From Microbulbifer thermotolerans (lineage in GTDB: Bacteria; Pseudomonadota; Gammaproteobacteria; Pseudomonadales; Cellvibrionaceae), in assembly GCF_900112305.1 (NCBI RefSeq), contig NZ_FOKT01000006.1, forward strand, positions 62,001-126,000: a stretch of DNA of 64,000 nt. Reading direction: 5' to 3'. A program made the translations under genes and the position numbers. Positions 1-64,000 of this stretch are shown piece after piece (position 1 is the stretch's first letter; every line of letters starts with the position of its first letter). The notes beneath the pieces are model-generated. The model saw only the letters and a program-made list of their open reading frames with translations. It was not told the DNA's origin and did not search any database.

Positions 1-525
1 TATTACCTCCGCGCACTCGAGGCCGCAGGCTGGCCGTCGCAGGCACTGGCGGGCGTGGATATTGCCAAGGCCGGCGTGCGTCTGGCAGCCAAGCGCATGC
101 CGGATGTTCAGTTTGTGGTGGCCAGCAGTGTGGAGCTACCTTTGGCGCAGGACAGTGTCGACCACTTGCTGCGAATCTTCGCTCCAGCTGCGGACAGTGA
201 AATGCGCCGGGTGCTGAATCCGGGCGGTTCACTGTTGGATGTATCTCCGGGGCCGGAGCACCTCTGGTCACTGAAGGCGGCCCTCTACGACGAGCCGCGC
301 CTCCATCCACCGCCCGGGCGGGTGGACGGATTTGTACCGGAAATGGAAGTCCGTTGCTGCTTTCCATTTCGGGTTCAGGGGCGTGAGGCGATCGCGGATT
401 TTCTGATGATGACTCCTTTCGCTTGGAAAGGCAGCCGGGATATGCGCCGCCAGCTGGAACAGCAAGACAGTCTGAATCTGGAAGCGGACTTTGTGGTGCG
501 CCGCCTGGTCGCTACGGAACCTTAG
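1..525 (+). CDS. rlmA: 23S rRNA (guanine-N1)-methyltransferase RlmA, C-terminal part (runs in from left edge)
   Basis: The frame is open from base 1 and ends at a TAG. The 174 visible residues match the C-terminal two thirds of RlmA (RrmA), which uses SAM to methylate G745 of 23S rRNA. Family landmarks seen are the GVDIAKAGVRLAAKR strand-helix of the SAM fold, VASSVELPL, a RIFAPAA motif near the RIYAP of E. coli RlmA, PGPEHLWSLKAALY, and the conserved MTPFAWK near the end. The N-terminal zinc-binding part and the glycine-rich SAM loop lie outside the window. An ATG at 55 is internal to the domain and is not a start. Assignment is by remembered family motifs. Confidence 0.85.
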   Translation, partial: YYLRALEAAGWPSQALAGVDIAKAGVRLAAKRMPDVQFVVASSVELPLAQDSVDHLLRIFAPAADSEMRRVLNPGGSLLDVSPGPEHLWSLKAALYDEPRLHPPPGRVDGFVPEMEVRCCFPFRVQGREAIADFLMMTPFAWKGSRDMRRQLEQQDSLNLEADFVVRRLVATEP

Positions 526-686
526 GTTGCGTCGCTTAATGGCGGCAAAGATACTTTGCGCCCAGATGAGAAGCGCATGTGGTGGGATGGATATGACGGG
601 CCCGTCGATAGGCTTCGGTATGCGGCGGATTAAATAAGACTATCCCGGCTACACGACGTCGGTATAACAATTTATCTGGGAACTTT

Positions 687-1142
687 ATGGCAACCCCGAG
701 AGATTACGGATTTATGCGCCGGGCCCTGGAGCTGGCGGAAATTGCCGGTGCGCGCGGTGAAGTGCCGGTTGGTGCGGTTTTGGTGTTCGAGGGAGAGGTT
801 ATCGGCGAGGGCAGCAACCGCCCGATTGGTAACTGTGATCCCAGTGCCCACGCGGAGGTCATCGCCCTGCGCCGCGGGGCTGAGCGGATGCGCAACTACA
901 GACTGCCGCAGACTACCCTCTATGTCACTATCGAGCCCTGCACCATGTGCTTCGGCGCCATGATACACGCGCGTGTCGGCAGGCTGGTGTACGGTGCCTC
1001 GGAGCCGCGTGCCGGCGCGGTGGAAAGTCGACTGCAGCTCGGCGCGTCGGATTTTTACAACCACAAAATTTCCGTGGAGGGCGGTGTATTGGCGGAGGAG
1101 GCCGCGGCTCTGGTGAGGGAGTTCTTCGCGGACAGGCGCTGA
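687..1142 (+). CDS. tadA: tRNA adenosine(34) deaminase TadA
   Basis: This 151-residue zinc deaminase converts A34 to inosine in the wobble position of tRNA-Arg(ACG). The catalytic HAEV motif (around residue 54) and the zinc-binding PCTMC motif (around residue 85) are both present and correctly spaced, and the length is normal for the family. The ATG is preceded by a weak purine stretch. The stop codon is followed after one base by the start of the next gene, so the two are probably co-transcribed. The CDA fold also occurs in guanine deaminases, but the residues around HAE and the C-terminal FYNHK element favour TadA. Confidence 0.93.
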   Translation: MATPRDYGFMRRALELAEIAGARGEVPVGAVLVFEGEVIGEGSNRPIGNCDPSAHAEVIALRRGAERMRNYRLPQTTLYVTIEPCTMCFGAMIHARVGRLVYGASEPRAGAVESRLQLGASDFYNHKISVEGGVLAEEAAALVREFFADRR

Positions 1143-1143
1143 G

Positions 1144-1566
1144 ATGCTGGTTGCTTATCTACTCAACAGTTTTCTTGTGGCGGCGACAGTGCTGATTCAC
1201 CACGAATCGCTCAACGGGCTGTTCCGGCTGGGGCAGAAGTTGTCGGTGCGGCGGAATTTGGCGGTGTTGATCGGTGTGTTCGGTGCTCTGTTCGCGCACG
1301 TTGCGGAAATCTGGCTGTTTGCCCTCGGTTACTACTATATGGTGCGGTCCGAGGATTTCGAAACCCTGGCCGGCAATTTTGATGGCAGTTTAATTGACTG
1401 TGTTTACTTTTCCTTTACCACATACACGTCTTTGGGGTTTGGCGATATCGAACCCATGGGCTATTTGCGCTTTACCGCTGGCCTGGAGGCGCTCGCAGGA
1501 TTGATGATGATTACCTGGAGCGCCTCTTTTATGTTTCTGAAAATGCAGAAATATTGGGAAGTTTAA
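1144..1566 (+). CDS. Two-TM potassium channel family protein (ion channel pore domain)
   Basis: A 140-residue integral membrane protein with hydrophobic segments at about 3-20, 38-62 and 112-133. A pore loop before the last helix reads TTYTSLGFGD, a variant of the K+ channel selectivity filter T-x-G-Y-G-D with Phe for Tyr. This matches small Ion_trans_2 channel proteins of Gammaproteobacteria. No cytoplasmic RCK/TrkA domain follows, so gating is unknown. Its start follows the tadA stop by one base, suggesting translational coupling. Ion selectivity is inferred from the filter only. Confidence 0.75.
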   Translation: MLVAYLLNSFLVAATVLIHHESLNGLFRLGQKLSVRRNLAVLIGVFGALFAHVAEIWLFALGYYYMVRSEDFETLAGNFDGSLIDCVYFSFTTYTSLGFGDIEPMGYLRFTAGLEALAGLMMITWSASFMFLKMQKYWEV

Positions 1567-1645
1567 ACTGAGCCCAAAGTCTATTTTATCGTCCGGACAC
1601 CCTTGAGCTGGAAATAGCGCTTGCGAGAATGCACTGAAGTTTCCG

Positions 1646-2692
1646 TTAAAACTTGAGCCGCGGGGTGCGTCCCGGACGTTTTGTGGGGTTCTGAGCCGGG
1701 TAAAATGCACGCGCGTTCCGCCGCAGATAGTAATGGCGCTCCAGGCTGCGCCAGAGTTTACCCAGCGGGTGCAGCCAATAGAGCCAGGTTGCGACTTTGT
1801 CCCGTCCCGCGTTGGACTTCACGATACTGGATTCGTGTTCCGTTTCCCACAGCAGGTGCGGCTCCACGCCGTAGAGTTGCAAATCGAACTGCCAGAAGTG
1901 GTCAAACAGCTTGTCGATGGGTTCGAAGATGCGGCTGCCGTGTGCCAGCACCTTTTTCATGCCCGCGCGGTTGATCAGATACCCCTGCGCTCCACACCAG
2001 CCGCGCTCTGGCCGCACCAGTGTGTGACTGCCATCGGCGAGCGGCTGTATTTCCTTGCGCTTGCGCACCTTGAGGCCCATCAGGCGCACCATTTCCACAT
2101 TTGCGGGCAGGCGCTCCAGCTCCGCCAATACCTTGCCGAAGCTCGGTTCCAGGCGTACGTCGTCTTCGAGAATACAGACCCGTTCGAGACCGGACTCATA
2201 GGCGCGGCGTATGGCGCGCAGGTGCGCCAGATAGCATCCGACTTCGGAACTTTTCAACTCGCATAAATGGCGCCAGCGAGTGGTGCCTTGGGAGAGGCGT
2301 TCGCCACGCTCAAATTCAGGCATACCACTGCGGCCATCGACGCCGGGGATGGCAGTCGTTGGCAGGCGCTGTGCTCGCAGTGATTCCAGTAGCGATTTTA
2401 CCCGCTCCCCATCCGGGTCCAAGGTGATCACCCAGCAGGGTGCTTTGGTGATGTGCGAAGTTTGTGGGCGTTGCCGTGTAGGGCGCTCGCGCTTATGCGG
2501 TTTCTGTGGCCGCGGCTGGTAGGCGGGCGCCGGCTGTGTCGCCACTCGCTGCAACTGAGCGGAGGCGCCATTGGCTACAGCCACCCCCGTGTTGCCGGCC
2601 AGTTGTTTCAGAAGCTGGCCGACCATGTCCACAGGGATATTAGCGAAGCGTTTGAGTGCCGCGGTGAAGCGGCGATGATTTTGCTGTTTCAT
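1646..2692 (-). CDS. Glycosyltransferase family 25 (LPS/polysaccharide-type) protein
   Basis: This 348-residue protein carries a GT25 domain from about residue 90. Features are CWVITLDPDGERV at the start of the domain, VGCYLAHLRAIRRAYESG, and the acidic ILEDDVRLEP typical of this family of galactosyl/glucosyl transferases acting on surface polysaccharide. The first ~90 residues are proline- and arginine-rich low-complexity sequence and are not part of the usual fold. The ATG at 2692 is preferred over an upstream GTG because a GGGAGG ribosome-binding site lies just before it. The acceptor is unknown. It stands alone, convergent with the channel gene. Confidence 0.8.
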   Translation of the reverse strand: MKQQNHRRFTAALKRFANIPVDMVGQLLKQLAGNTGVAVANGASAQLQRVATQPAPAYQPRPQKPHKRERPTRQRPQTSHITKAPCWVITLDPDGERVKSLLESLRAQRLPTTAIPGVDGRSGMPEFERGERLSQGTTRWRHLCELKSSEVGCYLAHLRAIRRAYESGLERVCILEDDVRLEPSFGKVLAELERLPANVEMVRLMGLKVRKRKEIQPLADGSHTLVRPERGWCGAQGYLINRAGMKKVLAHGSRIFEPIDKLFDHFWQFDLQLYGVEPHLLWETEHESSIVKSNAGRDKVATWLYWLHPLGKLWRSLERHYYLRRNARAFYPAQNPTKRPGRTPRLKF

Positions 2693-3164
2693 CCGCGCCT
2701 CCCACTTACACACTTCAGAGCTGGTGTGAGAGAGGAGAGGAGTCTGTTGAGCATGCGATCACCTTATCTGCAACGCGGTCGCCAGCGGGCGACCAATCCA
2801 GCGGTTGCTACTGCGGTCCGTGATCGAGCAAGGTTCGGCGCCTGGGCCGACCATCCCTGTGTCCGAATCTGGATTTTTTGGTTGATTCGTCTGTTGACTT
2901 TCAGAAGGTGGCCGGACACCGCTCGGCGCCGACGGGATGGAGACGAGAACCGCCCCCAGGATAGCTACCAACCCCCCAATACCTACCTTCTTGTTATCTT
3001 TCTTTGGTTTGTTTGCGGAGTCTAACCTTAACGCGGACGCTCGTACTGTTGAACGTCTGATTTTGGGATCTATCTCACATAGTTTGTCAGGTGCGGAAGA
3101 GGAGAAGCGGCTTGCGAATTAATCATAAGGTCAGGTGCTAGCCAAATTACATAGGGTTGTACAA
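2693..3164. other. Intergenic stretch, no gene recognised
   Basis: This 470-bp stretch lies upstream of the glycosyltransferase gene and downstream of the acyltransferase gene. Both strands carry only short frames without recognisable protein features. No repeat, tRNA or clear terminator was seen. It presumably contains the glycosyltransferase promoter, but no convincing -35/-10 pair could be chosen. Confidence 0.5.
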
Positions 3165-4253
3165 TTAAGCAAAGTTTAGCTGTGACTTTGCCGATTGTGT
3201 TAAAGCTCTGCCGATGGCGATGGACGGCCTTTCTATCACTTGATAGATAAGATGGGAAATGGCGATAGCGAACAGCGTAGTGATAAAAATATAGAAGCCA
3301 AGTGATAGGTTGGCGAGCGGTAGACCCCATTGCTGTTGAATTGACCAGTCGAGCACTTTAATGGCAATCGGATGGAATAGGTAAACAGAGTAACTGATAA
3401 GCCCCAAATACAGAAACTGCCGGGGAGGGGTTTTGCGCATCAGCAGTCCTCCCAAAAAAACTACAAGTGCAATTAGGTGAGAGAGCCCGAACCGTGCGGG
3501 GTTATTGACCAGATTGTGGCCCAGTAGGCCAAGAGTCAGTACTGCCAGGGGTAAAGAAAAAACAGTAAAAACACCCAGAATAGTGTAGTGGTAATCAGAT
3601 CGGTTAATGTAAGTGTGACGGATCAGTGCGCCACAAAACATAACTGCCAAGCAAAACGGGGTGTAAGTGATGGGGGAGGGTAGGTTGGTAAGTTGAGGCA
3701 TAAATTTACCGGCTAATTGCCAAACAACGAATATGAATAGATTGCTCAAGCAGGCTAGAAGCAGAGCTGCGGGCCGGTTGAGTAATTTCATCGCAAATAA
3801 GAGGGCAACCAGGCAGTAAAAGATTAGTTCGATTGTGAGAGTCCAGTATAGTCCCTGAATATTCTCATAACCAAACAATCCTTGTAGCATTGTGATGTTA
3901 GCTACAATAGTGCCTGTTGAAAGGTGGCTGTTGTCTACGAAAACAGTAAAGACTATCGCGGCGAGTAGTGATATCCAGTAAGGGGGGTAGAGCCGGAAGA
4001 ATCGTCTTATAGCGAATCTCTTCAGAGAAGACTCTGTTTCGGAGAGACTATAGGGGATCACGAACCCCGAAATCAGGAAAAAGCAAATAACTCCGATTCG
4101 GCCGAAGTCAACCGTCGAGGCTATATCAGCCAGCGCTGTTCCATGTTGAGCTATTCTAGGGTTTCTAACAAAGAGCTCGCTGCTGTGTTGCCACACTACT
4201 AGTAAGGCAGCAATTCCACGTAGGGCATCTAGGTTGAAAAAACGGCTATTCAT
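3165..4253 (-). CDS. Acyltransferase family 3 (OafA/YrhL-type) membrane O-acyltransferase
   Basis: This 362-residue protein has about ten hydrophobic helices and the family signature [19 protein letters not shown] at its N-terminus, which includes the R-x(n)-H pair proposed to be catalytic. Such enzymes move acetyl or other acyl groups across the membrane onto surface polysaccharides or antibiotics. There is no C-terminal SGNH hydrolase domain. The gene is visibly more AT-rich than its neighbours and lies next to a tRNA-Leu gene, so it may have been acquired. Its substrate cannot be inferred from context. Confidence 0.88.
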
Positions 4254-4322
4254 TGTCGTTTATTCGCGTTATTCAGCTCGTATCGAGTCGAATGGTCGTC
4301 CATGGCGCTTAACCAAGATACG

Positions 4323-4346
4323 AAAAAGCCCGCACTAAGCGGGCTT
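4323..4346 (-). terminator. Rho-independent terminator of tRNA-Leu
   Basis: On the minus strand, AGCCCGC-TTAGT-GCGGGCT forms a 7-bp GC-rich hairpin followed by TTTTT, just downstream of the tRNA CCA end. Confidence 0.85.
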
Positions 4347-4353
4347 TCAAACT

Positions 4354-4440
4354 TGGTACCAGAGGCCGGACTCGAACCGGCACGGGTTTTACCCCAACGG
4401 ATTTTGAATCCGTCGTGTCTACCAATTTCACCACTCTGGC
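4354..4440 (-). tRNA. tRNA-Leu (anticodon CAA)
   Basis: An 87-nt cloverleaf on the minus strand. The acceptor stem starts GCCAGAG and pairs with CTCTGGT before ACCA. The D-arm contains TGGTAGACAC. The anticodon stem ACGGA/TCCGT encloses the loop TTCAAAA with anticodon CAA (reads UUG). A long variable arm typical of class II tRNAs follows, then the T-arm GGTTCGAGTCC. CCA is encoded. A terminator hairpin follows. An AT-rich acyltransferase gene lies just downstream. Confidence 0.95.
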
Positions 4441-4595
4441 ACTGGCTCGGGGCCCGAGAATGCACACCGGAACCGCGAGAGGGGCCGATTATAGCGATGC
4501 GAGGCTCGCGGTCAACAGGATTTGGCGCGAAGAGCGGTTTCCGTTACTCTTCGCGCCCCTTGGTTCTCCAAACTGCTGATTGCCGGACTGATTCC

Positions 4596-5636
4596 ATGCG
4601 CCGCCAGGATTTCCACTTCGAACTTCCCGATGAACTGATCGCCCGCGCGCCGGCAGCAGAGCGCCGGGGCAGCCGCCTGCTGTGCCTGGATGGCCCCAGC
4701 GGCGCTGTCCAGCACCGGCACTTTGCGGATCTGGCCGATCTGGTGGATACCGGTGACCTGCTGGTGTTCAACGATACCCGGGTTATTCCGGCGCGCCTGT
4801 TCGGGCGCAAGGCCACCGGTGGCCGCTTGGAGATACTGATAGAGCGGGTGCAGGGCGAGCGCGATGCCTTGGCTCATATTCGCTCCAGCAAGTCTCCCAA
4901 ACCCGGCAGCGAAATATTACTGCAAGACGGTACCGAGCTGCGGATGGTTTCGCGCCGCGGTGCGCTGTTTGAACTTGAGTTTCCCGCAGAAGGCGTGCTG
5001 CCGGTGCTGGAGCGGCTGGGGCATATGCCGTTGCCGCCGTACATCGACCGGCCCGATGAGGACGCGGATCGGGAGCGCTACCAGACGGTATACAGCCGGG
5101 AAGCCGGCGCAGTGGCGGCGCCGACGGCGGGATTGCATTTTGACGAAGCTATGCTGGAGACCCTGCGCCACAAAGGTGTGGAGACTGCGTTCGTGACTCT
5201 GCATGTGGGCGCCGGCACTTTCCAGCCGGTGCGCGTGGACAACATATTCGAGCACGAGATGCACAGTGAGGTGATGAATGTGCCTGAATCCGTCTGCCGC
5301 GCGGTGGCGGATTGCCGTGCCCGTGGCGGTAGAGTGATCGCAGTGGGGACCACCAGCGTGCGGGCCCTGGAGAGTGCGGCGGCCGGAGGTGAGCTGAAAC
5401 CTGTCGTGGGGGAAACGGATATCTTTATCTACCCCGGCTATCAGTTTCGCGTCGTGGATCGCCTGATTACCAATTTCCACCTGCCGGAATCCACACTGCT
5501 AATGCTGGTCAGTGCATTTGCCGGTTATGATCAGACAATGAATGCCTATCGGGAGGCGGTGCAGAAGCGCTACCGTTTCTTTAGTTACGGGGATGCGATG
5601 CTGATCGATCGCAACCCCCATGTGAGCGGCTGGTGA
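4596..5636 (+). CDS. queA: S-adenosylmethionine:tRNA ribosyltransferase-isomerase QueA
   Basis: QueA transfers and isomerises the ribose of SAM onto preQ1-modified tRNA to make epoxyqueuosine. The 346-residue protein starts [16 protein letters not shown]. It shows family blocks [32 protein letters not shown] and [19 protein letters not shown], and ends with a GDAMLI element. Upstream in-frame codons run through the tRNA region and are not coding; the ATG at 4596 fits the known N-terminus. It lies just before tgt, which makes the preceding step in queuosine synthesis. Confidence 0.95.
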
Positions 5637-5679
5637 GTCTTCACATCTCTCAGTCCGCAGCCAAAATTCAGGTCCGTAG

Positions 5680-6882
<1,203 letters not shown>

Positions 6883-6907
6883 TTGCGGGCGCCAGTCCGG
6901 GGCTGAT

Positions 6908-6935
6908 TTGTACCCTAATACTATCCCCGTATAAT
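6908..6935 (+). promoter_or_regulatory. Candidate sigma-70 promoter for secDF
   Basis: TTGTAC (6908-6913) and TATAAT (6930-6935) are separated by 16 bp, in the tgt-secD gap where yajC normally lies. The -10 is a perfect match. Confidence 0.55.
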
Positions 6936-7048
6936 CGGCCTCCATTTGGGGAAAAGGCGCCTTGCAATCCGGCACGGGAGCCCGCATATCCCCCGACATT
7001 GCCAAAGTTTACCGGCCGTAACGGCCCCACTAGAACAATGAGAGCAGC

Positions 7049-8917
7049 ATGAATCGCTATCCCCTCTGGAAGTATCTCCTGATTCTCGCGGTTGCGGCCC
7101 TCGGCTTTTTGTATGCCGCGCCCAACCTCTACGCACCGGATCCCGCCGTGCAGATTTCCGGCCAGTCCAGCGCTATGACCGTGGGGCAGGGTGTGCTCGA
7201 GCGGGCACAGAAGGCACTGGATGACGCTGGTATCGCCTATTTTGGCGGCGAAGTGCAAGACAAGGCGGTTTTGCTGCGCCTCAAGTCAATCGAAGAGCAG
7301 TTGCCAGCCAAACGAGCCATACAAGAGGCTCTGGGGCACAGTGAATATGTAGTGGCGCTGAACCTGGCCTCCACTACCCCGGATTGGCTCGCCAATATGG
7401 GGGCCAGTCCGATGAAGCTGGGCCTGGACCTGGCCGGTGGGGTGCACTTCCTAATGGAAGTGGACACCAACACCATCGTCAAGACCAATATGGAAGGTTA
7501 CGCGCAGGATGTGAAAGCCAAGCTGCGTGCGGCCAAAGCCCGCTACCGCAGCGTGGAGTTGGTGGATGAGCGGGAAATCGTTGCCCGTTTCCGCAGCGAG
7601 GAGTTACGTGATCTGGCGGTCTCCACCATGCGTAAGGAGTTCCCGCAACTGCAGCTGACCGAATCCGGCAGCGGCGACAATCTGATCGTGCGTGCGACAT
7701 TGTCTGACCAGGAAGTTAAGCAGTTGGAGGATTACGCGGTAACTCAGAACCTCACTACCCTGCGCAACCGCGTCAATGAGCTGGGCGTGGCGGAGCCAAT
7801 CGTGCAGCGCCAAGGGCGCAACCGCATCGTGGTGGAGCTGCCCGGTGTTCAGGATACCGCCGAAGCCAAGCGCATTATCGGCAAGACCGCCAACCTGGAG
7901 TTCCGCATGGAGGCGCGTCCGGACACGCTGGTCACCAACAAGGAATATTTCGAATACCGGGATGAAAGACAGCGCCAGATGTACGGTGGTGCATGGCTGG
8001 AGCGCAAGGTGATTATCAAAGGGGACCGGGTAACCGATGCCCGCGTCGGCTACGACGAGAGCGGCTTCCCGCAGGTAAACATCACCCTGGATTCCCGCGG
8101 TGGCGAATTAATGCATCGCGCCACTTGGAAAAACGTCGGCCGTCGCATGGGCACTCTGTTTATCGAAAGCCGTTTCGTGCCACAGGCCCGCACGGATGAG
8201 CAGGGCAATGAAGTCATTGTGCAGCAGCGCACCGACGACAAGAAAATCATCAGCCTGGCCACGGTACAAAGTGCTTTGGGGCGTCAGTTCCGCATTACCG
8301 GCCTGGACAGTCCTGCGGAAGCGCAGGAGTTGGCGTTGCTGTTGCGAGCGGGAGCCCTGGCGGCGCCCATGTATTTTGTTGAGGAGCGCGTTATAGGTCC
8401 GTCTCTGGGTGCGGACAATATCGAAGTGGGTGTGACTTCGGTGCAGATCGGCCTGCTGGCGGTGGTGATCTGCATGCTGCTTTTCTATCGGGTGTTCGGC
8501 CTCGCTGCCAACCTCGCCCTGCTGGTGAACATGATATTGCTGGTAGCCGTGATGTCGATTATCGGGGCAACACTCACTCTGCCCGGTATTGCCGGTATCG
8601 TGCTGACGGTGGGTATGGCGGTAGACGCCAATGTGCTTATCTTTTCGCGAATACGGGAGGAACTCAGGAATGGCATGTCGCCACAAATGGCGATCAGTGC
8701 CGGCTTCGATAACGCCTACAGCACCATTGTCGATGCCAATATCACCACGCTGATTGTGGCGGTGATCCTGTACGCGATTGGTTCCGGCCCAGTGCAGGGT
8801 TTCGCGGTAACCCTGTCCATCGGCATTTTGACCTCCATGTTTAGCGCAATCATGGGGACCCGTGCGTTGATCAATCTTTTCTACGGCGGCCGCCGTGTGC
8901 AAAAACTCTGGATCTGA
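7049..8917 (+). CDS. secD: Protein translocase subunit SecD
   Basis: SecD is the larger half of the proton-driven SecDF pair that helps pull preproteins through SecYEG on the periplasmic side. This copy is 622 residues. It has an N-terminal membrane helix, the first periplasmic motif SPMKLGLDLAGGVHFLMEVD around residue 120, and a large periplasmic domain. A C-terminal block of helices has VGMAVDANVLIFSRIREE (motif D6, including the conserved Asp). The ATG follows a GAGAGCAGC purine stretch. It precedes secF by 10 bp. A promoter lies upstream, consistent with separate expression from tgt. Confidence 0.95.
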   Translation: MNRYPLWKYLLILAVAALGFLYAAPNLYAPDPAVQISGQSSAMTVGQGVLERAQKALDDAGIAYFGGEVQDKAVLLRLKSIEEQLPAKRAIQEALGHSEYVVALNLASTTPDWLANMGASPMKLGLDLAGGVHFLMEVDTNTIVKTNMEGYAQDVKAKLRAAKARYRSVELVDEREIVARFRSEELRDLAVSTMRKEFPQLQLTESGSGDNLIVRATLSDQEVKQLEDYAVTQNLTTLRNRVNELGVAEPIVQRQGRNRIVVELPGVQDTAEAKRIIGKTANLEFRMEARPDTLVTNKEYFEYRDERQRQMYGGAWLERKVIIKGDRVTDARVGYDESGFPQVNITLDSRGGELMHRATWKNVGRRMGTLFIESRFVPQARTDEQGNEVIVQQRTDDKKIISLATVQSALGRQFRITGLDSPAEAQELALLLRAGALAAPMYFVEERVIGPSLGADNIEVGVTSVQIGLLAVVICMLLFYRVFGLAANLALLVNMILLVAVMSIIGATLTLPGIAGIVLTVGMAVDANVLIFSRIREELRNGMSPQMAISAGFDNAYSTIVDANITTLIVAVILYAIGSGPVQGFAVTLSIGILTSMFSAIMGTRALINLFYGGRRVQKLWI

Positions 8918-8927
8918 GGAGTCGGCG

Positions 8928-9929
8928 ATGAGCGAGACCAAAGTAGAGAACGGAAAAATTACCGAATATATGGGCAAGCGCGTGTTTGATTTTATGCGCT
9001 GGCGTAAATTGGCCGCGGCGCTATCCATCGCCATGGTGGTCGCGTCTATTACTGCCCTTGCAATGAACGGCCTACAGTTCGGCTTGGATTTTACCGGCGG
9101 TACGCAAATTGAGGTGGCTTACGAGCAGGCGCCCAATGTAGAGTCGGTCCGCGATCAGTTGGATTTGGCCGGTTTCGAAGGTGCTTCGGCGGTGCGATTT
9201 GGCTCCGATAACGAAATCCTGATCAAGCTGCCGCCGGAAGTGGCCGAGGCGCAGACTCAGATCAGCGCCCGCGATGAAAAGGCGTCACAAACCATCGGAG
9301 ACAAGGTGGTGGAGGTGTTGCGTCAAAACAGCGATGGCGCTGTGGAGTTGCGCCGCGTGGAAATGGTGGGACCGCAGGTCGGCGAGGAGTTGCGGGACGA
9401 CGGCGGGTTGGGCATGTTGTTCGCACTGGCCGTGGTGATGGCCTATGTGGCGCTGCGCTTTCAATATAAATTTTCCTTTGGTGCCGTGACGGCCCTGGCC
9501 CACGATGTGATCATCGTATTGGGTTTTTTCGCCCTCTTTAAGCTGGATTTTGACCTGACGGTTCTCGCAGCGGTGTTGGCGGTGATTGGTTACTCCCTTA
9601 ACGACACCATTGTTGTCGCAGACCGCATTCGCGAAAATTTCCGCAAAGTGCGCAAGGCGAGTACCGAGGAGATAATTAATATTTCCATCAGTCAGACGCT
9701 GGGCCGTACCTTTATGACCTCATTCACCACTCTGTTGGTGCTTTGGGCATTGCAATTCTTCGGCGGCGAGCTGATTCACAACTTTTCCCTGGCGCTGATT
9801 GTCGGTGTGGTGGTGGGTACTTACTCATCCATATACGTGGCAGCCAACGTGCTGATGTTCCTGAAGATTACCAAGGAAGACATGATGCCGCCGGTCAAGG
9901 AAGGGGCGGAATTGGAAGAAATGCCTTAA
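8928..9929 (+). CDS. secF: Protein translocase subunit SecF
   Basis: This 333-residue partner of SecD shows the N-terminal FGLDFTGGTQIEV motif around residue 50 and GYSLNDTIVVADRIREN in the fifth-helix region, both diagnostic of SecF. It has six hydrophobic segments. The ATG at 8928 is taken because GAGGAG lies just upstream; the open frame extends 11 codons further, into secD, without a good start. Genes after it are on the other strand, so secDF probably ends the transcription unit. Confidence 0.95.
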   Translation: MSETKVENGKITEYMGKRVFDFMRWRKLAAALSIAMVVASITALAMNGLQFGLDFTGGTQIEVAYEQAPNVESVRDQLDLAGFEGASAVRFGSDNEILIKLPPEVAEAQTQISARDEKASQTIGDKVVEVLRQNSDGAVELRRVEMVGPQVGEELRDDGGLGMLFALAVVMAYVALRFQYKFSFGAVTALAHDVIIVLGFFALFKLDFDLTVLAAVLAVIGYSLNDTIVVADRIRENFRKVRKASTEEIINISISQTLGRTFMTSFTTLLVLWALQFFGGELIHNFSLALIVGVVVGTYSSIYVAANVLMFLKITKEDMMPPVKEGAELEEMP

Positions 9930-9937
9930 GAAGCGCG

Positions 9938-9959
9938 TTGCCCCGGTTAAGCCGGGGCT
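9938..9959 (+). terminator. Possible hairpin terminator after secF
   Basis: GCCCCGG-TTAA-CCGGGGC-like inverted repeat eight bases after the secF stop. No T-run follows, so termination may be weak or the hairpin may protect the RNA end. Confidence 0.45.
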
Positions 9960-10020
9960 AACCAAAACAAGGTGGTACAGCGACTGTGCCGCTGGCCGCG
10001 GAGAAAGATAAAGGAAGTAA

Positions 10021-10248
10021 TCAGCTGCGGGGTTTTTTGCCCAGGGTGATGTGTCTGGGGCCTGAGGTGTTGGTCTGCCCGCTGACCCCTTTGGGGACCT
10101 GCTGGATCTTACCGCCAGCGGCGAGAAATGCCTGAACCTGTTCCTCGATACTTTCGCGGGTTTCGACGGCGGCGGGCTGTTTGCGCTTGGCGGAGGTGGA
10201 AGCTTTTTTGGCCACGGTAATTTCCGGTTTTGAGCGTGAACCACGCAT
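10021..10248 (-). CDS. Small basic protein of unknown function, SutA-like C-terminus
   Basis: A 75-residue protein with a lysine/arginine-rich N-terminus (KASTSAKRKQ) and a C-terminal half reading IEEQVQAFLAAGGKIQQVPKG. That half recalls the helix-plus-GGKVQEV segment of Pseudomonas SutA-type regulators and of small conserved gammaproteobacterial proteins. The ATG at 10248 is chosen; a GTG at 10215 would give a shorter protein starting MAKKAST. The open frame upstream is low-quality. It converges on secF. Function is not established from sequence. Confidence 0.6.
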   Translation of the reverse strand: MRGSRSKPEITVAKKASTSAKRKQPAAVETRESIEEQVQAFLAAGGKIQQVPKGVSGQTNTSGPRHITLGKKPRS

Positions 10249-10408
10249 TATACATAAAACTGGATGAAATTTCACCCAATCGATTAAGTGGTATTCATAC
10301 CGCCGTTCCATGAATGATTTTTGGCCTGGATCCATGGAGGCCGGATTCGATAATGCCCGGCGTTTACCGGGCATATTTCCCGTATGTCTCTGTGAGTCCG
10401 GTGTTCTA

Positions 10409-11203
10409 TCAGGGGCAGTTACCTGTCCGCCAAATGCTGCCATCGCTGCTGTGCAGTGTGGTCCAACCCCAGGTTGATCCTGGCATGGCATCGCCGCTCC
10501 CTTTGGCAAAGTAATCCGGTGTCAGGGGGTTGCCGGTACTGTATGCGCGCCCGGCGGCCTTGTGGTAGTAATTGTACGTTGAATAGTCGCTGCAACTGCT
10601 GTTGCTTCCGTCGTTACCGCCGCTATTACTGTCATTATTGCTGCAGGCCACTGCTGGGCCGCTGCAGCTGCCGTCACCATCTCGCCACTGGCACCGGTCG
10701 CTGGAAATAGGATATTCGTCCAGCCGGAAAGGTGCAGTGCTGTATTCGAGATAGCAGTTGGCATAGTTGGTATAGTCCAGGCGACCTGCAACGATATGAT
10801 CATCGAGGGTTGCGGTCACACCAGCGTCCACGGTAAAGGTGACACTGGCGGTGGCCTTGAGACCGGTCAAGTCGGTGGCGGTAACAAGGGCAGTCTGCTC
10901 GCCCCCTGTCAGGTTACACTGTTCGGCCCTGAAAGCAGTCCCGGTTACCGAGGCGGTGACACTGTCGTTGGCGAAAGCTACCACCAACGAATCCAGGTTC
11001 TGGTTTTCATCGATGACAGTGCCCATGACCGATGCGCACTGACCGCTGGTTTCGGCGGAGATATCGCTCAGTTCCGGCGCCATCGGGGGCGGTTCCGGCC
11101 CAACCCGCACTGTCTGCGCGTAGGCTTCGCTTTTCGCCCCCTCATTGTCGGTGGCGACTATGGTGACCAAGTAGAGGTCATCAGTCAGTGAGTCGCTGGT
11201 AAT
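10409..11203 (-). pseudogene. C-terminal region of the PHB-depolymerase-like esterase, displaced by a frameshift
   Basis: Reading one base earlier through the T8 tract (A8 on the plus strand, 11204-11211) continues the upstream gene without a break: FFITSDSLTDD, then LYLVTIVATDNEGAKSEAY. This region has immunoglobulin-like or bacterial Ig/PKD-type repeats (about 11203-10790). A cysteine-rich C-terminal domain follows, with aromatic residues resembling a substrate-binding module and ending near a conserved GNCP. It lacks its own credible start and ribosome-binding site. It is therefore the separated tail of the esterase gene, by true frameshift, slippage or sequencing error. Confidence 0.7.
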
Positions 11204-12311
11204 AAAAAAAACCGCTGTTATCGACCTGACCGCTGGCGCTGGACGTGATGTTCCCGCTAAATGTGGCGTTTACCTGAGAGATGCTGCCCTCGGCATCGGT
11301 CGCGTTGCCGCTGACGAGGATGCGGTCGCCACTGGAGCTGACTTCCACGTTACTGAGTACTGGCTGCTGATTCCGGTCAACCCGTTTGTTGTTGTTGGCG
11401 AAAAATTGTCCCAGGTAGCGTGCGTAATTAATGCCTGCGCTGCTGATATAGCTTCCCGTAGCGCCCTCGCCGCCAGACCAGGAGTGGTCGACACCGTCCA
11501 GCCATAGCATGGAAACGCGACCGTCTTCCCAGAGGGTTTCCTGGGCGCTGCGGCCGTCTTCGGAGATGGTGTTTGTTCCGGAAAGCTGACTGACACCGTA
11601 GACACCCGCCATACCGTCCGCATTTTGTCGGTTGTAGCACTGATTGACCGTCGAGTCTTCCGTGCCGTGTGCAATGGATGCAATTTGGGTGGCGAAGTGG
11701 TTGGCGTAGCTGCCGGCGTAATTGTTGCAACGGCTAGCCACATCGGCAGCTTCGCAGGGGCCCAGAGCGCCACTGGCGCTAGTGCCAATGCTCGGCCCGG
11801 CGCTAACGCCCACGCCGGCGAAAACGTCCGGCGCCAGGCAGGCGGTGGTGTTGGCAAAGCTGGCGCCGGAGGAGAGGCCAGCGATGTAGACTTGGTTCGG
11901 ATCTATCCCCCGGCTACTGTCGCCGGCCATGGTGTTGGCCAGATTAATCAGATTTTGGTAGTCGCCAGCGGAGCGGGACTTGCTGCCCTGCCAGTAGGAC
12001 CAGCAGTTATAGCCCGCTTTGTTCATGGCGTCGGGTACGGCAATCACCATGCCGAATTCCTCAGCGGCGTCTTCCAGGTTGGCGGTCAGATAATTGTCGA
12101 TAGGTTGTACGCATCCGTGCAGGACGATCAGCAGAGCTTTGCCGTTGCCGATCGGCGAACTGTTCTCCGGGGTGTAAATATGCACCTTGTTGAAACCGCC
12201 AACGGAGACATTCTCTTGCCAGCTGCCGGCTTGAGCTGTCGCAGTCGCGCACAGTGCCGCGGTGGCAAGCAAGCGCAGGAGGCGCCCTTGCAGGAGCTTG
12301 GAAGTCATCAT
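11181..12311 (-). CDS. Secreted PHB-depolymerase-family esterase (type 1 catalytic domain), 3' end frameshifted
   Basis: After an N-terminal signal peptide (LLRLLATAALCATATAQA) comes an alpha/beta-hydrolase domain of the extracellular short-chain PHA depolymerase / feruloyl-esterase-like family. It shows LLIVLHGCVQ (oxyanion region), the nucleophile motif AGLSSGASF, a TEDSTV acid region and the catalytic His in GVDHSW. The following segment starts an Ig-like fold and then hits a stop caused by an extra base in a T8 tract; the rest continues in the other frame. The ATG at 12311 is placed after an AAAAGGTG site. A role in polyester or related substrate breakdown outside the cell is inferred from the family. 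Confidence 0.8.
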   Translation of the reverse strand: MMTSKLLQGRLLRLLATAALCATATAQAGSWQENVSVGGFNKVHIYTPENSSPIGNGKALLIVLHGCVQPIDNYLTANLEDAAEEFGMVIAVPDAMNKAGYNCWSYWQGSKSRSAGDYQNLINLANTMAGDSSRGIDPNQVYIAGLSSGASFANTTACLAPDVFAGVGVSAGPSIGTSASGALGPCEAADVASRCNNYAGSYANHFATQIASIAHGTEDSTVNQCYNRQNADGMAGVYGVSQLSGTNTISEDGRSAQETLWEDGRVSMLWLDGVDHSWSGGEGATGSYISSAGINYARYLGQFFANNNKRVDRNQQPVLSNVEVSSSGDRILVSGNATDAEGSISQVNATFSGNITSSASGQVDNSGFFYYQRLTD

Positions 12312-12465
12312 CGCATTCACCTTTTATTGTTATTCGGGCATCGGACAGCCTAGAAGGGCAGGGGGGGGGATGGGAATGCGACCTTGGTTGTAGCGACAGA
12401 TGTCGGGCTGACAGGTTTTCCCGTGCGCGCGGCCACTGGTGCAGGGGGCGCAAGGGCACCGGGCC

Positions 12466-13149
12466 TCAGGAGGTCTCCCGGTCTTCCCCCTGGGATATGG
12501 TTGCCGAGGATAGTGGCCATCCGCCCAGTGCCTTCCATTTATTCACGATTCCGCAGAAGAGTTCGGCTGTTTTCTCTGCGTCGTATTCGGCGGAGTGGGC
12601 ACTGCTGTTATCGAATTCTATTCCCGCGACTTGGCAGGCCTTGGCCAGAACCGTCTGGCCGTAGGCGAGGCCGGCGAGAGTGGCGGTATCGAAGCAGGAA
12701 AAGGGGTGAAAGGGGTTGCGCTTGATACCGCAGCGCTCCACCGCGGCATTGATAAAACCGAGGTCAAAGTGGGCGTTGTGGGCAACCATGATGGCGCGGG
12801 TACAGCTGTGTTTTTTTACCGCACTGCGGATCTTGCGGAACATTTCCGGCAGGGCCATTTCCTCGGGAATGGCTTCGCGTTCCGGGGACTCCAGGTCTAT
12901 GCCGATAAAGTCCAGGGCGGATTGCTCTATGTTTGCGCCCTCAAAGGGTTCCAGGTGAAAAGTGTGGGTCTCCTGCGGAAAGAGCTGGCCCTCTTCGTTC
13001 ATATCCAGGATAACCGCGGAGACTTCCAGCAAGGCATCGGTGCGCGCATTGAAGCCGCCGGTCTCCAGGTCCACCACTACGGGCAGGAAGCCGCGGAATC
13101 GTTGGGCGAGTAGGCTTTTGGGTCCTGTGGGTTCTTCCGCGGGGGTCAC
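12466..13149 (-). CDS. rnt: Ribonuclease T
   Basis: This 227-residue DEDD-family 3'-5' exonuclease trims tRNA and other small RNA 3' ends. Exo motif I is [11 protein letters not shown], exo II is [12 protein letters not shown], and exo III is the [10 protein letters not shown] element, so all four acidic residues and the active-site His are visible. The GTG start has AAGGA seven bases upstream. It lies 150 bp downstream of pyrC on the same strand, an order also seen in pseudomonads. Confidence 0.93.
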
Positions 13150-13302
13150 TCGATGTCCTTCTTTGGTCTGTCGGGGTTAGTTTATTGAAATGCGAAGTCC
13201 GCTGCGGCAGCAGGTTTGGTGGATGCTTGCTGAGGTTTCACAAGCAGCTGCCGCTCCAGGGACTTTGCCTTTCGGTTTTTGCACGTGGCTAATGTTCTGT
13301 TT

Positions 13303-14334
13303 TTAAACCAGCTTCCAGTTCAATGTTTCCCCGGCCGCCAGTGGAATCAAGGGTTCTCCACCCATATCCAGGTGTTCGGGCAAAGACCAGGGCTGTTTCA
13401 CCAGGGTGATGCGATTTTCGTTGCGTGGCAGGCCGTAAAAGTCCGGCCCGAACTCACTGGCGAAGCCTTCCAGTCTGTCCAGCCTGCCGGCGCGGTCAAA
13501 GGCCTCGGCGTAGAGTTCTATGGCTGCAATGGCTGTGTAGCAGCCGGCGCAACCGCAGGCGGCCTCTTTTCTGCCCTGGATATGGGGCGCCGAGTCGGTA
13601 CCGAGAAAGAACCGGGGGCTGCCGCTGGTGGCTGCCTCCATCAGGGCGGCCTGATGGTAGCTGCGCTTTAGAATCGGCAGGCAGTAGTAATGGGGGCGCA
13701 TGCCGCCTACCAGCATATGGTTGCGATTGTAGAGCAGATGGTGGGCGGTGATAGTGGCGCCCACGCCTTCGCGCGCTTTCTGCACGAACTCGACCGCATG
13801 GGCTGTGGTGATGTGTTCCAAAACGAGCTTCAGATTCGGGAAATCCTCCACCAGTCTGGTCAGCACCTTTTCGATGAACACCTGCTCGCGGTCGAATATG
13901 TCGATATCGCTGGTAGTCACCTCGCCGTGCAGCAGCAACTTCATGCCGGATTCCTGCATGGCCTCCAGCGCTGGGTAGATATTGGCCAGATCGGTAACGC
14001 CCGAGTCGGAATTGGTGGTGGCGCCCGCTGGATAGAGTTTGGCGGCGACAACGCCGGCTTTGCGGGCCTGTCTGATGACTTCCGCATCCGTCCTATCGGT
14101 GAGGTATAGGGTCATCAGGGGCTCAAAATCGGTGCCTTCAGGGATTTGCTCAAGGATGCGTTGTCGGTATGCGCGAGCATCATCCGCATTTGCAACCGGC
14201 GGAACCAGGTTCGGCATCACAATGGCGCGGCGGAATTGGCGGGCCGCGTCAGTAACTGTACGCGCGAGGGCGGCGCCGTCACGCAGGTGGATGTGCCAGT
14301 CGTCTGGGGCGCGAAGGGTGATCTGCTCCGTCAT
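13303..14334 (-). CDS. pyrC: Dihydroorotase PyrC
   Basis: PyrC makes dihydroorotate from carbamoyl aspartate in pyrimidine synthesis. The 343-residue class II enzyme shows the zinc motif [10 protein letters not shown], the lysine that becomes carboxylated in [24 protein letters not shown], and LGTDSAPH. All binuclear-metal ligands appear present. The start [16 protein letters not shown] agrees with the family N-terminus. It is divergent from argG with about 300 bp between. Confidence 0.95.
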
Positions 14335-14637
14335 ATTGCTCTGTGTAACCGGGTAAAGATGAGCGGGTTAGGGGCGCGCATGCTACCGGAAGCGCGGATA
14401 AATTGCGATGCACGGGCTGTTCATAATATGATCAACTGCTGTGGTGAATCGCTTTCCGCTAGTCGTTCGCCGAACTTGGCGCTACAATCGCGCCCCGAAA
14501 GAGGTACCGAGAGTACCACTCCTGGGCACACCTCCAAGAATAATTCCCCAGATCGACACCGATTTCGTGCGCGGAGACCACCGGCCCCGGCGCTTGTGGT
14601 GGCGCTTATTTGATTCAAGCGGCAGCAGAGGACAGCA

Positions 14638-15858
14638 ATGAGCAAAATCGACAAGGTGGTATTGGCGTATTCCGGCGGGCTGGATACCTCGGTGATCGTA
14701 CGCTGGTTGCAGGAGACCTATGACTGCGAAGTGGTGACTTTCACCGCCGATATAGGTCAAGGCGAGGAAGTGGAGCCGGCGCGGGCCAAAGCCGAGGCGC
14801 TCGGGGTCAAGGAGATCTACATCGATGACCTGCGCGAGGAGTTCGTGCGCGATTTCGTCTTCCCGATGTTCCGCGCCAACACTATCTACGAGGGGGAATA
14901 CCTGCTGGGCACCTCCATCGCCCGCCCACTGATCGCCAAGCGCCTGATTGAAATCGCCAACGAGACTTCCGCCTCTGCGATCGCTCACGGCGCCACCGGC
15001 AAGGGCAACGATCAGGTGCGCTTCGAACTGGGCGCTTACGCCCTGAAGCCCGGCATTCAGGTGATCGCTCCCTGGCGTGAGTGGGATCTGACTTCCCGCG
15101 AAAAGCTGATGCGCTACTGCGAGCAGCACAAGATTCCAGTGGATTTCTCCTCTGGCAAGAAGAAGTCCCCTTATTCAATGGATGCCAACCTGCTGCATAT
15201 CTCCTATGAGGGCGGCATTCTGGAAGATCCTTGGGCGGAGGCCGAGGAGAGCATGTGGCGCTGGAGCGTCAGCCCCGAAGCGGCCCCCGATCAGCCCACC
15301 TATATCACCCTGACCTTCGAGAAGGGTGACGCGGTGGCCATCGATGGCGAACGCATGAGTCCGGCAACCCTGCTGGAGAAGCTGAACAAGCTGGGTGGCG
15401 CCAACGGAATCGGCCGCCTGGATATTGTCGAGAATCGCTACGTGGGCATGAAGTCCCGCGGTTGTTATGAAACACCTGGCGGCACCATCCTGTTGAAAGC
15501 GCACCGCGCGATAGAGTCCATTACCCTGGATCGCGAAGTGGCGCACTTGAAAGACGAGCTGATGCCGCGTTACGCCAAGCTGATCTACAACGGCTACTGG
15601 TGGTCGCCCGAGCGGCGCATGCTGCAGGCTGCAATCGATGAGTCTCAGCAGGTGGTGAATGGAGAGGTGCGCCTGAAACTGTACAAGGGTAGCGTAAGCG
15701 CCGTGGGGCGCCGGTCTGCGGATAGTCTGTTCGACGAGCGCATCGCCACCTTTGAAGAGGATGCGGGTGCCTACGACCAGAAGGACGCCGAAGGCTTTAT
15801 CAAGCTGAATGCCCTACGTCTGCGCATTGCCGCAGGTAAAGGAAGAAAATTGATATAG
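14638..15858 (+). CDS. argG: Argininosuccinate synthase
   Basis: ArgG condenses citrulline and aspartate with ATP in arginine synthesis. The 406-residue protein has the ATP-binding PP-loop [11 protein letters not shown] near the N-terminus, [12 protein letters not shown], and [12 protein letters not shown]. The length is normal for the short ArgG type. A GAGGACAGCA purine run lies before the ATG. The end of the gene overlaps an FNR-type site for the next operon. Confidence 0.96.
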
Positions 15859-15863
15859 ATCAG
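15850..15863 (+). promoter_or_regulatory. FNR/ANR-like box upstream of ccoN
   Basis: TTGAT-ATAG-ATCAG matches the TTGAT-N4-ATCAA consensus of FNR/ANR with one mismatch. It overlaps the argG stop codon (15856-15858) and lies about 140 bp before ccoN, whose orthologues are commonly activated by FNR/ANR under low oxygen. Confidence 0.65.
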
Positions 15864-15925
15864 CCGCGCGGGGCCGATGATGCGTTTAAATCCTCGCCCT
15901 GCAACCAGTGCGGACGATTGTGACG

Positions 15926-15956
15926 CAGAAAGCCGCCGCTTTGGGTGCGGCTTCTG
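15926..15956 (+). terminator. Hairpin between argG and ccoN
   Basis: CAGAAAGCCGC and GCGGCTTCTG are inverted repeats around a 10-nt loop, followed by only a mildly T-rich stretch. It is a possible argG terminator or leader hairpin of the cco transcript. Confidence 0.45.
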
Positions 15957-16000
15957 TCGTTCAACGTAAACAAATTTTAAAAAGCAACGGAAGTAACGCA

Positions 16001-17455
16001 ATGACGACATCGGTGGCAAAGACCGGCCCTGTGCCGGGCTATGACTACAAGATCGTGCGCCAGTTCACCATAATGTCCGTGGTCTGGGGTATCGTTGGTA
16101 TGGGAATGGGGGTGCTGATCGCCGCTCAGCTGGCTTGGCCTGCCCTCAACGACTTCTGGCAGCCGTTTTCCCACTTCGGCCGCCTGCGTCCGCTGCACAC
16201 CAACGCGGTAATTTTCGCCTTTGGCGGCAGCGTGCTCTTCGCTACTTCTTACTATGTGGTGCAGCGCACCTGTCAGACGCCTCTCTGGGGTGGCTGGCTG
16301 GTACCTTTCACCTTTTGGGGTTGGCAAGCGGTCATCGTTGCCGCCGCTATCACCCTGCCGCTGGGTTACACCTCCACCAAGGAGTACGCTGAGCTGGAGT
16401 GGCCGATCGATATACTGATCACCCTCGTCTGGATCGCCTACGCCCTGGTTTTCTTCGGCACTATCGCCAAGCGCAAAACTTCACATATCTACGTGGCCAA
16501 CTGGTTCTTTGGCGCTTACATCATCACCATTGCCGTGTTGCATGTCGTCAACAACCTGGAGATTCCGGTTGCGCCGTTTAAATCCTATTCCATCTACTCC
16601 GGCACTAAGGATGCGATGATCCAGTGGTGGTACGGCCACAACGCGGTGGGCTTTTTCCTGACCGCGGCCTTCCTCGGCATCATGTACTACTTCGTGCCCA
16701 AGCAGGCCGGACGCCCGGTGTATTCCTACCAGCTGTCCATCGTGCACTTCTGGGCGCTGATCTCGATCTACGTTTGGGCCGGCGGCCACCACCTGCACTA
16801 CTCGGCGCTGCCGGACTGGACCCAGAGCCTGGCCATGGTGATGTCCGTGATTCTGCTGGCCCCCTCCTGGGGCGGCATGATCAACGGCATCATGACCCTG
16901 TCTGGAGCCTGGCACAAACTGCGTACTGACCCGACACTGCGCTTCCTGGTGGTATCCCTGTCTTTCTACGGCATGTCCACCTTTGAAGGGCCGATGATGT
17001 CCATCAAGACAGTCAACGCCCTGTCTCACAACACCGACTGGACCGTGGGTCACGTTCACTCCGGCGCTCTGGGCTGGGTGGCCATGATCTCCATCGGCGC
17101 CCTGTACCACCTGGTGCCGGTGCTGTGGAAGCGCAAGGAAATGTACAGCGTGAAGCTGATCAATGCGCACTTCTGGCTGGCCACTGTGGGCACCGTGCTC
17201 TACATCGCCGCTATGTGGGTGAATGGTATTACCCAGGGCTTGATGTGGCGTGCGTTCAACGCCGACGGCACGCTAACCTACAGCTTCGTGGAAAGTGTGA
17301 TTGCCAGCCACCCGGGTTATGTCGTGCGCTGGATCGGCGGCTCTCTCTTCCTGCTGGGAATGTTGCTGATGGCTTACAACGTGTTCCGCACCGTGACCGA
17401 GACGGAGAATGCCGCTCGTGAAGACAACACTAAGGCACAACCGGTAGCGGCGTAA
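16001..17455 (+). CDS. ccoN: cbb3-type cytochrome c oxidase subunit I
   Basis: The catalytic subunit of the high-affinity terminal oxidase, 484 residues with about 12 membrane helices. Histidines expected for heme b, heme b3 and CuB are visible: [34 protein letters not shown] and [11 protein letters not shown]. The ATG at 16001 follows a GGAAG site; the open frame upstream is not coding. ccoO follows after 12 bp, and the order ccoNOQP is classical. An FNR-like box upstream suggests induction at low oxygen. Confidence 0.96.
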
Positions 17456-17467
17456 GGAGGTCAGATC

Positions 17468-18085
17468 GTGAAAAACCATGACATCGTAGAAAAGAACATC
17501 GGTCTGATGATCGCCTTCATCGTCATTGCCATCAGCTTTGGCGCGTTGGTGGAGATAGTTCCGCAGTTCTTTACCAAGGACAACAACGAACCTATTGCCG
17601 GCCTCAAACCGCTGGGTCCGATTGAGCTGGAAGGGCGCGATATCTACATCCGCGAAGGCTGTCACGTCTGTCATACGCAGATGATCCGCCCGCTGCGCGC
17701 GGAAGTGGAACGGTATGGCCACTACTCCATGGCGCAGGAATACGTTTACGAATTTCCCTTCCTGTGGGGATCCAAGCGCACCGGTCCGGATCTGGCCCGC
17801 GTAGGCGGCCGTTACTCCGATGAGTGGCACCGCGCGCACTTGTACAACCCGCGCAGTGTAGTGCCGGAATCCATTATGCCTGCTTACCCCTGGCTGTTCG
17901 ACAATGTCGTCACCGGTGAGTACACGGCCAGGAAAATGGAAGCGCTGCGCACATTGGGTGTGCCTTATACCGACGAGGACATCGCCAATGCCTCCAAACC
18001 CTTCATCGGCGACAAGGTGAAGGAGATAGACGCACTGGTGGCCTATCTGCAACAGCTGGGTACTGTGGTACAGCAGAAACGCTGA
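17468..18085 (+). CDS. ccoO: cbb3-type cytochrome c oxidase subunit II (monoheme c)
   Basis: A 205-residue membrane-anchored cytochrome c subunit. It has an N-terminal helix ([19 protein letters not shown]), then the heme c site [13 protein letters not shown], and the ESIMPAYPW segment carrying the axial Met. The GTG start has AAGGAGG overlapping the ccoN stop codon, so the two are translationally linked. It passes electrons from CcoP to the CcoN centre. Confidence 0.95.
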
Positions 18086-18103
18086 TCCGCGACGAGGTTT
18101 AGC

Positions 18104-18322
18104 ATGATTGACATATTGCGGCAGATCGCCGTCGTTCTCGGAGCACTGGCATTTCTCGCCATCTGTTGGTGGGCCTTTTCTCCGAAGCGCAAAAAGCGCT
18201 TTGAGGAGGACGCCAAGCTGCCGTTCGCCGATGAAGAGCCTTCAACCGATGAAGCTCGCGGGGACAAAGATGAATCCGGAGACAAATCCGGCGCGAAACA
18301 AAAACAGGGGCAGGATAAGTAA
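18104..18322 (+). CDS. ccoQ: cbb3 oxidase small subunit CcoQ
   Basis: A 72-residue protein with one N-terminal helix, a SPKRKKRFEEDAKLPF segment typical of CcoQ, and a long charged tail (Asp/Glu/Lys-rich) that is longer than usual. CcoQ stabilises the oxidase complex. Its stop overlaps the ccoP start by one base. Confidence 0.88.
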   Translation: MIDILRQIAVVLGALAFLAICWWAFSPKRKKRFEEDAKLPFADEEPSTDEARGDKDESGDKSGAKQKQGQDK

Positions 18323-19230
18323 TGAGTACATTTTGGAGTCTGTGGGTAATTGTGCTCACCCTCGCGAACCTGGGTCTGATTGCCTGGGTACTGTTTGCCA
18401 ACCGCAAAGTGGCGGTGGATGACCAGGCGGATCCGGAAAACAAAACCACCGGTCACGTCTACGACGGCATCCAGGAATACGACAACCCGCTGCCCAGATG
18501 GTGGTTCATGCTGTTCGTGGGTACCTTGATATTTACCGCTATCTACCTGGCGGTTTATCCGGGGCTGGGTAACTTCAAAGGGCTGCGTGGCTGGACTTCC
18601 GTGAATCAGCTGGAGGCCCAGCAGGCGAAGGCGCAGGAGCAGTTCGACGATACTTTCGGCAAGTACCTGGATATGCCTATCGAACAGATTGCCGAAAGCC
18701 GCGAGGCTTTGAAAATGGGTGCGCGCATCTTTGCCAACAACTGTGCTGTGTGCCACGGCGCGGATGGTGGCGGCAACTATGGCTTCCCCAACCTCACCGA
18801 TAACGACTGGCTCTACGGGGGTACGCCGGAGAAAATTCTCGAGACTATTCACGAGGGTCGGCAGGGTGTGATGCCGCCACAGGGTCCGGTAATTGGCGAG
18901 GAAGGTGTCAAGAATGCCGCAGAATATGTGCTGGCTATGAACGGCCTCGAGCACAATGCCGAGATGGCCGCCGAGGGCAAGAAGATCTTCGGCACCGTTT
19001 GCATGGCATGCCACGGTATGGACGGGAAGGGTAACCAGGCGCTGGGTGCCCCTAATCTGACCGACAATATCTGGCTCTACGGCGGCAGCCGCGAGCAGAT
19101 ACAACACACCATCCGCGGCGGTCGTCAGAACCAGATGCCGAGCCAGAAAGACAAACTGCGCGAAGACAAGATCCGCCTGGTGGCGGCCTATGTCTACAGC
19201 CTCTCTCGTCAGGAAGAGGTAGAGCAGTAG
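18322..19230 (+). CDS. ccoP: cbb3-type cytochrome c oxidase subunit III (diheme c)
   Basis: 302 residues with two N-terminal membrane helices (residues 5-24 and about 57-76), then two cytochrome c domains with CAVCHG and CMACHG heme sites. GFPNLTD/GAPNLTD repeats show internal duplication. It takes electrons from soluble cytochromes. It overlaps ccoQ by one base. A GC-rich hairpin follows the stop. Confidence 0.96.
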   Translation: MSTFWSLWVIVLTLANLGLIAWVLFANRKVAVDDQADPENKTTGHVYDGIQEYDNPLPRWWFMLFVGTLIFTAIYLAVYPGLGNFKGLRGWTSVNQLEAQQAKAQEQFDDTFGKYLDMPIEQIAESREALKMGARIFANNCAVCHGADGGGNYGFPNLTDNDWLYGGTPEKILETIHEGRQGVMPPQGPVIGEEGVKNAAEYVLAMNGLEHNAEMAAEGKKIFGTVCMACHGMDGKGNQALGAPNLTDNIWLYGGSREQIQHTIRGGRQNQMPSQKDKLREDKIRLVAAYVYSLSRQEEVEQ

Positions 19231-19248
19231 TTTTCCAATCTGAACCAT

Positions 19249-19269
19249 CGACCCGGCGCGGCCGGGTCG
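19249..19269 (+). terminator. Hairpin after ccoP
   Basis: CGACCCGGC-GCG-GCCGGGTCG is a perfect 9-bp stem. No U-tract follows. It may attenuate transcription into ccoG or stabilise the ccoNOQP message. Confidence 0.5.
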
Positions 19270-19363
19270 CAACGGGATCCCGGGCGTCGCACGGACGAAT
19301 AAGAAAAGCCTCATCGAGTTGAAGAGAGCCCGTTCGCGCCGCGCAGGGGCTAAGAGAGGTATT

Positions 19364-20785
19364 GTGAGCGACAATCGAATCCCCAGCATCGAAGAGCAGG
19401 ACGGTGACGGCGAAGTGCGCTACCGCATGCTCTATGAGTCGGCAGACAAGGTTTATATTCGCCATATCCGCGGCGTCTACACCCGGATCCGCAAATACAC
19501 GGGCCTTCCTCTTCTGGCGGCCTATTTTTTCATCCCCTGGTTTAATATCGAGGGCCGTCAGGCACTTCACTTCGACCTCCCGGAGCGACAGTTCCACATT
19601 TTCTGGGCCACCTTCGGCCCCCAGGATGGCTTCCTGCTTGCGTGGCTGCTGATCATTGCCGCTTTTGGCTTGTTTGCGGTTACCACATGGCTGGGCCGGG
19701 TCTGGTGCGGATTTACCTGTCCGCAGACGGTGTGGACCATGATGTTTATCTGGGCCGAGCGGGTGTGTGAAGGAGACCGAAACCAGCGCATAAAACTGGA
19801 TGCGGCGCCCTGGAGTGTGAACAAAGTGCTCCGCAAGGGGGGCACCCACGCCATCTGGATATTGATCGCCTTTGCCACGGCACTGGCTTTTGTCGGCTAC
19901 TTTTACGGGATTCGCGATCTGGTGGTGGATCTGGCGAGTTTTGAAGCCCATCCTCAGGCCGTTTTCTGGGTAGCTTTTTTCACCTTTGCCACATACTTCA
20001 ATGCCGGTTTTATGCGCGAACAGGTGTGCAAGTACATGTGCCCCTATGCGCGCTTCCAGTCGGTGATGTACGACCGGGATACCCTGGCGGTCTACTACGA
20101 TGCCAAGCGCGGGGAAACCCGTGGCCCCCGCAAAAAAAATATGGATTATCGAGCAGAGGGACTGGGCGATTGCATCGATTGTTCCTGGTGCGTGCAGGTG
20201 TGCCCTGTGGATATCGATATCCGTGACGGAATGCAGTACGAATGCATCAACTGCGGTCTGTGTGTGGATGCCTGCAACAGCGTCATGGACAAGATGGGCT
20301 ATGAGCGTGGCTTGATCCGTTTCACATCGGAAGACGAACTGGAAACGGGTAAAACTAATTACCTGCGCCCGCGCCTGTTCGGTTACGCTTTTGTGCTGAC
20401 GGCGATGGTTGCCCTCTTTACCCATCAGGTCGTCACCCGCAGCCCCATAGAGGCCGAGGTGTTGCGCGACCGGGGAGCGCGCCTGTTCCGCGAGTACCGC
20501 GGGGATATTCAGAACGTGTACACGGTCAAAATCAACAACATGGACCGGGATCCCCATGAGTTTTCTATCGCCGTCGAGGGCGTGGCTGGTTACGATTACT
20601 CCCTGCGCCGGCCGCGGGATATCTACCTGGAGGCGGGGGAAATCTTTGCGGTGCCAATTCGCGTAAGTGTGCCCAAGGACCAATTGAAAACCGCCAAGCA
20701 CAATATCGTTATCGTCGTGCAGGCGGAGGATGATCCCGAACTGATAGACCGGCATCAGACGGTGTTTATCGGACCTAAGCAATAG
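19364..20785 (+). CDS. ccoG: Cytochrome c oxidase accessory protein CcoG (FixG, RdxA)
   Basis: A 473-residue membrane iron-sulfur protein involved in copper delivery to cbb3 oxidase (reported cupric reductase activity in the family). It has several helices with WCGFTCPQTVW and CPYARFQ motifs, two ferredoxin-type clusters (CIDCSWCVQVCP and CINCGLCVDACN), and a C-terminal Ig-like periplasmic domain. The GTG at 19364 is chosen over an earlier TTG because of the GAGAGG site. It is first of the ccoGHIS group. Confidence 0.94.
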   Translation: MSDNRIPSIEEQDGDGEVRYRMLYESADKVYIRHIRGVYTRIRKYTGLPLLAAYFFIPWFNIEGRQALHFDLPERQFHIFWATFGPQDGFLLAWLLIIAAFGLFAVTTWLGRVWCGFTCPQTVWTMMFIWAERVCEGDRNQRIKLDAAPWSVNKVLRKGGTHAIWILIAFATALAFVGYFYGIRDLVVDLASFEAHPQAVFWVAFFTFATYFNAGFMREQVCKYMCPYARFQSVMYDRDTLAVYYDAKRGETRGPRKKNMDYRAEGLGDCIDCSWCVQVCPVDIDIRDGMQYECINCGLCVDACNSVMDKMGYERGLIRFTSEDELETGKTNYLRPRLFGYAFVLTAMVALFTHQVVTRSPIEAEVLRDRGARLFREYRGDIQNVYTVKINNMDRDPHEFSIAVEGVAGYDYSLRRPRDIYLEAGEIFAVPIRVSVPKDQLKTAKHNIVIVVQAEDDPELIDRHQTVFIGPKQ

Positions 20786-20793
20786 ACGTTGAG

Positions 20794-20812
20794 GCCCGCG
20801 GAAAGCGGGCCT
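20794..20812 (+). terminator. Hairpin between ccoG and ccoH
   Basis: GGCCCGC-GGAAA-GCGGGCC stem, followed by TTC and an A-rich stretch, so only partial termination is likely. Confidence 0.5.
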
Positions 20813-20852
20813 TCAAATAAAGGTTTCACGGTCCGTAATTTTGGATAACACA

Positions 20853-21377
20853 ATGAGTAAACACTCTTCAAAACCTTGGTATCGTGAGTTTTGGGTGTGG
20901 CTTGTGCTTTCGCCACTGATTTTGACCGTGGTAGTCAGTTTCGTGATGGTCTCCATCGCTGTGCGTCACGCGGACGACACTGTCAGCGACACCTACTACA
21001 AAGACAGCCGCCTGTATCACTTCACCGCAGACCAGGACAAGCGGGCCAAGGCTTTGGGGCTCGCGGGTATGGTGCGCTTCGCGCGCGCGGACAACACCAT
21101 CACCCTCGAGCTGACAGGCGATCTGGACTACCCTCAGCGGTTGCTGCTGACACTCAGCCACCCGGTGGAGGCGGATCTGGACCGCCATATTCTGCTCGAA
21201 CAGTTGTCGGTGGGCCGTTATACCGGCTCAGTGACCGGCGAGCTCAAGCACCGTTGGTACTTGCGTTTGATGCCTGAACTGAACCCGCAGGAGCACCAGA
21301 AAGCCGAGTGGCGTCTCAAGGGCGAGATCAACTTTGACCTGGGCGACTCCGCGCCGCTGAATCCCGCTATTCAATGA
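20853..21377 (+). CDS. ccoH: cbb3 oxidase assembly protein CcoH (FixH)
   Basis: A 174-residue protein with one N-terminal membrane helix (FWVWLVLSPLILTVVVSFVMV) and a periplasmic domain, as in the FixH family that assists CcoI-dependent oxidase assembly. The DTVSDTYYKDSRLYH segment after the helix is typical. The ATG at 20853 is preferred to a TTG four codons upstream. The stop overlaps the ccoI start (ATGA). Confidence 0.9.
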   Translation: MSKHSSKPWYREFWVWLVLSPLILTVVVSFVMVSIAVRHADDTVSDTYYKDSRLYHFTADQDKRAKALGLAGMVRFARADNTITLELTGDLDYPQRLLLTLSHPVEADLDRHILLEQLSVGRYTGSVTGELKHRWYLRLMPELNPQEHQKAEWRLKGEINFDLGDSAPLNPAIQ

Positions 21378-23848
21378 GTTCCACTGCCTGCTATCACTGC
21401 GGCCTACCAGTGCCCGCCGGCAGCAACTTTTCTGTGCGCATCGGCGGGGTAGAGCGTCCTATGTGCTGCCCTGGTTGCGAGGCGGTGGCCGGTGCCATCG
21501 TCGCCGGCGGTCTCGACAACTTTTACCGCTACCGGGACAGCCGAAACGAACGCCCGGAGGAGGTGCCGCCCGAGGATCGCTGGGCCGCTTACGACCTGGC
21601 GGAGGTACAGCGCCAGTATGTGCGCCCCTTCGGTGATGACGATCGCCAACTCGCCAGTCTGCTGATCGGCGGTATCAGTTGTGCCGCCTGTGTTTGGCTG
21701 ATCGAGAAACATCTGGGCCAGCTCGAAGGGGTGGACAAGGTGTCGGTCAACGCCAATACCCAGCGCGCGCAGGTATGCTTTGATCCATCCGCAATACGAC
21801 CCAGTCAGCTCTTCGCCGAACTGGCCCGCATCGGTTACCGGCCGGCACCGGCCACTTCGGCAAACAGCGAAGACCTGATCCAGCGCGAACAGCGAGCGGC
21901 TTTGCGCCGCCTGGGTGTTGCCGGACTGGGCACCATGCAGGTGATGATGTTTGCCGTAGCACTTTATTTCGGTGCCAGCAGCGGCATAGAGACCGAGCTG
22001 CAAAGCTACCTGCGCTGGGTGTCCCTGCTGGTGGCCACGCCGGTGGTGTTTTTCGCCGCGAGACCCTTCTTCTCCGCCGCCTGGCGCAGTTTGCGCGGGC
22101 GCAGCCTCAGTATGGACGTGCCGGTCTCACTAGCTATAGGCCTCGCTTATGTGGCCAGTTTTTATGCCACTGTTTTTGAAACCGGCGAAGTCTATTTCGA
22201 ATCCATCTCCATGTTCACCTTTTTTCTATTGCTTGGCCGCACTGTGGAGATGCGCGCACGCCACCGCGCCGGTCTCGCCAGTGGCGGCCTGGCGCAGCTG
22301 TTGCCACTGACAGCGACAAAAGTTGAAAAGGGTGAAGAGAACAGTGTCCCGGTGGCGGCATTGGCCGCCGGCGACACCATACTGTTGCGCCCTGGCGACA
22401 CCATTCCCGCCGATGGCGAGGTCATCGAGGGTGAGAGCGGCGTGGATGAGTCCCTTCTCAGCGGCGAGTCCGCTCCGCGTCAAAAGTCCCCAGGGAGTAC
22501 GGTTTATGCTGGCAGCGTCAACAGTGATTCCTCACTTCTTGTGCGTGTGACGGCTGCCGGCCAGGCCACGCGCCTGTCCGCGATAGAGCGTCTGGTGGAG
22601 CGGGCTCAGTTGGAAAAGCCACGCCAGGTGGCTCTGGCGGATCGCGTTGCCGGCTGGTTCGTCGGCCTGGTTCTTGTCGCGGCGCTGACGGCGTTCGCCT
22701 TTTGGTGGCACCTGGACGCGGAGCGGGCCTTCTGGGTGGCCTTGTCGGTGTTGGTTGTCACTTGTCCATGCGCCCTGTCACTGGCCACTCCGGCGGCGGT
22801 CGCGGCGGCGACCTTGCGCCTGCAACAGATAGGTCTGCTGGTGGCCGCGGGCAATCTGTTGGAAACCCTTCCGCGTATTACCCGTGTCGTGTTCGATAAA
22901 ACGGGCACCCTGACCCGCGGCGAACCTCACATAACGCAGATTGAACTTTTGCGCGACGGCTGGACAGAACAGCGGGTCAAGGACTGCGCTGCGGCGCTGG
23001 AATCCCACAGTAACCACCCGCTCGCTCGCGCCTTTCGGGCCTGGCGCGGCAATCTCGGCGCAAGCGAGCTCAGACTGCATACCGGGCAGGGTGTTGAGGG
23101 TGTTGTCGATGGCGAGCGGCTGCGCCTGGGGCGGGCGGACTTCGCTGTGCAGCCGACCGGCGCGGCGGCACCGGAAATTCCGGCGGCGGAAGGGCAGTGG
23201 CTCTTGCTCGCCGATACCGAGGGCCCTGTCGCCTGGATTGCGCTGGGCGACAGTCTGCGCCCCTCTGCGAGAGGGGCAGTGGCTCGGCTGCAAGCGGAAG
23301 GCCTGCACACGGAACTGTTGAGTGGTGATCAATCGGCGGAGGTGGCGCGCCTTGCCGCTGCCGCTGGAATCCGCGATTTCCGCGCGGGGGCTTCACCGGA
23401 AGACAAGTTGGCACATCTACAACAGTTGCAACGGCGTGGCGACAAAGTGCTCATGGTGGGGGACGGTCTCAACGACGTGCCGGTGTTGTCCGGTGCGGAC
23501 GCCTCGGTGGCGATGCTGTCTGCTGCAGATCTCGCCCAGTCGCGGGCGGACGCCATCCTTTTGAACGGCGATTTGATGGTGCTGCCGGACGCCATTGCCC
23601 TGGCGCGCAAATGCCGGCGCATTGTGCGTCAGAACCTGACATGGGCCCTGGGATACAATGCTCTGGCTCTGCCTTTGGCGGTGTGCGGTCTGGTACCGCC
23701 TTGGGCGGCGGCTATCGGCATGTCGGCCAGCTCACTGATCGTGGTATTGAACGCATTGCGGCTTTCGCGCAGTCGTGTGGGCAAGCGCCCTGTTGGCAAC
23801 TTGCTGCCAACGGGGCAGGTTTCCTCGGGATTAATCAGTCGGGGGTAG
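21374..23848 (+). CDS. ccoI: Copper-transporting P-type ATPase CcoI (FixI)
   Basis: 824 residues; supplies copper for the CcoN CuB site. The N-terminus has CYHCGLPV and CCPGCEAVAG metal-binding motifs and an HMA domain with GISCAACVW. The P-type ATPase core shows DESLLSGES (actuator), the intramembrane TCPCALSLATP, the phosphorylation site DKTGTLT, and VGDGLNDVPVL. Eight membrane helices are predicted. It overlaps ccoH by four bases. Confidence 0.96.
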   Translation: MSSTACYHCGLPVPAGSNFSVRIGGVERPMCCPGCEAVAGAIVAGGLDNFYRYRDSRNERPEEVPPEDRWAAYDLAEVQRQYVRPFGDDDRQLASLLIGGISCAACVWLIEKHLGQLEGVDKVSVNANTQRAQVCFDPSAIRPSQLFAELARIGYRPAPATSANSEDLIQREQRAALRRLGVAGLGTMQVMMFAVALYFGASSGIETELQSYLRWVSLLVATPVVFFAARPFFSAAWRSLRGRSLSMDVPVSLAIGLAYVASFYATVFETGEVYFESISMFTFFLLLGRTVEMRARHRAGLASGGLAQLLPLTATKVEKGEENSVPVAALAAGDTILLRPGDTIPADGEVIEGESGVDESLLSGESAPRQKSPGSTVYAGSVNSDSSLLVRVTAAGQATRLSAIERLVERAQLEKPRQVALADRVAGWFVGLVLVAALTAFAFWWHLDAERAFWVALSVLVVTCPCALSLATPAAVAAATLRLQQIGLLVAAGNLLETLPRITRVVFDKTGTLTRGEPHITQIELLRDGWTEQRVKDCAAALESHSNHPLARAFRAWRGNLGASELRLHTGQGVEGVVDGERLRLGRADFAVQPTGAAAPEIPAAEGQWLLLADTEGPVAWIALGDSLRPSARGAVARLQAEGLHTELLSGDQSAEVARLAAAAGIRDFRAGASPEDKLAHLQQLQRRGDKVLMVGDGLNDVPVLSGADASVAMLSAADLAQSRADAILLNGDLMVLPDAIALARKCRRIVRQNLTWALGYNALALPLAVCGLVPPWAAAIGMSASSLIVVLNALRLSRSRVGKRPVGNLLPTGQVSSGLISRG

Positions 23849-23850
23849 TT

Positions 23851-24033
23851 TTGGACAGTCTCTATTTTTTGATTCCCATCGCCATTCTTTTTATTGGCCT
23901 GGCAGTAAAGCTCTTTTTCTGGGCGGTGAACAGCGGCCAGTACGACGACTTGGAAACCGAAGGAAGACGTATCCTTTTCGATGACGACGAGTCCGGCGTC
24001 GATGTACCAGAGCAAGATGAGCGGGATGACTAA
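23851..24033 (+). CDS. ccoS: cbb3 oxidase maturation protein CcoS
   Basis: A 60-residue protein with one membrane helix, FLIPIAILFIGLAVKLFFWAV, then NSGQYDDLETEGRRIL. This matches CcoS, needed for cofactor insertion into cbb3 oxidase. The TTG start lies two bases after the ccoI stop with a GGGGG purine run upstream; the frame open before it is a shadow of ccoI. The acidic tail is usual. Confidence 0.88.
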   Translation: MDSLYFLIPIAILFIGLAVKLFFWAVNSGQYDDLETEGRRILFDDDESGVDVPEQDERDD

Positions 24034-24767
24034 TGGGAGACTGGGGATTTTTGGCTGCTGCGCTGGCCGTCGGATTTTTTGGCAGTAGTCACTGCATTGG
24101 CATGTGCGGCGGTGTGGCCTCCGCTCTGGGGATGGCGGTGCCGGGACGGCAGACTGCCTGGACGCCGTTGATCTGTTATTCCGCAGGGCGTCTCAGCAGC
24201 TACGCATTCATGGGGGCTCTGGCGGGGGCACTGGGGGCGGCGGCACTGCCGACACTGACGCCACTGCGCCTGCTCGCGGGGCTGATGCTGATCGCTATGG
24301 CGCTCTATATCGCGGGGATCTGGCGCGGCCTTGTCTGGCTGGAAAAAGGGGGGGCGCATCTCTGGCGTTACCTGCGCCCGCTGTCGGAAAAACTGCTGCC
24401 AGTGAAGTCCGCTCCCCAGGCACTGGCCCTGGGGGCGCTGTGGGGCTGGTTGCCCTGCGGTTTGGTCTACAGTGCGCTCACCTTCGCTCTGGCTCAGGGC
24501 AGCGCATTGCGCGCGGCGCTGGCAATGCTGGCGTTTGGCCTCGGCACTGTGCCCGCAATGCTCGCCACCGGCGCCGCCGCGGCGCAGGTGCGCAGTTTTA
24601 TGCAGAAACCGGCGGTGCGGCTGCTGTTTGCCGGCGCGATATTGCTGTTCGGTGGCTGGACCCTCTGGGGGGCGTTGGGGCACGGCGGCCACGCCGGTCA
24701 TGACCACACGCCGGCGGTGGAAAGCATGGATCACCAACACCAAGAACACCAACATCACCACCATTAA
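24033..24767 (+). CDS. Sulfite exporter TauE/SafE-type (cytochrome biogenesis) membrane protein with His-rich tail
   Basis: A 244-residue protein with six or so membrane helices, starting in FFGSSHCIGMCGGVASALG, the signature of the TauE/SafE-like (DsbD/UreH-type) family that commonly follows ccoS. It contains WLPCGLVYSAL. The C-terminus is strongly histidine-rich (GHGGHAGHDH and QHQEHQHHHH), suggesting Cu, Ni or Zn binding. Its start overlaps the ccoS stop by one base (TAATG). A role in copper supply to the oxidase is inferred from context. The usual hemN and fnr genes do not follow. Confidence 0.82.
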   Translation: MGDWGFLAAALAVGFFGSSHCIGMCGGVASALGMAVPGRQTAWTPLICYSAGRLSSYAFMGALAGALGAAALPTLTPLRLLAGLMLIAMALYIAGIWRGLVWLEKGGAHLWRYLRPLSEKLLPVKSAPQALALGALWGWLPCGLVYSALTFALAQGSALRAALAMLAFGLGTVPAMLATGAAAAQVRSFMQKPAVRLLFAGAILLFGGWTLWGALGHGGHAGHDHTPAVESMDHQHQEHQHHHH

Positions 24768-24781
24768 CAGCAGACTTTTTT

Positions 24782-24797
24782 AGCAAAACGTTTTGCT
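24782..24797. promoter_or_regulatory. Perfect 16-bp palindrome, LacI-family operator-like
   Basis: AGCAAAACGTTTTGCT is a perfect palindrome with a central CG, as in LacI/PurR-family operators. It lies after the TauE/SafE gene and about 370 bp before the chitinase gene. Confidence 0.4.
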
Positions 24798-24866
24798 CTG
24801 ACTGTGTCTCACTTCTTAGGTTGACGCGATTTTTTTCGCCGTTATGTGACCATCTGCACTTATTCG

Positions 24867-24958
24867 TAATCGCTGTCTGGTGCGAAAAAATAATCAGCGT
24901 TATCTTCTCTCGCGCACAGATGACAGCGTTATCATTTTTATTTTTGACAGCGCTGTCT
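24867..24958 (+). promoter_or_regulatory. NagR-like operator cluster with -35 element upstream of chitinase gene
   Basis: Three related sites are seen: a half-site CGCTGTCT (24871-24878), TGACAGCGTTATCA (24921-24934), and TGACAGCGCTGTCT (24945-24958) with its perfect 12-bp core GACAGCGCTGTC. From memory they resemble the LacI-family NagR motif of N-acetylglucosamine regulons. The last overlaps a perfect TTGACA (24944-24949), so a bound repressor would block a promoter there. No good -10 was found. Confidence 0.5.
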
Positions 24959-25169
24959 GTGCGTCGGTAAACGGTGCTCAGCAGTCCCCACCGGCGAAAC
25001 AGGGCGTTGAAGTGCTCGGATGCCAAAGGCGCATATTTGCATCAGTGTGGCTCGCTGGAGTGGTGGGGATGTGCAGCGGGATTGGTGTGCGCTGTTGCAT
25101 CTTGTGGGGTATCTGCGCGGGCTTTCGCCGTTGGCTTATCGAACTCACTTTAAAAATACGGTGACATGC

Positions 25170-26885
25170 ATGAAAACAATGACGTCTTTACGGTTGGGGG
25201 CCCTGGCGCTACTCGGCCTGATTACGGGACAGGCGTACAGCTACGATTGCGGAGGCGTACCTGTCTACGTGGACGGTTCCCCCTACAGCACGAACGATAT
25301 TGTGCAGAATTACGACGTGGCCTATCGCTGTAAGGTAGGGGGCTGGTGTAGCCAGGGCGGCCCCTACGAGCCGGGTGGTAGCGCCGGATGGGCCTGGCCC
25401 GAGGCCTGGGAAGACATTGGGGCCTGTGACGGCGGTAGTGGTTCCTCTTCCGGTGGCACCTCTTCCGGCAGTTCTTCGTCGGGAAGTTCTTCCGGTTCCG
25501 GAGGCCCGGTTGACACTGGCAGCTGTGTCAGTCTGCCGCTGTGGTCTGCGACCGAGGTTTACGTTGGCGGAGACCGGGTCCAGTACCAGGGCAAGGAATA
25601 TGAGGCCAAGTGGTGGACCCAGGGGGAAGACCCGGCCCAGTCTGGTGCGGAGGGTGTATGGCGGCTGATTGGGCAATGTGCCAGCGACTCCGGCAGCTCG
25701 TCTTCGTCCAGCAGTTCCGGCAGCAGCTCCGGCTCTGGTAGCGGTTCCGGCTCCGGCAGTGGTTCCAGCAGTGGCGGCGAGCGCCTGGGCGGCTACTTCG
25801 TGAACTGGGGCGTCTATGGCCGCAATTATCACGTGAAAAACATTGTCACCAGTGGATCTGCCGAGAAATTGACGCATATCTACTACGCCTTCGGCAATGT
25901 GCAGAATGGCAAGTGCACTATCGGTGATTCCTACGCAGACTATGACCGCTTCTACGATGCTTCCGAAAGTGTCGACGGCGTGGCCGATACTTGGGATACG
26001 GGCGCACTGCGGGGGTCTTTCAACCAGCTGCGCAAGCTGAAGCAGATGTACCCCCATATCAAGGTACTCTGGTCGTTTGGCGGCTGGACCTGGTCCGGTG
26101 GTTTCCCCCAGGCAGTGCAGAATCCTCAGGCCTTCGCCGATTCCTGTTACAACCTGGTTTTCGATCCGCGTTGGGCCGATGTATTTGACGGAATCGATCT
26201 GGACTGGGAATACCCCAATTCTTGTGGTCTGACCTGCGATAGCAGTGGTTTCTCCGCTTTTACCGAGATGATGGCAGCCATGCGCGCCCGTTTTGGTAAC
26301 AAGCTGGTCACTGCGGCGATCACCGCGGACGGCAACACAGGGGGTAAGATCGATCAGGCGGACTACGCCGGTGCGGCGCAATATGTCGATTTCTACAACG
26401 TCATGAGCTATGACTTCTTTGGTGCTTTTGACGCCGATGGTCCCACTGCGCCGCATTCCGCATTGTATGACTACCCGGGTATCCCGACTCCCGGTTTCTA
26501 CGCCGATAAAGCGATTCAGGCACTAAAAAGCAAAGGTGTTCCGGCACAAAAACTCAGCCTCGGTATCGGTTTTTACGGCCGCGGCTGGACCGGCGTCACC
26601 CAGTCGGCTCCTGGCGGCTCTGCTACTGGTGCGGCTCCGGGTACCTACGAGGCTGGTATTGAGGACTACAAGGTGCTTAAGAACACCTGCCCGGCTACTG
26701 GCACCGTTGCTGGCACGGCTTACGCGCACTGTGGCAACAATTGGTGGAGCTACGATACACCCTCTACCATTGCCGGAAAAATGCAGTATATCGCCGACCA
26801 AAATCTGGGAGGCTCCTTCTTCTGGGAACTTTCCGGCGATACGGCAGATGGCGAGTTGATTGAAGCCATGCACAGTAATCAGTAG
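25170..26885 (+). CDS. Secreted multidomain GH18 chitinase (CBM73-like, CBM5/12, GH18)
   Basis: A 571-residue endo-acting family 18 chitinase. Domain order: signal peptide (about 1-24); a cysteine-containing chitin-binding module resembling CBM73 (YDCGGVPVYVDG to DIGAC); a Ser/Gly linker; CBM5/12 (PLWSATEVYVGGDRV with AKWWTQGEDP); a long Ser/Gly linker; and a GH18 barrel from GGYFVNWGVYGR. The catalytic DxxDxDxE is FDGIDLDWEYP. YNVMSYDFFGAFD and a late GSFFWELSGD also fit. The ATG at 25170 starts a clean signal peptide; upstream in-frame sequence is non-coding and contains operator-like sites. Confidence 0.93.
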   Translation: MKTMTSLRLGALALLGLITGQAYSYDCGGVPVYVDGSPYSTNDIVQNYDVAYRCKVGGWCSQGGPYEPGGSAGWAWPEAWEDIGACDGGSGSSSGGTSSGSSSSGSSSGSGGPVDTGSCVSLPLWSATEVYVGGDRVQYQGKEYEAKWWTQGEDPAQSGAEGVWRLIGQCASDSGSSSSSSSSGSSSGSGSGSGSGSGSSSGGERLGGYFVNWGVYGRNYHVKNIVTSGSAEKLTHIYYAFGNVQNGKCTIGDSYADYDRFYDASESVDGVADTWDTGALRGSFNQLRKLKQMYPHIKVLWSFGGWTWSGGFPQAVQNPQAFADSCYNLVFDPRWADVFDGIDLDWEYPNSCGLTCDSSGFSAFTEMMAAMRARFGNKLVTAAITADGNTGGKIDQADYAGAAQYVDFYNVMSYDFFGAFDADGPTAPHSALYDYPGIPTPGFYADKAIQALKSKGVPAQKLSLGIGFYGRGWTGVTQSAPGGSATGAAPGTYEAGIEDYKVLKNTCPATGTVAGTAYAHCGNNWWSYDTPSTIAGKMQYIADQNLGGSFFWELSGDTADGELIEAMHSNQ

Positions 26886-26921
26886 ATTGGTTTGGTTTCC
26901 GGAAAATATACTCGGAACCAA

Positions 26922-26953
26922 AGGGCCCCGATGGCAGGATGGCCGCGGGGCCC
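26922..26953 (+). terminator. Hairpin after the first chitinase gene
   Basis: GGGCCCCG and CGGGGCCC form a GC-rich stem with a 15-nt loop, 37 bp past the stop. No T-tract is present. Confidence 0.45.
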
Positions 26954-26993
26954 GGCAAAACAAAATTTATTTGACTGATTACCTGGCCGCGAT

Positions 26994-28361
26994 ATGAAAA
27001 AAAATAAAAAGCCCGCGGCGGCGGAAGCCGTCGAATGTCCCAAGTCACCCACCAGTGTTGTTATCAATCTGATCGCCCTTGGCATTTCTCTGCTGGCGGT
27101 GGTCTGGCTGCGCGAATACGGACAACAATTGCCCTCGCGCACAGCTGGTTTGATAGTGGTCTGCACAGCCCTGGCGGTGCCGATTATTCTGCTGGAGTGG
27201 TTGTTTCTGAAGCCTTACCGCAATGCGTCCGCAGGGTTGGATTTTTCCCGGCGCAAGCAGGGCAGCGCGCGGCGCGCGGCGGTGAAGCTGTTGGGCTTTT
27301 ACGCCAGTGTGGGCCTGGTGGCCTTTGTTTACTGGCTGTTTCCCGAATATCACGGCTCTTTTTACGACAATTATTTTGCGGTGGTGAAAACGGTTCTGCC
27401 CTGGTGGCTGTTGCTGGCGGTACCTTATTTTTACTGGCTGGACGGGCACATGCTGAAACCCAGGGACGGCTATTGGCACTTGGGTAGCTGGCTGCTCGGC
27501 CGGCGCGATGATGTCGATGGCCGCGCCATTGGCCAATTGTTGCTGGGTTGGTTGGTGAAACTGTTTTTCCTTCCGCTGATGTTTGTCTATCTCGGCAATA
27601 ACCTGACAACACTGCTCAATTTTGACTTTTCGCAGCTCGTGGGAAGTTTTCGCGCAGTGTTCGATTTCACCTTCAACTTTCTCTACTACATCGATTTGTT
27701 GTTCGTGACCGTGGGCTACGTGTGCACGCTGCGCCTGTTTGACTCCCATATCCGCACTGCAGAGCCGAGTTTTCTCGGCTGGGGGGTGGCGCTAATAGGC
27801 TATCAGCCATTCTGGGGCTCTTTTTCTGGTCTCTATCTCAAATACGATGAAGGGCCGGCCTGGGGTTATTGGTTCTGGAATACACCCTGGGCCTACAGCC
27901 TGTGGGGCAGCGCGATTCTTCTGCTGATTGCCATTTATGTGTGGGCGAGTGTGCCGTTCGGTATCCGCTTTTCCAATTTGACCCACCGCGGCATTCTCAC
28001 CAACGGCCCATATCGCTACACCAAGCACCCGGCTTATGTCAGTAAAAATCTGTCTTGGTGGATGATTTCCATGCCTTTTATGGTCAGCACCACCGCGGAT
28101 GAAGCACTGCGTCACTCGCTGCTGCTGTTGTTGGTGAATTTTATTTACTTCATGCGCGCCCGTACGGAAGAGCGGCATCTTTCTTGGGACCCGGACTATG
28201 TCGCCTATGCGCGCTATATCGAGCAGCGCGGATTGTTTGCCTTTGTCGGGCGCTGGTTCCCGCTGCTGCGATTCAAACCCGGGTGTTTGTTGAATGTTGG
28301 CGGCCAGCCCAGAGCCCAGGGGCAGGTGCACCCGGCGGCGCCGGAGCTGGCGACGAAATAA
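26994..28361 (+). CDS. Polytopic membrane protein with C-terminal isoprenylcysteine/phospholipid methyltransferase-like domain
   Basis: 455 residues with about nine hydrophobic helices. The last ~150 residues show the PEMT/ICMT-type pattern: GILTNGPYRYTKHPAYVSKNLSWW (SAM-binding GPYxxxxHPxY region) and a conserved Glu near EERHLSWDPDY. Such enzymes methylate membrane lipids or prenyl-cysteine-like groups. The N-terminal ~300 residues are not recognised. It lies between two chitinase genes, 11 bp before the second, so it may be co-transcribed with it. The ribosome-binding site is poor. The substrate is unknown. Confidence 0.65.
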   Translation: MKKNKKPAAAEAVECPKSPTSVVINLIALGISLLAVVWLREYGQQLPSRTAGLIVVCTALAVPIILLEWLFLKPYRNASAGLDFSRRKQGSARRAAVKLLGFYASVGLVAFVYWLFPEYHGSFYDNYFAVVKTVLPWWLLLAVPYFYWLDGHMLKPRDGYWHLGSWLLGRRDDVDGRAIGQLLLGWLVKLFFLPLMFVYLGNNLTTLLNFDFSQLVGSFRAVFDFTFNFLYYIDLLFVTVGYVCTLRLFDSHIRTAEPSFLGWGVALIGYQPFWGSFSGLYLKYDEGPAWGYWFWNTPWAYSLWGSAILLLIAIYVWASVPFGIRFSNLTHRGILTNGPYRYTKHPAYVSKNLSWWMISMPFMVSTTADEALRHSLLLLLVNFIYFMRARTEERHLSWDPDYVAYARYIEQRGLFAFVGRWFPLLRFKPGCLLNVGGQPRAQGQVHPAAPELATK

Positions 28362-28372
28362 GGACAAGGATT

Positions 28373-29902
28373 ATGAAAATGTTTTGGCTTGGCCTCACCG
28401 CTTTGGGGCTATGTGCGGCAAACGCCGCCGCGGTGGACTGCAGAAGTCTGCCCGACTGGGAGAACGCAGGCGTCTACGTGGGCGGAGATCAGGTTCGCCA
28501 CCTTAACAATGCCTATACCGCCAAATGGTGGACTCAGGCCGAGGATCCAGCGACCCATTCGGGGACCTGGGATGTCTGGCGCTACGACGGTGCCTGTGAT
28601 GGCGTTTCCTCCTCGTCGAGTTCATCTTCATCCAGTTCCTCAAGCAGCTCCTCCGGCAGCGGCTCGTCAAGCGGCTCTTCATCCAGTGGTGGCAGTTGCA
28701 GCTCACCGCAGTATGTCGATGGGGGGCGTTACAGCACTGGCGATTTGGTGCAAAACGTCGGATCGGAATTCCGCTGTGATGTGGGAGGCTGGTGCAGTCT
28801 GGGGGGAGCCTATGCGCCCGGTGTCGGCTGGGCTTGGGGGGAAGCCTGGACGCAGTTGGGGGACTGTGAGGGTAGCTCCAGCAGTTCTTCCAGCTCCTCT
28901 GGTAGCTCGGGCAGTTCTGGCAACCCCGGCAGTTCCGGCGGCAACAGTGGCTTGTTGCCGAAGCACGCGCTGGTGGGTTATTGGCACAACTTCAACAATG
29001 GCTCGGGCCTGTATCGCATCGCGGAAGTATCGGACGTATGGGATGTGATTGTCGTGGCTTTTGCGGACGATGCCGGCAACGGTAATGTCGCTTTCAATCT
29101 GGACGCGGGGCTGAACAAACAGCAATTTATTGATGATATTGCGGCCAAACGCGCCGCTGGCAAGATAGTGGTGCTGTCATTTGGTGGCCAGAACGGTACC
29201 GTGACGCTCAACAGTGCAGAGCATGTCACCAACTTCGTTAACAGCACCGCGGACATTTTGGATGAATACGGCTTCGATGGTATCGACATCGATCTCGAGT
29301 CAGGTGCCGGCGTTATGCATGGTGCGCCGGTGGTGCAGAATCTCGTCAGCGCGGTTAAACAGCTGAAAGCGCGCTACCCGAATATGTACTTGTCCATGGC
29401 GCCGGAACATCCTTATGTTCAGGGTGGCTATGTGGCCTACACGGGTATTTGGGGCGCATATCTGCCGATGATTGATCAGCTGCGCGACGAGTTGGATTTG
29501 TTGCATGTACAGCTGTACAACAACGGCGGCTTGTCCACCCCCTACCATTCCCAGGCCTATGCGGCGGGATCAGTGGATATGATGGTGGCTTCGGCGATGA
29601 TGCTGATTGAAGGTTTCCCGCTCGGTGGAGGCTCGGCGGGCTATTTCGACGGGCTTCGCCCGGACCAGGTGGCTTTGGGATTGCCGTCGGGGCCCAGCGC
29701 CGCCGGGAGCGGACAGGCTGCCACCGCAGATATCAACCGGGCACTGGACTGCCTTACCGCGCGGGTTAATTGCGGCAGCCTGACGCCGAGTCAGGCCTGG
29801 CCGGATTTCAACGGCGTGATGACCTGGTCGATTAACTGGGATATGCACGACGGTGGAATCTTTTCCGGGCCGGTCGGCAGCCATGTACACAATCTGCCCT
29901 AA
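28373..29902 (+). CDS. Secreted multidomain GH18 chitinase (CBM5/12, CBM73-like, GH18)
   Basis: A 509-residue chitinase. Order: signal peptide (about 1-20); CBM5/12 (LPDWENAGVYVGGDQV with AKWWTQAEDP); polyserine linker; CBM73-like module (CSSPQYVDGG to LGDCEG); second Ser/Gly linker; GH18 barrel starting ALVGYWHNFNNG. The catalytic motif is FDGIDIDLE, and the barrel is of the bacterial exo/ChiD-like type, different from the chitinase upstream. The two binding modules are in reverse order relative to that protein. ATG at 28373 has AAGGA ten bases upstream. Confidence 0.93.
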   Translation: MKMFWLGLTALGLCAANAAAVDCRSLPDWENAGVYVGGDQVRHLNNAYTAKWWTQAEDPATHSGTWDVWRYDGACDGVSSSSSSSSSSSSSSSSGSGSSSGSSSSGGSCSSPQYVDGGRYSTGDLVQNVGSEFRCDVGGWCSLGGAYAPGVGWAWGEAWTQLGDCEGSSSSSSSSSGSSGSSGNPGSSGGNSGLLPKHALVGYWHNFNNGSGLYRIAEVSDVWDVIVVAFADDAGNGNVAFNLDAGLNKQQFIDDIAAKRAAGKIVVLSFGGQNGTVTLNSAEHVTNFVNSTADILDEYGFDGIDIDLESGAGVMHGAPVVQNLVSAVKQLKARYPNMYLSMAPEHPYVQGGYVAYTGIWGAYLPMIDQLRDELDLLHVQLYNNGGLSTPYHSQAYAAGSVDMMVASAMMLIEGFPLGGGSAGYFDGLRPDQVALGLPSGPSAAGSGQAATADINRALDCLTARVNCGSLTPSQAWPDFNGVMTWSINWDMHDGGIFSGPVGSHVHNLP

Positions 29903-29914
29903 GCGGAAGTAAGA

Positions 29915-29943
29915 GAAAAAACGGGGCCGCGAGGCCCCGTTCT
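29915..29943 (-). terminator. Bidirectional terminator, strong on the minus strand
   Basis: ACGGGGCC-GCGA-GGCCCCGT hairpin (29921-29940) between convergent genes. Read on the minus strand it is followed by TTTTTT. Confidence 0.8.
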
Positions 29944-29953
29944 CAATTGCCGG

Positions 29954-30187
29954 CTAGGATCGGTCAACCATTTCCGGATGCCCCGCGCGCGCCGCGCAGT
30001 GGGCGCAGCAGTAGAATTTGCCCCCGGCTTCGGTTCCGTGGCCCAGGATACGGCAGTTGCACTGCTCGCACCTTGGCGCCAGGGCCTGGATGGCACACTC
30101 AAAACTGTCGAAGGTGTGCGTTATACCGCCCATAGTGATTTCCATCGTTTTGTCGTAGTCGTTACCACAGGTTTCGCAGCGGTTCAT
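29954..30187 (-). CDS. Small cysteine-rich zinc-binding protein, prokaryotic metallothionein-like
   Basis: 77 residues with CETCGNDYDK at the start, then an FDSFECAIQAL helix and CEQCNCRILGH followed by YCCAHCAARAG. The nine or so cysteines plus His are arranged as in small zinc-ribbon / bacterial metallothionein-like proteins found in pseudomonads. ATG at 30187; the frame continues upstream without a credible start. A metal-storage or zinc-ribbon role is inferred only. Confidence 0.7.
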   Translation of the reverse strand: MNRCETCGNDYDKTMEITMGGITHTFDSFECAIQALAPRCEQCNCRILGHGTEAGGKFYCCAHCAARAGHPEMVDRS

Positions 30188-30298
30188 GACAGGAATCTCC
30201 GTGAAAGAAGGGACCAAATAAAGCTTAGGGAACGACTGCCTGAATCGCGAGGGTTGTATAGTGGGGAGGGGCGCCCGGACCTGGGGGCGGATACGAAA

Positions 30299-30357
30299 GT
30301 GCAAGTACACACCCGTGACGCTATGGGATACATCCGTGTATCTGGCGGTTTTGCACT
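30299..30357 (-). repeat. Diverged relative of the foldback element (apical part)
   Basis: On the minus strand it reads AAACCGCC, AGATACACGGATGTATC and then GTGTGTACTTGCACT, close to the apical region of the 59.1 and 60.3 kb elements (AAACCGTC, GGATACAGGGATGTATCC, AGTACTCGTGCG). The flanks AGTGCAA/TTGCACT form an inverted repeat. Confidence 0.5.
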
Positions 30358-30422
30358 GATATTCCCTCCGCTTGTGCGTGATTACGGGGCGCGGAGCCCC
30401 TCTACGTCAAGCGGTGATGCCG

Positions 30423-31277
30423 TCAGAGATCGATACGCAGGGAGAGGTCGATGGCGCGTAGATGTTTAGTCAGACTGCCGGACGAAATATAGTCCGCCTC
30501 CAGTTTCGCCAGCTGCTGTAAGCGGTCACTGTCGACACTGCCGGAAATCTCGATTTTGGCCTTGCCTTTGGCCAGGGAGAGCGCGGTCCGCGTGTCCTCG
30601 TCACTGAACTCGTCCAGCATAATTACGTCCGCGCCGCTGTCGAGTGCCTGGCGCAGCTCGTCGAGATTTTCCACCTCTACTTCGACCAGTGCTCCGGACT
30701 TGATCTTTTTGGCCTGGGCGATGGCCCGGTCGATACCACCAGCGGCGGCGATATGGTTTTCCTTGATCAGGAAGGCGTCGTAGAGGCCAATGCGATGATT
30801 GTGGCAGCCCCCGCAGAGTACGGCGTATTTCTGTGCCGTGCGCAAGCCGGGAATCGTCTTGCGGGTGTCGAGTATCTTGATCTGAGTGCCCGCTGCCCGC
30901 GCCGCGTATTCCGCTGCGGTGGTTGCCGTACCAGAAAGGGTTTGCAGAAAATTCAGTGCGGTGCGTTCGCCGGTCAGAATGGCGCGGGCGTTGCCAGTGA
31001 GCTCGAAAAGCACCGCGTTGGCGGCCACTTGATCGCCGTCTTCGCAGTGCCAGGTCAGTTGCAAATCCGGGTCCAATTGGTGGAAAACCTCCTCCACCCA
31101 AGCGCGGCCGCAGACGGTGCATGCCTCACGGGTAATCACCCGCGCGCGGGCGCTCCGGTCTGCCGGTATCAGCTGGGCGGTGATATCACCACTGCCGATG
31201 TCCTCCTCCAGTGCGGCTCTTACGGTGCGTTTGATATCGGAGATCAGGTTGGGAATAGGCGTGTCTTGTGGTTGCAT
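30423..31277 (-). CDS. nadC: Nicotinate-nucleotide pyrophosphorylase (carboxylating) NadC
   Basis: NadC converts quinolinate and PRPP to nicotinate mononucleotide in NAD synthesis. The 284-residue protein shows [71 protein letters not shown] and [11 protein letters not shown], all family signatures including the Arg/Lys/His phosphate and quinolinate ligands. The start is MQPQDTP. No nadA or nadB is adjacent. Confidence 0.96.
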
Positions 31278-31631
31278 GGGAAGACCTCGAATACGGTGGG
31301 CGAAGTGTACCTGAAACCCGATGGATTTGGACTCCGGGACGGCATTGTCATAACGCGGCGCCGCGGGTCGGGACAGGGGAAGTTGTGATGAATTTTCTGG
31401 CTGTCATCAGCTTGTGACAAGCGTCTCAATTACGCTGGTGCCCGTTGTTCAACCGTACCGAAACAGCGGTAGAATGGGCGTTGGCAATCAATCCGCCCGT
31501 GTGCGGTACAAACGGGTGAGCACAATATTGGACGCTTGCACGGCGCCCTGCGCGAAGCGCAATGGCAGGGCATAATTAGATACTATCGATAGAGCTGGGA
31601 GCCGGGGCGGTATCCCGAAGGCGGCTTGGCA
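31278..31631. other. Divergent intergenic region, no gene recognised
   Basis: 354 bp between divergent nadC and the DUF1631 gene; it must hold promoters for both. A TAGAAT (31470-31475) could be a -10 box for the rightward gene, but its -35 is poor. No repeat or RNA gene seen. Confidence 0.45.
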
Positions 31632-33902
31632 ATGAAAGATTCCAACAAGGTTGTTTCACTGGCGGAACGCTTGGATAGTTCTGCGCGCAAACCGGTGCGT
31701 CTGGCAGCGGCAGTGGTGGCTCTGCGTGATAAAGCGCGGGAGCTGCTGCAGGAGCAGGTCAAGCAGCTTTTCGGCAAGGTGGATGACTCTCTCTTTTCCA
31801 TGGCGGAGCGGGCCCACGGGCAGGAAGAGCAGGATGGCCTTTTTCAGGCGCTGCGTTTGCTGCGGGTGGAGCGCCGCCATATTGTCGAGCGGTTTGCGGC
31901 CAATATCGATGCGGCGTTTCAGGTGTGTTCTCCGGAGCGGGAGAAAGAGGAGGCCTTCGCCTCGGATAATCTGTCGTTGGTACACAACGATGACCTGGAG
32001 CAACTGGTTGCCGCCGACACCATGGTGGCCAATGCCAAGCGCGATTGTGCCGAGCTCATCACGGAACTGTGCCTGCGCCTCGACACCCTCTATTCGGTCA
32101 AGATCTACGACAAAAACAACCCCCTGGGGCCCGATGCCATCTGCGACGCTTTTGTCGAGGCCGTGCGCCCACTGGATATTCATATTCGCGCGCGCCTGAC
32201 CCTGCTGAAAAAATTTGAGCAGGGGGTGATGTCGCAGCTGAAGGATTTCTACGAACACTGCAATCAGCTGCTGGTGGAGCGCGGCGTCTTGCCGTCTCTG
32301 CGCGAGCAGCGTCGGGTCGCCCGGCAGCAGCGCAACGCGCCGCGCTCTGGCGGTGCTACTGGGGCCGGGGCAGGGCCTGTGCAGTCCGGAAGTACCGCGC
32401 CGACTCAAGGTGGTGGCCCTGTAAGCGCGGGGCATTTTCCACCGGGGCTGCTGCCCGCCACCGCTGGAATCGCCCCTATGCCGTCGTCGGACCTGCTGAC
32501 GTATTTGGGTGAGCTACAAGGCAGTGCCCACAGCTTTAAGCCCGCGGACGAAGCTCAGCCTCTGAATGTTGGTGAGCTGCTGCAACAGCGCTTGGTTCAG
32601 GCCAACCAGGCCGCCTCTCTGGCCAAGGTAGACAGCGATATCATCAAGCTGGTGGAGATGCTGTTTTCCTTCATTCTCGAAGACCGCAATCTGGCCGATC
32701 CGATTAAGACGTTGCTTGCGCGGTTGCAGCTGCCACTGTTGAAGGTGGCCATTGCCGACAAGTCTTTCTTTAGCAAGGGCGGTCACCCCGCGCGCAAGCT
32801 GTTGAACGAGCTGGCCGACGCCGCGACCGGCTGGCAAGCCGGGGAAAATTTCGAGTCCGACCCGCTGTACCGGGAGATCAGTCAAGTGGTCGATCGCGTA
32901 CTCAGCGAGTTCGACCAGGACGTCAACATCTTCTCGCTGCTGCTGGAGTCCTTCCGACAGTTTATTGCCCGTGAGCGCAAACGCGCGGAGATGCTCGAGC
33001 GCCGCGTGGTGGACGAAGCGGACGGGCGTGCTAAAACCCAGGCGGCGAGGGCGCGAGTGGCCGCGGTGATGGATGCCTTGGTCGCCGAACGGGAATTGCC
33101 GCAAGTCGTGCAGGACTGGCTGCACAAAGTCTGGAACAACGTCCTCTTTCTCACCTGTGTCAAGGAAGGGACAGAAAGCGAAGCCTGGAGCCGCGATGTG
33201 CGCACGGCCCGGGACCTGGTCTGGAGTGTGCTGGCTCCCATGCCCGACAGCCGCCAGCAATTGTTGGGGTTGTTGCCCACGTTACAGGAGCGGTTGCGCG
33301 AGGGTGTCGAGGCGGTTTCCTTAAACCCCTTCGAGGCGCGCACGCTGTTTTCCGGGTTGAAAGAGGTGTACCGGGAGCGCTTCGCGCTGGCCAAACAGCT
33401 CACCGAGGAGCGCGAGCGGCAAGTCAGGGAGCAGGTGGCCCAGGAAATGCGGGAAGCCGCGGAGAACACCTCTGAATCAGACGTCCAGCAGGCCCCGGAG
33501 ATACCGCAAGAGGCGGTCTCCGTGCCGCAAATGGAAGAACTGGAACAGGTGGTCGCCGAGGCGGAAGTGGCCGCGCCCGAGGCGGAGCAGGGAGAAGCGC
33601 AGCTGCCGGAGAGCGACCCCCACTGGCAGATGACCTATCGCTTGGCGCAGGGCAGCTGGTTCGAACTTAAACGTTCGGACGACGAGCAGTTCCGCTGTCG
33701 CCTGGCGGCGGTCATTCGCGACATAGACCAGTTTATTTTTGTCAATCGCAATGGCGCCAAGGTGGCGGAGTTCTCTCGTCTGGAGCTCGCCTATGCCTTG
33801 CGCGGAGCACAGTTGATGCCGCTGGATGACGGTATGTTGTTCGAACGGGCACTGCAATCCGTGATCGGGAACGTGCGCAAGAAACGCAGTGAGCAAAGAT
33901 AA
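31632..33902 (+). CDS. DUF1631 family protein
   Basis: A 756-residue mostly helical, charged cytoplasmic protein matching the DUF1631 family by its pattern: repeated arginine/glutamate-rich helices, a central glycine/alanine-rich break (about residues 240-290), LLKVAIADKSFFSKGGHPARKLLNELA, and a C-terminal PilZ-like part (WFELKRSDDEQFRCRLAAVI). Such proteins are sometimes mislabelled thymidine phosphorylase. Function is unknown; the C-terminal PilZ-like segment would fit a c-di-GMP link, which is inference. Start ATG 31632 follows a GAAGGCGG stretch. Confidence 0.8.
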   Translation: MKDSNKVVSLAERLDSSARKPVRLAAAVVALRDKARELLQEQVKQLFGKVDDSLFSMAERAHGQEEQDGLFQALRLLRVERRHIVERFAANIDAAFQVCSPEREKEEAFASDNLSLVHNDDLEQLVAADTMVANAKRDCAELITELCLRLDTLYSVKIYDKNNPLGPDAICDAFVEAVRPLDIHIRARLTLLKKFEQGVMSQLKDFYEHCNQLLVERGVLPSLREQRRVARQQRNAPRSGGATGAGAGPVQSGSTAPTQGGGPVSAGHFPPGLLPATAGIAPMPSSDLLTYLGELQGSAHSFKPADEAQPLNVGELLQQRLVQANQAASLAKVDSDIIKLVEMLFSFILEDRNLADPIKTLLARLQLPLLKVAIADKSFFSKGGHPARKLLNELADAATGWQAGENFESDPLYREISQVVDRVLSEFDQDVNIFSLLLESFRQFIARERKRAEMLERRVVDEADGRAKTQAARARVAAVMDALVAERELPQVVQDWLHKVWNNVLFLTCVKEGTESEAWSRDVRTARDLVWSVLAPMPDSRQQLLGLLPTLQERLREGVEAVSLNPFEARTLFSGLKEVYRERFALAKQLTEERERQVREQVAQEMREAAENTSESDVQQAPEIPQEAVSVPQMEELEQVVAEAEVAAPEAEQGEAQLPESDPHWQMTYRLAQGSWFELKRSDDEQFRCRLAAVIRDIDQFIFVNRNGAKVAEFSRLELAYALRGAQLMPLDDGMLFERALQSVIGNVRKKRSEQR

Positions 33903-34074
33903 CCGCTGCACTGCCATTTCACCTGGGATTTAAATATCCGCTGATCGGTTCTCCTGTCTGGGGGTGCGCGGGGCCGGTTGGCATCCCCAGCACCGCTTCC
34001 ATAGAATGTGAACTCCCTGGCGCGATGTGGTGCGCGAGCCCCCGCGCTCTTTTCTGCCGAAGCGGAGACCTAGC

Positions 34075-34638
34075 GTGAAGTATCGACTGGAATCCGGTTG
34101 GTTGTCCGGCGCGCGCCGGGTGCCCAGCCCCCACTGCGACAGCCGGCCAGCGGATTGCTCCATAGACTTGCTGGTGATTCACTGTATCAGCCTGCCCCCG
34201 GGCCAGTATGGCGGCCGCTATATCGACGACCTTTTTCTCGGCCAGTTAGATGCAAGTGCCCACCCTTATTTCGCTGAGATCGAAGGGCTTCGGGTATCGG
34301 CGCATATTTTGATCGACCGCGAAGGCCGCGTTACACAGTATGTCCCCCTGGAGCTGCGCGCATGGCACGCTGGACAGTCGCAGTTCGAGGGCCGCTGCAA
34401 CTGCAACGACTTTTCCATCGGCATTGAGCTGGAGGGATTGGACACGGATAGTTATACCGATGTGCAATACCGAGTGCTGGCGCAAGTGAGCGCGGCTATC
34501 ATGGCATCTTATCCGGTAATCGACAAAAGCCGGATTACCGGCCACTCGAATATCGCACCCGGCCGTAAACTGGACCCTGGCCCAGGTTTTGACTGGGATC
34601 GCTATTTTCGAGAACTGGATCAAGCGGCCGTCGTTTGA
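34075..34638 (+). CDS. ampD: 1,6-anhydro-N-acetylmuramyl-L-alanine amidase AmpD
   Basis: Cytosolic zinc amidase that cleaves the peptide from anhydromuropeptides during cell-wall recycling. 187 residues. Zinc ligands are seen in VIHCISLPPG, GHSNIAPGRKLDPG (His and Asp), with SAHILIDREGRVTQYVP and AWHAGQS between. GTG start at 34075 has a GGAGA site upstream. ampE follows after a repeat-bearing gap. In relatives, loss of AmpD derepresses ampC. Confidence 0.94.
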   Translation: MKYRLESGWLSGARRVPSPHCDSRPADCSIDLLVIHCISLPPGQYGGRYIDDLFLGQLDASAHPYFAEIEGLRVSAHILIDREGRVTQYVPLELRAWHAGQSQFEGRCNCNDFSIGIELEGLDTDSYTDVQYRVLAQVSAAIMASYPVIDKSRITGHSNIAPGRKLDPGPGFDWDRYFRELDQAAVV

Positions 34639-34650
34639 TCGTAGAACCTA

Positions 34651-34835
34651 GGTAGCCTCTGATTCACTCACACGGGAGTTGTAGTGGGGGTGGGGCGTAG
34701 ACATTGGGATGAGGGGCGAAAACACACGAGTAGGTCCCTGTGTCCGGCAGTTTGGAAATGCCCATCCCACCACCGGAACTTCTCATTGGGCCTCAAAGTA
34801 TCTTTGCCGTTATAAAACGGTTTAATCAGGGGCCC
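34651..34835 (+). repeat. Degenerate foldback element between ampD and ampE
   Basis: The ends read CCTCTGATTCACTC and TTTAATCAGGGGCCC, matching the terminal inverted repeats of the 59.1 kb element. Inside, on the minus strand, GGGATGGGCATTTCCAAA and a CCGGACACAGGGAC core match the stem and apical region. About 185 bp. It fills most of the ampD-ampE gap. Confidence 0.6.
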
Positions 34836-34906
34836 TAAGTGCTGGTGGCGCGGTAATAGTTTTTTCTGAAGCTCGTCGGCGTTATTCTTCTCAATCCAAC
34901 TCAATC

Positions 34907-35797
34907 ATGAGAACGATTATGGCACTGTTGATCATGTTGCTGGCCTTGGGCCTAGTGCAGCTCTGGGGGTCCGGTGCGCCGCTGCACCGGGACGGATGGT
35001 TTCGATGGTGGCGCGGGCAACTGGACAAGATAGAACTACTGCACAAGGACGCGGGATTGATGCTGGCGGCCTGCGTGTTGCCCCCGGTGCTGTTTTCCGC
35101 AGTATTGATGGTGCTGGCGGAAGCTCTCCTGGGGGGGCTGGGTTCCTTGCTGATGGGGGTTCCCCTGCTTCTCTACTGCCTGGGAAGGGGCAATTTTAGC
35201 GAAATCCTATCGAATTACCTGCGCAACTGGTACAAGGGCGACTTGGCCGCGGCCAGAGAGGCGGCGGCCCCACTGATGAAAGAATTGCACGAGGAGCCGG
35301 CGGACAGTCGGCATCTGCATGAGCAGGTGTTTCGCGGTGCGGCCTATTGCGCATTCGAACGCCTCTTCGCCGTACTCTTTTGGTTTTTCCTGCTGGGGAT
35401 TCCGGGCGCTGTATTGTTCCGGCTGAGCGCACTCTACGCCGAGCTGTCCCGTGGCGGTAACGGAGGCGCCGCGGCCGAGCGTTGGCTGTGGCTTCTGGAG
35501 TGGCTGCCTGTACGGGTGATGGGATTCAGCTTTGCCATAGTGGGCAATTTTGTCGGTTGTTACCGAGCCTGGCGCCAGTGCCTCACCTGCCGGGAGCGGG
35601 ATACCGACGAAGTGTTGGAGACCTATCTCGAGGGTGCGCTGGGCGGCATAGATGCCAGTGAGTGCAGCGCTGGTGCCGAAGTGGCTGAGGGGCAGCGAAT
35701 CTGCGGTGCGCAATTGGAAGGGTTGCAGGCATTGCTTTCCCGTTCTCTGCTGTTGTGGATCACCGTTATGGCGCTGGCGGTGTTGTTTGGTTTTTGA
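34907..35797 (+). CDS. ampE: AmpE, beta-lactamase regulation/inner membrane signalling protein
   Basis: 296-residue membrane protein with helices near residues 3-18, 45-70, 70-90, 145-165 and the C-terminus. The LPPVLFSAVLMVL and EQVFRGAAYCAFERLFAVLFWFFLLG blocks match AmpE (CobD/CbiB-related). It sits after ampD as in other Gammaproteobacteria, though separated by a repeat. Its exact role remains unclear in the family. Confidence 0.88.
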   Translation: MRTIMALLIMLLALGLVQLWGSGAPLHRDGWFRWWRGQLDKIELLHKDAGLMLAACVLPPVLFSAVLMVLAEALLGGLGSLLMGVPLLLYCLGRGNFSEILSNYLRNWYKGDLAAAREAAAPLMKELHEEPADSRHLHEQVFRGAAYCAFERLFAVLFWFFLLGIPGAVLFRLSALYAELSRGGNGGAAAERWLWLLEWLPVRVMGFSFAIVGNFVGCYRAWRQCLTCRERDTDEVLETYLEGALGGIDASECSAGAEVAEGQRICGAQLEGLQALLSRSLLLWITVMALAVLFGF

Positions 35798-36300
35798 GGT
35801 GCCACTGGCCGCTACCGCGCCTCGGGGAGGGCAGTCTGTCAGTGGATGAACGAATTACGTGGCGGACCTGAATTGCGGCCGCCCCTTCCACATAGATAGG
35901 TGACTTGACGGTTTTTAAAAAAAATACATAAGGAGCCGCTGATGGATTCGCATGGGCGCGTAGTGGGCTTCGGGACGTCCATTCCATCACCTGAGCGGCT
36001 CATCTGGCCCAGAGCATCTTTACCGTTACCAAGCGACTTAAACAGAGGCTCTTTAATCCATTGCCCGAAGGTGCGGCACAACGGTCGTGCCAGCGACTGC
36101 TCATGGGCCGTTTCGCAAGCTTCATGCGCTCTTCGGTGATAAGAGAATCTGCGCCAAATTTGTAAAATTGTCCCATTTCCCTTCTTGACTTCATTCCATC
36201 CGCCTCCGATATTGCAGGGACTCTTTCCCAAGCCGGTGTAAAAAGCGTGCGGCTTTGACCGGTACCATAATAACGATACATCTGAGAGAGGAAACAAAGG
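35798..36300. other. Intergenic region with a repeat, no gene recognised
   Basis: 500 bp between ampE and the aldehyde dehydrogenase gene. It holds a foldback-element relative (35932-36052) and otherwise only short frames with no protein-like features on either strand. Confidence 0.5.
35932..36052 (+). repeat. Short diverged foldback-element relative downstream of ampE
   Basis: Ends TAAGGAGCCGCTGAT and TTAAACAGAGGCTCTTTAA resemble the terminal repeats plus TTAA of the 59.1 kb element. CACCTGAGCGGC matches the outer stem. At about 121 bp it lacks the central stem-loop. Its right half matches the right half of the 34.65 kb copy. Confidence 0.5.
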
Positions 36301-37725
36301 TTGAAAGCGTCTGCGTTGGAATCTCAAGTAAGGTTGCCCCCGGAACCGGATAGCGGCTTCGATGCGGCGGCGCTGGTGGCAGGGCTGCGCACATATTTTC
36401 GCAGCGGCACTACCGCTGATATCGGCTGGCGGCGTCGGCAGCTGGAACAGCTGCGCAGCATGTTGTCTGAAAACGAAGCCCGCTTTCTCGATGCGCTGGC
36501 GCAGGACCTGCATAAAGCGCCCCAAGAAGGCTATATGACCGAGATATCCGGTCTCTACGAAGATATCGCTCACACGCTGAAGTACTTGAAAAAATGGGTG
36601 CGGCCGCGCCGGGTCCCGACGCCGCTAATCGCCCAGCCGGCAAAGAGTTATATGTTGCCGGAACCCCTGGGAGTGGTGCTGATTATCGGGGCCTGGAACT
36701 ACCCCTTGCAGTTGCTGTTATCGCCACTCGTGCCGGCTATCGCCGCTGGTAACTGCGCCGTATTAAAACCCTCCGAACTGGCGCCGGCCACGTCCCGGCT
36801 GGTGGCAGAACTGCTGCCGCGTTACCTGGATGGCGATGCGTTTATCTGTGTTGAAGGCGCAGTGCCGGAAACCACCGCGCTGTTGGAACAGCGTTGGGAC
36901 CACATTTTCTACACCGGAGGCGGCCAGGTGGGGCGTATCGTAATGGCCGCGGCCGCCAAGCACCTGACGCCTGTAACGCTGGAACTTGGGGGCAAAAGCC
37001 CATGTATCGTCGCCGACGATGCAAATATTGCGTTGGCCGCTCGGCGAATAGCCTGGGGCAAGTTTCTCAACGCTGGACAGACCTGCATTGCCCCTGATTA
37101 TCTCCTGTGCTCCAAAACCACCGCCGACCGGCTGCTGCCGGAAATTGAAAAGTCTGTGCGCGCCATGTTCGGGGATGATCCTCGCAAGTCTCCGGATTAC
37201 GGTCGCATCGTCAACAGTCGTCACGCTCACCGCTTGGCCAGCTACTTGAGTGATGGAGAAGTGGTTTTCGGCGGTCAAGTGGATGCCGATGCGCGCTATG
37301 TAGCGCCGACGCTGTTGCGCAACGTCGGCGTGGAGTCGGCGGTGATGCAAGAGGAGATTTTTGGCCCTGTGCTGCCGGTCGTGGAGCTGAATGATATTTC
37401 CGAGGCGGAAGCGTTTGTCAACGAGCGCGAAAAACCACTTGCACTCTACGTTTTCACCCAGAGCGATGCTACCGCCGACCACCTATTGGCCCGCTGTAGT
37501 TCCGGCAATGCTTGTGTCAATGATTGTGTAATGTTTATGGCAAACAGTGCCTTGCCGTTTGGCGGCGTCGGCGCCAGTGGCATGGGTGCTTACCATGGTG
37601 AACACGGTTTTCGCACCTTCAGTCATTTCAAGGCAGTGATGAAACGGCGCAATATCTTCGATCTGAGTATACGTTACGCACCCTTCAGCACCTGGAAATT
37701 TAAACTGTTGCGGCTACTGCGTTAA
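36301..37725 (+). CDS. Aldehyde dehydrogenase (class 3 / fatty aldehyde type)
   Basis: 474-residue NAD(P)-dependent aldehyde dehydrogenase. Visible are the cofactor region IIGAWNYPLQLLLSPLVPAIAAGN, the catalytic base in LTPVTLELGGKSP, the nucleophile in FLNAGQTCIAPDYLL, and EEIFGPVLPV. The short ALDH3-type N-terminus and basic hydrophobic C-terminal end (STWKFKLLRLLR) suggest a membrane-associated fatty-aldehyde enzyme, which is inference. TTG start follows GAGAGGAAACAAAGG. Confidence 0.88.
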   Translation: MKASALESQVRLPPEPDSGFDAAALVAGLRTYFRSGTTADIGWRRRQLEQLRSMLSENEARFLDALAQDLHKAPQEGYMTEISGLYEDIAHTLKYLKKWVRPRRVPTPLIAQPAKSYMLPEPLGVVLIIGAWNYPLQLLLSPLVPAIAAGNCAVLKPSELAPATSRLVAELLPRYLDGDAFICVEGAVPETTALLEQRWDHIFYTGGGQVGRIVMAAAAKHLTPVTLELGGKSPCIVADDANIALAARRIAWGKFLNAGQTCIAPDYLLCSKTTADRLLPEIEKSVRAMFGDDPRKSPDYGRIVNSRHAHRLASYLSDGEVVFGGQVDADARYVAPTLLRNVGVESAVMQEEIFGPVLPVVELNDISEAEAFVNEREKPLALYVFTQSDATADHLLARCSSGNACVNDCVMFMANSALPFGGVGASGMGAYHGEHGFRTFSHFKAVMKRRNIFDLSIRYAPFSTWKFKLLRLLR

Positions 37726-37828
37726 ATTATCGGGGCGCCGGAGCCGGGGCGCAGCCGTCAGGGTCGCTCCGGTTCCAGTCTCTGGCCATTCCAAGGAAAT
37801 AATAACCTCTGCCTTCCCGATACCCCTT

Positions 37829-38821
37829 ATGCAGAATGATCGCAATGATGTTCCCCGCAGCGCTGATGTCTTCACCGCGGCACAGCATATCGCCAGTTAT
37901 ATTCACCGTACGCCTCTGATTAGCAGCCGCCTGCTGAATACACTCAGCGGTGCCAACCTGTGGTTTAAGTGCGAGCATTTGCAGAAGGTCGGTGCCTTTA
38001 AGGCGCGTGGTGTTTGCAACGCATTGGCGCAGGTACCATCAGAGGTCACTATGGTGGCCACGCATTCTTCCGGTAATCACGGCGCTGCGCTCGCCTGGGC
38101 GGCTGCGGAGCGCGGCTTGGCGTGCACGGTAGTGATGCCGGAGACAGCGCCTCAGGTCAAGCGCGCGGCGGTCGCTGCCTACGGTGCCGAGATTGTGATC
38201 TGCGGACCTTCGCAGGCGGACCGGGAGCGCGCGCTGGAAAGCGTGGTAGCTCAGACTGGAGCTCATGTGGTGCCCCCTTTCGATGACCGCCGCATTATTG
38301 CCGGGCAGGGTACCGTTGCCCTGGAGACCATACAGCAGTGCCGCGAGCGCGGCTTCACGCCGGATGTGCTGGTGGCACCGGTGGGTGGCGGCGGCCTATT
38401 GGCGGGGGTCGGCCTGGCGGTGGCAGCGCTGGCTCCGGATATTACGGTAATGGGGGCCGAGCCCGCCGGCGCCGATGACGCCCAGCGCTCTCTCCGTGGC
38501 GGGGTGCATATCACCGCGCCACAGGTGCCGGATACCATTGCCGACGGTTTGCGGACTTCCCTGGGGCGACGTAACTATGCGGTGATACGCCGTACCGTAC
38601 GGGATATTGTCACGGTAACTGAGCATGGTATTGTCGAGGCCATGCGCATGTTGTGGATGTACACCAAACAGCTGGTTGAGCCGTCGGCGGCGGTCGGGCT
38701 GGCGGCGGTACTGGAGCACAGCGCGCGCTTTCGCAACAAAAATGTCGCCCTGATACTGACAGGCGGCAACATGGATTTGGATCGGGTTGCGGATCTTTTT
38801 TCCAGGGAGGAGCTGTCTTGA
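37829..38821 (+). CDS. PLP-dependent threonine/serine dehydratase-like enzyme
   Basis: 330 residues of the fold-type II PLP family. The Schiff-base Lys lies in VGAFKARGVCNAL, the substrate loop is THSSGNHGAALAWAA, the phosphate-binding glycines are VGGGGLLAG, and LTGGNMD sits near the end. There is no C-terminal ACT domain, so it resembles catabolic threonine dehydratase / serine racemase types rather than biosynthetic IlvA. Its stop overlaps the next start (TTGA). Confidence 0.85.
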   Translation: MQNDRNDVPRSADVFTAAQHIASYIHRTPLISSRLLNTLSGANLWFKCEHLQKVGAFKARGVCNALAQVPSEVTMVATHSSGNHGAALAWAAAERGLACTVVMPETAPQVKRAAVAAYGAEIVICGPSQADRERALESVVAQTGAHVVPPFDDRRIIAGQGTVALETIQQCRERGFTPDVLVAPVGGGGLLAGVGLAVAALAPDITVMGAEPAGADDAQRSLRGGVHITAPQVPDTIADGLRTSLGRRNYAVIRRTVRDIVTVTEHGIVEAMRMLWMYTKQLVEPSAAVGLAAVLEHSARFRNKNVALILTGGNMDLDRVADLFSREELS

Positions 38822-39420
38822 ACGTTTCAGTACTGTTGCATCAATATCTCAGTTTGCTCCGTACACGGGTTGCTAAACTCGGGATTACTACAATACTAAT
38901 GGTGATAACGCCTATGTCTTTTGCCGTTTCTTCCACTCCGGACTTTATTCTCACTTCGAAAACCCTGAAAGCTGGTGAGCGCATGCCCATGGCCCACGTT
39001 TTTGATGCCTGCGGTGGCGATAATATTTCTCCGCAGCTCAGTTGGCAGGGCGCACCTGAGGGGACCGAGAGTTTTGCCCTGATGGTACATGACCCGGATG
39101 CACCCACAGGCAGCGGTTGGTGGCACTGGGTTATGTTCAATATTCCGGCAGATGCCACTGAGCTTCCCGAAGGGGCTGGCGATCTGAAAAACGGCCTGAT
39201 TCCCGAAGCGATACAGGTCCGCAATGACTACGGCGCTCCCGGCTACGGCGGTGCCTGCCCACCGGAAGGGCACGGAGACCACCGCTATCAATTCCGCCTC
39301 TATGCGCTTAAGGTGGAGCAGTTGCCTCTGGACGATACCGCAACCCCGGCCATGGTGGGCTTTAACGTCAACGCCAATGCGCTGGCGGTAGCGGAGTTGG
39401 AGGTCGTCTACGGTCGTTGA
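38818..39420 (+). CDS. YbhB/YbcL family (PEBP-like) secreted protein
   Basis: 200 residues. The N-terminal hydrophobic segment (ITTILMVITPMSFA) looks like a signal peptide. The PEBP fold follows with ALMVHDPDAPTGSGWWHWVMFNIP and GAPGYGGACPPEGHGDHRYQFRLYAL. The TTG start overlaps the upstream stop and has GGGAGGAG before it; an ATG at 38899 would cut the signal peptide. Function is unknown in bacteria. Confidence 0.85.
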   Translation: MNVSVLLHQYLSLLRTRVAKLGITTILMVITPMSFAVSSTPDFILTSKTLKAGERMPMAHVFDACGGDNISPQLSWQGAPEGTESFALMVHDPDAPTGSGWWHWVMFNIPADATELPEGAGDLKNGLIPEAIQVRNDYGAPGYGGACPPEGHGDHRYQFRLYALKVEQLPLDDTATPAMVGFNVNANALAVAELEVVYGR

Positions 39421-39462
39421 TCGCTGCGGACGAGTTGATTCACACAGACATTATTCAGCGGC

Positions 39463-40812
39463 ATGCCACAAAACAAACTCAGTTGGGGAGAGGCGCTGCA
39501 GGTTTATCTCAAGCCTCGCGTACTCGCCATGTTCTTCCTCGGTTTTTCCGCCGGACTGCCGCTGTTGCTGGTTTTTTCCACCATGACCGCGTGGCTGCGG
39601 GATTACGGTGTCAGCCGCACAGCCATCGGTTTTTTCGCCTGGGTGGGTATCACCTTTTCCATCAAGGTGTTATGGGCTCCGGTGATCGACTATTTGCGCC
39701 TGCCGCTGTTGACACGCTGGCTAGGGAAACGCCGCAGCTGGATGCTGGTCTCTCAGTTGGGGGTGGCTTTGGGCCTGCTGGGGATGGGCAGTTTGAATCC
39801 GCAGCTGGCATTGACTCAGGTGGCGGTACTGGCGGTGTGGGTAGCTTTCTGCTCTGCCTCCCAGGATGTGGTGATCGATGCCTACCGCATTGAAGCCGTG
39901 GATAAGGAACTGCAGGGGGCCATGGCCGCCAATTATGTCTTCGGATACCGGGTGGCGCTGCTGGTGGCTGGTGCGGGTGCTCTGTATATCGCCGAGCTGG
40001 CCAACTGGCCCATGTCCTATACCGTTATGGCACTGCTGATGGGGGTAGGGGTTATCACAACCCTGTTGGTGGCAGAGCCGGACCACTCGAAAGTGAAGGC
40101 GCAGGCGGCTTCTTTCCAGCACGCGTGGGTAGATCGGATGTTGGGCAGCGGTGAGCACGGCCCGCTTAAGGAATGGTTTGTACGCGCCGTCGCCTGTCCG
40201 TTTATTGAGTTTTTTGAACGCAACGGCCGCTTTGCGCTGGTGCTCTTGCTGTTTATTGGTATTTACCGCTTGAGCGATATCGCCATGGGGGTGATGGCCA
40301 ATCCCTTCTATCTGGACCTGGGATTTAGCAAGAGCGATATTGCCGAAATCGGAAAAATCTTTGGCTTCTTCTGTACCATCATCGGTTCATTCCTGGGCGG
40401 TTTGCTGGTGGTGCGTTACGGCATTATGCGCCCCTTGATTCTCGGTGCGGCCATGGTGGCCGCCACCAATCTGCTGTTTGCCCACCTGGCTCAGGTGGGG
40501 CCGGACAAAGTCTGGTTGGCAGTGGTGATCAGCGCAGACAATATCAGCGGCGGTATATCCAACGCAGTGTTTATCGCCTATTTGTCGAGTTTGACCAATC
40601 AAGCTTATACGGCCACCCAGTACGCGCTCTTCAGTTCCCTGATGACCCTGCCGGGGAAATTCATCAGCGGTTTCTCCGGAGTAGTCGTGGATGCTCAGGG
40701 TTATGCTCAATTTTTCGTCTATGTCGCCCTGCTGGGTACCCCGGCGGTGATTCTGGCTGTTTATCTGTGGTGGCGCGACAGGCGCGGTTCTAAGGCTGCC
40801 AGCGGTACTTGA
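39463..40812 (+). CDS. ampG: AmpG-family muropeptide permease (MFS)
   Basis: 449 residues, about 12 membrane helices, with the AmpG pattern VYLKPRVLAMFFLGFSAGLPLLLVFSTMTAWLRDYGVSRTAIGFF, WLGKRRSWMLVSQ and SASQDVVIDAYRIE. AmpG imports anhydromuropeptides for recycling, matching ampD and ampE 4-5 kb upstream. The nearby genes are otherwise unrelated. Members of this family can have other substrates. Confidence 0.85.
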   Translation: MPQNKLSWGEALQVYLKPRVLAMFFLGFSAGLPLLLVFSTMTAWLRDYGVSRTAIGFFAWVGITFSIKVLWAPVIDYLRLPLLTRWLGKRRSWMLVSQLGVALGLLGMGSLNPQLALTQVAVLAVWVAFCSASQDVVIDAYRIEAVDKELQGAMAANYVFGYRVALLVAGAGALYIAELANWPMSYTVMALLMGVGVITTLLVAEPDHSKVKAQAASFQHAWVDRMLGSGEHGPLKEWFVRAVACPFIEFFERNGRFALVLLLFIGIYRLSDIAMGVMANPFYLDLGFSKSDIAEIGKIFGFFCTIIGSFLGGLLVVRYGIMRPLILGAAMVAATNLLFAHLAQVGPDKVWLAVVISADNISGGISNAVFIAYLSSLTNQAYTATQYALFSSLMTLPGKFISGFSGVVVDAQGYAQFFVYVALLGTPAVILAVYLWWRDRRGSKAASGT

Positions 40813-41113
40813 GCAGATCCACGCGCCCGTTGTGCAGAAAGATCCCCTCTCTTTCCAGCCGCGCTCTCTGCCGCGCCGCGTCTGGCTCCGGCAGTGATAT
40901 ACGCCCCTGGGCGTTAATGACCCGGTGCCAGGGCAGTTTGGTATCCCGTGGTAGTTTGCGCAATGTCTGTCCGGCGAGCCTTGCGGCGCGCGGATAGCCC
41001 GCCATTTGCGCCAAGTCACCGTAGGTGATTACGCGACCATAAGGGACTGTGGCCAGTACACGATAAATTCTGGTTGTGGCATCATTGCCCTCTGTTTGTG
41101 CGTCTGCTCTCAC
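40790..41113 (-). CDS. Alkyltransferase-like protein (ATL, MGMT C-terminal domain homologue)
   Basis: 107 residues: RVLATVPYGRVITYGDLAQMAGYPRAARLAGQTLRKLP, then LPWHRVINAQGRISLP. The active-site Cys of O6-alkylguanine-DNA alkyltransferase (PCHRV) is Trp here (PWHRV), the mark of ATL proteins, which bind O6-alkylguanine and flag it for nucleotide excision repair. The GTG at 41113 has GGAG upstream; the longer frame to 41188 overlaps the divergent gene. The 3' end overlaps the ampG end by 23 bp on the opposite strand. Confidence 0.88.
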   Translation of the reverse strand: MRADAQTEGNDATTRIYRVLATVPYGRVITYGDLAQMAGYPRAARLAGQTLRKLPRDTKLPWHRVINAQGRISLPEPDAARQRARLEREGIFLHNGRVDLLKYRWQP

Positions 41114-41160
41114 AAATAACTCCGCATTTCCAACTTCCCGATAACTCCAAGGCACTTCCT

Positions 41161-42192
41161 GTGGTTCCAGTTGTACGAAAATTAACATCGCTTCTGCTTT
41201 TTTTACCGCTTTTTGTCTCCCTTAATGCCGCGGCGGGTGTCTTGACACTGGATAACGGTGACCGGGTGCACGGGGAATTGGTGGTTGTGGAGCGGGAACA
41301 GGTTGTATGGAAGTCTGAGAATTTTGGCGAGATTAAGGTGGACAAGTCCAAGGTATTGTCCATGGATGTGGATGTGGACCTGAAGATCGCCGGACGCGAA
41401 GGCCCTTGTGCACTGGTTGGACACCGCCGCGAGCAGTGGGAGCTATACTGCGACGAAGGCGCGGGCTGGGTGATGGATTTTCCCGCTGTCGACCGGGCTG
41501 AACCCTATATCAATTTTGTCGGCAACCCGGTGGTCTTTCACGGCAAGGTCAGTGCCGGTGGCGTTTTCGAAAGTGGCAACCGCGAACGCGAAGATCTCGA
41601 TACGAGTATCAATCTGGACATCCGCAATGGCGATTTCCACCATCTGATTAATTTCCTTTATCAGAATCAGACAGATAGTGAAGTGGAGGGACTGGAAAAA
41701 TACCAGCTGGGCTATAACCTGCGCTGGATTTTTGCCGAAAGGTGGTTTGCCGCCGCCAATAGCGCAGTGGAACGGGAAGAAGCGCGCAACCTGGATCTGG
41801 GCACCACTCTGGGTCTTGGTCTAGGTTATCTCTTTTTTGACACCGCAAAGACGGCCTTTTCCCTGCAAGGCGGTATCAGCAGCCTACAGGAAGACTTTAT
41901 CGATACTGATTTGAGTGAGGACCAGGATGACAGTTTCGCAGCCGGGCGTTTGGCACTGAATTACCGCTACAAATTCGCGCTTGGGCCTGAAGTCTATCTG
42001 GACCAGGAAACATTGCAGTCCCTCGATCGCAGTGACGACTACCAGGCCACAGCCAAGTTTGGCGTGCGCACCCCGCTGGTAGAGGGAGTGCTGATGGAAA
42101 TCGCCTACCACTGGCTATATGACAATACGCCATCACTGGACTTGGAAAAAGAGGATACCAAGGTGACGGTTGGTGTCGGTTACCAGTGGTAG
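41161..42192 (+). CDS. DUF481 outer-membrane beta-barrel protein (YdiY-like)
   Basis: 343 residues. It starts with a signal peptide (LTSLLLFLPLFVSLNAAAG), then VLTLDNGDRVHGELVVVE repeats of the N-terminal region, and from about residue 130 alternating amphipathic strands with a C-terminal aromatic residue (VGVGYQW), as in outer-membrane barrels of the DUF481 family. GTG at 41161 with AAGG upstream gives the best signal peptide. It is divergent from the ATL gene with a 47-bp gap. Function unknown. Confidence 0.8.
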   Translation: MVPVVRKLTSLLLFLPLFVSLNAAAGVLTLDNGDRVHGELVVVEREQVVWKSENFGEIKVDKSKVLSMDVDVDLKIAGREGPCALVGHRREQWELYCDEGAGWVMDFPAVDRAEPYINFVGNPVVFHGKVSAGGVFESGNREREDLDTSINLDIRNGDFHHLINFLYQNQTDSEVEGLEKYQLGYNLRWIFAERWFAAANSAVEREEARNLDLGTTLGLGLGYLFFDTAKTAFSLQGGISSLQEDFIDTDLSEDQDDSFAAGRLALNYRYKFALGPEVYLDQETLQSLDRSDDYQATAKFGVRTPLVEGVLMEIAYHWLYDNTPSLDLEKEDTKVTVGVGYQW

Positions 42193-42376
42193 TTGTGAAT
42201 TTCCGGTGCTTTGGACCAAGTGCTGGTAAATCTGCCTTGAAGGCTTAAAGATACGTCGTTATTGGCTGAGGAAGCCCGGTGGTGAGACGATGTGCCCGCC
42301 TCGGAGTTGATCACCCTCCCCGCAATTTACCCAAGGGGAGCACAAAAATAATGAAGATTAGAAAGAGGAATCCAAA

Positions 42377-43138
42377 ATGCAAATCGCCAACAGCGTAGTA
42401 GCAATCACCGGTGCCGGTCGGGGACTCGGCCGCGCCACTGCTGAATATCTCGCCGAGCGCGGTGCGCGTTTGGCACTGATCGATTTAAACGAAGATGATC
42501 TGAAGGCGAGTGTCGAGGCCTGCGCGCAACACGGTGCAGAAGTACGCAGCTATGGAATCAACGTGGCTGTGGAAGAAGAAGTGGACAGCGGTTTTGCCAA
42601 AATTGCCGAAGACTTTGGCGGCCTGCAGGTGCTGGTGAACAACGCCGGCATTATGCGCGACGGTATGCTGCTGAAAGTCAAAGACGGCAAAGTGACCGAT
42701 CGCATGTCCCTCGCTCAGTGGCAGTCGGTGATCGATGTCAACTTGACCGGCGTCTTCCTCTGTGGCCGCGCCGCTGCGGCGATCATGGCCGAGCGCGGGG
42801 AAGGCGGTGTGATTGTGAATATTTCCAGCCTTTCCCGAGCCGGCAATATGGGGCAGACGAATTATTCTGCCAGTAAGGCCGGCGTTGCCGCTATGACCGT
42901 CACTTGGGCGCGGGAGCTGGCTCGCTACGGCATCCGCGCAGCCGCGATTGCACCAGGCTTCATCAATACGGATATGGTTGCGCAGATGCGCCCTGAGATC
43001 CTCGATAGCCTGGTGAAGCAGGTGCCTCTGCGCCGCCTGGGTGAGCAGGAGGAAATCGCTTCTACGGTAGCGTTTATTCTGGAGAACGACTTCGTTTCCG
43101 GTCGGGTACTGGATATCGATGGCGGCGCGCGCATATGA
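42377..43138 (+). CDS. Short-chain dehydrogenase/reductase, FabG-like
   Basis: 253 residues with the cofactor motif [21 protein letters not shown], the catalytic Ser in [16 protein letters not shown] with Tyr and Lys, and [10 protein letters not shown]. An extended loop ([19 protein letters not shown]) before the fourth helix is like that of acetoacetyl-CoA/3-oxoacyl reductases of some gammaproteobacteria. It stands alone between a DUF481 gene and a convergent cfa, so it is probably not the fatty acid synthesis FabG. An A-rich leader with AAAGAGGAA precedes the ATG. Confidence 0.85.
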
Positions 43139-43166
43139 TCCCGCATTGAGGATAATGCGCTGTGGA

Positions 43167-43195
43167 AAAAACTGCGGCCGCGATCGCGGCCGCAT
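43167..43195 (-). terminator. Hairpin terminator for cfa
   Basis: TGCGGCCGC-GATC-GCGGCCGCA (43173-43194) is a self-complementary stem. On the minus strand it is followed by GTTTTTT. It also lies after the convergent SDR gene. Confidence 0.75.
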
Positions 43196-43205
43196 CTATA
43201 CCCCC

Positions 43206-44354
43206 TCAGGAAACCCGCTCAATACCACCCTGCAACCGATCTGAAAACATCCACTGCCACAGCTGAATATACCGGGCGCGGAAGGCGCCGGCGCAGGACA
43301 GCAGGTAGTAGCGCCACATGCGGTAGAACTGCTGTCCATATTGCTCTGCGAAACGCTCCCAGTGCCGTTCAAAATTGGCGTGCCATGCCAGTAGGGTCTT
43401 CTCGTAGTCACTGCCGAAGTTGTGCATATCCTCGCAAACCAGCAGATTGTCCGCCGCGTCGGTGATCTGGCCCGCGGAGGGAAGTTCACCGTTGGGGAAG
43501 ATGTACTTCTCGATCCAGGGGTCAGTTGTTGAGTGGCGCAGGTTTTTGCCGATGGTATGCAGCAGCATCAGGCCGTCCTTTTTCAGGCAGCGCTTAACCA
43601 CGCGCATAAAGGTGCGGTGATTCTTGCGCCCGACATGCTCAAACATGCCCACGCTGGCGATGCGGTCGAAGGGTTGATCCAGGCTGCGGTAGTCCCGCAG
43701 GTGCACGGTAATCGGCAAGTCCGCATAAGTTTCGGCGATATAGTTGCTCTGCTCGCGGGAGACAGTCACTCCGACGCATTCGACCCCGTAGCTCTTTGCC
43801 GCGTAACTGATCAGGCTGCCCCAGCCGCAGCCGATGTCCAGAAGGCGCATACCTGGCTTCAGACCCAGCTTGCGACAGATCAGATCCAGCTTGGCTGTTT
43901 GTGCCTCCTCCAGTGTCTTTGCCTCGCGCCAGTAGCCGCAACTATAAGTCATGCGGCTGTCGAGCATGGCCTGATAGAAGTCATTGCCCAGATCGTAGTG
44001 GTGTTCACCCACCTTGAACGCACGGCGCCGGCTCTGCAAGTTGATCAGATAACTGCGCAGGATACGCCCGGCATTGCGCCAGGGCTTGATATAACGGGGC
44101 AGGTCCGCGGTGAGAATGCGGTAGAAGAACTGGTCGAGGGATGGGACATCCCAGTCCCCGCGCATATAGGTCTCGCCCAAGCCCAGACTGTGACGTGCAA
44201 CGATTTCGTCCAGTGCCTCCGCCCGGTGCAGGCGCATATCCCAGGGTCTGTCCCCGTTGATACGGATATCCGCTTCACCGAACACCTCGTCCAGCAAATG
44301 GCGGCTGCGGCCGACTGCGGGTACTTCCATGGTGTCTTGCTGCTCAGTTGCCAT
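43206..44354 (-). CDS. cfa: Cyclopropane-fatty-acyl-phospholipid synthase
   Basis: 382-residue SAM-dependent enzyme that cyclopropanates unsaturated membrane lipids. Seen: an N-terminal lipid-binding region (GLGETYMRGDWDVPSLDQFF), HYDLGNDFYQAMLD, the SAM site MRLLDIGCGWGSL, VGMFEHVGRKNH, and LSCAGAFRARYIQLWQWMFS at the end. AGGAGGCC sits ahead of the ATG at 44354; the frame open upstream is spurious. Confidence 0.94.
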   Translation of the reverse strand: MATEQQDTMEVPAVGRSRHLLDEVFGEADIRINGDRPWDMRLHRAEALDEIVARHSLGLGETYMRGDWDVPSLDQFFYRILTADLPRYIKPWRNAGRILRSYLINLQSRRRAFKVGEHHYDLGNDFYQAMLDSRMTYSCGYWREAKTLEEAQTAKLDLICRKLGLKPGMRLLDIGCGWGSLISYAAKSYGVECVGVTVSREQSNYIAETYADLPITVHLRDYRSLDQPFDRIASVGMFEHVGRKNHRTFMRVVKRCLKKDGLMLLHTIGKNLRHSTTDPWIEKYIFPNGELPSAGQITDAADNLLVCEDMHNFGSDYEKTLLAWHANFERHWERFAEQYGQQFYRMWRYYLLSCAGAFRARYIQLWQWMFSDRLQGGIERVS

Positions 44355-44502
44355 CGTTGGCCTCCTTGGCTCAATTGACGCTATGGCGCGCCGAGTTGAA
44401 TGCGGCGCCCTTGAAGAATTTGCCACCTCACTCCATTTACTACAGCATATCGAAAATACCCAGTTTCGCCCGTTTCTCCAAACAAGCTGAAAGGAACCCC
44501 GA

Positions 44503-44982
44503 ATGCGCCCACTGCTGTTGTTGTTCATCGCCATGCCCATCCTGGAGATGTGGCTCTTGATTACCGTGGGCAGCGAGATCGGCGCACTGCCCACCATTGG
44601 CTTGGTGCTGTTCACCGCGGTACTGGGGATGGCACTGCTGCGCCGCCAGGGGCTTTCCACAGTGATGCGGGCCCGCCAGAAGGCCGAGGCTGGTGAATTG
44701 CCGGCGCGGGAGATGGTGGAAGGAATTTTCCTCGCCGTGGGCGGTGTGCTGTTGTTAACCCCCGGCTTTATTACAGACCTGCTCGGTTTTGCCTGTTTGG
44801 TCCCAGGACTGCGCCAGCTGCTGCTGGTACGCCTGTTGCGGCACGTCACTATCGTGGGAACCAGCTATACAGCCCGTGGAGCGCGGCCAGATGATCGATT
44901 CAACGATCACAATGTGATCGAGGGGGACTACTCCCGCGATGAGAGTCACTCCAGCAAGGAAGATAAGCGTGACCCTGATTGA
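44503..44982 (+). CDS. fxsA: FxsA family membrane protein
   Basis: 159 residues, two to three membrane helices: LLLFIAMPILEMWLLITVG, TIGLVLFTAVLGMALLRRQG, LLLTPGFITDLLGF. This matches FxsA (suppressor of F exclusion of phage T7). Its place just before groES-groEL is conserved in many gammaproteobacteria. The C-terminal 40 residues are charged and low-complexity. Confidence 0.9.
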   Translation: MRPLLLLFIAMPILEMWLLITVGSEIGALPTIGLVLFTAVLGMALLRRQGLSTVMRARQKAEAGELPAREMVEGIFLAVGGVLLLTPGFITDLLGFACLVPGLRQLLLVRLLRHVTIVGTSYTARGARPDDRFNDHNVIEGDYSRDESHSSKEDKRDPD

Positions 44983-45047
44983 GTTGTACAAAAAATAAAC
45001 TTCTGTGGCATGGCAGTCACAACCCCGCAGTTTTTTTTCCTGCCGCT

Positions 45048-45075
45048 GTTGAAATCCTCATGAGTGCCCATAGAT
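45048..45075 (+). promoter_or_regulatory. RpoH (sigma-32) heat-shock promoter of groESL
   Basis: GTTGAAA (45048-45054) and CCCATAGAT (45067-45075) fit the CTTGAAA / CCCCATNT consensus with a 12-bp gap. The promoter lies about 110 bp upstream of groES. No CIRCE inverted repeat is seen. Confidence 0.65.
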
Positions 45076-45186
45076 AGGGTCCACCCCAAGTTTTTTGCCC
45101 CGGCTCTGCCAGCCGGAGCGGGGCGAGGGCCCGAGACAGGGCCTACCACTTTGGAAACTGTGAAACACTCAATGGAGAGCTTATCC

Positions 45187-45480
45187 ATGAAAATTCGTCC
45201 TTTACACGACCGCGTCGTAGTGCGCCGTAAGGAAGAAGAAGAGAAAACCGCTGGCGGCATCGTGCTTCCGGGCGCAGCCAAAGAGAAGCCGAATCAAGGT
45301 GAAGTGGTTGCCGTGGGTGAAGGCAAGCTGCTGGATAACGGTGACGTTCGCGCGCTGTCTGTAAAAGTTGGCGACAAAGTTGTGTTCGGTCGCTATGCCG
45401 ACAGCAACACCCTCAAGGTGGACGGCGAAGAGCTGATCATCATGAGCGAAAGCGATATCTACGGCGTACTGGAAGGTTAA
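45187..45480 (+). CDS. groES: Co-chaperonin GroES
   Basis: 97 residues starting [20 protein letters not shown], with the mobile loop [11 protein letters not shown] and the roof segment. It forms the heptameric lid of GroEL. The start ATG follows GGAGAGC. groEL follows after 74 bp with a shared promoter region upstream. Confidence 0.97.
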
Positions 45481-45524
45481 GCGACCGCTGTACTCCCCGT
45501 AGCGCCCGTCCGGCGTGTAGATAG

Positions 45525-47195
<1,671 letters not shown>

Positions 47196-47221
47196 GCCAG
47201 CCTGATCCGGCTATACCAAAG

Positions 47222-47250
47222 AAAAAGCCCCGCAATTGCGGGGCTTTTTT
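47222..47250 (+). terminator. Rho-independent terminator of groESL
   Basis: AAGCCCCGCAATTGCGGGGCTTTTTT is a perfect stem followed by a T-run. It is also followed by the end of the integrase remnant from the other side. Confidence 0.92.
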
Positions 47251-47305
47251 GTATTGGTCCGACTCCCTTCTCGTAATCCTTTATTCGGTACCATGAAGCG
47301 AGACG

Positions 47306-47662
47306 CTAGGCCGCTCCCGCTTCTGCAATCCCATCCAGCGCCTGCATCCGATCCATTGGGCTCAACACCCCCTTGCCAATGAAGCACTTATACAGGTAAA
47401 CCAGGGCGTTCAATGCAACCCTCTGGGTATTTACCGAACAATCCCTCTGCTGGGAAAGATGTGTGAGAAAGTGCTCCACCTCCGCAGAGCCCATTTCCTG
47501 AGGGTGCCGTTTTTGATGAAAACAGATAAAGCGCCGCACCCAATGGACATAGGTCTGCTCGGTGGTAAATGCCAAGCCGTTCTGGCGAATATGTAGTCGT
47601 AGCATGTCTAAAAAACGCACCGGTTGGGCGGATATCCTGGGGCGAACGTCATCCATGACCAT
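47306..47662 (-). pseudogene. intI: Integron integrase IntI with internal deletion of the catalytic domain
   Basis: The 118-residue frame has the IntI N-terminal SAM-like core-binding domain: FLDMLRLHIRQNGLAFTTEQ, YVHWVRRFICFHQKRHPQEMG, CSVNTQRVALNALVYLYKCF (about residues 17-96). It is followed at once by GVLSPMDRMQ, which fits the extreme C-terminal tail of integron integrases. About 200 residues with the catalytic Arg, Lys, His, Arg, Tyr are absent, without a frameshift. It therefore cannot recombine. ATG 47662 has AGGAG seven bases upstream, and a LexA box lies before it. The usual length is about 320 residues. Confidence 0.85.
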
Positions 47663-47678
47663 GGTAGAGCTCCTGGAA

Positions 47679-47694
47679 CTGTTTTTATATACAG
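47679..47694 (-). promoter_or_regulatory. LexA operator (SOS box) upstream of intI
   Basis: CTGTTTTTATATACAG fits the CTGT-N8-ACAG pattern and lies 17 bp upstream of the intI start codon. Many integron integrases are under LexA/SOS control at this position. Confidence 0.85.
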
Positions 47695-47976
47695 TATTTC
47701 CGCAAGAATGACGATGTCAAGACCGTAATCAGTAGCCAGTGGCTATTGTTCACCGCTGAACAGAGGTTAACTTATTGACTTTAAAGGACGTAGTGATAAA
47801 ACTTGGAGCCAAATAAACAAAAAAGATAACAGGGCGCCAGGCTCGTTTAACTCCGGAAGTTAGATTGACTCGTAAGTTATCTAATTGATTTCAATGGAGA
47901 TTTTTCAGTATGTGGCATTGGGCGCCTGTGAACAAGAGCCAAGGTGATATAGAGCCACTGGCTTTTGAATAAAACT
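47695..47976 (+). other. Integron attI region / possible cassette promoter
   Basis: About 280 bp of AT-rich sequence between intI and the first cassette with no gene. TTGACT (47775-47780) and TAAAAC (47797-47802), 16 bp apart, are a weak candidate for the cassette promoter Pc. The simple attI site would end at GTTATGT (47977-47983), preceded by GAATAAAACT, similar in form to the TAAAACAAA before GTTAGGC in attI1. Confidence 0.45.
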
Positions 47977-47983
47977 GTTATGT
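47977..47983 (+). other. Likely attI/first-cassette recombination point (GTTATGT)
   Basis: A GTTRRRY-type core exactly where the first cassette should join attI. Its ATG is in frame with the first cassette gene. Confidence 0.5.
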
Positions 47984-48897
47984 TTTCATCGAGGAAATCA
48001 GTTCTGAATAAATATAGATATGATCCAGTAGTTACTGGTGTGTTAGTGGGTATCGGTGCACTGGTATTATGGTACTTCTCAGCATTAGCTATAGATAAGA
48101 AGGTGTTGCCTGCCTATTTTGAACACATATCGAGATTCTTTACTGTACTTATAGCTGCATTGGTGGGTGCGTTTGCTGCATTTCGATTCAATTCAATGCT
48201 TGACCATAAAAAGCGTGAGCGCGAGACATCCCAATTTTACTTGGATATTTGCTTAGATAACTACGAGATCTTTTATAAAACTTTAGATGGTTTAAATAAC
48301 GTCAGAGTAGATTGGATATATGCTGCGCGTCTGCTTCTCGAAACTAAAGAGCTAGAAAATGAAATTATCTACAAAGAGCACAGACGAGTGCTTGATGTAA
48401 AGAAAATGAAAGTGCGTCATGATCTTCTGAATCAGTATCAGATCATAGATCACGAGACAAATACAGAAAGCCCTTTGCCAGTTTCATTTTTTTATGGAGT
48501 TGAAAATTGGAGAGATTATATAGACTCTCCCGACGATGCGGCTTATGAGGCTTTTAGGCGAGATCGGCCTGCAACGTTTGGTGAGCATGAGGTATCAAGA
48601 ATAGAGCGACTACCAATGCTTTCAGAGCATAGTGTATACATCGTTTTTGAATTCTTGGCTTGGCCTGATGATTATGATGATCCATTAAGAAAGCATAAAT
48701 ACCCGTCGGAATGGCCGAATGACGTTAAAAACTTTCAGGGTGAAGGCGCTTACAAATATGCAAAACATAGACAGGAGTATGTTCATCCAGAATTTGGGAT
48801 TTCTAAAAAGGCGCAAGAGAAAATTAGAGAAATGATAAAGAATGGTGAGGTTAAAATCGCTGAGGTCATTTCAAAAGATCATGAGAAAAAAACATAA
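47980..48897 (+). CDS. Cassette 1: membrane-anchored protein of unknown function
   Basis: 305 residues, not recognised. Two N-terminal helices (about 20-38 and 53-68: GVLVGIGALVLWYFSALAI, FFTVLIAALVGAFAAFRF) are followed by a long charged cytoplasmic helix-rich region and many Asp/Tyr residues. The chosen ATG lies in the recombination core; a TTG at 47965 is the alternative. AT-rich codon use differs sharply from groEL. The stop codon lies inside the attC R'' core, typical of cassettes. Confidence 0.75.
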   Translation: MFSSRKSVLNKYRYDPVVTGVLVGIGALVLWYFSALAIDKKVLPAYFEHISRFFTVLIAALVGAFAAFRFNSMLDHKKRERETSQFYLDICLDNYEIFYKTLDGLNNVRVDWIYAARLLLETKELENEIIYKEHRRVLDVKKMKVRHDLLNQYQIIDHETNTESPLPVSFFYGVENWRDYIDSPDDAAYEAFRRDRPATFGEHEVSRIERLPMLSEHSVYIVFEFLAWPDDYDDPLRKHKYPSEWPNDVKNFQGEGAYKYAKHRQEYVHPEFGISKKAQEKIREMIKNGEVKIAEVISKDHEKKT

Positions 48898-49008
48898 CAA
48901 ACGGCTCCACGCAGACGCCCAAACCTACGTTCTTTTTGTGGAATTCGCTGCGCTCATTTTACCACAAAAAGCTCTCCGGCTTGGGCGCTGGTGAGCCGGA
49001 CGTTATGC
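48892..49008 (+). other. attC site of cassette 1
   Basis: R'' ending TAAC (48892-48898), R' GTTATGC (49002-49008), 117 bp. Outer arms ACGGCTC and GAGCCGG pair, and an inner TTTTTGTGG/CCACAAAAA pairing is clear. Confidence 0.85.
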
Positions 49009-49017
49009 ATACGAACG

Positions 49018-49476
49018 ATGCAACGACTAGATAATCCTTCAAGTTTCTATGGCTGGGCTGCAATTGTTGTTGGTGGGTTGTTTCTATCGTTGAGCATTTT
49101 CTTACTGGCCAACCTTCCTTCAGCGAAAGAAATGAAGCTATTCCGCGGAGTTGTTGAAAGATCGGAACTAAAGTCCGGAGGTAAAGGTAGCGATATTTTT
49201 TTGCTATCTGTAGATGGAGAGAAATTCCGATATTCTGGCTTCTGGAGTAAAGATGTTTATAAATCCATAGTAGGTGGATCTGAAGTAGGGCTTAATTACT
49301 ATAGGTCACTCGATGGTAACAACCAATTGGTATCATTGAGAGTCGGTAACACTAAAGTATTAAGTAAATTTCAGTCTTTATCTAGTATCGTTGTATTCGC
49401 AAGTGCCGGCATTTTGATCAGTTTATTATTTATTTTTACAGGCCTCCGTGACCTCCGGAAGCTACGGAACGCATAA
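49018..49476 (+). CDS. Cassette 2: two-helix membrane protein of unknown function
   Basis: 152 residues. One helix near residues 12-30 (AAIVVGGLFLSLSIFLLANL) and another near 120-140 flank a ~80-residue soluble domain with beta pattern, a layout like DUF3592-type proteins (weak resemblance). ATG 49018 is chosen; an in-frame GTG lies in attC. No function can be given. Confidence 0.7.
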   Translation: MQRLDNPSSFYGWAAIVVGGLFLSLSIFLLANLPSAKEMKLFRGVVERSELKSGGKGSDIFLLSVDGEKFRYSGFWSKDVYKSIVGGSEVGLNYYRSLDGNNQLVSLRVGNTKVLSKFQSLSSIVVFASAGILISLLFIFTGLRDLRKLRNA

Positions 49477-49590
49477 CAAACAGCGGCAGAGCGACAGCCA
49501 ACGCTACGCACCTTTTGCGTTACTCGCTAGCGCTCAAACATTAACACAAAAGGAGCTCCGCGCTGGCTGCGCCTGCGCTGAGCGTTAGGG
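49471..49590 (+). other. attC site of cassette 2
   Basis: R'' GCATAAC (49471-49477), R' GTTAGGG (49584-49590), 120 bp. GCGGCAGAGCGACAGCCA pairs with TGGCTGCGCCTGCGC-type sequence. It is nearly identical to the attC at 56329-56447. Confidence 0.88.
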
Positions 49591-49596
49591 TTCAAA

Positions 49597-50019
49597 ATGA
49601 GCGAATTTCGTAATTCTTTTCGGAATGTTGCTGAAGAATTTATGGCTTCGCTGTCTGTGGCAGCCGAAATCAAATCCGAAAAGGGCCGAGATGTCCTTCG
49701 TATCCCGCCGCAATCGGAAAATGGGTTTCAAGTTGAATTGGAATGCACGGAATACGGGGTATATCCGTCAGCTGAAGGCTGGCACGGTGGTTGTTGGGAC
49801 GTAACAGTTTGGAAGCCTAAAGACCTAGAGGCTAGTCTGCGGGAATTCTTGAACTCTATAGTTACTGATGCAGAGCTGGAAATATGTTACTCCGGGTCAA
49901 AGCCCTATAAGTGGATACTTCGTCATACTTTTGAAGGGCAGCGAGTAGCTGATGAAACCGGGCTTATCTTCTTTAATTGGTTTGGTCGTCGTTCAATTGA
50001 AATTAAATGCAATGCGTAG
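49597..50019 (+). CDS. Cassette 3: hypothetical protein
   Basis: 140-residue soluble protein, not recognised. Starts MSEFRNSFRNVAEEF. A hydrophilic alpha/beta pattern with several Trp (WHGGCWDVTVWKP) and no membrane segment. It starts seven bases after the attC core without a clear Shine-Dalgarno, as is common in cassettes. Confidence 0.7.
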   Translation: MSEFRNSFRNVAEEFMASLSVAAEIKSEKGRDVLRIPPQSENGFQVELECTEYGVYPSAEGWHGGCWDVTVWKPKDLEASLREFLNSIVTDAELEICYSGSKPYKWILRHTFEGQRVADETGLIFFNWFGRRSIEIKCNA

Positions 50020-50027
50020 CCATCCCA

Positions 50028-50118
50028 CCCTAACAAGTTGCTGTTGTCGCAGCGCAAAGGGGCACGCTGCTGGGACGCCTACGCTGACGCTCCGACGCCC
50101 CAAAGCAAGGGGTTACAA
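50028..50118 (+). other. attC site of cassette 3
   Basis: R'' CCCTAAC (50028-50034), R' GTTACAA (50112-50118), 91 bp. AAGTTGCTGTTGTC start as in the attC at 53345. R' departs from consensus at position 4. Confidence 0.75.
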
Positions 50119-50134
50119 GGCATAAGGAGAGAGC

Positions 50135-50647
50135 GTGGGAATTACTGTACATTTTGAGGGAAAATTAAAAGACGAAGCCTCCTATAATGCAATCTGCTCA
50201 AATGCTGAGGCGTTTGCTAAAGAAATGGAATGGCCTTTCGCGCTAATCTCTGAGCAAGAGATAAAGCTCGAAAGAACCCGCAATGAAGAAGATTGGGACT
50301 ACATAGGCCCAGTTAAAGGTATTGAGATCTTTCCACATGAAGCTTGTGAGCCATTCCGCTTGGAGTTCGATAGGGATCTCTATATTCAAGAGTTTACAAA
50401 AACTCAATTTGCTCCCGTCGAAATACACGTTCTATTAGTCGACTTCCTTCGGTCAAATATTGAATTGTTCGAGTCCATTGAAATAATCGATGAAGGTGAG
50501 TACTTCGAAACAAATGATATCGAAGTACTCAAGAAGCACCTGCAAGCATGCAACTCTCAACTCGAGCAATATCTGGAGCAACCAGATAAATACTACGGTC
50601 CAGTAAAATTAGAAAACGGCCGTATAGTCGACCTTATGGAACAGTAA
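50135..50647 (+). CDS. Cassette 4: acidic hypothetical protein
   Basis: 170-residue acidic soluble protein, family not recognised; MGITVHFEGKLKDEASY start, two-domain alpha/beta pattern. GTG start with a good AAGGAGAG ribosome-binding site seven bases before it, so this cassette carries its own translation signal. Confidence 0.75.
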   Translation: MGITVHFEGKLKDEASYNAICSNAEAFAKEMEWPFALISEQEIKLERTRNEEDWDYIGPVKGIEIFPHEACEPFRLEFDRDLYIQEFTKTQFAPVEIHVLLVDFLRSNIELFESIEIIDEGEYFETNDIEVLKKHLQACNSQLEQYLEQPDKYYGPVKLENGRIVDLMEQ

Positions 50648-50651
50648 TGCC

Positions 50652-50750
50652 TTGTAACAAGTTACTCAAGTTCACTCTGGCCGCAAAAGGCTCGGCCTCC
50701 GCGGGACAGCCTACACTGCGTTTCGGCTGCCCCTTAGCAAAGCGTTATAG
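50652..50750 (+). other. attC site of cassette 4
   Basis: R'' TTGTAAC (50652-50658), R' GTTATAG (50744-50750), 99 bp with GCCGCAAAAGGCTCGGC-type inner pairing. Confidence 0.75.
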
Positions 50751-50760
50751 GGCGTAAAGG

Positions 50761-51195
50761 ATGAGTCCTCAGGTTCTAAAAGCTGGAGTATTTTCTGCGA
50801 TTCTTGTTTTGGCCCTCTTCGGTATTTTCACGTTAATAGCTGTGCGTTCAGGATCAGATCTAGACCAGTCACAGTTAAGAGTCACACCGGTAGTTGAGGC
50901 TAAATTTGATTGCCAGCTAATTGAAGCTGAGGTTGAAAGCTTACGAAAGGTTTGTTCGGGCGGTTTCTGAGAAACCTCAAGCGATTGCAGAATCGTAGGG
51001 CAAGCGTGTTCGTCTATTCCGACAGATAAGGCCCAACAAATGGAGGATAAGTTTTCTTTTCTTCTTGAGATGTCAGATCAGCTAAGTTGCAATACTGGAT
51101 TCTTAATATGTGAATTTGTGGCGCCTAGCTGTAAAAATGGGCAATGTGCTCTGGTTAGGTCTGTCAATGAGCCTCCGATTCGACCAGAGATGTAG
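50761..51195 (+). pseudogene. Cassette 5: Cys-containing membrane-anchored protein, interrupted by in-frame TGA
   Basis: Reading 50761-51195 as one frame gives 144 sense codons with a single TGA at 50968-50970. The first 69 residues have a membrane helix (VFSAILVLALFGIFTLIAV). The rest continues in the same frame with regularly spaced cysteines (SSDCRIVGQACS, LSCNTGFLICEF, APSCKNGQC) and ends right before the attC. A restart ATG at 51040 could give a 51-residue protein. Nonsense mutation is the simplest reading; UGA readthrough cannot be excluded. Confidence 0.65.
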
Positions 51196-51199
51196 AGCC

Positions 51200-51292
51200 C
51201 TATAACAATCGGCTGTTATCGCCCCTGCGGGGCTGGGACGGCCTTTCCGCCGCTTCGCGGCTACAAGTTCGCCCTAAAGCCGGGCGTTATAC
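51200..51292 (+). other. attC site of cassette 5
   Basis: R'' CTATAAC (51200-51206), R' GTTATAC (51286-51292), 93 bp. CGGCTGTTATCGCCCC and GCCCTAAAGCCG arms pair in part. Confidence 0.75.
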
Positions 51293-51399
51293 GTACAGAG
51301 AATCGGTCACTTTCGAAAAATTGATCAAAAAGGTATCCTCTCTGGGCCAAGACACCGCCTGGTGAAATAAAGGACAGAAAATCAAAGGAAGGAATCATT

Positions 51400-51717
51400 A
51401 TGCCAAAAATCTATGAGTACCTTGGTATCGTCTTGTTCTTCTATAGCAATGAACACGAGCCCATTCATATCCATGGTAAGTTCAATGGATGAGAAACCAA
51501 GGCCGAGATCCATTTCTTTTCTGGGCGAATTCATAAGGTAACGCTTAAGGATAAGGGACCAGGTTTAGAGCCCAAAAAACGAAAGGAGTTCGAAGAATTT
51601 GTTAAAGCAAACGCTTCTGAGATCGTAGATAAGTGAGTGGATTACTTTGTAAAGAAAAAGCACATTGCTCCCAAGACGATCACTCAAAAGGTGCGAAATG
51701 TCAGAACTATTGGTTAA
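51400..51717 (+). pseudogene. Cassette 6a: DUF4160 protein with two in-frame TGA codons
   Basis: ATG 51400 with GGAAGGAA upstream opens a 105-codon frame matching DUF4160: MPKIYEYLGIVLFFYSNEHEPIHIHGKF, then KAEIHFFSGRIHKV and FEEFVKANASEIVDK. TGA codons fall at codon 31 (51490-51492) and codon 79 (51634-51636). The second stands where relatives have Trp (DK-W-VDYF from memory), so TGG to TGA is likely. The last 20 bp overlap the DUF2442 start. DUF4160/DUF2442 pairs are common and often suggested to be toxin-antitoxin-like. Confidence 0.75.
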
Positions 51718-51952
51718 ATCCGCCAAGCATAAAATTGGTCACATACTGGAAATAAAATTTAATGATGGCCATGTTGCTTGTGTCGATTTTGCTCCATTTA
51801 TATTTTCAAATGGGCATCCTGATTATGAGCCGTATAAATCGGTAGAAAATTTTCTTGATTTTGAGATAGTGGATGGGAACTTAAATTGGGATGATTACAC
51901 GATGATTTTTCCAGTAGAAGACCTTTATAATAATCGGCTTATTAAACGCTGA
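51698..51952 (+). CDS. Cassette 6b: DUF2442 domain protein
   Basis: 84 residues: MSELLVKSAKHKIGHILEIKF, NDGHVACVDFAPF, then NLNWDDYTMIFPVEDLYNN, the core of DUF2442. Intact, unlike its DUF4160 partner. The ATG at 51698 lies inside the 3' end of that gene. If the pair is toxin-antitoxin-like, survival of only this member would fit loss of the other; that is inference. Confidence 0.82.
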   Translation: MSELLVKSAKHKIGHILEIKFNDGHVACVDFAPFIFSNGHPDYEPYKSVENFLDFEIVDGNLNWDDYTMIFPVEDLYNNRLIKR

Positions 51953-51974
51953 TTAAAACTAAGATCGCTGGAAA

Positions 51975-52050
51975 GTATAACCAGTAGCGTCAGTCGGATC
52001 GGTTTGTCGTGCTGCGCCCGCCAAACCGCCCGCTGCGCATGGCGTTATGC
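51975..52050 (+). other. attC site of cassette 6
   Basis: R'' GTATAAC (51975-51981), R' GTTATGC (52044-52050), 76 bp. GGCGTTATGC right end and CGGTTTGTCG/CGCCAAACCG pairing. Confidence 0.75.
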
Positions 52051-52071
52051 TAAATCAGGTCATGGACAAAT

Positions 52072-52689
52072 ATGAACATATGGGAAGAAGATAAATTACT
52101 GGTTTTCATCGCTTTTGTGATACCCGGTTTCGTGGCGATTAAAGCATACGAACTATTTTTTCCATCTCAAAGAATGGATAGTTCAAAGCAGGTCGTGGAT
52201 GCAGTTGCGTATAGTTGCTTTAATTATTCAGTTTTGATCTGGCCCATCTATTTAGTCGAGCACTACGATCTACAGAGTAAATATCCATTTGCATATGGAG
52301 CTTTCTATTTTTTCGTATTCTTTATCGCACCAGTTTTTTGGGTCTACCTTTGGAAGAAAATACGGCAAACTGAATATTTTCAAAAATTAGTTCCTCATCC
52401 CACGCAAAAGCCTTGGGATTTTGTGTTCGGACAGCGAAAGGCTTATTGGGTAATTGTTAACCTAAAGAACGGTGAGAAAGTAGCAGGAATGTACGGCCCA
52501 AATTCTTTCGCATCAAGTGCACCGGCCGACGAACAAATATACCTTGAACAATTGTGGGTGCTCAACGAAGATGACGGGTTTGAGCGCCCAGCAGAACAAA
52601 CTGCGGGCGTTATCATCTTGTCCTCAGAGATTAAATCTATTGAATTAATCCATAGCGGAGAGCAGCTGGATGACAGAGAAGAAGACTGA
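52072..52689 (+). CDS. Cassette 7a: DUF6338-like membrane protein
   Basis: 205 residues. Three hydrophobic segments (LLVFIAFVIPGFVAIKAYELF, SCFNYSVLIWPIYLV, YGAFYFFVFFIAPVFWVYL) are followed by a cytoplasmic domain with RKAYWVIVNLKNGEKVAGMYGPNSFASS and QIYLEQLWVLNEDDGF. This matches the DUF6338 family from memory. Its end overlaps the start of a 46-residue gene. Family function unknown; often seen in defence-like or accessory islands. Confidence 0.72.
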   Translation: MNIWEEDKLLVFIAFVIPGFVAIKAYELFFPSQRMDSSKQVVDAVAYSCFNYSVLIWPIYLVEHYDLQSKYPFAYGAFYFFVFFIAPVFWVYLWKKIRQTEYFQKLVPHPTQKPWDFVFGQRKAYWVIVNLKNGEKVAGMYGPNSFASSAPADEQIYLEQLWVLNEDDGFERPAEQTAGVIILSSEIKSIELIHSGEQLDDREED

Positions 52690-52810
52690 AAATAGAGGTT
52701 ATGTGCCATTAAAAAAGGGATATAAGCCCGGTGATAGCCCTGCGACAGCTGGCCACAAGCCTGAAAAAAGTGAACTGGCAAAACCGGTTAATCCGCCAAA
52801 GAAAAAATAG
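52670..52810 (+). CDS. Cassette 7b: small Lys/Pro-rich protein paired with DUF6338
   Basis: 46 residues: MTEKKTENRGYVPLKKGYKP and a KPEKSELAKPVNPPKKK tail. It overlaps the DUF6338 gene by 20 bp. Small proteins with RGYxPxxKGYxP motifs next to DUF6338 genes occur elsewhere (recollection), so this is probably a true partner. The stop sits in the attC R'' core. Confidence 0.65.
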   Translation: MTEKKTENRGYVPLKKGYKPGDSPATAGHKPEKSELAKPVNPPKKK

Positions 52811-52923
52811 CATAACAATACGTGCCAGAGGGACCTACGTTGCGGCGCTTGATTTTGTGCTGGTCGCTACGCTTGCACAAAAGCCAATCGCCTCCACTCC
52901 GGCCCCTGCACTTGGCGTTATGC
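52810..52923 (+). other. attC site of cassette 7
   Basis: R'' GCATAAC (52810-52816), R' GTTATGC (52917-52923), 114 bp; TTTTGTGC/GCACAAAA inner pairing. Confidence 0.85.
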
Positions 52924-52933
52924 GTTCTAAATA

Positions 52934-53350
52934 ATGAGCATTGAGAATAAGCTGAAAGAACGGGTTTCCTATCATTCGGGTGTAAAGGCCGAAGATGTAT
53001 CATCTGAGATGTATTTAGAAGGTGATCTTGGCATAACCGGAGATGATGCGTTCGAATTAATTGAAGACATTCAGAAACTGTTTGATCTTGATTTGACTGA
53101 ATTTGATTTCAGTCTTCACTTTGTCCCAGAGGCAGGTGGAATCAAAAATTCAGAGTATGGCTATTATCCTGTTTCTGTTGGTCATCTAATTGAGGTTTGC
53201 AATAGAAAATCTTGGTTCTTACCAGATAGAGATCTGGAGAATCACCAGAAGTTTAAAAGAGCTTTACTAGTACAAAATGTACTAGCTATTGGTGTCTTTA
53301 CTTGTGTGTTAATGGCAATCTTATTGGTATTGTCCAATGAATGCGCATAA
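52934..53350 (+). CDS. Cassette 8: DUF1493 (acyl-carrier-like) protein with C-terminal membrane helix
   Basis: 138 residues. The first ~70 (VSYHSGVKAEDVSSEMYLEGDLGITGDDAFELIEDIQKLFDLDLTEFDF) follow the DUF1493 pattern, related to acyl carrier proteins (LGITGDDA in place of the phosphopantetheine DSL region). A single hydrophobic helix near the end (VLAIGVFTCVLMAILLVLS) anchors it in the membrane. There is no Ser for phosphopantetheine at the usual place, so carrier function is doubtful. Confidence 0.75.
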   Translation: MSIENKLKERVSYHSGVKAEDVSSEMYLEGDLGITGDDAFELIEDIQKLFDLDLTEFDFSLHFVPEAGGIKNSEYGYYPVSVGHLIEVCNRKSWFLPDRDLENHQKFKRALLVQNVLAIGVFTCVLMAILLVLSNECA

Positions 53351-53416
53351 CAAGTTGCTGTTGTCGGACGCACCTGCGCTGGCGCTCCGGTACGCCGCAA
53401 ATCCATGGCGTTAACT
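53345..53416 (+). other. attC site of cassette 8
   Basis: R'' GCATAAC (53345-53351), R' GTTAACT (53410-53416), 72 bp, short-type site with GCGCTGGCGC loop. Confidence 0.8.
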
Positions 53417-53420
53417 GCCT

Positions 53421-53837
53421 ATGAAAGTTTGGAAGAAAATTGCTATCTCTTTCGGTATTTTGGTTATTGGCGTTCCGCTAGCAATCGCAGGACTATTCAT
53501 TTATGCAACCAGCGACATGTGCGGGAACGAAGTTTACACTGAGGTTATGTCGCCCAATAAAGAGCATAAAGTAGTCGTGTTTCAAAGGGATTGTGGAGCA
53601 ACGACTGGTTTCAGCACCCAGGTTTCAATAATCGTATCTGACGATGAGCTCGAAAATGAGGGTGGCAATATATACATTATCAAAGGTCACCCAAAGGATG
53701 TCTCTCCTCAAGTAAGGTGGGTTTCTAACAAAGAACTGAGAATAGAGAGAAGTTTGAACGGTTCTGAACATAAAGCTGAGTCTAGCTGGGGTATTCTGAA
53801 CAAGGTTAAGGTTACCTATGGCGCAGGCGGCAGTTAA
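53421..53837 (+). CDS. Cassette 9: membrane-anchored protein of unknown function
   Basis: 138 residues; one N-terminal helix (IAISFGILVIGVPLAIAGLFIY) and a periplasmic beta-rich domain starting at DMCGNEVYTEVMSPNKEHKVVVFQRDCGATTGFSTQVSI. Two conserved Cys suggest a disulfide. This resembles a widespread small family often numbered DUF5412 (recollection, unsure). ATG lies four bases after the attC core. Confidence 0.7.
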   Translation: MKVWKKIAISFGILVIGVPLAIAGLFIYATSDMCGNEVYTEVMSPNKEHKVVVFQRDCGATTGFSTQVSIIVSDDELENEGGNIYIIKGHPKDVSPQVRWVSNKELRIERSLNGSEHKAESSWGILNKVKVTYGAGGS

Positions 53838-53891
53838 AAAGTTTGTCAAAAGGACACTCCTGACGTCGCGCCTTTTACAAAAGCGTTACAT
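53831..53891 (+). other. Degenerate attC site of cassette 9
   Basis: R' GTTACAT (53885-53891) is clear. The left core reads AGTTAAA instead of NNNTAAC, so the site is decayed. 61 bp. Confidence 0.5.
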
Positions 53892-53906
53892 GATGGTAGC
53901 TAAACA

Positions 53907-54581
53907 TTGAAACTTGTATTTCTACCAGGAATGGATGGAACGGGATTACTCTTCAATAAGCTAATCCTGAATATCCCAAAAGAAATAGATAGAGAGGTTG
54001 TTTGCCTCAACGAAATACAGGGTGTGAGCTATCGCCAGCAAGCTGAGCAGATAGCCGCAAAAATCGGATCGTCAAGTGTTGTAGTAGTCGCTGAATCATA
54101 TTCTGGAAAAATTGCGTATGAATTATGCAATATCCTTGGCAGCAGAGTTTCGAAGGTAGTTTTTATCGCTAGCTTTGTTTCCTGCCCTGGAAGGCTAGCA
54201 AAGCTTGCTGCTGTCCTTCCGGAGTGTTTTCTTAAGCCTAATCTGTTCCCAAACTGGCTTATGAAAATGCTATGTTTTGATGGCCGTGGTAATAGGGCGC
54301 TAATGGATCAAGTTCGCCAAGCTATTGCTCAGGTTGGGCCAAACGTCTTAAAGCAACGCTTATTGAATATTGCTGAACTTGATGAGCCAAAAGGTCATCA
54401 ATCAACAACAGCCGTGTATATCCGGCCAACAAATGATCACTTGGTTTCGTATGATGCAATCAAAGTTTTGAGTAATATTTATCCCCAGTTAAGTATCGAA
54501 TCTGTGGAAGGCGGACACTTCATTGCTCAAACGGCCCCGAAGTCATGTGCGAGAGTCATAGTCCGTGCCACAACCACGTAA
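53907..54581 (+). CDS. Cassette 10: alpha/beta hydrolase
   Basis: 224 residues. LPGMDGTGLLFNKL gives the oxyanion-hole region; the nucleophile elbow is VVVVAESYSGKIAYEL (Ser64, AxSxS-type instead of GxSxG). The acid is probably in RPTNDHLV and the base in GGHFIAQ. It resembles small pimeloyl-carrier esterase/lipase-like hydrolases. TTG start; substrate unknown. It ends in the R'' core of an attC that is broken by an IS remnant. Confidence 0.8.
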   Translation: MKLVFLPGMDGTGLLFNKLILNIPKEIDREVVCLNEIQGVSYRQQAEQIAAKIGSSSVVVVAESYSGKIAYELCNILGSRVSKVVFIASFVSCPGRLAKLAAVLPECFLKPNLFPNWLMKMLCFDGRGNRALMDQVRQAIAQVGPNVLKQRLLNIAELDEPKGHQSTTAVYIRPTNDHLVSYDAIKVLSNIYPQLSIESVEGGHFIAQTAPKSCARVIVRATTT

Positions 54582-54600
54582 CAAGCGACTGTGGTTCAAG
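54576..54600 (+). other. Left part of an attC site, truncated by an IS110-like remnant
   Basis: ACGTAAC followed by AAGCGACTGTGG looks like the left half of an attC site. The right core is missing; IS110-like sequence begins within about 15 bp. Confidence 0.6.
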
Positions 54601-54830
54601 CGCTAGCGAAAATATTTAGTACGCCCACTCCGCCATCTCGTACCATTGCATTAAGAATCGTCAAAAACTTCCTCATTGCGGCCGTCAGTGCGACCTTTTT
54701 ATGTTTTCCCTGTTTGACTAGGTGTCGATAGATTCCGCCGATTATTGGGTTACACCGGACCGCGCTATGTGTCGCCATATCGCGCTATGTGTCGCCATAT
54801 ACAGCGTAGTACGGACACTGTTGCGACTGA
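54596..54830 (-). pseudogene. IS110-family transposase, C-terminal remnant
   Basis: On the minus strand NSVRTTLYMATHSAVR, CNPIIGGIYRHLVKQGK, KKVALTAAMRKFLTILNAMVRDG is the characteristic C-terminal end of IS110/IS1111-type transposases. A 20-bp tandem duplication inside it shifts the frame. It is fused upstream to an IS4-like transposase and abuts a truncated attC; IS1111-attC elements are known to target such sites. Confidence 0.75.
54761..54800 (+). repeat. Exact 20-bp tandem duplication
   Basis: cgcgctatgtgtcgccatat occurs twice head to tail (54761-54780, 54781-54800). Removing one copy restores the IS110 reading frame. Confidence 0.95.
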
Positions 54831-55800
54831 CCCGGCTGTAGCTATCAATCACTTCTTCCGCAGTCAGACTGATGTTCGTCGAGAGCAGTAATCGTTCGGC
54901 CTTCGAGTCTTGTTTTTTGCTGTCCCAGTATTCGCACCAGACCGCGCGTACCTGCCGACCACTTAAGAACCGGGCCATGAGCACCTTGCTGCGATAGCGG
55001 ACCTTCTGCTAGCGCCCATGCAGCCAAAGGGTGACTTCGGTTCTCTTCAGGTGCGCTGGGGTATAAGGATCTCCGTATTTCCTGGGGCGACCGCGTTGCC
55101 CGGGCTTTCTCGGTGGCGGGCTATCGCATAGCCGGGTATCTATACGCACTTGACCGATCACCGCGAAACCATAACCACACAGGGTTTCTATCAAACTTTG
55201 CCGCATGTACCAGCAGTCCATCAGTACCCGAACCGGCTTGCCCAAAAATCGCTGGTATATGGCGCGAATCAGCACCTGCGCCGCTCTCAACTTGCCGGTG
55301 TTACCGGCGCTTGGGCTCAGCCGGTTCAACAGCGGTATGGCCACAAACTGCCGGGCTCCGCGCTTGACTACCATCTCCAGGCTGACAAAACATTGGCCTC
55401 GTACGAATTTCGCCAAATTGGTTTTGTTGCCGTGCTGGTGGTGTATCTGGCTGGCCGGTGCCTTCTTTGATGCCCTTAGAGTCAGGGTGTCGTCAATGGC
55501 CAGATGGATGACTTCCTCACCATGTAAGGACAACGCTAACCGCAAAAACTGATTCACCAGCGCGAGCCATGACCACTTTCCCTTCTGTAACCACTTGTAG
55601 TAACTAGTCCAGTGGTTGCGCATATCCAACATCAGGTAGGCCTCGGTTACAAAGCCTGCGGGTGTCAGCATGGCGCCGATCAGCAGTTCGATAAAAGTGC
55701 GCACCGACCTCGCAGGTAGACTTTGTGCTAGAAATGTAATCCAATTAAGCAGTTCGCGAGGGATTTTGGCCCATCTCTTCGCGTTCATTGCGGCCTCCAG
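54831..55800 (-). pseudogene. IS4/IS701-like DDE transposase remnant with an amber stop
   Basis: The 259-residue frame from ATG 55788 shows a DDE-type domain: HLAIDDTLTLRASKKAP with the first Asp and VLMDCWYMRQSLIETL with the second. It stops at TAG (55009-55011). The same frame then continues (QKVRYRSKVLMARFLSG, ERLLLSTNISLTAEEVIDSYSR) up to about 54835, where IS110 sequence begins; the third acidic residue region is lost. Family placement (IS4 or IS701) is by motif only. Confidence 0.7.
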
Positions 55801-55832
55801 ATCCAGTAGTGCAACTTACACATTTCTGGAGT

Positions 55833-55882
55833 CCGCGCCCTTTACGCCATGCCTTCGGCATAGCAAGGCGTAAAGGGCGCGG
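55833..55882 (+). repeat. Perfect 16-bp inverted repeat with nested hairpin
   Basis: CCGCGCCCTTTACGCC (55833-55848) pairs perfectly with GGCGTAAAGGGCGCGG (55867-55882), with an inner ATGCC/GGCAT hairpin. It lies between the IS remnant and cassette 11. It may be an IS end, a terminator or the arms of a lost attC. Confidence 0.8.
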
Positions 55883-55953
55883 CAAAAATTTTCTGCCGCA
55901 ATGTCAACTATTTTTTGTCTGTTTTTTGCTCCGCAAAAGTCAAAACTCTAGCT

Positions 55954-56328
55954 ATGAAATACAAAAATTTAAAGTCAATGTCTCACAACTTCAGTCACTC
56001 ATTCGTGAGTCTAATGAATTATATTGATGATGGTTACGTTGTTGATGATTTGATTGTCATGGCACGGGAAGCCAAGGGTGAAACTATTTCGATTCAATGG
56101 ATTCCGAGAATAAACTACGACTCATCGAATTTTTCAAAAAGAGTTCGAAAGTCCATAGCGATAAACCAGGATTGGCTGCCCAAGCACTTAGCAAGCCACG
56201 GCGTCGATGCAAGTATTATCACGGAAATGCGTACCGATATATTTCGTACTCCATCACATCAAATATGGGTTAAAGCCTATTTGAAAGACAATAGAGGAAA
56301 GGAGTATGAAGCGTATGTCAGCCGCTAG
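55954..56328 (+). CDS. Cassette 11: hypothetical protein
   Basis: 124 residues, soluble, family not recognised: MKYKNLKSMSHNFSHSFVSLMNYIDDGYVVDDL, then IQWIPRI and LPKHLASHGVDASI. ATG 55954 is chosen; an in-frame start at 55915 lies in unrelated sequence. It is the first gene to the right of the IS remnants. Confidence 0.65.
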   Translation: MKYKNLKSMSHNFSHSFVSLMNYIDDGYVVDDLIVMAREAKGETISIQWIPRINYDSSNFSKRVRKSIAINQDWLPKHLASHGVDASIITEMRTDIFRTPSHQIWVKAYLKDNRGKEYEAYVSR

Positions 56329-56447
56329 GCATAAAAATCAGCGGCAGAGCGACAGCCAACGCTACGCACCTTTTGTGCTGCTCGCTGGCGCTCAAACATT
56401 AACACAAAAGTGCTCCTCGCTGGCTGCGCCTGCGCTGGGCGTTATGC
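56329..56447 (+). other. attC site of cassette 11
   Basis: Left core GCATAAA (56329-56335, last base changed), R' GTTATGC (56441-56447), 119 bp. Nearly identical to the attC at 49471-49590. Confidence 0.82.
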
Positions 56448-56471
56448 ATTATTAGAGAAAATTGAAAAAAT

Positions 56472-56762
56472 ATGGAAGCAATTGTTTACGTAGTTTTAGA
56501 CGCAGTCATTACAGGCTTTATCGTATTTCTGGCTGGCAAATTAACTGCGGTGAAAATTGATTTTAAAGACGCTGTGATTTGCGTGGGTATGTCGTCGGTG
56601 CTTGGTTTCATTCCAGGTATTGGCTGGTTGCTTTCAATAATCGCTTTTTTCTATTTATTAAAAAAGTGCACGGAATCGGATATTTGGCCAGACCTTATTT
56701 TACTAGTGTTAGTTAGTAAGTTGATTAGTGTTATAGCATTGGCTGGCCTTGGCGGTATATAA
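56472..56762 (+). CDS. Cassette 12: small membrane protein
   Basis: 96 residues with about three hydrophobic helices (VLDAVITGFIVFLAGKLTA, ICVGMSSVLGFIPGIGWLLSIIAFFYLL, LILLVLVSKLISVIALAGLGG). A common type of integron cassette product. No known family recognised. Confidence 0.7.
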   Translation: MEAIVYVVLDAVITGFIVFLAGKLTAVKIDFKDAVICVGMSSVLGFIPGIGWLLSIIAFFYLLKKCTESDIWPDLILLVLVSKLISVIALAGLGGI

Positions 56763-56764
56763 AT

Positions 56765-56879
56765 GCATAACCAACTCAGCCAGGCAGGACATCCGTTCTG
56801 TCGTTGATTTATGCAGTTGGCGCTACGCTACCGCAAAAACCAACAACTCCACTGTGGCCCATGCTGCAGGGCGTTATAA
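56765..56879 (+). other. attC site of cassette 12
   Basis: R'' GCATAAC (56765-56771), R' GTTATAA (56873-56879), 115 bp. Confidence 0.8.
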
Positions 56880-56884
56880 ATCGA

Positions 56885-57109
56885 ATGAGTGAAAAGAGAG
56901 TGAATAGGCTATCTGAGGAAGAAATCGCAAAGCTCAATCCGAATGAAAAATACATCAGAGATTACTCAGCAGTTTCACCATCGTTTCTGTTATGGCTCTC
57001 TGTCGATCTACTTGTACTCGCTTTCGCTCTTCAAGAGTTAGGTGTGTTGGATCGTCTTCTTTTTGAGGTTAAGGAGATATCTAGTTCAGGTAGGTTCGGA
57101 GGCCGGTGA
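56885..57109 (+). CDS. Cassette 13: small protein with one membrane helix
   Basis: 74 residues: MSEKRVNRLSEEEIAKLNPNEKYIRDYS, then a hydrophobic segment (FLLWLSVDLLVLAFALQEL) and a glycine/serine tail. ATG 56885, six bases after attC. Function unknown. Confidence 0.65.
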   Translation: MSEKRVNRLSEEEIAKLNPNEKYIRDYSAVSPSFLLWLSVDLLVLAFALQELGVLDRLLFEVKEISSSGRFGGR

Positions 57110-57113
57110 AAAT

Positions 57114-57246
57114 TTATAACAAGGCCAGACAGTTTGCTACAGGCCTTCGGCCCTCCGTGGGACGGCTTACCTTGTGCGCGTTTTGCGCATCCCAGTTTCG
57201 CGCAAAAGGCGCACAAGTTAAGCTTCCCCTGCTGGCGGCGTTAGGG
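57114..57246 (+). other. attC site of cassette 13
   Basis: R'' TTATAAC (57114-57120), R' GTTAGGG (57240-57246), 133 bp. Its left half matches the truncated attC at 62386. Confidence 0.82.
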
Positions 57247-57253
57247 CACATAT

Positions 57254-57937
57254 ATGATCAAACTTATATTCATTATCATCACTGCTCTCGGTCTAAGTTA
57301 CATTTTATTGTCGAGCAACAGTTTTGCGAGTAATACGAAAAAAGAGGAAGTTAAGTTGGCTGACAATACAGGTGAAATTAGTGCAGGTGACTGGAAACAT
57401 CTATATTTCTTTGGTATCACCAAACACCCAATTAGCGAAGTTGGCTTAAATCAACAAATGGCACAAGGTCTAATTCGGATGGTAAAGGTTCAGTCATCAA
57501 TTAGCACGGGAGCCCTGATAGATCCAAAATACATGTTTAATGCAAAAGGTCTGACCCCTTGGTTGGCCATGCATACTTTACTGCACTTAAAACAACCTAG
57601 TTTGCTTACAGACGTCGCCAAAGGTTCTGGTTCGGCTCATGTTCCTAATACATTCCTTGAAGATATATTTAAAAATCATAATAACTGGCCTAAAGTGCTG
57701 CTAGATGAACATGATATTGAATTACAGGGGTTCAACGTTTTTATTCTCCCATTTATAGTCCACAAAAATACCAAATATGACCTAACATTTAATCAATCTA
57801 TGAAAGCGCCAGATGGTAGTCTTGAGATATTTGGTGTTAGTGAGTTCGATGAAAAACACCCAGAAAAAGTTCTTTCAATTATTCAGAGAGAAATAGAGTT
57901 TATTAAAGAAAAACGACCAGATGTTTTTGGTCATTAG
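57254..57937 (+). CDS. Cassette 14: exported or membrane-anchored protein of unknown function
   Basis: 227 residues. The N-terminal hydrophobic stretch (LIFIIITALGLSYILLSSNSFA) is a signal peptide or anchor. The rest is hydrophilic with no recognised motif; GDWKHLYFFGITKHPISEVG is the most distinctive part. AT-rich. Confidence 0.68.
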   Translation: MIKLIFIIITALGLSYILLSSNSFASNTKKEEVKLADNTGEISAGDWKHLYFFGITKHPISEVGLNQQMAQGLIRMVKVQSSISTGALIDPKYMFNAKGLTPWLAMHTLLHLKQPSLLTDVAKGSGSAHVPNTFLEDIFKNHNNWPKVLLDEHDIELQGFNVFILPFIVHKNTKYDLTFNQSMKAPDGSLEIFGVSEFDEKHPEKVLSIIQREIEFIKEKRPDVFGH

Positions 57938-57958
57938 TAGAGTGTTTACCATGGCCAG

Positions 57959-58096
57959 CCCTAACAAATTGCTGCAGTTCGTTCGGGCGCTTCGCGTCTC
58001 CACCGGACAGTCAAAGCTGTGCGCCTTTTGTGTATTTGCTTCGCGTGTCACACAAAAGTCACCCAACTTTTCCTGCCTCTGAGCAAGGAGTTATGT
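57959..58096 (+). other. attC site of cassette 14
   Basis: R'' CCCTAAC (57959-57965), R' GTTATGT (58090-58096), 138 bp, the longest site here; TTTTGTGT/ACACAAAA inner pairing. Confidence 0.8.
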
Positions 58097-58103
58097 GAAA
58101 TAA

Positions 58104-58460
58104 ATGAAAGACAACTATTTGGTAATCACTGCAGATGTTGAAGATGATGGGACCGTAGGTTTGAACGGAATCGTTTCAGCACGAGGGTTTTCAGGTACGG
58201 GCGAAGCTTGGTTTAACGTATCTCAAGTCATTGAGTTTTCAGAGCAGTTAGAGCACTTTGCTAAAACCACTGAAAACCCTCCAGAAATCTTTGGGGGTAA
58301 TTTGGATGGCGAGGGGAGTTTGATAAACAAACTATTATCTCTTCGGTTCTACTCACTTTCAAATTATCGCGTAGGTGTTCAAGTTGAGTTCGCAGATCAT
58401 CCCTATACGGGCTGCCGTACTGAGGAAATCGCTTGTGTTAAAGTTGACTCAAGCCCGTGA
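58104..58460 (+). CDS. Cassette 15: hypothetical protein
   Basis: 118-residue soluble beta-rich protein: MKDNYLVITADVEDDGTVGLNG, GFSGTGEAWFNVSQVIEF, then YRVGVQVEFADHPY. The GFSGxGEAWFN pattern recurs in small cassette-type proteins (recollection). ATG seven bases after attC. Function unknown. Confidence 0.68.
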   Translation: MKDNYLVITADVEDDGTVGLNGIVSARGFSGTGEAWFNVSQVIEFSEQLEHFAKTTENPPEIFGGNLDGEGSLINKLLSLRFYSLSNYRVGVQVEFADHPYTGCRTEEIACVKVDSSP

Positions 58461-58545
58461 TGCAGGCTTTAATTGAATTTTGTAGTCAGTTAAAAAAGCT
58501 TTTAACTAATGATTTGCACGAGGCCAAGCTTTATTGCTAGACCTC

Positions 58546-58605
58546 GCATAACAATCACAGGCAGTCGACGCGAAAAAGCCCGCGCAACTGCTACAAGTGT
58601 TAACT
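58546..58605 (+). other. attC site of cassette 15
   Basis: R'' GCATAAC (58546-58552), R' GTTAACT (58599-58605), 60 bp, short type. Confidence 0.75.
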
Positions 58606-58617
58606 CTATGAGGCCGC

Positions 58618-59139
58618 ATGGAAGAAATATTTAACTGGGTAAGACCAATACTTAGCGGGTTAGCGGGCGGACTCTTTGTCTGGGCGTTAGTCGCATTCAC
58701 TAAAGATCAAGGAAAGCATGAAGGCAGTATAAGACATCTACATTACGGGAAGCCTTTCAAGATATTTGCTTTGCTGCTAATTCCTTTTTCCGTTTTCGTG
58801 GTCTATGCAGTTTCCCAATCATATAAAGGTCAAGAAATACCGGCGTTTCTTGTTGCATTGGGTTTTGTTTCGGGTGCCATATTTTTCCCTTACCAAGCTT
58901 TCTTCGTAAGGTTTAGCTACGATGACGAATTCGTTTATTATAAAAGCCCCTTGGTGGGAACAAAGAAAGAGCCGTGGGGTAATCTCATAGATGTAGGTTA
59001 CTCTAAACTACTCCAAGCTGACTTCATTGTGGTTGATGGCATTGGGAAAATCTGGTGTTCGAATATGCTTAATGGGTATGGTGAGCTTGGTGAGTTTCTT
59101 GAGAAGAAGGTTCAAGAGCTATATCCAGAGCAGAGTTAA
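58618..59139 (+). CDS. Cassette 16: membrane protein with PH-like C-terminal part
   Basis: 173 residues. Helices at about 10-26, 49-66 and 75-92, then a beta-rich region (RFSYDDEFVYYKSPLVGTKKEPWGNLIDVGY) resembling bacterial PH-like domains. Its stop codon is part of a TTAA at which a foldback element inserted, so the site of insertion is the R'' core of its own attC. Confidence 0.7.
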   Translation: MEEIFNWVRPILSGLAGGLFVWALVAFTKDQGKHEGSIRHLHYGKPFKIFALLLIPFSVFVVYAVSQSYKGQEIPAFLVALGFVSGAIFFPYQAFFVRFSYDDEFVYYKSPLVGTKKEPWGNLIDVGYSKLLQADFIVVDGIGKIWCSNMLNGYGELGEFLEKKVQELYPEQS

Positions 59140-59352
59140 GGAACCTCTGATTAAGTCACTTTCTGGTGGCAGAGGCGCTTCGGGGGCGGATGTGAAGCTC
59201 AGGTGATAGGACGGGCATTTCGAAACCGTCGGATACAGGGATGTATCCGTCGGAGCTACAAGGAAGTACTCGTGCGTTTTCGAAATGCCCGTCCTATTGC
59301 CTGAGCGCCCCGGAAGCTACCATAGTGTCCACGCGAATTAATCAGAGGTTCC
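59140..59352 (+). mobile_element. Foldback/MITE-like element, copy A
   Basis: 213 bp with terminal inverted repeats GGAACCTCTGATTAA / TTAATCAGAGGTTCC, flanked by TTAA on both sides (59136-59139 and 59353-59356). Inside is a long stem (GCTCAGG to TTTCGAAA on the left, its complement on the right; 27 of 29 pair) capped by CGGATACAGGGATGTATCCG (59230-59249). No protein gene. It probably moves with a transposase supplied elsewhere. Confidence 0.85.
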
Positions 59353-59453
59353 TTAACAAGGCGCTGTTGTCGGACCGGCCTCCCGCTGGAAGGCGCTCCA
59401 AACCAGCCGCAAATCGCGAATAAGGTAAGCCGCTCCTACCGTGGGAGTTACAT
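59351..59453 (+). other. attC site of cassette 16, split by foldback element copy A
   Basis: R' is GTTACAT (59447-59453). The left core now reads CCTTAAC; before insertion it would have been AGTTAAC joined to the cassette 16 stop. 103 bp. AAGGCGCTGTTGTCGGACC start. Confidence 0.7.
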
Positions 59454-59506
59454 GCCTAGGAGAGTTTTCAACATTGGATAATGATCAGTTTTACCCTAAG
59501 GAAATT

Positions 59507-60274
59507 ATGAATATAACGTTAAGATCAATTGGAGTTTTCGGTGTCCTATTATTTGGAGTCTTGTTCTTTGTAACCTTTGTTTCTCCTGAGAGAATCGAGC
59601 ATTCAGCCAAGGGTTTTGTAAAATATCAAATTGAGAAAGAAATCCGTGAAAAGCATCAAGTTTTGACAGAATCTGATGTCGCTACCAAGGCTTTGAATAT
59701 TGCTAGTAGGCTGGGGTTTGAAAAGGAAAAAATTCAAGAGAATATCGACAATAAGCTACCCGAGAAGATTGCGAGTATAGTTGCCGCAATGTGCGGTTAT
59801 GATTGTGAAAAAAAGAAAATTTTGGCGCAATCTATAACGTCTGGCTATTTAGAGCGTATTAAAAGTATTGAGATCGCTCAAAACACGTTAGGTGATATTG
59901 TAAAGAGTAAATATGTTGAAATTGTGGGTAACTTAAAAGTAGACCTTCGGATATTTCTTGGCACTAATTTTGTAATGTTTTTGATTCTTTTGGGAATATC
60001 TTTTGCTAAGCCGAAAGCTGTTGTCCACCTGTTTTTACCAGGAATGCTTTTGCTATTATCAACGATAATATCTTCATCTATATATATTTGGGGTCAGGAT
60101 TGGTTTTATACAATTTTGTATAATGATTATATGGGGTTTGGGTATCTGGCCTATATATCGGTGATTTTTGCTGTACTATTAGATATTGTATTTAATAAAG
60201 CAAGGATCACGAGTGAAATTTTAAATGGCATTTCTAATGCGATCGGTTCTGCCTTCTCGGTGGTGCCGTGCTAA
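59507..60274 (+). CDS. Cassette 17: multi-pass membrane protein with coiled region
   Basis: 255 residues. An N-terminal helix (SIGVFGVLLFGVLFFVTFV), then ~110 residues of charged helical sequence (KFVKYQIEKEIREKHQ-type), then three or four C-terminal helices (LGTNFVMFLILLGISFA, HLFLPGMLLLLSTIISSSIYIW, LAYISVIFAVLLDIVF). ATG 59507 has AAGGAAATT upstream. Unknown function. It is bracketed by two copies of the foldback element. Confidence 0.7.
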   Translation: MNITLRSIGVFGVLLFGVLFFVTFVSPERIEHSAKGFVKYQIEKEIREKHQVLTESDVATKALNIASRLGFEKEKIQENIDNKLPEKIASIVAAMCGYDCEKKKILAQSITSGYLERIKSIEIAQNTLGDIVKSKYVEIVGNLKVDLRIFLGTNFVMFLILLGISFAKPKAVVHLFLPGMLLLLSTIISSSIYIWGQDWFYTILYNDYMGFGYLAYISVIFAVLLDIVFNKARITSEILNGISNAIGSAFSVVPC

Positions 60275-60284
60275 TTGTATTTAA

Positions 60285-60496
60285 GGAACCTCTGATTAAG
60301 TCACTTTCTGGTAGCAGATGCGCTTCGGGGTGGATGTGAAACTCAGGTGATAGGACGGATATTTCGAAACCGTCGGATACAGGGATGTATCCGTCGGAGC
60401 TACAGGGAAGTACTCGTGCGTTTTCGAAATATCCGTCTTGCTGCCTGAGCGCCCCGGAAACTACCATAGTGTTCACGCGAATTAATCAGAGATTCC
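60285..60496 (+). mobile_element. Foldback/MITE-like element, copy B
   Basis: 212 bp, closely similar to copy A in the same orientation. Flanked by TTAA (60281-60284) and TTTA. Terminal repeat right end has one change (CAGAGATTCC). Stem bases GGATAT/ATATCC replace GGGCAT/ATGCCC of copy A: two compensatory pairs. Confidence 0.85.
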
Positions 60497-60722
60497 TTTA
60501 CATAGGTTATTCCCGAGCTGGAATACAACAAAATCAAGAAATACGGCATTGTATATTAATGTGGCATACTCCAATTCTTAATGGAGCCTTGGTATAAGAA
60601 AATGTACTGATTTTATCTTGAGGGGCTACTATAGATACTAACCATAGAAAACCCGGAAAATCGCCTGCACAAGTGTATCCGATGACTCTGTGTTCAACCC
60701 ATGGCAGCAATGGGAAGTTCGG
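60497..60722 (+). other. Non-coding, decayed stretch
   Basis: 225 bp after copy B with no gene or attC core on either strand; probably degraded cassette sequence. Confidence 0.4.
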
Positions 60723-61070
60723 ATGGATAAGGCAGAACTGAAAAGTTTCTCTGAGCCGGATGAAGTGCGTGAGTTTCCCAAGGGACGGGTGGAGTTGCTG
60801 AAGATAGGCGGTGGGATTGTCGGCCGCGCTGTCTTTGAGCCGGGCTGGCGTTGATCGGAATCAGTGCGGCCAATTTTAAATACACAGAGTTGTGATGCTC
60901 CGCATTTTCAATATCAAATATCCGGAAGATTGAGGGTATTAACGGACGACGGTACAGAAATCGATTGTAAACCCGGTGATGTTCTGTTGCTGCCCACGGG
61001 ACACGATGCCTGGGTGGTTGGGGATGAGCCTGTGGTGACAAAACTGGACACCCACCAATTGAAAACGTGA
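60723..61070 (+). pseudogene. Cupin-domain protein with in-frame TGA
   Basis: A 115-codon frame with one TGA at 60852-60854 (codon 44). It matches a small cupin family: FPKGRVELLKIGGGIVGRAVFEPGWR before it; then SESVRPILNTQSCDAPHFQYQ, SGRLRVLTDDGTEIDCKPGDVLLLPTGHDAWVVGDEP. Relatives have PGWRWSE here, so TGA stands for a Trp TGG. Without readthrough only the downstream half from 60864 might be made. The GC content is higher than in neighbouring cassettes. No attC is adjacent. Confidence 0.72.
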
Positions 61071-61215
61071 TGGAAAAGCTAGGATAAAATGTCTTGCGAA
61101 GGTTGGCAGGGTGGTGGACCCTGGCACTATCGCTCTCGATGGCTATCTACGTGCTAACAGTGTTTACAATAGTTGAAGGAACAAAGATTTAGATTGGTAG
61201 CGAAAAGCGGTTGTT

Positions 61216-61377
61216 GTGAGCGTTTCATTTGGGGCCGGCATTGCTACTGGGGTATTGGTTGGTACGCTTATAGCGATGACGTCTGTTGGGTTTATTGTTG
61301 GCGTTTTTGTGGGAGGTGCAGCCGCCGTTGGAGTGGGCTATGGAGTCAAAGAAATTGTTGGGTGGATATATGACTAG
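61216..61377 (+). CDS. Possible small Gly/Val-rich hydrophobic protein
   Basis: 53 residues from a GTG: VSFGAGIATGVLVGTLIAMTS, VGFIVGVFVGGAAAVGVGYGV, then KEIVGWIYD. Very glycine-rich, hydrophobic, with GxxxG-like spacing, as in small membrane peptides, channel-like proteins or bacteriocins. No strong ribosome-binding site. The overlapping frame on the same strand is Cys/Trp-rich nonsense. It ends eight bases before the next ATG. Confidence 0.4.
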   Translation: MSVSFGAGIATGVLVGTLIAMTSVGFIVGVFVGGAAAVGVGYGVKEIVGWIYD

Positions 61378-61385
61378 TGGTAATC

Positions 61386-61748
61386 ATGAATAATCATTCT
61401 TTGATGCTATTTTTTGTCGTCATAGCCCTCGGAGGTGTGGCAAGCATGATGCTCGGTCTTCTGCTTCTCCGCCTAACGCTAACTCGTCGCCTTAAGAAAA
61501 AACTGCAGGCAACCGGAGACTACTGGGAGAGTGGTACCATCGATTTTGGTTTTATAAATACCGCAATATTTGCCTGGGCTTGCACAATGCGTCGCGTTCA
61601 GAAGCTTGAAAGGTTTCAGTTAATCTACCCGGGGCTGGATGTCAGGTCATATGCAAATGGGTTTGAAAGAGTTGCAGCCTATGGCACTGTCGGTGGGTTA
61701 TTGGCTGCTTCCCTGGGTGTTGTCTTCTTTTTCATTTTTAAGTTATAG
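61386..61748 (+). CDS. Hypothetical two-helix membrane protein
   Basis: 120 residues, N-terminal helix (LMLFFVVIALGGVASMMLGLLLLRL), a basic segment, a soluble central part, and a C-terminal helix (GTVGGLLAASLGVVFFFIFKL). Not recognised. ATG 61386 eight bases after the preceding small frame, so the two may be translated together. It lies in the degenerate part of the array with no attC directly after it. Confidence 0.6.
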   Translation: MNNHSLMLFFVVIALGGVASMMLGLLLLRLTLTRRLKKKLQATGDYWESGTIDFGFINTAIFAWACTMRRVQKLERFQLIYPGLDVRSYANGFERVAAYGTVGGLLAASLGVVFFFIFKL

Positions 61749-61993
61749 CCATAGAAAAATTGAACTCTCGATAATTTAAAAGTAAGTTTATGGGGTCGTA
61801 CATATTTAGTCTTTTTTTCGCAGCTTGCTATACGGGGAAATAGAGCCGACGTTCCGAGCGGAGTTGCGCCAAACCGTTTTTTTGTGGCGCAGTAGTCCTT
61901 CGCGGAATCTCGCGATAGTGTTTTTCAAGGAAAGGAAAAACTTTAGAAAGTGAATGGCGTTTTAAAAGTGTCCATGAATAGCGTGAATCTAGC
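61749..61993 (+). other. Non-coding, decayed stretch before attC
   Basis: 245 bp with no convincing gene. A minus-strand frame over it overlaps the attC and shows no known family. Confidence 0.4.
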
Positions 61994-62071
61994 ACCTGAC
62001 AAGGCCAGTCAGAGGGACACAAAACTCGCCGCTTTGCTGCGGTTTTCGTGCTCCTGCTGGCAGTGTTATGC
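61994..62071 (+). other. attC site before the last cassette
   Basis: Left core ACCTGAC (61994-62000, T to G change), R' GTTATGC (62065-62071), 78 bp. CAAGGCCAGTCAGAGGGACAC and TGCTCCTGCTGGC arms pair in part. Confidence 0.65.
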
Positions 62072-62087
62072 ATCTTAGTGACTTGAA

Positions 62088-62378
62088 GTGAATAATGTAG
62101 AAATGGAAGAAAAGAAGAAATTCCCTAAGGAAATCGCAATTGCACTGGCTGTCGTCGGTGTGCTAGTTTCACTGGCTCCAGTTGCCATCATTCAAAATGA
62201 GGCAGCAGTTTTACCCGTAATATTTGGCCTTTTAATGAACTTCGTTCTTATACCTTCTATATTTCTACTGTTTGGCGGTATCCAGAAACTACGTGATAAG
62301 CAGTTCAACTTGTGGAACGCATACTACCTTGGGCTCTTTGTTGCCATAGTTTTGGCGGTACAAAAGCTGGCTGCGTAG
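62088..62378 (+). CDS. Last cassette: small membrane protein
   Basis: 96 residues (GTG 62088, or ATG 62103). A charged start EEKKKFPKE, then three hydrophobic helices (AIALAVVGVLVSLAPVAI, VIFGLLMNFVLIPSIFLLFGG, YYLGLFVAIVLAVQKLAA). Unknown function. Confidence 0.65.
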   Translation: MNNVEMEEKKKFPKEIAIALAVVGVLVSLAPVAIIQNEAAVLPVIFGLLMNFVLIPSIFLLFGGIQKLRDKQFNLWNAYYLGLFVAIVLAVQKLAA

Positions 62379-62385
62379 TGGCTAT

Positions 62386-62458
62386 GCATAACAAGGCCGG
62401 GCCGTTTGCTCCAGGTCTTTGTCCCTTCGCGGGATATCTTATCTTGTGCGCATATTGC
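62386..62458 (+). other. Truncated attC, right end of the recognisable integron
   Basis: R'' GCATAAC (62386-62392) followed by AAGGCCGGGCCGTTTGCTCC, like the left half of the attC at 57114. It then breaks off near GCGCATATTGCG where IS256-like sequence starts. No R' core. Confidence 0.65.
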
Positions 62459-62757
62459 GGGGTAGTGAATCATCCTTTCTGTTAGTTTACCCGCGCGTGA
62501 TCTAGGAGCGGGCCACGGTTAGACTGATAGTCGCCAAACATTCAGTCTAAAAGGAGATAACCGTGACCCACGATAATGAGAATACAGCAGCAATATCAGC
62601 TATGGCTGAAATCCTTTCTGATCAAGGATTTGATGGGCTGGCCTCGGCTTTCCTGGTTCTGCTCAACGAGCTGATGTTGATAGAATGAGATCAGTACCCG
62701 GGAGCGCCCTTCTGCGAGCGTTCATAGAGTCGTTGGGGCTATGTCGTACAAGATTCG
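62459..62757 (+). pseudogene. IS256-family transposase, N-terminal remnant
   Basis: GTG 62563 with AAGGAGATAACC upstream begins MTHDNENTAAISAMAEILSD, QGFDGLASAFLVLLNE, the N-terminal pattern of IS256/Mutator transposases. A TGA at 62686-62688 stands where relatives have Arg. The same frame continues DQYPGAPFCERS up to a TAG (Glu in relatives) before losing similarity. GGGTAGTGAATCATCC near 62459 may be the IS end. The catalytic part is gone. Confidence 0.7.
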
Positions 62758-63119
62758 GTATTTGCATATAGTTAACCTCGCTTTTGTCAAGGTTTTTTTA
62801 GTGTGGCCCATAATTTGTTGATTTGTCAGTATTTATAGCGTTGGTTAAATTTTCTCCACAAAAGGGTTGTGCTGGTTATACGGGCGCTGGAGGCGTTTGT
62901 AAGCGGAATATACATAGAGTTATCCACTGTATCTGTGGACGATATGGATGAGAATGAGGTGGCTATCAGCTGGGGTGTCTTTGCTTCGCCACTACCTGTA
63001 GGCAAGAGCGCCCCGACTTGATTGGGTGTGTAGGTATTCGAGGTATCTATGCTGGCCGGGCTTGTTCGCTACTTACACTGTGAGCAAGCCCGGCTGAAAA
63101 GTTACTTCTCGCTGACTGC
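62758..63119. other. Intergenic stretch, no gene recognised
   Basis: Only short frames. A hairpin GCCGGGCTTG / CAAGCCCGGC (63055-63094) lies just past the stop of the OmpA remnant and may be its old terminator. Confidence 0.45.
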
Positions 63120-63353
63120 TCAGCAGAAGCGCATTTCTACCCGCCGGTTCTGGGCGCGACCGCTTTCAGCCTCATTGCTTGCTACCGGTTGTTGTTCTCC
63201 ATAACCTTTTGCTGTCAATCTGGTGGCATCGACCCCGTTTTGGATTAGGAAAGCGCGTACAGCTTCGGCTCGTTCACTGGATAGTTGCAGGTTGTAGTCG
63301 TCGTTGCCACGGCTGTCTGTGTGGTCCGCAATTTCCACTTTCGGGTTTGCGGT
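63120..63353 (-). pseudogene. OmpA-family C-terminal domain remnant
   Basis: About 77 codons of the peptidoglycan-binding OmpA-like domain: VEIADHTDSRGNDDYNLQLS, SERAEAVRAFLIQNGVDATRL, then KGYGEQQPVASN and GRAQNRRVEMRF. A TGA (63354-63356) precedes it and no N-terminal domain or signal peptide is found, so the gene is truncated. The usual Gly of GHTDSxG is Ala. Confidence 0.8.
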
Positions 63354-63711
63354 TCAGGTAGTGTTAGCGATTCGGACCGATTTCTAACTGCTTGAGTCTC
63401 GCTAGTTGGTGGTCATCAGTGCGATAAGATGTAAATTGCGGTTCCGTATCAATTGCAGGAGCAGACTATTCTCCGTGGCCCTTTATTCCAATAGTGCTTC
63501 CCCAGGATGACCTGGCACTGTTGATTGCGGATATTCTGTCTTTATGCCGGCAACTGAAGGAGGGTGCTCTTTTGATGAACCAGCAAATTGATCGAAAGAC
63601 GTTAGGCTAGATAAAAGAAGCTGTATCCATGTGCGTGATCTTTTTGCAACTTATAAACCGTGTGAAATGTCCTCGGGTGGTGGTCTCCATTATTGATATA
63701 AGGAAGAAAAG
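63354..63711. other. Intergenic stretch with a short orphan open frame
   Basis: No complete gene. A plus-strand frame without a normal start (63428-63610) reads SPWPFIPIVLPQDDLALLIADILSL and ends in RKTLG; its protein-like composition suggests a fragment of a lost gene. Confidence 0.35.
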
Positions 63712-64000
63712 ATGTTGACTGACAGGGCAAAAAAGTATCTGGCGACTCTCGAACGGGTGCCCTCTATTCCGACTAGAGAGATAGAGCGCATTCTGTCTGA
63801 TAATGAATATCCATGTATTCCAGAATGGCTAGAATTTCATGACAGATTTTCCGGGTATATAGAGCCTTTGGGGCTGGATAGGGCCGTGTGGGGATTGGCC
63901 CATAATTCTCCTGTCTGGATGGATTCATTTTCTGTCGATGTTGAATGCGACAAAATAGAAGGAACTTTTGAGGTTGTCTGCGCAGATGTTCATCCTTCAT
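63712..64000 (+). CDS. Hypothetical protein, 5' part (runs off right edge)
   Basis: ATG 63712 with AGGAAG upstream opens 96 codons that run past the window end. The sequence MLTDRAKKYLATLERVPSIP, then NEYPCIPEWLEFHDRFSGYI and SPVWMDSFSVDVECDKIEG, is not recognised. The PEWLEFHxxxSGY segment loosely recalls SMI1/KNR4-like immunity proteins, but this is weak. Confidence 0.6.
   Translation, partial: MLTDRAKKYLATLERVPSIPTREIERILSDNEYPCIPEWLEFHDRFSGYIEPLGLDRAVWGLAHNSPVWMDSFSVDVECDKIEGTFEVVCADVHPS

What the first reader, a model, noticed from the sequence alone, without database searches (positions are those of the whole stretch)
59205..60450. Compensatory base-pair changes between two copies of the foldback stem
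Copy A pairs GGGCAT with ATGCCC; copy B pairs GGATAT with ATATCC at the same positions. Two independent base pairs have changed on both sides while pairing is kept, and the loop CGGATACAGGGATGTATCCG is unchanged. This is the signature of a selected structure, either in RNA or in single-stranded DNA, and not of passive decay. It could be an ncRNA, an RNA-protecting element or a transposition substrate.
Basis: seen in the sequence. Interest (0 to 1): 0.68.

Follow-up and report, generated by a model that had tools for sequence, protein, structure and literature searches.

The report
Mobile twin-CsrA-site RNA hairpin
The two foldback stems are copies of a small transposon that carries a very widespread folded RNA element with two hairpin loops matching the binding site of the bacterial regulator CsrA, so a mobile piece of DNA may have multiplied a regulator-binding RNA through this genome.

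Summary
In detail: copy A pairs GGGCAT/ATGCCC and copy B GGATAT/ATATCC, with loop 1 unchanged. Both are copies of a ~213-bp MITE (15-bp TIR GGAACCTCTGATTAA, 4-bp YTAR target duplication, so IS5-like) present in well over 100 copies in this genome, a relative of Microbulbifer. Its centre is not private to the MITE. A covariance model of the 71-position core finds it in 118 of 144 genomes of the family, 144 of 390 of the order and 68 of 369 of the class, often many copies per genome. It is a long stem ending in two hairpins, each with an A-N-G-G-A-N loop closed by C-G: the CsrA/RsmA consensus CANGGANG, twice. In 97 cores from other loci, 23 of 24 pairs changed on both sides with 98.9% of cells paired. 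In the outer arms, which the model does not cover, G-U outnumbers A-C 163:45, so the GGA-strand RNA is what is selected. The nearest named family is Rfam TwoAYGGAY (RF01731), already proposed to bind CsrA; this genome's copies fail its model and its Y position. I conclude it is a new, mobile variant of a CsrA-site RNA. CsrA binding, transcription and sponge action are inferred. Copies inside this genome decay almost neutrally.

The parts
59136..59356 (+). Copy A: whole MITE with its 4-bp target duplication (TTAA 59136-59139 and 59353-59356)
   Evidence: full-length match, TIRs at both ends, identical TTAA on both sides
59140..59154 (+). Copy A 5' terminal inverted repeat GGAACCTCTGATTAA
59338..59352 (-). 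Copy A 3' terminal inverted repeat
59197..59306 (+). Copy A foldback: P1 outer stem and everything inside it
   Evidence: (I1)
59217..59286 (+). Copy A 70-nt core (P1 end, P2, P3), the unit shared with other genomes
   Evidence: position by correspondence with the R1 match to copy B
59236..59243 (+). Copy A hairpin 1 loop and closing pair, CAGGGATG (fits CANGGANG)
   Evidence: consensus read
59259..59266 (+). Copy A hairpin 2 loop and closing pair, CAAGGAAG (fits CANGGANG)
59204..59205 (+). Copy A 5' side of the conserved tandem U-G/G-U wobble (partners 59298-59299)
60281..60500 (+). Copy B: whole MITE with imperfect target duplication (TTAA left, TTTA right)
60285..60299 (+). Copy B 5' terminal inverted repeat
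60482..60496 (-). Copy B 3' terminal inverted repeat (1 mismatch)
60361..60430 (+). Copy B 70-nt core
   Evidence: R1 match G000:C13:122361-122430, 91.1 bits
60380..60387 (+). Copy B hairpin 1 loop and closing pair, CAGGGATG
60403..60410 (+). Copy B hairpin 2 loop and closing pair, CAGGGAAG

Best explanation
A structured RNA element with twin CsrA/RsmA-type sites, carried here as the cargo of an IS5-like MITE. When the GGA strand is transcribed, the arms form a long stem topped by two hairpins whose ANGGAN hexaloops, about 23 nt apart, present two CANGGANG sites that one CsrA dimer could clamp. Shown: the fold, its covariation, the strand on which it is selected, the conserved loops, the dispersal, the TIR and TSD. 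Inferred: transcription, CsrA binding, and that each transcribed copy withdraws CsrA from its targets (sponge) rather than regulating the gene beside it. In this genome a transposase acting in trans on the GGAACCTCTGATTAA ends multiplied one version.
For: Core alignment of 21 sequences, mostly from other genomes: C A n G G A n G invariant in both hairpins while stems change. 175 distinct cores from 139 loci: hairpin 2 loop is ANGGAN in 172, hairpin 1 in 126 (158 if the first N may be missing). A2: 23 of 24 pairs with two-sided changes, 98.9% of cells paired against 76.5% in shuffles. Arms outside the model: G-U 163, A-C 45; re-paired arms as control 405 to 353; in 90 dissimilar arms 86 to 33. 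A tandem U-G/G-U wobble sits 12-13 pairs outside the core in many genomes and in 85 of 108 local copies. At one orthologous intergenic site in 8 species 90% of core columns are invariant, 71% of arm columns, 38% of the rest. Local copies vary more at the N loop positions (20 of 188) than at A/GG/A (9 of 376) in a subset not chosen by the loop. The consensuses RUACARGGAUGU and (A/U)CANGGANG(U/A) were read in PMC6849547. The genome has one ordinary csrA. MITE: 39 of 50 evaluable copies have identical 4-mers at both ends against 9.2 in shuffles, and only 1 has identical 5-mers.
Against: No transcript or binding data. Orientation to tandem neighbour genes is even (36 sense, 43 antisense of 191) and antisense copies are no worse kept (31 of 40 with both sites, against 25 of 36), so a cis role in the neighbour's mRNA is not supported. 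No promoter signal near the element. Inside the core stems G-U is rare and hardly exceeds A-C (29 to 18), which fits arm copying at DNA level as well. In this genome copies decay nearly neutrally. Of 108 local copies 22 keep only one CANGGANG and 4 keep none.
Confidence: 0.62

Rival explanations
1. An ordinary neutral MITE: matching arm changes come from DNA-level arm homogenisation (template switching or conversion in a quasi-palindrome) and from several source copies, with no function.
For: Local copies: G-U 93, A-C 63, other 69; few G-U inside the core stems family-wide (29 of about 4,100 cells); subfamilies share the same paired states; compensatory changes are also reported as common in REPIN hairpins (passage in PMC3116915).
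Against: Does not explain the strand bias G-U 163 to A-C 45 in arms elsewhere, the invariant loops, or core conservation at an orthologous site in 8 species.
Confidence: 0.18
2. The hairpins are a DNA transposition substrate, as in REP/REPIN elements moved by RAYT (Y1) transposases.
For: Dispersed, extragenic, often in inverted pairs 170-450 bp apart; Y1_Tnp genes in 45 of 48 genus genomes.
Against: No core match within the 30 loci around Y1_Tnp genes; genomes G004, G012 and G013 have no Y1_Tnp match yet carry many cores; in this genome ends and duplications are of DDE type; wobble bias is an RNA sign.
Confidence: 0.07
3. A 3'-end RNA stability or termination element between genes, whose loops bind something other than CsrA.
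For: Convergent sites enriched over divergent (70 to 10 of 191, background gaps 36 to 46).
Against: No T-run downstream in most (27 of 190 have one); orientation-neutral; two conserved CANGGANG loops are not needed for a barrier. Convergent enrichment also follows if insertions near promoters are lost.
Confidence: 0.13

Closest known systems
Rfam RF01731 TwoAYGGAY (Weinberg 2010, PMC2864571; proposed CsrA-binding RNA in PMC4333381)
   Same: Long outer stem enclosing two hairpins with C-ANGGAN-G loops; one relative (L313) has an R1 element that scores 45.6 on RF01731, above its cut-off of 43, and a second at 41.3; same class of bacteria
   Different: This genome's copies give no RF01731 match, have purine rather than pyrimidine at loop position 2, and ride in a MITE; R1-type and RF01731-type copies tend to be in different genomes (G081, G089, G116)
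CsrB/CsrC, RsmX/Y/Z sponge RNAs (general account in passages of PMC4333381)
   Same: GGA hairpin loops that can sequester CsrA dimers
   Different: Those are sRNA genes with many sites each; this is a two-site element repeated tens to over a hundred times
IS5-type MITEs (YTAR target duplication recalled from IS classification)
   Same: TIR, 4-bp YTAR duplication, no gene, high copy number
   Different: Cargo is a conserved structured RNA that also exists outside the MITE
REPIN / RAYT elements (PMC3116915)
   Same: Extragenic hairpin repeats with compensatory changes
   Different: No Y1 transposase association found; three-way junction with fixed loops; RNA-strand bias

Membership tests
CsrA/RsmA binding site pair | ANGGAN hexaloop closed by C-G, (A/U)CANGGANG(U/A), on one strand | tested here: met
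   loop 2 172 of 175, loop 1 126 of 175 (158 with the N optional); closing C-G 159 and 171; local copies: 81 of 108 with exactly two sites, 1 with three
CsrA/RsmA binding site pair | Host encodes CsrA | tested here: met
CsrA/RsmA binding site pair | The RNA is made and binds CsrA | not testable with these tools
   No transcripts or binding assay available
Rfam RF01731 TwoAYGGAY | Score at or above the gathering score 43 | tested here: not met
   L001 (copy A and its surroundings) no match at E up to 1; this genome 0 matches among 18 scored candidates. Met by a relative, L313 1062-1189, 45.6 bits
Rfam RF01731 TwoAYGGAY | Both loops AYGGAY (pyrimidine at position 2) | tested here: not met
   Local loop 1 position 2: G 86, A 16, T 1 of 103; loop 2: G 100, A 6 of 106
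Rfam RF01731 TwoAYGGAY | Outer stem enclosing two adjacent hairpins | tested here: met
IS5-type MITE | Terminal inverted repeats | tested here: met
IS5-type MITE | 4-bp YTAR target duplication | tested here: met
   39 of 50 evaluable (58 of 108 full copies not evaluated), 35 of them YTAR
IS5-type MITE | Parent IS with the same ends in the genome | tested here: inconclusive
   DDE_Tnp_1 fragments at contig ends next to GGAACCTCTGATCAA, 1 mismatch (L329, L330); no intact copy seen
REPIN / RAYT | Repeats flank a Y1 transposase gene | tested here: not met
   0 core matches in 30 Y1_Tnp loci (95,885 bases)

The most novel reading that the evidence does not exclude
A mobile CsrA sponge: twin-site elements spread as repeats through much of the Gammaproteobacteria, and transposon-driven changes in their number set how much free CsrA a cell has, so that copy number itself tunes a global regulator. 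In this genome an IS5-like transposase captured the element and raised its copy number above 100.
Probability: 0.25. Interest if true: 0.82.

Novelty: new variant of a known kind. Interest (0 to 1): 0.62.

Why it matters
CsrA is a global regulator of metabolism and behaviour. If a mobile repeat carries two good CsrA sites per copy, a genome's regulator budget can be rewired by transposition. It would also give the orphan Rfam family TwoAYGGAY a natural setting: a dispersed repeat rather than a single sRNA gene. The seven library searches made here listed no paper that describes such a repeat; subscription papers and preprints are not in that library.

Tried and rejected
Rfam at gathering scores over the window: only a tRNA. 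RAYT/REPIN link: rejected. Element promoter: none. Sense-orientation bias: none. One search was run with a wrong strand flip for '-' loci and is replaced. A simple 'DNA arm copying' reading was favoured after (few G-U in the core) and given up as the main reading after one search showed the strand bias in the arms. MicroRNA family hits below their cut-offs were taken as chance from long hairpins. Gene calls around elements are from a home-made codon score, not annotation. Most of the 110 local loci were picked by an 18-nt loop pattern with at most one mismatch, which biases loop and P2 conservation upward; the subset (36 of 40 BLAST-picked and 13 TIR-picked copies, 49 in all) was used to check this.

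Full report
What is there. The two foldback stems are copies A (59136-59356) and B (60281-60500) of one repeat. In the whole genome (G000, 3.92 Mb, 30 contigs) the loop word GGATACAGGGATGTATCC is found 167 times with up to 3 mismatches (reversed control 1) and the end AAGGAACCTCTGATTAA 311 times with up to 2 (control 0). From 110 loci fetched, 168 matches were found, 108 nearly full length. In 50 of these 108 both ends could be located strictly; 39 have the same 4-mer outside both ends (shuffled pairing 9.2), 35 of them YTAR, and only 1 an identical 5-mer. This is a MITE with an IS5-like duplication. Fragments of a DDE_Tnp_1 gene at contig ends beside GGAACCTCTGATCAA are candidates for the parent. 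Copy A sits on the stop codon of the ORF 58618-59139.

The compensatory changes. They are real and not limited to A and B: parsimony on 106 copies needs at least 30 Watson-Crick to Watson-Crick changes in the 29-pair stem. But within this genome one-sided changes are nearly balanced (G-U 93, A-C 63, other 69), so two copies alone do not prove selection. Core columns change less than the sub-terminal ones (P2 0.027, sub-terminal 5' side 0.108 in the 49-copy subset), though the 3' end (0.040) is close.

The core elsewhere. In 23 of 47 other genus genomes the BLAST search matched; nearly all those matches cover only the centre of the repeat, with other arms around it (one match, L053, is to the end region only). 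A covariance model R1 matched 118 of 144 family genomes, 28 of 32 genera, 144 of 390 order genomes and 68 of 369 class genomes; only 12-34 candidates per genome were scored in these, so copy numbers are lower bounds. With 150 scored, 28 chosen genomes had 3 to 101 matches. Named hosts include Microbulbifer, Cellvibrio and Marinimicrobium, and one Photobacterium contig (list cut at 69 stretches).

Anatomy. P1 arms, then P2 and P3, each with an ANGGAN loop closed by C-G. In A1 (21 rows) C-A-n-G-G-A-n-G is invariant in both and 12 of 24 pairs change on both sides. In A2 (97 matches, 95 distinct) it is 23 of 24, with 98.9% of cells paired; sliding the partners drops this to 54% or less. A2 is fitted to R1, which leans towards the structure; the arms are not.

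Which strand. In the arms beyond the model (offsets 1-20, leaving out 12-13) 175 distinct elements have 163 G-U and 45 A-C; 81 loci have more G-U and 9 more A-C; re-paired arms give 405 to 353; 90 dissimilar arms give 86 to 33. A G-U on this strand is an A-C on the other, so RNA of the GGA strand is what is kept. At offsets 12-13 a tandem U-G/G-U is frequent: 29 and 32 of 50 genus elements, 14 and 9 of 45 family, 28 and 31 of 93 named; 85 of 108 local copies have both. In the 90-arm subset the full tandem is in 10, the commonest combination but a minority. Against an RNA-only reading, inside core stems G-U is 29 and A-C 18.

Conservation in place. Between a SulP-like transporter gene and a universal-stress-like gene (names recalled from sequence, not tested) 8 species share the element: invariant columns are 90% of the core, 71% of the arms, 38% of the rest. 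The visible arm change runs G-C, G-U, A-U. Here the GGA strand is antisense to both genes.

Setting. Of 191 elements, 70 lie between convergent genes, 10 divergent, 36 tandem sense, 43 tandem antisense, 26 at an edge, 6 inside a call. Antisense ones are no worse kept. So a role in the neighbour's mRNA is not indicated; action in trans, or selection on source copies, fits better.

What it works like. The loops equal the CsrA/RsmE consensus (A/U)CANGGANG(U/A), and RUACARGGAUGU is matched exactly by ATACAGGGATGT in copies A and B; both consensuses were read as passages of PMC6849547. Two sites about 23 nt apart suit one dimer (spacing rule recalled). The genome has one csrA.

What it belongs to. 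RF01731 TwoAYGGAY has the same layout (alignment). A relative's R1 element at L313 1062-1189 scores 45.6 on it, over the cut-off of 43 (the R1 match there is). Local copies do not match it and have purine at loop position 2, so I do not file them in RF01731, but place them as a variant of the same kind. PMC4333381 (passages) had proposed CsrA binding for TwoAYGGAY; PMC2864571 (passage) lists it as a probable RNA, not cis-regulatory.

Literature seen: passages only of PMC4383904, PMC9788540, PMC6849547, PMC4333381, PMC2864571, PMC11701678, PMC7657543, PMC2699552 and PMC3116915; listings.

Noticed in passing
window 48000-62500: Run of short same-strand ORFs, mostly without known families, separated by imperfect attC-like repeats (D2-D5), after groEL; looks like an integron cassette array. 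An integrase was not looked for. Copy A seems to be inserted where one such repeat begins.
   Followed up: partly
window 55009-55788 (-): IS701-family transposase (NCBIfam NF049999, E 1.8e-85), matching profile positions 2-256 of 412, so probably truncated.
   Followed up: partly
G000:C14:16320-16880 (L113): Three MITE copies almost head to tail; many other copies abut older inverted partial copies.
   Followed up: no
L254 4273-4340: Core on a contig labelled Photobacterium pectinilyticum; transfer or contamination.
   Followed up: no
G081, G089, G116: Family genomes without R1 matches carry 8-18 RF01731 (TwoAYGGAY) matches each, so one type seems to replace the other.
   Followed up: partly
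G762:C1: At least nine cores with the same 70-bit score, a sign of a recent burst in a distant gammaproteobacterium.
   Followed up: no
L183 1501-2320: Five same-strand cores about 190 bp apart, a regular array.
   Followed up: no
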